DNA of 32,021 nucleotides from a virus: positions 1 through 32,021 of IMG/VR virus record IMGVR_UViG_3300009785_000052. One strand, written 5' to 3'. Below the pieces are notes generated by a model. The model searched no databases. It saw nothing but the letters and a program-made list of their open reading frames with translations, and was not told where the DNA came from. Position 1 is the stretch's first letter. Each line of letters opens with the position of its first letter. The position numbers were made by a program, and so were the translations under genes. This document shows, in pieces, positions 1 to 32,021 of this stretch.

Positions 1-1272
1 TATAGTTCCATCAATTTTATAAGCAGGATCTGCATTAATACTGTTAGTTGTTAAATTTAAATCTTGATTAAATGTCCAACTATTAGTTGCGTTTATCCAA
101 GAAAGTTCTTTGTCACCGTCTGACGATTTTAAAATAAGGCCGCCGCCGTCAATTACTGCATCAGCACCAACTGTACTATCATCTTGTATGCCTAGTTCTA
201 TATTCTTATCTTCAACACGTAAAGTTGAAGTATTTAAGTATGTTGTATCTCCTGATACTAGTAAGTTTCCACCTACTGTTACATTTCCTGAAAATTTTCC
301 AGCACCAGTAACGTCAAGCTCAACTGTTGGTGTGTCAGTAAATATACCAACTCGTTTACTTGTTGCATTAACAAGTATTCCTGAGATGTAAGCATTACCT
401 TCTCTTACTTTTAGATTAATATCTGTATTAGCTTGTTGAGCTTCTAATTCTATTTGATTAGTTGCTGAATTAAATTTAATAATGCCGTATTCAACATCAC
501 TAACGCCAATTGCTAAACCAAGTGGGTTCTTAATAGAAAGTTTACCTGTAGTTTGTGTTGCACCAACTGCACTCATAAAACTAGCTGTATCAAAAGATAC
601 GCCTGCATCATTAACTAATGCCTTTGCTGACGCAGCTGTACCCCAAAATGTAAACGCATTACTAACAGGATTAAAGCCATTTTTAAACAATTGTCTTTTT
701 GGAGTTTGTGTATCATTTGTATCTTGTGGATATCCTGGAATACCATTTACAAGTTCTACATAGTACTGACTATTAGCAAATACACCAACAAGCAATCCTC
801 CTATATACAATTTTAAGGCAGTTTTTGTTTGGTTAACAGAATCAATAACTGATTGTACTTCAAACCCTGTTTTTTGTTGTCCAGCTTGATATTCAGGGCC
901 AACTAATACTAAGTCAGTTCCGTCATAAAAGTGTAATTGATTATTTAGACTGTCTATCCAAAGGTCTCCTGAAACCATTGTTGGTTGGACTGCAGAAACA
1001 ATAGGTCCGCCTGCAGCTTTAAACGTTGTTCCGTTGTACACTTGCAAACGTTGGCCTACAGTATCAAACCATAATTGACCAGTTAATGGTGTACCTGGTG
1101 AAGTAGTATTTGCAAAGTTTTCTAACAAAGCAATAAAGTTTTCATTAAACGCTTCACCAAATCCTGAATAATTTCTACCAACAAGTGTTAAATTACTTGA
1201 AGATATATCAACTTGGCCGTCTACGAGATCTACTAGTAAATCTCCATTAGTTTTATTAATTCTATAACTCAT
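1..1272 (-). CDS. Tail fibre-like protein, 3' end cut by the window edge
   Basis: An open frame of 424 codons starts with ATG at 1272 and is still open at base 1, so the C-terminus is missing. The start follows a good ribosome site (AGGAG, about 10 bases upstream, inside the end of the preceding gene) and directly follows two stop codons (TAATAAATG). The first ~130 residues match the N-terminus of the neighbouring collar fibre protein: both have a GRN motif, an LLENFA motif, then GQLW(F/Y)D, a GDLW(I/V)D segment and LVGPE. The two are therefore paralogs sharing a virion-attachment or oligomerisation domain. Further on are short beta-repeat stretches such as VGIFTDTPTVELDVTG and GNVTVGGNLLVSGD, which are usual in trimeric phage fibre shafts. 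I infer a structural, probably host-recognition, role. The receptor-binding tip would lie outside the window. Confidence 0.8.
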   Translation of the reverse strand, partial: MSYRINKTNGDLLVDLVDGQVDISSSNLTLVGRNYSGFGEAFNENFIALLENFANTTSPGTPLTGQLWFDTVGQRLQVYNGTTFKAAGGPIVSAVQPTMVSGDLWIDSLNNQLHFYDGTDLVLVGPEYQAGQQKTGFEVQSVIDSVNQTKTALKLYIGGLLVGVFANSQYYVELVNGIPGYPQDTNDTQTPKRQLFKNGFNPVSNAFTFWGTAASAKALVNDAGVSFDTASFMSAVGATQTTGKLSIKNPLGLAIGVSDVEYGIIKFNSATNQIELEAQQANTDINLKVREGNAYISGILVNATSKRVGIFTDTPTVELDVTGAGKFSGNVTVGGNLLVSGDTTYLNTSTLRVEDKNIELGIQDDSTVGADAVIDGGGLILKSSDGDKELSWINATNSWTFNQDLNLTTNSINADPAYKIDGTI

Positions 1273-1275
1273 TTA

Positions 1276-3300
1276 TTAATTGCTCCTGCCAGTGTAGATA
1301 ATGTAATTAATAATCAAATGTGGATTCATTAAATCTAGTGACTGCCCAATTGCCGCATCAGATTCAATTCCTCCACTGTTTGGCAAATACTGGCCTCCAG
1401 AAGCAACTGATGGACCGTCGCCTCTAAATGCGCCAGTGTCTGTTGTCGGAGCACTTAAATCATTAATAGCATAAAACTGTGTAAGGGCATCGCCCTTCAT
1501 ATCGTGTTTGTGATCTGGTAAATTAGCAACATCAATTAATGTAGTTTCTTGTCCATCCTGCGACCCTATAACATCCGCTGACTCAGCAGTAATAACATTA
1601 GCACTTGATCCGCCCATGTTATCTTTACCAACTGCTGTTCTTCCTCTTAAATCAGGAACTTTAAAATAACCAGTTGCTACTGAAGCAATAGCACCAAAAT
1701 TATATCCTACTGCTTCAAATAATAAAGCATAGTCAGAAATTCTATATTCAGATCCATCACAAAGTAACCAAGTTTCCGGAGCAGTGTTGCCACCGTATGC
1801 CATCATTACCCCTGCTGGGTTAGTTGGAACTGCTTTAAATAAATCTGATCTTGTTATTTTTGCAAGACCAGTTGCGCCAGTTACTCTGTTTAACAAAAAT
1901 TCATCATCAGCTTGTGACGAAGTTAGTGCCGACTTGCCTCCAATAATAGTATTACTAATAGTAGAAGTAAATGTTTTTGTTGTTCCGCCAGTTTGTCCAT
2001 CAAATATAAACGCTGGAGAAGTAACATCTCCAGTTAATTGGAATGTAGTTGCTGTAGTTATTTTATCTGCAGAGCCTGCTCTACCAGAAACTGTACCACT
2101 TACATTACCAACTAAGTTGCCAGTAAATGCTGTAGCATAAATATTTTTCCATTTTATTGCATTAGTACCTAAACTATATGCATTATGTACTTTTGGCATT
2201 AAGTCTGTTAACGATGAAGTTCCTGCAACATCTAGTGTACCGCCAATCCATACATTTTTTGCAACACCAGTTCCGCCTTTAACTATTAAACTACCTGTGC
2301 TTATAGTTTCACTTTCTGTGGTAGAATTTATAACTGCTGTACCACTAGCTTTAATATTTCCTGTAACATCTAATGCTTCGTCTGGAGCAGTGTTGTTGAT
2401 ACCTATTCTTAAATTTGAATCAATTCTTAATACTGTTGTTAGTATACCGCTATTCTTAACACGAACATCAATATTTGATCCTTCAATTTGATGCTGTATA
2501 ACTCCTGCACTACCTTCAACTCCAACATTTAATTCTGCATTTAGACCGTAGTTAATACCTGAATTATTTTGAACATTGATTGGATAATTAGTTGTGCTTG
2601 TTAAATCACTTCTTAAAAAGTTTGCGGCACCTACTTCTGTACCTGCTACTACTAAACTTTCTGCTTTTTCAGAAGTGCCTCTATATTTTAAAAAGCCTGC
2701 GCCAGTAATATTAAGACTACTTAAATTAAAACCAGTTGATATTACTGTAAATCCTGGAATTGCTGTTTTTGGAGTGAATGTCGATGTTGAAATGATTGCC
2801 GCTGGTTGTGATAGCACATCAAGTCGAATAACTGTATAAGAAACATTATCAGTTCCAACTATTGTTGATGGTGTAATACCAGTTGATAAGCCGTCACTAA
2901 ATTCAGGGCCAACTAGCACCCATCCTGAGCCTGAAAACAAATATAATTGTTGGTTGTCAGTATCAACCCAAAGATCGCCAAGTTGTGAAGCTGCTACTTC
3001 CGGTGCCGAAACTGCTTTTTTAATGCCAGCAGCTGATATCCAATTTGTTCCGTCATATACTTTAAGTGTTTCTTCTCCTACTGTATTATCATACCATAAT
3101 TGGCCTTCAACACCGTTACTTGGTTGCGTGTTAAATGCAAAATTTTCTAATAAATGTAAAAAGTTAGTAGCAACAGCTGCACCATAAGCAGTAGTGTTTC
3201 TACCAGGTATCTGTAAAGAAGTTTCTGTATTTAATGTAAGATCTTCTACTACAATAGTACCCTTGTTTGCAGCGTCTGTATATGATATTGTATATGCCAT
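1276..3300 (-). CDS. Tail fibre protein with C-terminal phage tail-collar domain (gp12-like tip)
   Basis: 674 residues. ATG at 3300 is preceded by GAGG nine bases upstream and lies one base after the stop of the previous gene. The N-terminal ~130 residues are shared with the next gene downstream. The middle (about 150-490) is a beta-rich shaft with IGINNTAPDEALDVTG and YSLGTNAIKWKNIYATAF, a type of segment common in phage fibres. The C-terminal part is a tail-collar domain: AYGGNTAPETWLLCDG near residues 500-517, PDLRGRTAVGKD near 550, LPDHKHD with an H-x-H pair at 597/599, and a closing NPHLIINYIIYTG. In T4 gp12 a similar H-x-H coordinates a metal ion along the trimer axis; I infer the same here. 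Likely a short tail fibre or receptor-binding protein attached to the baseplate rim. Confidence 0.88.
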   Translation of the reverse strand: MAYTISYTDAANKGTIVVEDLTLNTETSLQIPGRNTTAYGAAVATNFLHLLENFAFNTQPSNGVEGQLWYDNTVGEETLKVYDGTNWISAAGIKKAVSAPEVAASQLGDLWVDTDNQQLYLFSGSGWVLVGPEFSDGLSTGITPSTIVGTDNVSYTVIRLDVLSQPAAIISTSTFTPKTAIPGFTVISTGFNLSSLNITGAGFLKYRGTSEKAESLVVAGTEVGAANFLRSDLTSTTNYPINVQNNSGINYGLNAELNVGVEGSAGVIQHQIEGSNIDVRVKNSGILTTVLRIDSNLRIGINNTAPDEALDVTGNIKASGTAVINSTTESETISTGSLIVKGGTGVAKNVWIGGTLDVAGTSSLTDLMPKVHNAYSLGTNAIKWKNIYATAFTGNLVGNVSGTVSGRAGSADKITTATTFQLTGDVTSPAFIFDGQTGGTTKTFTSTISNTIIGGKSALTSSQADDEFLLNRVTGATGLAKITRSDLFKAVPTNPAGVMMAYGGNTAPETWLLCDGSEYRISDYALLFEAVGYNFGAIASVATGYFKVPDLRGRTAVGKDNMGGSSANVITAESADVIGSQDGQETTLIDVANLPDHKHDMKGDALTQFYAINDLSAPTTDTGAFRGDGPSVASGGQYLPNSGGIESDAAIGQSLDLMNPHLIINYIIYTGRSN

Positions 3301-3304
3301 TTAA

Positions 3305-3919
3305 TTACGCCTCATTAAAACCAGTTAAACTTTGTACTCTAACTGTATAATCTATTTGTATAAGTCTATTAAGCGACTTTTGTACAGGGTGAAAAATAAC
3401 ATGAGTAAGAAGTCGTCCAGTTCCGCTTGCAGAATATGCTTTAAGACCTAATTCGTCAAATACATATAAGTTTGAGCCATCTGTTGCTGTGTCGTATGCA
3501 TCTTGGCCGCTTGGTTCACTATAGTCTAATAAACATGATACTAGCACATCAGTATAATTTGTGCCGCTTACATGCCTTGTTTCTATTTTATTTCTAACAG
3601 GGTCTAAATTATTTACACTTCTATCATCAATAACCTTTGTGTGAGTTTGATTATACAAACTGGCATTGGTGCCTGTTGAGTTCGGAGTTAAATATGTAAT
3701 AATTCCGGTTGGGTCAACACTAGTGCCACCGTTACCAAAACTCATTTCATATATCCATCCAGTTCCGCCATTACCAATGCTTTCAGCAAGGCTTAAACTC
3801 ATATTTTCATAATGAATTGCATTGCGTTTATCAATGTACGTATGATTTGATTCTGGGTCATGAATCTTAATATGTCCCTGAATTAAAACTCCGTTCATAT
3901 CATTAAAATTGTCTGTCAT
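3305..3919 (-). CDS. Unrecognised baseplate or fibre-associated structural protein, 204 residues
   Basis: I do not recognise a named family with certainty. The protein begins MTDNFNDMNGVLIQGHIKIH and holds a glycine-rich SFGNGGTSVDPTG stretch near residue 60 and a C-terminal beta segment (LLTHVIFHPVQKSLNRLIQ, IDYTVRVQ). No membrane segment or signal peptide is visible. I chose ATG at 3919 because AGGGAA lies six bases upstream and a late-promoter-like GATAAATA lies 19 bases upstream. The frame can be extended to a GTG at 3961, which would overlap the giant gene by 20 bases; that longer start also has an AAGG upstream, so it is less likely but not excluded. Its position between the giant baseplate protein and the fibres suggests a connector or wedge component. 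This is inference from position only. Confidence 0.75.
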   Translation of the reverse strand: MTDNFNDMNGVLIQGHIKIHDPESNHTYIDKRNAIHYENMSLSLAESIGNGGTGWIYEMSFGNGGTSVDPTGIITYLTPNSTGTNASLYNQTHTKVIDDRSVNNLDPVRNKIETRHVSGTNYTDVLVSCLLDYSEPSGQDAYDTATDGSNLYVFDELGLKAYSASGTGRLLTHVIFHPVQKSLNRLIQIDYTVRVQSLTGFNEA

Positions 3920-3925
3920 ATTGTT

Positions 3926-3931
3926 TTCCCT
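3926..3931 (-). promoter_or_regulatory. Ribosome-binding site deciding the 3919 start
   Basis: The minus strand reads AGGGAA followed by six bases and ATG at 3919. This spacing supports the internal ATG over the upstream GTG at 3961. Confidence 0.6.
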
Positions 3932-3938
3932 GTCATTG

Positions 3939-3946
3939 TATTTATC
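3939..3946 (-). promoter_or_regulatory. Possible late promoter GATAAATA (one mismatch to TATAAATA)
   Basis: The minus strand reads GATAAATA, one base from the T4 late -10 element. It overlaps the stop codon of the giant gene and lies 19 bases before the ATG at 3919, close to the 22 bases seen for the perfect element before gp6. It could allow separate late expression of the small protein and the fibres. A single 8-base near match in AT-rich DNA can arise by chance, so confidence is moderate. Confidence 0.4.
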
Positions 3947-6900
3947 GCGGTAAGTCAACACTTGTAGCCCTTAAGAATCTACCAATGTCTGAATCTGCTT
4001 TACTCATTGGAGTTCCTGGTACTGTCCATTGTTTTCCTTGTTTTCTTATAATAATAATGTTATTACCTTCTTTTAATTCAGTTTCTGGGTCGTTAACTGT
4101 TATAGTTAACGTATTTCCGCTAAGACTAAATTCTGCTGGTAAAGTTATATCGCCTTCTGGAGAATCCTGTGCAGTACTACTAGTTATTACGCCGGCATTA
4201 TCTTTACTTTCAAACTTATAAGAAGAAATTGCTGTTTTTCTTAGTCGCCTTCCAGCTACAAAAACTTCAAACTCGTTAACTCCTCCTGCACCTGGAACAA
4301 AATCTAACTCAAAAGCATTACTAGTGCCGTCTGCTGTAAATGTTGTGGTTAAAGTTTCATCTTTATATGGCATAGAAGCTTCAATACTTTGATCGTAAAT
4401 TTCAACTCCTGAACTATGTAAATTAGGGACTCCTGTTCCTAAAGTTCCTCTTTGTAATTGTTTTAATAAATTACCATCTTTAATTCGATATTCAATTCTT
4501 TCGCCATTAACCCATATAACTCCAGGGTACTTAGATGCTACTGCAACTTCTGTTATTCCGTTTGCGTTAGCAATCTCAATAGTTTTATCGTGTTGACGTA
4601 AGTCTTTTGCTAAAATATAATTCTTTTCGCCGTCAATTCTCTTATAATGTGTTTTATTGAGCATATCTTTAAATTGGCGCCATCCAAACTTAGTTATATT
4701 TGTAGGATTTCCAAAATGTAATACTTCAATCCTATCACCTTCGTTTAGATTATTAACAAGTTTAATATATGAGTTATCTTTAGTAACACTATAGTCAACA
4801 TCAGCAAGCAATAATGTACCATTTAATATAACCCAAACATACTTTGAATCAACTGCTGTAGTTCTTAGTTTAAATAGTCCTGCTCTTAAATTGTTTAAAA
4901 AGTAATATGCTGTAGATCCTTTAGTAAGAGGAGTATCTTCTCTTACAGTGTAAGATTCTCTTTCAAACTTTTGGGCAATACTATTACTAAACTGAAATAC
5001 TCTTATACGAGTTCCAACTGGACGAGCAACTTCAAACGAACAAATAGTTGGTTGTGGAACAAATACTTGTGATGCTTCGCCTTGGTTTTCAAAATATCCA
5101 AATCTATATTCACTTTGTTTAATTATATAAACTAGTAACTCGTCGCCGGCAACCCCGATAGTTTCAGCTAGTTGCACAGTACTTCCAATTTGTTCGTCTA
5201 ACGGAGTATCACTATCAAACGCTTCAGCACTAATAAATGACCACTGTGTTGAATATTCTAGCAAAGTGCCGTTAAGATAAACTTGTACTTCTGAATTAGT
5301 TAAAGTCCCAATTGGTATTTGCCAAAGATCTAATTTATATTCTCTTTCTGCTGAAACTGTAAATGACTGGTTGTAACCAGAATGTAATATTTTATCTCCA
5401 AGTTGTACAAGTGTATGAATACCTGCAGGACCATATGAAAATGGAGCTTGGCTTAATGTTAATCTATCATTTACACCGTCGGCTATAAAGTCATCAACTA
5501 CAACTTGACTAAACGAATCAAGATCACTACCTTCTCCAATAAATAATGCATATCTAATAACATCACCTGCTGCTAATGGAGATGCTAATACAAGTTCAAC
5601 ATTGTTTGGATGTAATCCTGTAGTTTTCATAAGTGTAGTATCTAATTTAATACCGTTACTAGTTGCAATTGCTTGTACGTTATCAGTCCACCTCATGTTT
5701 GTTTCAAAACTGTTTGAACTTCCGTCACTAATAAAGCTGTCAATGTCTAATATCTGTAATCCTGCTACTTCAACAAGGGTTATATTAATTCTTGCGCCGT
5801 CTACTGGTGCTATTTCAAAATTAACTGCCTTATTAACATAATCTATAGTATATCCCAAGGTTGAATCATTAGTAGTCGATTCAAGAATATCATTATTAAT
5901 TTTTACAAATAACGAACTTTCAGTAAATGGTGATTTACCAATATCAAATATTTTTGTTGAACCGTCACCTATGTAATTTCTATTAACAATTATACTACTG
6001 CCGCCAGTTGGTCTTTCGAATACTGAAATATCAACAGTATCTAAAACTTGTCCTGGAACAATTTCTTCTGGGCCTTTTGAAGTAGTAGGTGTTACAAAGC
6101 CGTCACCATCAATCGTAATATCCTCTGCTTTTAAACCTGTAGCAGTAGTGTAAGCAATGTTGCCGCCTTCAATTGTAGTATCATAGCTTTCTGGATCATT
6201 AATAAAGCTACCATCACTAGTAGTTTTTCTAATAATAATAATATCTGTAGAACTTACGCTCTCGTCAATGCCAAGCCCGTCGCCATCAAGGAATATAGTA
6301 GTTGTTGTTCCGTTACCTGTAATACTTTGACAGATTGCATTTGGGTTTGTTTGACTACTTGGATAATTAGGATCATCAATTCTTACACCATTTTTATAGA
6401 TGTTGTAAACTATGCCGTTTTCTAATGCCTTACTTAGTGTAATACTACTAGTAGAACCATCTAACTTAAATACTTCATCTTCATAAGTTGTATCATATGT
6501 ATCCCACGAGTCGGTATACCAAGGTAGGGCGTCCCAACCAGTAGTGCCACCAAATTCAAAACTCTTAACTTCAACTCCGCCATAATCAATTCCGTCCATT
6601 AATTGTGATAAATCTTTACCAAATTTTCCTGACTGTGTATCATAGAATAAATTAATTCTATCTGCAGCAGTTAATAATTCTACTGGTTTCTTATACGTAA
6701 TTGATATTAACTGGCCAAATTTTGGAGGAACTGTAAACGTAACCCTTCCTGAATATCTATCATACCCCTTTGTAACATCTTTAATATTTGTGTAAGTATA
6801 TTCACTTTGTAAAGCAAGTTCGCCACCAATATTAATTTCTATTGTATTAGTTCTTAGATCCATTGGAAATATAAGATCAAAAATAAATTTATTTCCAGTA

Positions 6901-9900
6901 CCAGTAAACGTTTCAACTTCAGTAAGTTTAGTTATTACAAATGAACCTGATACTCTATCAAATTTAATTGTTGAATGCATTCCTCTTACTAATCCATTAC
7001 CAATATATGCTATTAACTTAGCTTGAGTACCACCTTCGGACATAGAACCATTAATTTCTACTATTGGTGGATTCAAATATCCACTTCCTGAAGAAACTAA
7101 TTCTATTGATTCTATTTTACCGCCACGTCCTAATTTTGCAATTGCCTTTGCTCCAGAACCAGTGTCAGTTGAACTTTGATCTTGTCCTACAAAACTAATA
7201 ATTGGAGGCTGCGTATATCCGCTTCCTGCATCTGCTATTACAATTGATTTAACTTGGTACGCTATATTATCAAGCCAATTTTTATTTGGATAAGTGGTTA
7301 AGTCTGCATTTGTTCCTACAATAACATTATCTATAACTTTTACGTTCTGAGGGGTTATAGATTTAGTAATATCATTCCATCTCGGAGGAAGATCAAAATC
7401 AGTAACTAAGTTGCCAGAAACATTTAAATAATTATAATCACTTATATATTCGCGTAGTTTAGATTTAAAAGGTTTAACTTCTTTTAAATATTCTTCGTAA
7501 CTTGGCAAGTTATCATTTTGGAATGTAATTTTTTTAGATAAATCACCAACGTTATGTTTTGCTTTTATAAAACTAGTTTTAAATGCCCAATCAACTAACT
7601 TTTGTTCCGAAAATACATATTTTAAACTTGATAAGAATAAATTATTATACTCAATTGCTAATTCATCAACAAATAAATTATCTCTTAATGCTTTAAGAAT
7701 TATTCTTGATTCTTGTACAGGTTGTGAATCATATACCTTTATATCATAACTTATACTATCAAAGCCTGAACTTATTCCTGCATTATATAAAGTTGGTAAA
7801 AACTTAATTGTTCCGTTTTGTCTACCAACTGTTTTATAACTTATTGTATAATCTATTGACGAAGAATTATCAATCTTTTCTAACAACAGCCAACCGCCAG
7901 TTCCAACATTTGAAATTTTAATTATGTCACCTGTAGTATCATCTAGTGACTCTAGTTGATAAGTTGAATCAATTAAATGATCAATCTCAGTAAAGATATT
8001 ATAACCTTCATCATACCAATCTATGTAATTCCAAAACAATGAAGTATCATACGACTGACTTAATTTTCTTGTCCATTCAGTATTTTTAATATTTCTTTCA
8101 TATAAGGCCCATTTACCTTGTATAGTAGAATCACTTTTTACAAGAGCAGTAAAGCGTCTAACAAATAACGTAGTATACTGCTCTGAGTATCCACTTCCTT
8201 GATTAGTAACTGTAGCTGATATTACTGAACCTACACTGTTTAGTGTTAACGCTATAGCGGCAGGAGTTTCATTTGATCCATAAATTTGTACATTAGGAAC
8301 AACTTTATATCCTCTGCCTGGATCTGTTATTGTAACTCTAACTATTTTACCATCAACAAATACTGGAGTAAGTGTTGCCTGGGATACTTTAGCAGATCCA
8401 ACAAATGATAAATCTTGGTAAGTATCTACGGTAATATCAAAAGAACTAGACGTACTAACTGGTATTTCCTGTTTAGAAAGTAACGGAGTAATAATTTTAT
8501 CATCAATAATTAGATTCTTTAATAATACACCATTTACTCTATCAATAACTTGTTTAAAGGCTTCGTTTTTATTTACAAACCAAGATTGTCTAGGATTGTT
8601 TAAAATTCCATATCTTTCTTTAACTGATAGATTAGGATCAGGAACTGTCCGTCCAGCAGTGTCATATCCAATTAAACTATCAAACCATTTTCTTTCAATA
8701 TCATAATTAGGTTTGCTTGTATCTAATCCAGCTGTAAATAATTGGTATTGGTTATGAATATTAATATTCTGATTTTCTATTTTCCAATACTGAGTGCTAA
8801 GAGCAACATCAGTATCTTTAAGTAAACTTTCGCAATTATGTAAAACAAAACTAGTTGGAGTTATAAAGTTAACAAACTTATATCCCATTCCAGCAGGATT
8901 ATCAATATAGCGGGCTACATTAAAACTGCTTATAGTTCGATCAGCAACGTCTGGAGTTGTTATTTTACCTTTAACCCAATAAAAATATTTTAACGAGAAT
9001 GTTTGTGATATTGAATCGTATATTCTCTTAGAAGCATATACTGTATCATCATATTTTGTAAGTCCGGTTATACCTTCAACTACGCCGTCATCTGTTATTG
9101 CAATTTCATTCCATTCTGATGGAAGTAAAGTAGTTTCAATCCACTCGTATACATCTATAGAATTTCCTGTAAATTGAGTATTCCAAATACTAGAACTAAA
9201 AATTGTATTATTTTGATACGGATTTAAAAATTTACACGTTGATAAATCCCACCATAAACGACCAACTTGATCTCTGTTCCAAACATCTGAATTACTAACA
9301 GTTACTTCGTCTGTACCAATAGTATAAATTGCTGGATCATAATGTAACTTATAAGAAAGCTCTTGTTCTGCAATTCCAGCAATTTTTCCTTGTAGTGGAT
9401 CTATATAATCAAGATATGTTACTAGTTTATTTTCTTTAGTATCATATAAAAATAATTTTTTAATTTTATTAAGATCAACTGTTTTCTTAGGATTAGAATG
9501 GACTTCCCAAATATTTTTAGTATTTGGTTTTTTATAATCAACAACAGCTCCAACGTTTCCAGCTTCAACTGATTGATTAGGTAATCCTACATATACATGA
9601 TCATTGTTTGCATATAAATTTGCACCAAAGTTCTTAGGAACTTCAGTAGAACCATCAGTAATATAACTTAACGTTTGGCCATATACTAGCGTATCATCAA
9701 TATTTTCATATACATAAACTACTCCAGTATCTATGAACGTCTTTGCAAACAATGTAAAATTATTATCAAACGTAGTAGCTAAAGCATCAAACGTAGCAGG
9801 AGAAACTATATCTGCATTTTTTGATGCTATTGCTAGTATATTATTACTAAACGATAACGTATTTCCAAATAACTCTACAGATTCATTAGATCTACTATAA

Positions 9901-12900
9901 AGTGTTTGTGATAATTCAAAGAATCCAGTAGTTTTACTTTTTACTAAAATAAAAACTCTACCTTGATCATTTGTAACTTTTGTTGGATCTTCATCTGTAC
10001 GCTTTACTTCTGCTTGTGGCTCAGAAATAGCTATCATATTTCCGTCGCTGCTAATATCAATTGATCCGCCCCAATTGGTGTTGTCATTCCAAATATCATC
10101 TTCATTAACCGGTAAATCTGTTTGGGCAATAGTTTGATGCCTTTGGAAATTTCCGTTATTATTTCTATAAACAACTACTTGTGCCGGAGTAGTACTATTA
10201 TTTTCATACTGTGCTAACCCTATTAATACTTCACCGTCTTTAGATACTGCCATTTTGTTAAAATTAAACAAGCTACCTTGATCAAGAACAGTACTAGGAT
10301 CAGCACTATCAAATAATGGCAGTATTTCTTTATCATTAGGAATATATCCAATGTAATCTATCGGAGTTGTTTGTTGCGTCCATTCAGCACCATTAAATAT
10401 TCCAGGGGAAAGATTTGTATTTGCTTTAAATATACTTCCATTAATATATACAAGGTCATTAGTTTGATAACTTAGAGAATCTGCAAATTCTCCTTGGAAT
10501 TTCTTATCTTTAGATAATTCCCAATTCCATACATTTCCTTCTTCGTCAGTACCGTAATTAACAAAATACACTCTACCCGGTATAAAAGTACTGTCGTCAA
10601 GTGTTGTACCAGATTTTAGAAATTCTCGGTTAGTTTTAAAATTTTGCCCTGCACGAATAAAGAGTTTATATAAATTGTTTAACTTTGATAGTTTAACATC
10701 TGAACCAAAATAAAAGTCATCACCTTGAACACCTGGTCCAATATACGAATTAACATACGAGAATATATTAGATCCTACAGTAGTATAAATAGAAAACATT
10801 CCTTGATGGAAATGCTGTCCTGGATCAGCTAACTTCACTGCTGGAATGTTATATACGTTTATCCAGTCATTATTTGTAACTGATGGAATATTTGCAGCTA
10901 CCGGAACGCCTGCAACCGTGTCCGCTTGATAAAACCAATATTCAAAATTGTCAGAAGCACTATTCTCCCAAGTAGTTGGTGTACGACCAGTTACTGGTAT
11001 ATTTCTTCCTGCGTCAATTACAAGAAGTTTTCCTATACCTTCTGAATCTAATCCTAAAGATACACCATATATTTCTCCCATTACACGATCAACTTGATAA
11101 ATTGGACTTGGATCTAATGGGTCTCCTAAAAATCTTATTTCAGCATTATTACCAAATATAAAACCTTTAGACCAATTTCCAGTAACATTTTTAACAAATA
11201 CTACTACGTTTAATGCACTTCTTCGCATATATGTAACTTCGGCTTGTGCTCCTGTTGTTACATCTTCAACAATATCGCCTATTCTAGGTTCATAAGGTTC
11301 ACCAAATAAATTAAATTTAGTAAATTTAAATTTTATATATCCGTCCCATAACTCAGTTACAGTTAAAGTTTTAGTAAAATCTGTGTTTAATAACCCAATT
11401 GCTTCAGGATTGTTACCAGTGCCATCATATCTTAATAAAGATGGCATATAACATTTAATTGTATCTGCTGGCGACAATGTATCTGTAAGAACTTTTGGTG
11501 CTCGCATTACAAAAAGACTACTTAGAAACGGATCAGTTGAACCTCCTGCTCCTGGTAGGCCTTGATAACTTAAACTAACGATTTCACTAGCTTTAGTATT
11601 TTCACTATCTACAGTAGCAGTTTCGTAATCTCTAGAATTATAATAATACTTGTTTGATACTGAACTATCAGTAATTGCATCTTGATATACTAGTCCGTGA
11701 CCTGCATCCGAAGTAGTTACTGAAGATACTTGATAAGTTACAGGAACTGCTATCATCCAATAACCACCATAGTAACTATCAACATCAATTGTTTCTGAAG
11801 GTGCAGCAGTTGTATATTCTCCAACAAAATCTCCGCCAAATAAGAATAGACTATCAGTTTGAGCAAAAGATCCAGATATGTTGTTAAGGTAAATTCCAAG
11901 ACTTCCGTCAACTTCGAATACATATGCAACTGTGCCTGTGCCTGTTTGAGTGCTCACTGTTGAACCAACTGTTGGTTGATTAGTAAACGAATTAATCTTA
12001 AAAATTAAATCTACTTTTAATTGAATTGTATGTTCACCAGTAAAGAAACTTGAATTTAACGCTGTCATTCCGCTGCCAGCAAATGGTTCAAGTGCAGTAT
12101 ATGATGTTTGATTTTGATTAGCTATTGTTTTAGTATTCCACTTTAATTTAATACTATCATTAATATCAATACCAGCGTACATAAATTTAGGCGCTCTAAC
12201 TAATACATGGTTAGTTGTTATATTAGTAAACGGATAATTACCAGTTAGTAATATATTTATTTTTTGAGATTGTTCTGTTATATTACCAATTGTTTCACTA
12301 GTTTGAACTACACTAGTAAAACTTGAAAACTGTACATTATCAGACTCTGGAATAATTGCTGTTGTAGCTTTCCATAATTTGTTGTTATAGGAAATAATAT
12401 CGTCAGCTACATACGCAGTTGTTTCGTTATAAAATTGTTTATAATTTGTTCTTACTCTACTAGCTGAAGGAGATCCAATAATTAAAAACTTTCCATCATC
12501 TGATAACTCTATACTCTCTCCAAATTTTTGTAAATCAGGAGATGTTAAAGAATGGTATGATTCATTAAATATTTCAGTAGACGTATGAGCAACAATAACT
12601 CTATAAAAATTATTATTATATTTTACTATGTCGTTAATACTATATAGTAATCCTTCATAAAATCCTTTATAAGAGTCTGCAATACCGGTAGGAGCAAGTA
12701 TTGTTTGTGTTAATAGATAGTTGCTATTTGACGAGGATCTTTGGTATACATAAACTTTGCCATCGTCTTCGTGTGGCGAACCAACAACTAATGTAGTATT
12801 AGATGCATTAGTTGATATTGATGATGCAAAATCTAAACCAGTTAAATCTGTATCACTACTAACTTCTTGTAGCTTTGTAAATGCTTGTGTATTTTCGTAA

Positions 12901-15900
12901 ACTTTCCAACCGTTACTATCTGCTGAGTCTACCCAAAATTTAGATTTTAAATTTGCTAACTTTTGTGCAACAACGTTTAAGGTAGTTAATGTGCTTGTTC
13001 TAACCGAAACTAGTTTGCTTAATCTACCAACACAGGTTTCAATATCTTCTATTGCTTCAGAAGATATAAATGTAATTTTTTCTAAACTTATAGATTTAAC
13101 TTTAAAAAATGCACCAATATTTGCTTTAGAAGTTTGAGCACTTGCAAATGAACTATCTTCAGTACTTAATGTTGTAGAAAGTAAATCATATACGCCAAAT
13201 ATTTCGCCAGGTAAAATATTCTGTGGTGTTGAAGTTAATACTACTGTAAACTCAGTTTCTCCACCAACAACACTTTCAATATTAAAATTAGTATCGTCGT
13301 GTCTATAAATATTCCAAGTTAATTTATCATTGCCTACCCATATAAGATTTCCTCGGTTACACAAAGAAAAGTCAATATTTAATATTGCATCATAATCTTT
13401 AACAACAAAGTTTACATCTTCTTGGTTAACATATCCGCTGTCTTGAACATATCCCTGCTCAGGAGCAATATATTTTTCAGGAAACGGAGCATGAGTATAT
13501 TTTTTTGGTTTTAAATAAGTTTCGTATGGCTGGATTCTATATATTAAATCTGTTTCTTCTCCAGTTACGCTTTTTACTAATTCTATTGGTTGGGGTGAAA
13601 GTCTAAATTTTGTTTCATCTAGTTTGTATTCAACTTCGTCAAATCCATCAGAAGCGCCATATTGTCCACTTTTAATTGCCCATTCTTCATAGAATTCTAA
13701 ACTATCTTTATCAGCATTTCCTAATACATCAAACAACTTTGTTAACGCATTTTGAGTTCCTTTATCTTGGATAAATCCTTGATAGAACTTATATTGGCTA
13801 ACATCGTCATTAATAATATTTTCTAAATATTTTCTTTTCTGATAACCAATTAAGTGTTGTGCCATCCTCTGTTGTTCTGCATCAAAATTATCACTGTCTA
13901 AATCATAAAAGTCTGCAAACTGGTTAGTTTTATATTCAAAGTTTGGTGTTAGTCCCGGAGTTGGTTTTTCATCTAATCGATTCCAAAAAGATGGATTAAA
14001 CGTTTGTGTTCCAGGAACTTTTTGACTTGCAGTGTAATAAAATTCTTTTTGTTTAATAATATCACCAATAAAATAATCCTTGTTTGATTCCCAATTAGTT
14101 ATTTTAGCCTGATCGTAAACAAATCCTTCAATGTTAAGACTGCCGTCCCAGTTTGCTGTTCTGTACCCAAGGACTTTTATTCGTTCTTGTCTATACCCAG
14201 GCTCTAGGTCATATATAGTATCATTAAATACTGTTTTATTATCCAACAATACTACATGTTCTTTTTGTACTAACGGTAATTTTATTGCATATATACCATC
14301 AGCAGTGTTCTTAGGCGTTAATATAAATTCATTCGGGTCTTGTCTATTAAGCTGAACAAAATCTTCTGTTAACTTTTTGCCGTCAACTTTAACAAGTGTG
14401 TATCCGTAAAATGTATCAAAAATATTATCAACAACACTATAATCAGATTTAAATTTTAATTGCGAAGCACCCGGACTTACACTTATTAAAGTACCGCTGG
14501 CCCAATTATGTAATGTCCAATATGCAAACTCTTTTGCCGATGTTTGCCAATCGTCTACTACACTTTCTTCTTCTCTATAGTTATCAAAAACAAATCCAAC
14601 AGACTCTAAATATTTTCCGTATCCTTGTAAGAAGTCGGTTACTTCTTCAATAGTTTTTAAAATAGTACCATATGGAAGTTCTAAAGGAGCATACGTTGCA
14701 TACTCTTTTCTTAATGTTATTTCTCTGCCGCCTCTAATCGGTAATGACGGTAACCTTGCAAAATTATCTAAATTAAACACATCAGCAGTATGAGATTTTG
14801 TTACTCTATAAAACTGTCCACTGTTTTGAACTACTACTCCTGTTGAATACGTTCTTCCTGCTTCAAACTCTATATAAGGATCCGAGGCGCCGCCAATAGT
14901 AACAACAATATCTTTATCTCTAGGAAGTACTGGAAAATATTTAAATATCGGTGATGTGTTATCATAACCTTTAATTTTATAACCATTTGACTTTCTTTCA
15001 ATCATTACTCCGCTATAAGAAATTGTTTTTACCGGAGAACTTTTATTAAGGAAGATGCTATAATTTTCTTCTGGAACAAATACATTTCCTTCATTAAGAG
15101 GCGTTCTACTATCTAAAATTAATTTAAATTTATTCTTATCAGTATACCCAGCAATTTTAAATCCTATTTGATTTGTAATTGAAGTTAAGTCTAGTTTATA
15201 TTTAGAATATCCTAAAACAACGTTAGATGCCATATAACCTGCAACATAATTTATTAACCCAGAAGTATAAACTTGAGTAGAATCTAAATGGGTATTAGGA
15301 AAAATTAAACTCTTTAATTTAATTTGATTATTATCAGCTTTGTATATAATTTGTTTTGTTAAAGTTCTAACTTGATTAACTCTATCAAATCCAGTAGCTA
15401 ACACTTTAGACGGTTGATTTAATGTCCAGCTTGTAATTAAAGAAAAAGGATATTCACTACTTCGGCGCCAGGCAGTTTCAACAGGTGAATAATCACCAAA
15501 TTTAAATGAATCATTTAACTCACCCGAGTTAAAATTTTGGGCATATCCTGAATCATTTGGACTTAACAAAGTACCATTTTCGTCAACTGGAATGTGTGTT
15601 AATAATGTTGCCCTTTTATAATTATTTAAAATCTTAATCTTTTCGCCTGGGGCTCTAACAACACCGTTTTGCAAATCCGTCCATAGAATTAAATTGTCTT
15701 TTGTATATGGCGCAGGACCGTACTGTGTGTCCCACCAATTAGGTTTAATCGTAAATCCTATCATTTCCCAGGGGTGTGTATGAGGACGATCTGTGTCGTA
15801 TGCTTGTTGATACACTGCTCTCCAAAATCCCGGAAGTGTATTTCCGTTAGGCGATGACATTGTAGAATAATTAAATGTCCAAGAATTTAATCTATCATAA

Positions 15901-18900
15901 TAAGAATTTTCAGTATAGTCAGTATCAACTAACGAAGACCACTGTATAAAATCAGCCAACATAGGTGAATCTACAGCTGACTTATTAAAATCAGTAGTTC
16001 TAAATTCGCCGCCTTTGAAGCTATCTATATCAAATAACGAAGTGTCATATTTAATTTTTAAATTATTATAAATTCTCTTTTCTAACTCTAATAATAGATT
16101 ATCTCTAAAATCATTAAATGCTTTTATAATACTACCATCATGTCCTTGAATTACATTTACTGGTGTTTGGTAAGTATTATCATTATACAAACTTGGAACA
16201 AAAGAAGGATATAAGCCTAACTTTGTAGGAGTAGGTGGTACATAACTTCCGTTTGTAGTTTCGTATTCGTAAATATCAAGTAAGTCACCTTTAGTTTTAG
16301 TTTTTGTAACATTACAAAACCCTTCACTATTAAATGTATAATCTTTACCGTGAACTAACTGCATATCATTTAGATACACTTGCACAGAATTTCTACTTGG
16401 AACATCTAAACTAAACACTTTTGCTATAGCAAAATATTGCTGAGTATTATCGTCTACTATATGCGAAGTTCTTTTTACAGATCCTTGAGGAACCATATCT
16501 GAGAAAAAGAAGGGCATTGAGTTTATTTTATCTTTATTTATTTCTGCTAAGATTCTATCAACGTGCTCTTTAACCGGTCCTTCCCAACCTAAGTCATTTG
16601 CTGTTTGCAGGAATAATCTTTTAAATTTCCCATACTCTCTTCGTGCATATCTAATTGAGGATATTATATTAGAATCTTGATCTAATATACTATACATTGC
16701 TAAATTTAATGGAGAACTATGCTTAACAAATCTATTACCAAATTTTGTTATATCTCCTAAATCTCTTAAATTTCCTACACCTGGAAACTTTCCTGAAAAA
16801 TTAGATAAGTTTTCAACTATACTGGTTACGTGATTGTTTACTTCTCCTAATGTAAATTCATTAACATTATCGTTTAATGGATTTCTCTCTAAATTACTTG
16901 GAAAATCATAGTATCCGTTATCATTTTTACTAGCAACAGAAGTTGTTTTAATTATAATGTTGTCACCATCTGTTAATCCAGTTAATGAAGTAAATGCTGG
17001 TTTTAAAAATGTAACTGTAGTTAAATTATTAGGAGATATTCCTAATGTGTAATCAACATCTTTAAATTTTAATACGTTATTTAAAAACACCGTTACGTTT
17101 AAATCTGCAAGAGCAGCACTATTTTCATAAACATCAATATCAAATATATTAGTAGTATTATCAAACACGTAATTTCTTATTACAGGCTGTGTACTATCAG
17201 TTGGTGCTTTAATCCAACCATTTGTATTTGTATATGTAGATATACTTGAATACGTTCTAAGAAATCCTACATCTGTATTTTTGTAGTATAATTCTTCAAT
17301 ATTACGATATTCAAAATAGTCATTTAACAAATTAAAATTAAATGTAATATCGCCTACGTTTGTTATTGTTCTGTATGAAAGAGGAATTCCAACTTCAGTA
17401 TCTACTGAGCCTGTTCCTTCTTTATAACTAAAAAGTTTATTACCTTTAAAAGTTGTTGAATCATAAATTGTAGCATCGCTATAACTATTGTTATTTTCGT
17501 CAAATAATTCAAACAACGGAGGTTGGTTTACTTTAGTTTTTGTTTGTGCTACTTTCCAAGATGTTCCGTTGTAATAATACATTAATCCTTTGTATGTATT
17601 ACCGTCTGTAATTAACACTACTTCGTTAGTTACTGGTATTGAGTCAGTAACGTCAATTAATGAAATCTGTTTAATAGTTTGATCAACTTCAATTCCGGGG
17701 CCATCAAAATTAAAGAACTTAACTTGAAATATTCTTCCGTTAACTAGCTTATCAGGATCTGCTGTAAATAAAATACGCATTCCGTCAATTAAATCTATGC
17801 CATCAATATTGTAACCTGTGCTACCTTCAATAGTAGAAAATACATCTTTTGTATAGGTATCTAATAAATTAACATTTTGTTTAATACTAGTACCAAAGTT
17901 AAATAGCTTTATGCCCTTTTCAAATTCAATTATTGGACGTTTAGCTCTTGCAGATTCGTCTACATTAATAGGTTGCTCGTTTAATATAGCACTTTGTTCA
18001 ATAACAGATTTATGAAACCACCTATTGTACCTACTCCATAAATTTCCGTCAATTGCACTACGATTAATTAACATATAATCTCGTACAGTAGGATATCCAA
18101 TTGCAGTATCAAATGGCTGTCTGTCAAATCCTGCAATATCAAATTGTACGTCTACGTCTTTAACAAATGCACTAGGAACTGTTAGTAAATTTTGATTAAC
18201 AAGAACAATTTTATCGCCAACTCCTTCAACATAATATTCTCCTGTAGCATATTTTGCTGGCGTTACGTCTCCAATAAAGCTAATTTTCATTCCATTAGTT
18301 AAACTAAATCCTTCACCTGTAGTATATGTCTTCTTTCCTAATATTTCAGCATCAATGTCAATTGCTGACGACTCTTCTATATTAGCAACCTTTATTAAAC
18401 CTGCTGCTTCTATATCATTATCAGCAACATAATATAATGTATCTGGAGTAGTAGCAGTTGGAGTAAATGTTATTGTACCTTTTTCTGTACCCTGATTATC
18501 AATTAGCGAATCATCAATTAAAAACGAGTTATCTAAATCACGCTTTGTTCTAAGTGTAAAGGGTAAACCCGGAGTGTCAATATCAAACTTGTATGTAACG
18601 CCTCTAAATAATTTAATTGTTGGATTCTGCGTTAATCCATCTGGCGAAAATACATACCCAAAATTATCATCATTGTCAGCAGCTGACACTGTATAGGTGC
18701 TAATTACTTCTGTAGATTGTCCTCGTACATTAACAACTTGTGGACCATTAGGTAACCAATAGTATTCTCTAAAATTAACAAACTTGTCCCAGTCAATGTG
18801 CGGGTTCCAAGCATAATATTCTTGTTTATTAGTAATACTGTGATCAGAAACCTTTGAGTTAAAGCCTGTTAACTGATTCATGTAATCATTATAGTCTTTA

Positions 18901-19199
18901 TAAAATGTTACATTTCCTAACTCATCTTTAATAATAGTTGCTGGTTCAAACTGATAATTTTTTCTACTAGTTGAAATATCACCAACATAATTGTCATCTT
19001 TAGTAAAAGACGCTGCTGTTTCTCTACCAAAATAACCATTAAGTTTTTCAGCAACTCCGGGCTGTATTAATTGGTCTAGTGTACTAGCTAAGAACTTACT
19101 GTTAGGTACTGTTCTAAAATACCTAGGTAAATGCCTTTCGCTTTTTCTTTTTGCGTTAGGATCGCTAGTGCCGCTAGACTGATTATTGTCGAATGCCAT
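3942..19199 (-). CDS. Giant virion structural protein, 5,085 residues, in the gp7-gp11 region of the baseplate cluster
   Basis: A single uninterrupted frame of 15,258 bases. ATG at 19199 is preceded by AAGGAA eight bases upstream and follows the gp6 stop by 19 bases. Segments seen, in order: an N-terminal region with RHLPRYFRTVPNSKFLA (about 23-39); a cupredoxin-like domain (195-275); a segment around GHDGSIIKAFNDFRD (about 1017) with LLLELEKRIYNN; THPWEMIGFTIKPNWWD (about 1140); five carbohydrate-binding-like modules between 1445 and 2944; six FG-GAP-like blades at 2125-2245 and 2975-3215; four GSGY-type repeats at 3628, 3668, 3992 and 4038; and a series of beta modules from about 4080 to the end, closing with KADSDIGRFL. 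No catalytic motif, signal peptide or membrane segment is visible. T4 gp7 is about 1,030 residues, so this is roughly five times longer. Very long structural proteins next to gp6 are, from memory, known in marine T4-like phages, but their roles are poorly defined. I infer a baseplate wedge or peripheral adhesive scaffold that may replace several T4 wedge proteins. Confidence 0.9.
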   Translation of the reverse strand: MAFDNNQSSGTSDPNAKRKSERHLPRYFRTVPNSKFLASTLDQLIQPGVAEKLNGYFGRETAASFTKDDNYVGDISTSRKNYQFEPATIIKDELGNVTFYKDYNDYMNQLTGFNSKVSDHSITNKQEYYAWNPHIDWDKFVNFREYYWLPNGPQVVNVRGQSTEVISTYTVSAADNDDNFGYVFSPDGLTQNPTIKLFRGVTYKFDIDTPGLPFTLRTKRDLDNSFLIDDSLIDNQGTEKGTITFTPTATTPDTLYYVADNDIEAAGLIKVANIEESSAIDIDAEILGKKTYTTGEGFSLTNGMKISFIGDVTPAKYATGEYYVEGVGDKIVLVNQNLLTVPSAFVKDVDVQFDIAGFDRQPFDTAIGYPTVRDYMLINRSAIDGNLWSRYNRWFHKSVIEQSAILNEQPINVDESARAKRPIIEFEKGIKLFNFGTSIKQNVNLLDTYTKDVFSTIEGSTGYNIDGIDLIDGMRILFTADPDKLVNGRIFQVKFFNFDGPGIEVDQTIKQISLIDVTDSIPVTNEVVLITDGNTYKGLMYYYNGTSWKVAQTKTKVNQPPLFELFDENNNSYSDATIYDSTTFKGNKLFSYKEGTGSVDTEVGIPLSYRTITNVGDITFNFNLLNDYFEYRNIEELYYKNTDVGFLRTYSSISTYTNTNGWIKAPTDSTQPVIRNYVFDNTTNIFDIDVYENSAALADLNVTVFLNNVLKFKDVDYTLGISPNNLTTVTFLKPAFTSLTGLTDGDNIIIKTTSVASKNDNGYYDFPSNLERNPLNDNVNEFTLGEVNNHVTSIVENLSNFSGKFPGVGNLRDLGDITKFGNRFVKHSSPLNLAMYSILDQDSNIISSIRYARREYGKFKRLFLQTANDLGWEGPVKEHVDRILAEINKDKINSMPFFFSDMVPQGSVKRTSHIVDDNTQQYFAIAKVFSLDVPSRNSVQVYLNDMQLVHGKDYTFNSEGFCNVTKTKTKGDLLDIYEYETTNGSYVPPTPTKLGLYPSFVPSLYNDNTYQTPVNVIQGHDGSIIKAFNDFRDNLLLELEKRIYNNLKIKYDTSLFDIDSFKGGEFRTTDFNKSAVDSPMLADFIQWSSLVDTDYTENSYYDRLNSWTFNYSTMSSPNGNTLPGFWRAVYQQAYDTDRPHTHPWEMIGFTIKPNWWDTQYGPAPYTKDNLILWTDLQNGVVRAPGEKIKILNNYKRATLLTHIPVDENGTLLSPNDSGYAQNFNSGELNDSFKFGDYSPVETAWRRSSEYPFSLITSWTLNQPSKVLATGFDRVNQVRTLTKQIIYKADNNQIKLKSLIFPNTHLDSTQVYTSGLINYVAGYMASNVVLGYSKYKLDLTSITNQIGFKIAGYTDKNKFKLILDSRTPLNEGNVFVPEENYSIFLNKSSPVKTISYSGVMIERKSNGYKIKGYDNTSPIFKYFPVLPRDKDIVVTIGGASDPYIEFEAGRTYSTGVVVQNSGQFYRVTKSHTADVFNLDNFARLPSLPIRGGREITLRKEYATYAPLELPYGTILKTIEEVTDFLQGYGKYLESVGFVFDNYREEESVVDDWQTSAKEFAYWTLHNWASGTLISVSPGASQLKFKSDYSVVDNIFDTFYGYTLVKVDGKKLTEDFVQLNRQDPNEFILTPKNTADGIYAIKLPLVQKEHVVLLDNKTVFNDTIYDLEPGYRQERIKVLGYRTANWDGSLNIEGFVYDQAKITNWESNKDYFIGDIIKQKEFYYTASQKVPGTQTFNPSFWNRLDEKPTPGLTPNFEYKTNQFADFYDLDSDNFDAEQQRMAQHLIGYQKRKYLENIINDDVSQYKFYQGFIQDKGTQNALTKLFDVLGNADKDSLEFYEEWAIKSGQYGASDGFDEVEYKLDETKFRLSPQPIELVKSVTGEETDLIYRIQPYETYLKPKKYTHAPFPEKYIAPEQGYVQDSGYVNQEDVNFVVKDYDAILNIDFSLCNRGNLIWVGNDKLTWNIYRHDDTNFNIESVVGGETEFTVVLTSTPQNILPGEIFGVYDLLSTTLSTEDSSFASAQTSKANIGAFFKVKSISLEKITFISSEAIEDIETCVGRLSKLVSVRTSTLTTLNVVAQKLANLKSKFWVDSADSNGWKVYENTQAFTKLQEVSSDTDLTGLDFASSISTNASNTTLVVGSPHEDDGKVYVYQRSSSNSNYLLTQTILAPTGIADSYKGFYEGLLYSINDIVKYNNNFYRVIVAHTSTEIFNESYHSLTSPDLQKFGESIELSDDGKFLIIGSPSASRVRTNYKQFYNETTAYVADDIISYNNKLWKATTAIIPESDNVQFSSFTSVVQTSETIGNITEQSQKINILLTGNYPFTNITTNHVLVRAPKFMYAGIDINDSIKLKWNTKTIANQNQTSYTALEPFAGSGMTALNSSFFTGEHTIQLKVDLIFKINSFTNQPTVGSTVSTQTGTGTVAYVFEVDGSLGIYLNNISGSFAQTDSLFLFGGDFVGEYTTAAPSETIDVDSYYGGYWMIAVPVTYQVSSVTTSDAGHGLVYQDAITDSSVSNKYYYNSRDYETATVDSENTKASEIVSLSYQGLPGAGGSTDPFLSSLFVMRAPKVLTDTLSPADTIKCYMPSLLRYDGTGNNPEAIGLLNTDFTKTLTVTELWDGYIKFKFTKFNLFGEPYEPRIGDIVEDVTTGAQAEVTYMRRSALNVVVFVKNVTGNWSKGFIFGNNAEIRFLGDPLDPSPIYQVDRVMGEIYGVSLGLDSEGIGKLLVIDAGRNIPVTGRTPTTWENSASDNFEYWFYQADTVAGVPVAANIPSVTNNDWINVYNIPAVKLADPGQHFHQGMFSIYTTVGSNIFSYVNSYIGPGVQGDDFYFGSDVKLSKLNNLYKLFIRAGQNFKTNREFLKSGTTLDDSTFIPGRVYFVNYGTDEEGNVWNWELSKDKKFQGEFADSLSYQTNDLVYINGSIFKANTNLSPGIFNGAEWTQQTTPIDYIGYIPNDKEILPLFDSADPSTVLDQGSLFNFNKMAVSKDGEVLIGLAQYENNSTTPAQVVVYRNNNGNFQRHQTIAQTDLPVNEDDIWNDNTNWGGSIDISSDGNMIAISEPQAEVKRTDEDPTKVTNDQGRVFILVKSKTTGFFELSQTLYSRSNESVELFGNTLSFSNNILAIASKNADIVSPATFDALATTFDNNFTLFAKTFIDTGVVYVYENIDDTLVYGQTLSYITDGSTEVPKNFGANLYANNDHVYVGLPNQSVEAGNVGAVVDYKKPNTKNIWEVHSNPKKTVDLNKIKKLFLYDTKENKLVTYLDYIDPLQGKIAGIAEQELSYKLHYDPAIYTIGTDEVTVSNSDVWNRDQVGRLWWDLSTCKFLNPYQNNTIFSSSIWNTQFTGNSIDVYEWIETTLLPSEWNEIAITDDGVVEGITGLTKYDDTVYASKRIYDSISQTFSLKYFYWVKGKITTPDVADRTISSFNVARYIDNPAGMGYKFVNFITPTSFVLHNCESLLKDTDVALSTQYWKIENQNINIHNQYQLFTAGLDTSKPNYDIERKWFDSLIGYDTAGRTVPDPNLSVKERYGILNNPRQSWFVNKNEAFKQVIDRVNGVLLKNLIIDDKIITPLLSKQEIPVSTSSSFDITVDTYQDLSFVGSAKVSQATLTPVFVDGKIVRVTITDPGRGYKVVPNVQIYGSNETPAAIALTLNSVGSVISATVTNQGSGYSEQYTTLFVRRFTALVKSDSTIQGKWALYERNIKNTEWTRKLSQSYDTSLFWNYIDWYDEGYNIFTEIDHLIDSTYQLESLDDTTGDIIKISNVGTGGWLLLEKIDNSSSIDYTISYKTVGRQNGTIKFLPTLYNAGISSGFDSISYDIKVYDSQPVQESRIILKALRDNLFVDELAIEYNNLFLSSLKYVFSEQKLVDWAFKTSFIKAKHNVGDLSKKITFQNDNLPSYEEYLKEVKPFKSKLREYISDYNYLNVSGNLVTDFDLPPRWNDITKSITPQNVKVIDNVIVGTNADLTTYPNKNWLDNIAYQVKSIVIADAGSGYTQPPIISFVGQDQSSTDTGSGAKAIAKLGRGGKIESIELVSSGSGYLNPPIVEINGSMSEGGTQAKLIAYIGNGLVRGMHSTIKFDRVSGSFVITKLTEVETFTGTGNKFIFDLIFPMDLRTNTIEINIGGELALQSEYTYTNIKDVTKGYDRYSGRVTFTVPPKFGQLISITYKKPVELLTAADRINLFYDTQSGKFGKDLSQLMDGIDYGGVEVKSFEFGGTTGWDALPWYTDSWDTYDTTYEDEVFKLDGSTSSITLSKALENGIVYNIYKNGVRIDDPNYPSSQTNPNAICQSITGNGTTTTIFLDGDGLGIDESVSSTDIIIIRKTTSDGSFINDPESYDTTIEGGNIAYTTATGLKAEDITIDGDGFVTPTTSKGPEEIVPGQVLDTVDISVFERPTGGSSIIVNRNYIGDGSTKIFDIGKSPFTESSLFVKINNDILESTTNDSTLGYTIDYVNKAVNFEIAPVDGARINITLVEVAGLQILDIDSFISDGSSNSFETNMRWTDNVQAIATSNGIKLDTTLMKTTGLHPNNVELVLASPLAAGDVIRYALFIGEGSDLDSFSQVVVDDFIADGVNDRLTLSQAPFSYGPAGIHTLVQLGDKILHSGYNQSFTVSAEREYKLDLWQIPIGTLTNSEVQVYLNGTLLEYSTQWSFISAEAFDSDTPLDEQIGSTVQLAETIGVAGDELLVYIIKQSEYRFGYFENQGEASQVFVPQPTICSFEVARPVGTRIRVFQFSNSIAQKFERESYTVREDTPLTKGSTAYYFLNNLRAGLFKLRTTAVDSKYVWVILNGTLLLADVDYSVTKDNSYIKLVNNLNEGDRIEVLHFGNPTNITKFGWRQFKDMLNKTHYKRIDGEKNYILAKDLRQHDKTIEIANANGITEVAVASKYPGVIWVNGERIEYRIKDGNLLKQLQRGTLGTGVPNLHSSGVEIYDQSIEASMPYKDETLTTTFTADGTSNAFELDFVPGAGGVNEFEVFVAGRRLRKTAISSYKFESKDNAGVITSSTAQDSPEGDITLPAEFSLSGNTLTITVNDPETELKEGNNIIIIRKQGKQWTVPGTPMSKADSDIGRFLRATSVDLPR
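7020..7247 (-). repeat. GSGY repeat pair 2 in the giant protein (residues about 3985-4060)
   Basis: Two copies of a short beta repeat: GSGYTQPPIISFVG beginning at residue 3992 and GSGYLNPPIVEING at residue 4038. They are separated by a GSGAKAIAKLGRGGKI type spacer. The same unit occurs in many phage structural proteins, where it probably forms small beta sandwiches or rolls. Confidence 0.8.
8160..8417 (-). repeat. GSGY repeat pair 1 in the giant protein (residues about 3595-3680)
   Basis: GRGYKVVPNVQIYG begins at residue 3628 and GSGYSEQY at residue 3668, again with a short alanine-rich spacer. The spacing of about 40 residues is close to that of the second pair (46), so the two pairs look like copies of one two-unit block. 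Confidence 0.75.
9557..10277 (-). repeat. FG-GAP-like blades 3-6 in the giant protein (residues about 2975-3215)
   Basis: Four similar units. Their cores read MAVSKDGEVLIGLAQ, IDISSDGNMIAISEPQAE, LSFSNNILAIASKNAD and NLYANNDHVYVGLPNQ. The first three are followed by a G-x-V-x-V-Y type strand (for example QVVVYR, GRVFILV, GVVYVYE). This is the pattern of FG-GAP/integrin-alpha-like propeller blades. Confidence 0.65.
10370..14868 (-). repeat. Five dispersed carbohydrate-binding-like (CBM5/12-type) modules in the giant protein
   Basis: Five copies of a roughly 40-residue unit with the pattern Y-x(3)-D/V-x-(I/V)-x(4)-x-(F/L)-Y/F-x-A/V, often closing with W or F: residues about 1445-1484 (YSTGVVVQNSGQFYRV), 1702-1743 (YFIGDIIKQKEFYYTA ... 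PSFW), 2178-2221 (YSINDIVKYNNNFYRV), 2254-2297 (YVADDIISYNNKLWKA) and 2904-2944 (YQTNDLVYINGSIFKA ... EW). This resembles chitinase-type CBM5/12 domains. Binding activity is inferred, not shown. Confidence 0.55.
12450..12842 (-). repeat. FG-GAP-like blades 1-2 in the giant protein (residues about 2120-2250)
   Basis: Blade 1 has LDFASSISTN then TTLVVGSPHEDDGKVYVYQ near residue 2135; blade 2 has FGESIELSDDGKFLIIGSP near 2235. A carbohydrate-binding-like module lies between them. They match the F-G-x-S ... (L/V)-x-(V/I)-G-x-P pattern of FG-GAP repeats. Confidence 0.65.
18375..18617 (-). other. Cupredoxin-like domain without copper ligands in the giant protein (residues about 195-275)
   Basis: FRGVTYKFDIDTPGLPFTLRT is followed by GTITFTPTATTPDTLYYVAD and AGLIKV, the order of strands seen in cupredoxin-like domains of phage structural proteins. 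In those, the last hairpin usually reads like YYxCxxHxxM. Here it reads YYVADNDIEAAG, with no Cys, His or Met, so metal binding is not expected. Confidence 0.5.
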
Positions 19200-19218
19200 T
19201 TAATTCTTTCCTTGAAAT

Positions 19219-22200
19219 TTATACACTTTTTATTCCAGAAGATACTGTTGTTGTTGCTGTAGAAATAGTTCCACTAGCTCGTAATCTACTTGCTGTAATA
19301 GCGTCTATAACGTCGACATTATTAACAGTTGCTCCGCTTATAAAAATTTGATCGCTTTCTGCTTTAATTTCAAATAAGCTGCCAAATGTTTGACTTGTTT
19401 GTGTAGGGACAATTAAAAATGTTACTAGGTCCGGTGTAAGTTCAGACATTACGTAGTTTGCCATTTCTGAAAAGAAAAACTTATCGCCAAAGTCCCAATT
19501 TTCTAGTGCAAAATATTCATTAATTGCTGCAATAATTCTTGACTTAATGTCGTTATCGTTTAACACAAGATCTGGATTCTTAACCACTTTGAATGATGCT
19601 TGCAAATCTGCTGTTGCCTTATTACCAAATAATACTTTGTACGTAACTGGATGATAAATTATCTCATCACTTAATGACTTAATCTTAGATAATTCTGTAT
19701 TATAAGAAAGAGCTAATGCATCTGAACTTGCTGGTAATGGTTCTTTTGCACTTCCGTTTAAAAACGCTCTAAAATCTGTATCATAACTTCTAGTTAAAAT
19801 ATAAGTATCAATTAAATTACTTGAACTAGGATCAAGTCTTGAACTATCATCTGCACCATGAACATAATAGAAAGATATAGCTTCTCTACCAATTCTTGCT
19901 CTGTAATCAGTAGTTTGTACTAATAATCCTAATGTACTATTATAGTTTTTAAACACGTTAGTTGTAGTAAAATAAAATAACTGCCCATTTGTATATGTAC
20001 TAAGTGGAGATAATAATGCTTCTGAACTTAATATTATTGGATATAATGTTTCAATCTTAATAAAATTATAATCTTCAACACCGTCTGTAGTAGTAACCTT
20101 TTCTTGGAATATATATTTTGTTAATGGATTAATTGTTTCATTTACTACAGTGTCAAAAACGTCCGGATCGTCGACTACTCCGTCATCATCAGTATCAAAA
20201 AACGATACTTCTATCTTTTTACTATCTACATATCCTTCAGCATCTCTATATTCTTCTGTTAATTCCCAATCATAATCAATAGTAAACGGAAGAGCACTAT
20301 CGGGTTGAGTGTTTATATTTAAGATACTAATCCTATCCTTAACTATTTTACCAGTTAGGTTATTATAGATTTTGTCGCTAGAGTTAAAATAGAATCGTAT
20401 TTCTTGATCGCTTTCAAAAATATACCTCATTGCTCTATTTTTAATTGTATACGTTTCGCCGTCGGTTTCAAACAATAACATCCAGCTTGAATCTAATTGT
20501 TGGTTTGAAACATCACCAGTTTTACCTGTACTAAAATCATTAGAAGTATTTAAATTATTTTCTGTAATAATTCTCCAAGACTGTGTATCTGTACTATACC
20601 GAAGTCCAAATGTTTTATAAGCAAAGACTTGGTCAATTAATTGTGTTGCAACGTCAGTTGCTAAAGTTGCAGACAACCCCGGTCGAATTTCTGATAAACG
20701 AGAACCACTAGGAATAACATCATTTAATGATACTGGTCCTAGTCCAGTAGTAGCAACTATAGATCCATCTCCAGTAACTGATGCTATTTTAACCCATTTA
20801 TAATTTACTACACCTTTTTTACCTTCATAACCAGTTATAGAAACTAAGTCAGTATTAAGGAAACTTTTTCCTACTGGAGGTAAAAACTTAACCATTGTTC
20901 CAGGAACTATTAGTTTTAATAACGATGAAGTATACGATCCTAATTGAGATTTTATATCAGCTGAATTTTTAAAATATCCTGTACTTAAATTTGTAGCGTT
21001 TGTTAGTTGTGTCCAAGTTACTCCAAGATCTATTGAGGATATTTTAGGAAAATAATTATAATAATAATTTCTAATTTTTTTGTTAACTAATATAGGCTCT
21101 ATAGTATTAACAATTGCGCCTTCAATATCTGTTTTAGTAGAAAAAGTAAACGTTGTTTTAGGTATTAGTGTTTCTTTATATAATACTCCGTCAGTGCCGT
21201 ACAAACTAGTTTTACTATATTTTCCAGTAGCGTCTATTAAATCAAAATACCTACTAATACCGCTTGATGTTCTATTAATAGATTTTACTTTAATGATCTC
21301 TTGGCTTATTCCCAATGGAGCAATTTGATAATCTTCAGCAGTAACCATTCTATTCTGTGTATAGTATGTTGATGGAGCATTTTGCTTAATACTTGCACTA
21401 GTTTCACTTGAAGTTGAGTTATCAACAGTATACTTTAATTCATAAGAAATTGTTAATGTTTCAATTTTATTATTAACTGATAGGTAAGGAACTGTAACAG
21501 TTATTCCTCGCATATCGTCTGGTGTAACAATAACTCTTTCATTTTTACTTACTCTATAAAATACACGGAAACTACCTTTTGGTAATTTTCCAAATACTCC
21601 GTCGGAAAATATTAAACTAATTCTATCATCTACACGAGTTAACACACTGTAAATATTTTGTATATTTTTATCTAAACTATTATATACTACATTATTACCT
21701 TCAACTGCATCAACCTTAGACCATAATTCAACTTCGTTTCCAAAACTATCTAATTTGTATAACCATACATCTGTATTATTAACATTAGTAGCATCAATAG
21801 CAACAACTTGGTTAGTGCTAGGAGTGTCTATTGTGAAAGTGCCTTCGTCTATCGACCCTTCTCTAAAATGACTAAAGAATCCAGTATTTGAACTTGCATT
21901 TCCTCTGCCGTCATCTCGGTATAAAAATGCAAAGTTGTTTCCAGGGAACGGTGCTTCTTCTTGTATAACAGTATCAACAACATCTGTTGATACAATCTCA
22001 AATCTTACACTCCTACCGTCAACTGCTTTAGAAAAGCTATAAACTGGAACTTCGTCATTGGTACTAAGCATGCGATATTGTTGTGTTGGAATACCACTAG
22101 AAACATCTTTCTTAATAGGTCTTCCAAACTTTGCATTGGCTGGTAACGTTACATTCATAACTTTTATAAATTGCTCGTACCAATCTAAATTAGTAGGATC

Positions 22201-22635
22201 ATTCCAAACAATTGTCTGCCTGGCTAAATTAACATTATTAGAATCTATAATTTCTTCTGATGTTGAAATACTTTCAATTTTAAGTAATCCGTTTGCAGAT
22301 TGATTACGTTTAGGATTGTAAGACAGTAAGCGAGCAAGACGGAGAACTGATTCTCTACGCTCTGCTAACTCTAAGTAATTTTCTCTTGCATTTAAATCAA
22401 TGCGGAATGATATATTTTGACCCATATATGCAATTAAGTCAATTAATGCTAAGTATTCACTTGATTCAATATAGTCATTAAAATCTTCTGGATAATTTTC
22501 TCTCAAATAGTTAATCATTGTCCGACGGAGGTTTTCAAAGTCATAACTCTGAAAATCTGCATTACGGAATGACTGGTACACCCGTTTCCAGTCCTCTGCT
22601 AATAATAATCTATTTTGTCTATCTGTCGCTGACAT
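19219..22635 (-). CDS. 6: Baseplate wedge protein gp6
   Basis: 1,138 residues; T4 gp6 is 660. ATG at 22635 is preceded by AAGGA and by a perfect TATAAATA late promoter. The N-terminal ~110 residues carry a conserved gp6-type block: MINYLRENYPEDFNDYIES, LIDLIAYMGQNISFRID, LELAERRESVLRLARLLSY and NPKRNQSANG. The C-terminal block near 1060-1120 (FFFSEMANYVMSELTPDLV, TFGSLFEIKAESDQIFISG) is also typical of the family, which is related to Mu gp47/baseplate J. gp6 forms the ring that joins the wedges around the hub and drives sheath contraction. The extra ~480 residues lie in the middle and form a larger beta-rich region. Nearest neighbours are gp25 upstream and the giant protein downstream. Confidence 0.93.
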   Translation of the reverse strand: MSATDRQNRLLLAEDWKRVYQSFRNADFQSYDFENLRRTMINYLRENYPEDFNDYIESSEYLALIDLIAYMGQNISFRIDLNARENYLELAERRESVLRLARLLSYNPKRNQSANGLLKIESISTSEEIIDSNNVNLARQTIVWNDPTNLDWYEQFIKVMNVTLPANAKFGRPIKKDVSSGIPTQQYRMLSTNDEVPVYSFSKAVDGRSVRFEIVSTDVVDTVIQEEAPFPGNNFAFLYRDDGRGNASSNTGFFSHFREGSIDEGTFTIDTPSTNQVVAIDATNVNNTDVWLYKLDSFGNEVELWSKVDAVEGNNVVYNSLDKNIQNIYSVLTRVDDRISLIFSDGVFGKLPKGSFRVFYRVSKNERVIVTPDDMRGITVTVPYLSVNNKIETLTISYELKYTVDNSTSSETSASIKQNAPSTYYTQNRMVTAEDYQIAPLGISQEIIKVKSINRTSSGISRYFDLIDATGKYSKTSLYGTDGVLYKETLIPKTTFTFSTKTDIEGAIVNTIEPILVNKKIRNYYYNYFPKISSIDLGVTWTQLTNATNLSTGYFKNSADIKSQLGSYTSSLLKLIVPGTMVKFLPPVGKSFLNTDLVSITGYEGKKGVVNYKWVKIASVTGDGSIVATTGLGPVSLNDVIPSGSRLSEIRPGLSATLATDVATQLIDQVFAYKTFGLRYSTDTQSWRIITENNLNTSNDFSTGKTGDVSNQQLDSSWMLLFETDGETYTIKNRAMRYIFESDQEIRFYFNSSDKIYNNLTGKIVKDRISILNINTQPDSALPFTIDYDWELTEEYRDAEGYVDSKKIEVSFFDTDDDGVVDDPDVFDTVVNETINPLTKYIFQEKVTTTDGVEDYNFIKIETLYPIILSSEALLSPLSTYTNGQLFYFTTTNVFKNYNSTLGLLVQTTDYRARIGREAISFYYVHGADDSSRLDPSSSNLIDTYILTRSYDTDFRAFLNGSAKEPLPASSDALALSYNTELSKIKSLSDEIIYHPVTYKVLFGNKATADLQASFKVVKNPDLVLNDNDIKSRIIAAINEYFALENWDFGDKFFFSEMANYVMSELTPDLVTFLIVPTQTSQTFGSLFEIKAESDQIFISGATVNNVDVIDAITASRLRASGTISTATTTVSSGIKSV

Positions 22636-22657
22636 ATTTTACATCCTTCGTTATAAG

Positions 22658-22665
22658 TATTTATA
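22658..22665 (-). promoter_or_regulatory. T4-type late promoter (TATAAATA) for gp6 and genes downstream
   Basis: The minus strand reads GCTATAAATACTTATAACG. TATAAATA is a perfect match to the T4 late -10 element read by the gp55 sigma factor. It lies in the 57-base gap between gp25 and gp6, 22 bases before the gp6 ATG, leaving a short leader that includes the ribosome site GAAGGA. A gp55-type sigma factor is encoded in the same window. Confidence 0.8.
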
Positions 22666-22692
22666 GCATCTAGTTAAGTGCGTATATTAAAA

Positions 22693-23142
22693 TTACGACT
22701 TTAAAAAGCCTGCATCTTCGTCAAATCGCATCCTTAATGTCTCTGAAATGTTAAACGGAAGATAAGTTATAGTACACTCTATTTGTATTCCTTTTTCATA
22801 CTGATCAATTACAATACGGTCAACGTTGGTCCTTGGATCACTGTTAACAATTTTTGTAACATTTTGTGTTATTGCTTCTTTCAATGTCTCAGTTAATGGC
22901 TCAAATAAAGCGTCCCATATAATTGTTCCAAACTCAGGATTACTAAGTTTTTCACCTTGCCTAATATGAAAATGATTGATTAAATCTTGCTTAATCAAAG
23001 ATATATCGTATAAACTATAGGAAGCATTGTCAGGATTAACTGTACTCATTCCTCTATATGATGTTTTTGTATTAACATCATCTTTTCTAGCTTTTCCAGG
23101 AACAGTAATTTCTGAATATATTTTTTTCTCTATTGTGCTCAT
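22693..23142 (-). CDS. 25: Baseplate wedge protein gp25
   Basis: 149 residues; T4 gp25 is 132. The central block IRQGEKLSNPEFGTIIWDAL followed by FEP (residues 60-82) is the signature of the gp25/VgrG-associated lysozyme-like family (PF04965). gp25 anchors the inner wedge to the sheath and is conserved in all contractile injection systems, where it is structural and not a lytic enzyme. ATG at 23142 has AAGG about ten bases upstream and starts 18 bases after the PAAR gene stop. Its position just before gp6 is the usual T4-like order. Confidence 0.95.
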   Translation of the reverse strand: MSTIEKKIYSEITVPGKARKDDVNTKTSYRGMSTVNPDNASYSLYDISLIKQDLINHFHIRQGEKLSNPEFGTIIWDALFEPLTETLKEAITQNVTKIVNSDPRTNVDRIVIDQYEKGIQIECTITYLPFNISETLRMRFDEDAGFLKS

Positions 23143-23160
23143 AACGTATTTACCTTATTT

Positions 23161-23454
23161 TTAATCACCCACAAACACATCAGGCGATCCTTGGGCTGTT
23201 ACTGGTCCGCAGTGAGCACCACCTGCTGACGGGCATAAACTGTCTGGGCTTGCTCCGTCTGGTGTGTGGTTTACTACTAGTAAGTTATTAATAAAAACAG
23301 CTTTAGATCCTGCAATTAGGGCGCCTCCGCCGTGTGTATTTGGATCACCGTTGACTGATACTAACAAGTTATTAACGTATACTTTTCCTTGCCCTGCAAC
23401 TACTGTTGTTGCTCCACACGATCTTGCATCACTATGTCTATGTATAGCCGGCAT
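23161..23454 (-). CDS. 5.4: PAAR-repeat spike tip protein (gp5.4-like)
   Basis: 97 residues, the same length as T4 gp5.4. It starts MPAIHRHSDARSCG and holds the glycine-rich PAAR pattern: VYVNNLLVSVNGDPNTHGGG, then an AVFINNLLVVNHTPDG repeat. Candidate metal ligands are H41, H63, C74, H81 and C82. PAAR proteins form a sharp cone, metal-bound in the known structures, that caps the gp5 spike and pierces the host envelope. The ATG overlaps the gp5 stop by one base (TAATG), so translation is probably coupled to its partner. Confidence 0.93.
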   Translation of the reverse strand: MPAIHRHSDARSCGATTVVAGQGKVYVNNLLVSVNGDPNTHGGGALIAGSKAVFINNLLVVNHTPDGASPDSLCPSAGGAHCGPVTAQGSPDVFVGD

Positions 23455-25064
23455 TATGTTGGTCCAACTTGTTGATTATCAGCTTTCTTTTGTGTAGGAG
23501 TTAACGGAGCTACAACACATTTCTTTTTCATAGTATCTTCAGTGGCGGCTTTCTTCTCAATTTCTTTAGCAGTAGCTGCAGCTGTTTTTGAAGTTGTACC
23601 CGAAGCTGTTGTACCTTTTGGATTTAATTTGTTTAAGGATATTGGATCTCCTCCGTTAGCAAGATCAGTACTACTATTGCTTGCTAAACTATCTGTTTTT
23701 GCCGGAGTGTGTTCTACCGGATCATAATTCTCATGTCCTGCCCATGGTTCAGCCTGTGGTGATCTAAACGGTAAGTTTGCTGTTTCAGCACCAGCTGCAA
23801 CAGCTGCTAGTGGACCATTCATATCAATCTTAGTAGCAGTTTCTAAATGATGTTTGCTTGTAATATTAGTTGTTTTTCCTGCTGTAATTTTTCCGTCTTC
23901 TCCTATAGAAATTTCCCAGTTTTTTGTAGAAGTTTGTCTAATAGTATTACCTACGTTTAAATCAAAATCTTTTCCAGCTTTTTGTCTAATATCAATTCCT
24001 GCTGTAAAGTTAATATCTCGTGCTGCTGAAAAGTTGATATCTCTATCAGCGGTTACATTATAATCATTTTCTGTATGCACACTTACACTGTCTTTTGCAT
24101 AAATGTCAATTTTTCCGTTAGAGGTTAATTCAATCCAAGTTGTACCTCTAGCATTTCCAATGTAAATTAAATCTTCACTGTTGTGCAATAGTATTTGATG
24201 TCCTGTCCTTGTTTTTAAACGCACTAATTCGTTTTGTGGCAGCGTTGGATCGCCGCCTGTTTCTTTTTTCTCTACTGAAGTATACTCCGACTTTGAAGAA
24301 GCAGGTGATCCTTTACGCAAAAACGAAGCGTCACCGTCATCCATAACAAACGAGGATCCGCCAAGTCTACTAGATGGTGTTTGTGTTTGCTCGCCGGCGT
24401 TGCCGTAAGCTATTTTTGGTGCTCCTTTTCGACGATCATATGGCCCTGGCGTACTCATGCCAAACACCATACTAGGAACCTCTCTTCTAGCACTAGATGA
24501 TGATAAACCTCTAGTATTATCTTCAATTAGTCCTGAATTTTTTAAAATTGCACATGCATCCATGTCGCACGGTTTTATAAATTGTGTAGGATCGCCCCCT
24601 TTGTGTTTTTTTAACCTTTTATTGTATTCGCCAACAGGAAGATTTTTTGTTTTGTCCTCTGAATTAAATGTTGTTCCGGCTCTGCCTGGAATCATAAAAT
24701 TCATATAATCGTCAGGAACACATCCTATCCAATATCCTGCTCCGTGATTACCTTCAACAAATATCACTAATACTAAATTTCCAATGTCAGGCGGCACTGC
24801 CCACATTCCGTAGCTTTGTTGAGTGTTTGAAAAACCTTCATTTGCTGTTGTACCATTAAAAGGAGTTACTCCGTAAAAACCTGGAAGATATTTTACTTGA
24901 GTAGTTTGTCCTGTAGCTTCAGCATTGTTACCTTCTTCAGTTACTTTTAATAATTCAACTTCTAATCCGCCCATATAAGTCGTATCAATATGACTAATTA
25001 TCCTTGCTAGATAAGGTCCTGGGTTTCCAGTTAAATCTTTTGAAGTTCTTGTTAGCTGTGACAT
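23454..25064 (-). CDS. 5: Baseplate central spike protein gp5, without lysozyme domain
   Basis: 536 residues. The N-terminal ~125 residues form an OB-fold-like domain (YLARIISHIDTTYMGGLEV ... YGMWAVPPDIGNLVLVIFVE). From about residue 284 the C-terminal part is a beta-helix: GHQILLHNSEDLIYI, WIELTSNGKIDIYAKDS, then repeated strands DINFSAARDINFTAGIDI and WEISIGEDGKITAG up to about 405. The tail is rich in Ala, Thr and Lys and holds KKKCVVAPLTP. In T4 gp5 a glycosidase (lysozyme) domain of about 170 residues lies between the OB-fold and the helix. Here that space (about 130-280) is Gly/Ser/Lys-rich and shows no lysozyme-like motif. The protein is a trimeric spike under the PAAR tip. ATG at 25064 has GGAA about seven bases upstream. 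Confidence 0.9.
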   Translation of the reverse strand: MSQLTRTSKDLTGNPGPYLARIISHIDTTYMGGLEVELLKVTEEGNNAEATGQTTQVKYLPGFYGVTPFNGTTANEGFSNTQQSYGMWAVPPDIGNLVLVIFVEGNHGAGYWIGCVPDDYMNFMIPGRAGTTFNSEDKTKNLPVGEYNKRLKKHKGGDPTQFIKPCDMDACAILKNSGLIEDNTRGLSSSSARREVPSMVFGMSTPGPYDRRKGAPKIAYGNAGEQTQTPSSRLGGSSFVMDDGDASFLRKGSPASSKSEYTSVEKKETGGDPTLPQNELVRLKTRTGHQILLHNSEDLIYIGNARGTTWIELTSNGKIDIYAKDSVSVHTENDYNVTADRDINFSAARDINFTAGIDIRQKAGKDFDLNVGNTIRQTSTKNWEISIGEDGKITAGKTTNITSKHHLETATKIDMNGPLAAVAAGAETANLPFRSPQAEPWAGHENYDPVEHTPAKTDSLASNSSTDLANGGDPISLNKLNPKGTTASGTTSKTAAATAKEIEKKAATEDTMKKKCVVAPLTPTQKKADNQQVGPT

Positions 25065-25078
25065 TTAAAGTTCCTTTA

Positions 25079-27514
25079 TTATGTTCCGGCGTCTATTTTA
25101 TTAGTAGGAGAACCATCAGTGTATAATGCATTACCAGAACTTGCTGCAATAGCGCCTGCTTCTGGAGTTTTTTGGTCTTGATTACGTCTTCTAACTAAAC
25201 TTAATGTTTGTTCAAACTTACCATCATTAAAGCTACTTTTTACACCAATACATTGGTAAAGTCCGCTAAATGATTTAGTAGGAGCAGATACTCCGCCAAA
25301 ATCCATCCAACCATTTTCGCCAATATCAAATGGTGTTCTAAAATTTAATACAATATCAATTTCCGAACTTTGGTAATCCATACTGCCGTCTTTAGTAAGA
25401 TTTATAAATTCCGTTTCTGCAGCTGTATAATTTCCTACACCTGAATCACACAGCCAGTAAGGGTCGCCCCAGATTTTTAAATCAACTTTAATTAAATCTG
25501 CAGGACTATCTAATAATGCACTATTAAATTTTCGAGCAACTTGGGTTTCGCTCCATTCTTGACCACCACCTCCGGTAGTAGTTGAATTATTTTTTATAAC
25601 ATCTTTTACTGTAGGAGATCCTTCACTAGTTGGGTTTGTATCGCCATCATTTTGTTTGTTTACTGCTTCTTTCTCTGCAACAGTTTTAGAAGATTGTGAT
25701 GCTGTTTTAGAATCTTTTGAAGCTTGGCCTTTTTGTGCGCCAATCCCTACAAAAAATGCACTATCAAATTGAATGTCAAAATCTAATATATCTTTATTTT
25801 TACCAGTATAGATATAATTATATTCTTTTGGAGCTTGAGTACGAAGCTGTGCTAAATTTGGGGTTCGTTTAGTTATTGAAGCAAACCGAGAAGCATTTAC
25901 TTTAAACGGAACTATTCTATATACAAAAGTTTTTGGATTAGCTCCTGTTGCATCAACTGTTTTTGGATCAGAAGTTTCATAAACTTGAGATTCAACTTTA
26001 AACCAGTCAACCATATTATATTGATCGGGTTTATTAAGCCGTTCTTTTATGCCACGACCCCACTCACTTGCTATTATTACTTCTTCTATAATATCTTGAA
26101 CTTTTGTGCCAGATGTAAATTGAAAAGATCTAGTAGTTGTTGGCTCTTGTACTTGAGCTCGACAAATAAGTCCTGTTTTTTTATCAGTACAAACATTAGG
26201 GCCTGGTTGCGGTTTTGTTCCAGAATCATTTTTAGATTTAACAATTTTTGATTTACCTATTGCGTTTACGTTAATAGGATTTTCTGCAAATGTTCTAATA
26301 GCTTCTGAAACAGCCGAACGCTGAATTGTAATTCCAAGTTGGGCTGAAATAGTTGATTCAAACTCAGACGGCATATTAGTAGCGCCAAGGCCTGCAATAG
26401 ATTTAAATATTTCTAATTTTCTTTCTGCACTTAGATCTTTTACTTCACCTTCTTTAGGTGATTGAGTTGTTGCTCCTGTTGCACTTTCACTAGGCTTTCC
26501 TAGTAGTGATTCTGAAGCACTACTACGCTGTGTAGGAAACATTATAATATATTGATCTACTTTATTAGTTTGTTTTGCTTCTTTACTTTTAAGCAATCTA
26601 GTACTAAGGACAGTTGATAAACTTTTGCCACCGGACTGTAATAATTCTTGTACAGTATTTCCTGACAAGTTAACATCAGTTTTGGTTGCTTGTGTTTGAT
26701 CTCCAAAAGACAAATCATTATATTTTATATATGCTACATCGTAAGTACTTCCTTGCTCAGTTACATTAAAAGTACTGTTAATAACTTTAATTGGAAAATA
26801 TCTAGTTGCTCCAGGAGCAACGCTTACGTTTCCAAAGTCGTCCCATCCTTTAAAGTGCAAAGATAACATCATTGGAGCATCTATATAGTTTTTATGTCCA
26901 CATTTTAAAGCAGCAACTTGTAAGGTTTCGTAAAATAGCCCCATACTATAAGGTTCAAAAATCTTAAACGAACCGGTTATTGCATCAGCTTGCTTTGTTC
27001 CTTTATTATGAGTAACAATTGTTTCTATTTCAACATCGTCAATAAAAAATTCAACTGCTCCTTTACCTAATTCAGTAGCTGTTTTTACTTTTGCAGATCC
27101 AGAACCACCCGAACGACAAATAATATTTTTTGGTCCTGTTAATCGATAAGTTGCATCTGGCCTATTTATTTCGTCGACTGTTAAACAAGACAATGTCCAT
27201 ATATAATTAACTGACGCATATTTTTCTAAAACATTATTAAAAGGGAGCGAAGGTTGTAGGCTATTAATTTGCCTGTTTTTAATCGCGCCTGCTAACAAAG
27301 AAGCTGCTACTGTTGGTATCATTGAAGATTTAGAAGCAATTGCTCCATCTAAATCTGCCATGGATCCTTCAACTGCACTTTTAAGTCCATTAATATCAAT
27401 ATTAGCAGAATTTATAATATTAGACACATCTTTAGCAATTCCATTAAGAGACGTAGTAATATTACCTGCGGCTGTTTTTATACTTTGGCCTAAACTGTTT
27501 GTAATAGTTGCCAA
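25079..27514 (-). CDS. Large baseplate hub-region structural protein, 811 residues
   Basis: The gene lies where a gp27-type hub protein is expected, just upstream of gp5. Family identity is not certain. The first ~75 residues look helical and low in complexity. Next comes YIWTLSCLTVDEINRPDATY (about 101-120) and a block with FEPYSMGLFYETLQVAAL and LHFKGWDD. A Ser/Thr/Lys/Gly-rich linker spans about 592-651. The C-terminal block has VDLKIWGDPYWL (about 675), and FSGLYQCIGVKSSFNDGKFE followed by QTLSLVRRR (about 747-777), a pattern seen at the end of hub proteins. The start is TTG at 27514, supported by AGGGGG five bases upstream; the next in-frame ATG is 51 codons later. Likely a ring protein joining tail tube to spike. 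Confidence 0.7.
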   Translation of the reverse strand: MATITNSLGQSIKTAAGNITTSLNGIAKDVSNIINSANIDINGLKSAVEGSMADLDGAIASKSSMIPTVAASLLAGAIKNRQINSLQPSLPFNNVLEKYASVNYIWTLSCLTVDEINRPDATYRLTGPKNIICRSGGSGSAKVKTATELGKGAVEFFIDDVEIETIVTHNKGTKQADAITGSFKIFEPYSMGLFYETLQVAALKCGHKNYIDAPMMLSLHFKGWDDFGNVSVAPGATRYFPIKVINSTFNVTEQGSTYDVAYIKYNDLSFGDQTQATKTDVNLSGNTVQELLQSGGKSLSTVLSTRLLKSKEAKQTNKVDQYIIMFPTQRSSASESLLGKPSESATGATTQSPKEGEVKDLSAERKLEIFKSIAGLGATNMPSEFESTISAQLGITIQRSAVSEAIRTFAENPINVNAIGKSKIVKSKNDSGTKPQPGPNVCTDKKTGLICRAQVQEPTTTRSFQFTSGTKVQDIIEEVIIASEWGRGIKERLNKPDQYNMVDWFKVESQVYETSDPKTVDATGANPKTFVYRIVPFKVNASRFASITKRTPNLAQLRTQAPKEYNYIYTGKNKDILDFDIQFDSAFFVGIGAQKGQASKDSKTASQSSKTVAEKEAVNKQNDGDTNPTSEGSPTVKDVIKNNSTTTGGGGQEWSETQVARKFNSALLDSPADLIKVDLKIWGDPYWLCDSGVGNYTAAETEFINLTKDGSMDYQSSEIDIVLNFRTPFDIGENGWMDFGGVSAPTKSFSGLYQCIGVKSSFNDGKFEQTLSLVRRRNQDQKTPEAGAIAASSGNALYTDGSPTNKIDAGT

Positions 27515-27515
27515 G

Positions 27516-27818
27516 TTAACCCCCTAGTAATTCTGTTATTTTTGCGCCTTGTGGCAAGTATATTTTTGTACCTATATTCATATCATACACCGGGTCTTTA
27601 AGTATATTCATGTTTCGTTGTGCAAATATCCACCACAACTTAGGCGACCCATATAAATCATATGCTAAAAGATCTGGCCTATGTTGATACTGAGATTCAA
27701 TTGTATATACAATGTCGTCATCATATGCAGGTACTGGTCTAATTTTTAAAAACCCTAAATATTGTCCATTGATAATATCTGTGTTTGCATATGGACTTTC
27801 GTTATTATAATTAGCCAT
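27516..27818 (-). CDS. 53: Baseplate wedge protein gp53, LysM-like
   Basis: 100 residues. The middle to the end (YQHRPDLLAYDLYGSPKLWW, then IFAQRNMN, DPVYDMNIGTKIYLP) is the LysM-like baseplate motif of gp53 and its relatives. T4 gp53 is 196 residues, so only about half the length is present. gp53 clamps the wedge inner core together and is the last wedge protein before the wedges close around the hub. The ATG overlaps the stop of the preceding gene by one base (TAATG). The family match is clear, and the shortened length looks natural because the LysM-like part is intact. Confidence 0.88.
   Translation of the reverse strand: MANYNNESPYANTDIINGQYLGFLKIRPVPAYDDDIVYTIESQYQHRPDLLAYDLYGSPKLWWIFAQRNMNILKDPVYDMNIGTKIYLPQGAKITELLGG
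27520..27525 (-). promoter_or_regulatory. Ribosome-binding site supporting a TTG start
   Basis: The minus strand reads AGGGGG, five bases, then TTG at 27514. No in-frame ATG lies within the next 50 codons, so this site decides the start of the hub-region gene. Confidence 0.7.
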
Positions 27819-28645
27819 TAAATAAACCCATCCAATCCTTTGCCGTTAACAAATGCATCTAAACTAAACTGTGCCACTCTACGTCTACTGTAAATTGGCT
27901 GAACTGTTACTGATATTATACTTGAAACAGGTACCCACGAACCGTGTGGACCAATATCTACTCTTATATAATCGACATCTGGTTCTAAGTTTAATGTAAA
28001 GTTTGTAGCTACTACTGGCACATTTGGTAAAACATAATCCCCATATCCTGTAAGTTTAACTACAGGCGGTGGTGATCCTTGGTTTGAAGTGTCACCGTAT
28101 GCCATTTTTGTTATAGATCTAAGATAATGAACAGCAGCAATCCAATATAACCCTTCTGTAGCATTTTCTATTAAAAAAGGAGAAATTATAGTCATTGCTT
28201 TCGGATCTGAGTTCTGATAAGCAAAATAAGGATAATTACTATGTACAGGAGATACTTGATTATATCCAGCATCGTGTTGCATCATTATTTGGGGAGTATA
28301 TGGAAAGACTAAACCATTTGTTTCAGCTAACGGAGCTAATAAAGGACTACTTTCCATTGTTGGAGGAATACTTAATTTGACTCGCCAATCGTGTTCTGCA
28401 GAAGAACTCCAAGTTCCATCAGTAAATGATTTAGGTTTTGGATTAGCTCCAGATAATAAATTTATCATCCGAGCGGCTTTGCCAAATCCTGTATCAGATA
28501 AAAAGTCTGATACATTTTGTTTAATGGTTCCTACAAGTCCTTCGCCAACATTTAAGTTAGAGCCGACAGTTTCTGCAACACTTGCTGCTGCATTAGATAA
28601 TTGTCCGACTGCGGCTGCTCGAACTGTTGAAAAATTTGGTGGCAT
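27818..28645 (-). CDS. Tail tube-baseplate junction protein (gp48/gp54-like)
   Basis: 275 residues. The first ~75 residues are Ala-rich and probably helical. The rest is a beta domain like those of tube and tube-cap proteins: SSAEHDWRVKLSIPP (about 80-94), YTPQIMMQHDAGYNQVSPVH (about 116-135), and a closing VTVQPIYSRRRVAQFSLDAF. The ending resembles T4 gp54/gp48, which cap the hub and start tail-tube growth. Which of the two it represents cannot be decided by eye; only one such gene is present here and a second may lie elsewhere. ATG at 28645 has AGGAG about eleven bases upstream. It is the first gene of the minus-strand block beside the divergent spacer. Confidence 0.72.
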   Translation of the reverse strand: MPPNFSTVRAAAVGQLSNAAASVAETVGSNLNVGEGLVGTIKQNVSDFLSDTGFGKAARMINLLSGANPKPKSFTDGTWSSSAEHDWRVKLSIPPTMESSPLLAPLAETNGLVFPYTPQIMMQHDAGYNQVSPVHSNYPYFAYQNSDPKAMTIISPFLIENATEGLYWIAAVHYLRSITKMAYGDTSNQGSPPPVVKLTGYGDYVLPNVPVVATNFTLNLEPDVDYIRVDIGPHGSWVPVSSIISVTVQPIYSRRRVAQFSLDAFVNGKGLDGFI

Positions 28646-28674
28646 AATTTTGGATACTCCTATACATTATTTAG

Positions 28675-28703
28675 TTGACAAAATTAAGTACATAGTTTAT
28701 AAT
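28675..28703 (+). promoter_or_regulatory. Sigma-70 early promoter for gene 55
   Basis: TTGACA (28675-28680), a 17-base spacer, and TATAAT (28698-28703): both hexamers and the spacing match the bacterial consensus exactly. The gene 55 ATG follows 21 bases after the -10 element, with GGAG just upstream. It lies in the 79-base spacer between the divergent blocks. It predicts that host RNA polymerase transcribes gene 55 early in infection. Confidence 0.9.
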
Positions 28704-28724
28704 AGAGTATAACCTGGAGATAAA

Positions 28725-29561
28725 ATGAAAAAAGTAAATTATTTAAACAATAAAGACATATTATTAGAAATACACAAGTCAAAAAGTGCATTTAGCAGTT
28801 ACACAGAATCAACGTTTCACCAATATGATATAATTTTACCTACTATAGATAAGATTAACATACGTACTATTGCAGAAGCTAAACGAAATAAAGCAAAACG
28901 ATTAGGTCTTGCAGAATATAATCAGAAAAAAGCCGATGGTATTAAGGTAAAACTTGCAGAATGCGAAGTAGATTACAGGAAAATAACAAAAGAAGAAATA
29001 ATTTTTAGAATTATGTCTTTTGAGCATATTCCGGAAGAAAAAGGTAGAAAGAAGAATCCTAAGACTGTAGCAGATACTAGAGTTAAACTTAACTTTCCTC
29101 CATACCAACACTATAAATTTAACGAAGCTGGTGAGTTAGTAGTTGTTGGCAAAAGTCATTGGACAGGTGGAATGGAAAACGGATATTTTTCTAAAAGTGA
29201 AGGACAAGCTACACCTAAACTTGCTAATATGTGGATTAAGTTATGTGAACGATATGCTACAAGAGGTAATGTACGCGGCTATACATACAACGACGAAATG
29301 AAGGGACAAGCAATCTTACAATTAGCACAAATTGGATTACAATTTGACGAGTCAAAGTCAGATAACCCATTTGCATACTATACCGCAGCTGTAACAAATA
29401 GCTTTGTTCGAGTTATTAACTTAGAGAAACGTAATCAAAATATTAGAGATGATATATTAGAACAGAACGGAATGGATCCTAGTTATACTAGACAACATGC
29501 AGGTGAATGGGAAGCCTATATGAAACGAGAAGCAGATCATAAAAATAAAGTTAATACTTAG
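28725..29561 (+). CDS. 55: RNA polymerase sigma factor for late transcription gp55
   Basis: 278 residues; T4 gp55 is 185. The N-terminus VNYLNNKDILLEIHKSK matches the gp55 start (T4 has YVNNKELLQAI). The sigma region 2-like core is at about 165-245: MWIKLCERYATRGNVRGYTY, NDEMKGQAILQL, FDESKSDNPFAYYTAAVTNS and FVRVINLEKRN, aligning with the DNA- and polymerase-binding core of gp55. A region of about 115 residues (36-150) between these parts has no counterpart in T4; it is Lys/Arg-rich (KRNKAKRLGLAEYNQKK). The C-terminus is charged (EAYMKREADHKNKVNT) and lacks the hydrophobic-acidic clamp-binding tail of T4 gp55 (SLDFLYE). It would direct polymerase to TATAAATA late promoters such as the one before gp6. 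Confidence 0.9.
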   Translation: MKKVNYLNNKDILLEIHKSKSAFSSYTESTFHQYDIILPTIDKINIRTIAEAKRNKAKRLGLAEYNQKKADGIKVKLAECEVDYRKITKEEIIFRIMSFEHIPEEKGRKKNPKTVADTRVKLNFPPYQHYKFNEAGELVVVGKSHWTGGMENGYFSKSEGQATPKLANMWIKLCERYATRGNVRGYTYNDEMKGQAILQLAQIGLQFDESKSDNPFAYYTAAVTNSFVRVINLEKRNQNIRDDILEQNGMDPSYTRQHAGEWEAYMKREADHKNKVNT

Positions 29562-29568
29562 ATTACTG

Positions 29569-29597
29569 TTGACTTTATTAAGAAAATGTAGTATAAT
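29569..29597 (+). promoter_or_regulatory. Sigma-70 early promoter for gp47-gp46
   Basis: TTGACT (29569-29574), a 17-base spacer, and TATAAT (29592-29597). Only one base of the -35 box differs from consensus. It lies in the 61-base gap after gene 55 and 25 bases before the gp47 start. Confidence 0.85.
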
Positions 29598-29610
29598 AAA
29601 ATAAACGTAA

Positions 29611-29616
29611 AGAGGA
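29611..29616 (+). promoter_or_regulatory. Ribosome-binding site deciding the gp47 TTG start
   Basis: AGAGGA is followed by six bases and TTG at 29623. The essential D-x-H metal motif is at residues 10-12, and the first in-frame ATG comes only at residue 63, so the TTG must be the start. Confidence 0.75.
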
Positions 29617-29622
29617 TTAAAT

Positions 29623-30633
29623 TTGTTTAAGAAAGCTGCGGTTTTTACTGACATCCATTTAGGATTAAAAGGAAACAGTAAAGTTCATAATGACGACTGC
29701 GAAGATTTCGTTGATTGGTACATAGAACAAGCACAAGCTGCCGGTTGCGAAACCGGTATCTTTTGCGGAGATTGGCACCATAATAGAAATTCGCTTAATC
29801 TTACAACTATGGATGCTACTATTCGATGTATGGAGAAGCTAGGAGCCGCTTTTGAGCAGTTTTTCTTCTTTGATGGCAACCATGATTTGTACTATAAAGA
29901 TAAACGTGATGTTAATAGTACTGCTTTTGCTAAACATATACCCGGAATTACTTTTATTGATGAAATTACCACAATTGAAGATGTAACTATTGTTCCTTGG
30001 CTTGTTGGTGAAGAATGGAAGAAACTTAAAAATTTAAAAAGTAAATATGTGTTTGGTCATTTTGAACTTCCTAGCTTTTATATGAATGCTATGGTACAAA
30101 TGCCTGATCATGGTGACTTACATGCAGAAGACTTTGTTAATCAAAAATATGTTTTTAGTGGTCACTTCCATAAACGTCAGCAACAAGGAGTAGTACATTA
30201 CTTAGGTAATGCGTTTCCACACAATTATGCTGATGCATGGGATGACGACCGTGGCATGATGATACTTGATAGAGAAAACGATGCCGAGCCTGTTTACCTT
30301 AACTGGACAGATTGTCCTAAATATCGTACAGTAAAACTTAGTCAACTAATAGACCCGGCTCAAACTATTATTAAAAGTAAAATGTACTTGCGTGTTACAA
30401 TTGATGTTCCTATTAGTTTTGAAGAAGCTAGTTTTATTAAAGAGACATTTATTAATCAACATAAATGTAGAGAAATTTCACTTATTCCACAAAAACAAGT
30501 TGAAGAAATATCTACACAATTAGATATTCAACAATTCGAAAGTGTTGATCAAATTGTTGCTGGTGAAATAGCAGCAATTGATTCGGAAAACTTTAATAAA
30601 AAAACCCTTATGGACATTTATAGCGACTTATGA
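29623..30633 (+). CDS. 47: Recombination endonuclease subunit gp47 (Mre11-like)
   Basis: 336 residues, close to T4 gp47 (339). All calcineurin-type phosphoesterase motifs are visible: D10-I-H12, GDWHH (D50, H52), GNHD (N86, H87), GHFE (H146) and GHFH (H181, H183), which bind two metal ions. gp47 with gp46 resects DNA ends for recombination-dependent replication and helps degrade host DNA in T4. The start is TTG. The gene ends in an ATGA overlap with gp46, so the two subunits are probably made in step. The C-terminal ~100 residues would form the capping and gp46-binding part. Confidence 0.96.
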   Translation: MFKKAAVFTDIHLGLKGNSKVHNDDCEDFVDWYIEQAQAAGCETGIFCGDWHHNRNSLNLTTMDATIRCMEKLGAAFEQFFFFDGNHDLYYKDKRDVNSTAFAKHIPGITFIDEITTIEDVTIVPWLVGEEWKKLKNLKSKYVFGHFELPSFYMNAMVQMPDHGDLHAEDFVNQKYVFSGHFHKRQQQGVVHYLGNAFPHNYADAWDDDRGMMILDRENDAEPVYLNWTDCPKYRTVKLSQLIDPAQTIIKSKMYLRVTIDVPISFEEASFIKETFINQHKCREISLIPQKQVEEISTQLDIQQFESVDQIVAGEIAAIDSENFNKKTLMDIYSDL

Positions 30634-32021
30634 TAGAACTTAAAGATCTCACAGTAAAAAACTTTATGAGTGTGGGCAACCAAACTCAAGCAGTTGACTT
30701 TAATCAACAACAATTAACATTGGTGTTAGGAGAAAACTTAGATCAAGGTGGTGACGATAGCGGATCACGTAACGGTACAGGTAAGACTACTATTATTAAT
30801 GCATTGTCGTATGCATTATACGGGCAAGCACTAACTAATATTAAACGAAATAACCTTATTAACAAAACTAACAGTAAAGGCATGTTAGTTACATTACATT
30901 TTGAAAAGAATGGTGTTAATTATCGTATTGAACGTGGTCGTTCACCTAATGTACTCAAGTTCTTTGTTAATGAGCACGAACAAGAAATGACAGACGAGTC
31001 GCAAGGCGATAGTCGTAAAACACAAGAATTCATTAACGAGTTGTTAGATATGTCGCATGATATGTTTAAACACATTGTTGCATTAAATACATATACAGAA
31101 CCTTTTTTAAGCATGCGTCAAAATGATCAACGTGCTATCATTGAACAGTTGCTAGGTATTACTATTCTTAGTGAGAAAGCAGAAGCCCTTAAAGAACAAA
31201 CACGAAAAACTAAAGATGCTATCCAAGAAGAAACATTAAAAATTAATGCTATTCAAACTGCTAACGAAAAAATTAATGCAACGATTGAAAATTTAAAAGG
31301 TACGCAACGTGCTTGGTTATCTAAAAAAGGACAAAGTGTTAATAAACTACAACTAGGATTATCTGAATTAGAACACGTAGATATTAATATAGAATTAGAG
31401 TTGCACGAACAACTTTCAAATTGGACACAACATAATAATTCTATTTTGGCTCTTAATAAAGAAAAAAGCACGTTAGAAACTGCACAAGTACGTGCAAAAG
31501 CTAGTGTTGAAAAAGTACAAAAAGACATTGCAAACCTTGAAGAAGCTACTTGTTATACCTGCGGTCAATCACTTCATGCAGACAAAAAACAAGAAATTCT
31601 TGACAAGAAGATAAAAGAGTTGCAAGATGCAGACACATATTATTTAGAAATTAATACAAAACTAACTGATGTATTAGACGGTCTTAATAAGATTGGTGAT
31701 ATTAACGGAAAGCCTACTACATTTTATGAAACTGCTAAAGAAGCATACGATCATAGAACTAATGTAGATAGTTTAAAACAAGCATTAACTAGTAAGGAAC
31801 AAGAAATAGATCCTTACCAAACACAGATCGATGAGCTTACTGCAACAGCAATGCAAAATATTGATTGGTCTCCAGTTAATGACCTTACAGATTATAAAGA
31901 TCATCAGGACTTCTTGTTAAAGCTACTTACAAACAAAGATAGTTTCATTCGTAAGAAGATTATTGATCAGAACCTAGCATACTTAAACAACAGACTTACT
32001 TATTTCTTAGATAAATTAGGA
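30630..32021 (+). CDS. 46: Recombination endonuclease subunit gp46 (Rad50-like), 3' end cut by the window edge
   Basis: 464 codons are present from ATG at 30630 to the last base; T4 gp46 has about 560, so the Walker B/signature part is missing. The N-terminus (LKDLTVKNFMSVGNQ) is the Rad50/SMC ATPase start. The Walker A-like loop GSRNGTGKTT is at residues 45-54, with lysine 52. Long coiled-coil stretches follow, and a zinc-hook CYTCG at 308-312 (C308, C311) lies between them. The ATG overlaps the gp47 TGA by four bases (ATGA). It powers end resection together with gp47. Confidence 0.95.
   Translation, partial: MIELKDLTVKNFMSVGNQTQAVDFNQQQLTLVLGENLDQGGDDSGSRNGTGKTTIINALSYALYGQALTNIKRNNLINKTNSKGMLVTLHFEKNGVNYRIERGRSPNVLKFFVNEHEQEMTDESQGDSRKTQEFINELLDMSHDMFKHIVALNTYTEPFLSMRQNDQRAIIEQLLGITILSEKAEALKEQTRKTKDAIQEETLKINAIQTANEKINATIENLKGTQRAWLSKKGQSVNKLQLGLSELEHVDINIELELHEQLSNWTQHNNSILALNKEKSTLETAQVRAKASVEKVQKDIANLEEATCYTCGQSLHADKKQEILDKKIKELQDADTYYLEINTKLTDVLDGLNKIGDINGKPTTFYETAKEAYDHRTNVDSLKQALTSKEQEIDPYQTQIDELTATAMQNIDWSPVNDLTDYKDHQDFLLKLLTNKDSFIRKKIIDQNLAYLNNRLTYFLDKLG

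Follow-up and report, generated by a model that had tools for sequence, protein, structure and literature searches.

The window analysed here, a 32,021-nucleotide stretch of viral DNA, possesses a baseplate cluster whose gp53-, hub-, gp25- and gp6-like genes resemble those of phage T4, with a single giant gene directly downstream of gp6. Its genes are as follows:

1276..3300, minus strand: tail-collar-domain fibre protein
3305..3961, minus strand: conserved partner gene, phrog_11259, 218 aa (shorter with a later ATG)
3942..19199, minus strand: giant open reading frame, 5,085 aa, PHROG 10938 (virion structural protein), from the ORF list and profile match
19219..22635, minus strand: gp6-like baseplate wedge protein, 1,138 aa (phrog_10646, E 4e-293; phrog_219, baseplate wedge, E 3e-28)
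22693..23142, minus strand: gp25-like baseplate wedge protein
23161..23454, minus strand: PAAR spike-tip protein
23454..25064, minus strand: gp5-like hub/spike protein
27516..27818, minus strand: gp53-like baseplate wedge protein

A preliminary description of this DNA had placed the giant directly after gp6, and the gp6-like gene at 19219–22635 and its neighbours agree with that assignment. The phrog_11259 gene on the other side is likewise found after the giant in PA5oct, SCTP-2, Vibrio 2.275.O and Phosso, and in Atu_ph07 it comes one or two small genes later. Its product has no match to T4 gp8–gp12 and is a candidate obligate partner or chaperone; no gp8 homologue lies downstream of the window's giant. 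The two fibre-like proteins encoded at 1–1272 and 1276–3300 share the N-terminal families phrog_15511 and phrog_14394 and, judging by these families, appear to be paralogues that have the same anchor but differ at their tips.

Reading frame, family and presence in virions

In the ORF listing of the window the giant gene forms a single open frame of 5,085 codons, starting with an ATG preceded by a ribosome-binding-like AAGGA site. The frame has identical length in three sister IMG/VR records, which differ by 10 nucleotides and 4 amino acids and represent three metagenome assemblies from samples of unproven independence. The C-terminal 300 residues fall within a single open frame in 37 of 40 relatives searched, and in the marine family records checked the frames that do not run off a contig span 4,458–5,488 aa with zero internal stops. 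The preliminary description had read the length of the frame as a sign of strong selection. This is evident in comparison with four relatives: dN/dS is 0.14–0.24 overall and 0.05–0.36 in every block of 500 residues, with the minimum in residues 1500–2000 and the maxima in residues 2000–3000 and the last 85 residues, so purifying selection on the coding sequence spans the entire length of the giant. Because of the sister-record frames, the intact relatives and these dN/dS values, the frame is a genuine gene, neither a chance frame nor an assembly error. A chimeric or mis-assembled frame, conceivable for any metagenomic contig, is already refuted by its recurrence in the sister records, its unbroken state in dozens of relatives and cultured phages, and the purifying selection throughout.

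The protein matches the PHROG 10938 profile with E 4.7e-266 (residues 1–2600) and E 4e-69 (residues 2401–5085). A tblastn search with its first 1,000 residues matched 84 phage records, belonging to jumbo T4-like phages of Escherichia, Pseudomonas, Klebsiella, Salmonella, Erwinia, Agrobacterium and others, and at least 594 IMG/VR stretches encode relatives of residues 1000–1900. With more than 590 such loci, members reaching 5,488 aa and a 5,195-aa protein in P-SSM2, the giant is neither isolated nor a record in size; it adds a marine member to a family of giants already known but poorly described, whose core and insert anatomy is worked out here. The members in cultured phages include:

121Q gp582: 3,323 aa, adjoins gp6
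CBB_236 of CBB: 3,340 aa, adjoins gp6
PA5oct gp355: 3,857 aa, adjoins gp6
Vibrio 2.275.O homologue: 3,771 aa, adjoins gp6
Atu_ph07 gp180: 4,449 aa, adjoins gp6
Phosso homologue: 4,555 aa, adjoins gp6
SCTP-2 gp140: 3,807 aa, about 95 kb from gp6

The giant thus comes directly after gp6 in six cultured jumbo phages (Atu_ph07, PA5oct, 121Q, Vibrio 2.275.O, Phosso and CBB). In Salicola phage SCTP-2 the cluster is rearranged, and a 3,096-aa open reading frame precedes the giant. These jumbo-phage proteins share with the window's giant a collinear core (approximately residues 1–1900 and 3200–4500) and, SCTP-2 excepted, the place after gp6; the window's protein differs in being longer (5,085 aa). Annotation within the family can mislead: the homologue in EJP2 is misannotated as a D-alanyl-D-alanine carboxypeptidase, and in K64-1 three separate hypothetical proteins are annotated under the giant match.

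A sister record of 135,781 bases contains a capsid gene of the T4 Gp23 type. Gp23 is also present beside a relative on a contig of 335 kb, which suggests a jumbo genome. This contig, encoding both the giant and a T4-type Gp23, is binned in a Neomarinimicrobiota MAG (L305/L306; PBPT01000016.1, PBPT01000082.1) in which the ribosomal S8 match lies on a different contig, and it is probably a mis-binned jumbo phage. In the Gp23 genes of the marine group (G007, G008, G035 and G042) the match is split between profile positions of approximately 1–63 and 116–354 within one frame of about 400 aa, as if part of the protein had been lost or were very divergent.

Homologues of the giant have been detected in phage particles. 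In CBB virions, CBB_236 was identified by mass spectrometry with 21 unique peptides and 7.72% coverage (PMC5259590, Table 4), and by gene position this protein is the giant following gp6. The record note of PA5oct marks gp355 with ESI-MS/MS. The mass-spectrometry clusters of Atu_ph07 include CDS 170–215, gp180 not being named in the text (PMC6102473). The window's giant is almost certainly a virion structural protein and very probably resides in the baseplate; the designation as a baseplate-cluster virion protein is upheld by the baseplate gene neighbours and by the homologues in CBB and PA5oct virions.

Core, insert and modules

An alignment of 32 giants reveals two collinear core parts (residues 1–1900 and approximately 3200–4500) and one main insertion site between them, the tail being less conserved. 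Within the window the parts and modules of the giant are:

13503..19199, minus strand: conserved N-terminal core, residues 1–1899, collinear in all cultured jumbo-phage homologues
19065..19142, minus strand: lone N-terminal helix (HLPRYFRT...FLASTLDQL), residues 20–45, of low model confidence
18375..18707, minus strand: cupredoxin-like beta domain, residues 165–275, with no C-x-H-x-M copper motif
14778..14867, minus strand: CBM5/12 (chitin-binding type 3)-like module, residues 1445–1474, absent in 121Q, CBB and Vibrio homologues
13950..14093, minus strand: second CBM5/12-like module, residues 1703–1750, in marine members only
13680..13817, minus strand: helical KGT block FYQGFIQDKGTQNALTKLF, residues 1795–1840
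9660..13502, minus strand: variable insert, residues 1900–3180, with dN/dS above that of the core
12420..12953, minus strand: first propeller blades (FG-GAP), residues 2083–2260, with a CBM5/12 in a loop at 2186–2207
10320..12419, minus strand: module of about 700 aa nested in the propeller, residues 2261–2960
9480..10319, minus strand: remaining propeller blades, residues 2961–3240 (blade pattern by eye; FG-GAP_2 in relatives L121 and L128)
5700..9479, minus strand: C-terminal core, residues 3241–4500, collinear in all homologues
8166..8450, minus strand: GSGY beta module, residues 3584–3678 (phrog_460, E 8e-14)
6969..7253, minus strand: GSGY beta module, residues 3983–4077, also in P-HM2 gp7 (hhalign 93%)

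The segment up to residue 1899 measures 1,572–2,039 aa across all giants aligned, and the segment past residue 3300 measures 1,194–2,064 aa. The insert region, measured over residues 1900–3300, comprises 1,401 aa here and 243–1,577 aa in the family, the extremes being CBB (243 aa), 121Q (245 aa) and Atu_ph07 (1,577 aa). Among marine members mean identity is 55% in the N-terminal core, 51% in the C-terminal core and 36% in the insert. Judged from this alignment, the giant owes its size mainly to a single insertion site within a conserved core. Swapping of inserts among close relatives was looked for and none was found; the insert diverges faster but gradually.

The beta-propeller named in the preliminary description is confirmed at the level of domain profiles: FG-GAP_2 falls just below the cut-off in the window's giant (22.6 bits against 23) and exceeds it in relatives L121 (E 1e-10), L126, L128 (E 4.7e-15) and L137, so the FG-GAP repeats of the insert are predicted to form this fold. 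L128 and L140 lack the nested module of about 700 aa, and L137 and the Rak2-like and Vibrio homologues have it only in much reduced form. The propeller that is split in the window's giant runs uninterrupted in L128 and L140 and nearly so in L137; the Rak2-like and Vibrio homologues have no propeller. The homologues in 121Q, CBB and Vibrio lack the FG-GAP propeller, the nested module and the CBM5/12 modules alike. The carbohydrate-binding-like module proposed earlier can be specified as CBM5/12 (Pfam PF02839; E 1.5e-12, 47.8 bits against a cut-off of 26.2), present near residues 1445, 1703 and 2186, and the two GSGY modules also recur as described, at residues 3584–3678 and 3983–4077.

An AlphaFold2 model of residues 1–1000, built from an 82-member alignment, is a chain of beta domains with a mean pLDDT of 80.9. 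Foldseek aligns it locally to domains of nitrite reductase and laccase (multicopper oxidase) with probabilities of 0.99–1.00, confirming for residues 165–275 a predicted Greek-key cupredoxin fold. Of the cupredoxin-like module described earlier the fold therefore stands and the copper-ligand motif is missing: the Type 1 ligand loop C-x-H-x-M is absent from all 32 giants. Residues 189–271 of this domain are common to the giant and cyanophage P-HM2 gp7. The latter keeps a copper-site motif C-x-N-H-x-x-M (CQNHLAM, residue 1759) that the jumbo-phage giants have lost.

The model of residues 1485–2680 is beta-rich (pLDDT 77.1). Its Foldseek matches in the PDB are weak; among them are CBM5/12-bearing chitin deacetylases, the propellers of integrin heads and baseplate chains of T4 type. 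The last group contains 5iv5_BJ, from the T4 baseplate, and 9f4a_A0, a 1,031-aa chain of a T4-like baseplate matched with probability 0.97, 23% identity over 100 columns and E 0.045; gp7 in entry 9f4a has 1,032 aa. These baseplate matches may come from a small beta module that profile-aligns to gp7 762–837, and we do not count them as proof. Apart from weak matches to CBM5/12 and propeller domains, searches of the giant against all PDB sequences with phmmer and profile hmmsearch gave no significant hit.

In the KGT block (1813–1815) K-G is invariant and T nearly invariant across the family. Its helices are modelled with low confidence (pLDDT 30–50), which would be expected of partner-dependent folding but by itself is not evidence of it. 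The lone helix at residues 20–45 is a candidate stem for a gp6/gp7 helical bundle.

Comparison with gp7 and alternative readings

In T4 gp7 comes right after gp6, in the same gene order as the window's giant. T4 gp7 is a 119 kDa monomer of three domains, present in six copies; it touches gp6, gp8, gp9 and gp10 and swings outward at baseplate opening (PMC3004832). The T4 protein (1,032 aa) resembles the giant in gene position and perhaps in a weak KGI-like block, and differs in having one fifth of its length, another domain order and no significant sequence or fold match to its core.

A closer parallel in size is found in cyanophages. The gene after gp6 encodes 4,454 aa in P-HM2 (L143:19836-33200), where it is annotated as gp7, and 5,195 aa in P-SSM2 (L144:21930-37517). 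A profile of 20 cyanophage-type giants matches T4 gp7 727–813 (hhalign 95.9%, E 5e-9) with a score reached by none of 60 column-permuted controls. Because this match stands so far above the controls, the cyanophage post-gp6 giants are, on profile evidence, gp7 relatives. According to a published survey, cyano- and pelagimyophages lack T4 gp7 and have VrlC in its stead (PMC7029224); the cyanophage giants match the T4 gp7 KGI block despite that account. Cyanophage gp7 (PHROG 2885, "baseplate wedge subunit") shares with the jumbo giants the position after gp6, a similar size, the cupredoxin and GSGY modules and perhaps a similar KGI/KGT helical block, whereas the remaining core is not recognisably homologous and the downstream gene is gp8 in cyanophages and phrog_11259 in the window.

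Between the jumbo KGT block and the cyanophage KGI block the score is 27.8 against a maximum of 20.9 in 150 permuted controls, with an hhalign probability of only 14% and a selection bias, the segment having been picked for its motif. Against T4 gp7 the KGT block does no better than chance (21 of 60 permuted controls reach its score). The preliminary description had called for profile comparison of pieces of the giant with gp7; neither the whole protein nor any of 12 segments gave a significant hhalign match to T4 gp7 (best E 0.07). The gp7 domains of Pfam, Gp7_helical (PF21428), Gp7_5th and Gp7_6th, are absent from the giant, and neither PF21428 nor PF23786 matches anywhere in the window. Searches with the latter two profiles yielded a single sub-threshold match (L054 record), which we attribute to chance, PF21428 also being found in 6 of 14 control genomes.

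As a positive control, an alignment of jumbo gp6 finds cyanophage gp6 (97%) and, weakly at the right place, T4 gp6 (9%). Since homology of gp6 is barely detected at the distance of T4, the failed match to T4 gp7 is not strong evidence against a gp7 identity. The suggestion that the locus corresponds to T4 genes 7–11 does not extend to the content of the giant, which has no hhalign similarity to T4 gp8, gp9, gp10 or gp11; a fusion of T4 genes 7–11 was dropped, the giant finding no match among gp5, gp6, gp8–gp14, gp53 and wac.

We favour the reading of the giant as a gp7-equivalent baseplate wedge protein, enlarged about five-fold, at a probability of roughly 0.6. The link of the jumbo-phage proteins to gp7 is one of gene position and the weak KGT block. 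Counted against it are the missing core match to T4 gp7, the missing gp7 Pfam domains, no gp8 downstream, the SCTP-2 giant about 95 kb from gp6 and the low pLDDT of the KGT helices (30–50). Part of this evidence would also suit a baseplate-peripheral platform unrelated to gp7, an independent giant arm carrying fibres and binding the host, with something else as the wedge partner of gp6. The core without a significant T4 gp7 match, the absent gp7 domains, the separation from gp6 in SCTP-2 and the generic nature of the modules common to cyanophage gp7 all speak for such a platform; the adjacency to gp6 in most cultured relatives, a cluster that holds no other gp7 candidate and the KGT block kept through the whole family make it a rather unlikely one.

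A component of CBB-type tail whiskers or hairs, or of long branched fibres outside the baseplate body, would account for a beta-rich modular giant with close homologues in phages bearing whiskers (CBB) or branched fibres (RaK2). However, GAP32, for which whiskers are not reported, shares structural genes according to the CBB authors and has a CBB_236 homologue, GAP32_230 (PMC5259590). With the gene, in addition, lying in the wedge cluster and not in a fibre cluster, we regard this assignment as improbable. Tape measures and ejected polymerases are typically very large, and size is the one property that would point to a tape measure, an internal ejected protein or a non-virion protein, no tool result supporting any of them; the modelled parts (residues 1–1000 and 1485–2680) are chains of beta-rich domains and not long helices, homologues are detected in virions beside baseplate proteins and the gene adjoins gp6, leaving these possibilities highly improbable.

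We accordingly file the giant under PHROG 10938. A gp7 identity is not proven, but the protein occupies the place of gp7 and probably functions as gp7 does. The view that it is not a plain wedge protein holds for its plug-in modules, which lie mostly in the one variable insert, and fails for the conserved core, most likely the wedge part in the gp7 position.

Proposed arrangement and its meaning

For a gp7-equivalent giant we propose that the conserved core, comprising the N-terminal stem, the KGT block and the C-terminal half, would pack on the gp6 dimer of each wedge and, by analogy with T4, extend outward as a fibre-carrying platform or wedge arm. TssG and P2 gpI are wedge partners of TssF and gpJ (PMC6300606), and the giant, although no match to them was found, would be their functional analogue if the N-terminal stem and the KGT block bind gp6. 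The single insertion site in mid-protein would hold a peripheral domain: an FG-GAP beta-propeller, interrupted by the module of about 700 residues and decorated with CBM5/12 domains. This domain would be exposed and would probably attach to a glycan on a surface, to another fibre or to the envelope of the host. With copy number again taken from T4, about six copies of roughly 560 kDa each would be present per baseplate.

Contact with the host surface or with fibres would fit the insert's faster evolution and the carbohydrate-binding and propeller modules that it carries. Going by domain type, the insert could bind a surface ligand, a role we consider possible at somewhat under even odds. More tentatively, and with some doubt, we speculate that in marine T4-like jumbo phages and cyanophages nested propeller and carbohydrate-binding insertions took gp7 from some 1,000 residues to some 5,000, so that a wedge subunit carries a receptor-reading domain.

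PHROG 10938 giants are abundant in the sea and also occur in jumbo phages infecting Escherichia, Klebsiella, Salmonella, Pseudomonas and Erwinia, yet existing annotations go no further than "hypothetical" or "virion structural protein". The single main insertion site in their conserved core makes their anatomy testable: the core should be wedge and the insert should vary with the host. The gp7 assignment, if true, would explain the whereabouts of gp7 in marine T4-like phages, described as lacking it (PMC7029224). If the more tentative reading of nested insertions also holds, receptor reading would fall to a wedge subunit, a job that T4 assigns to separate proteins (gp8–gp12), and baseplates with about 3 MDa of gp7 would represent a distinct architecture.
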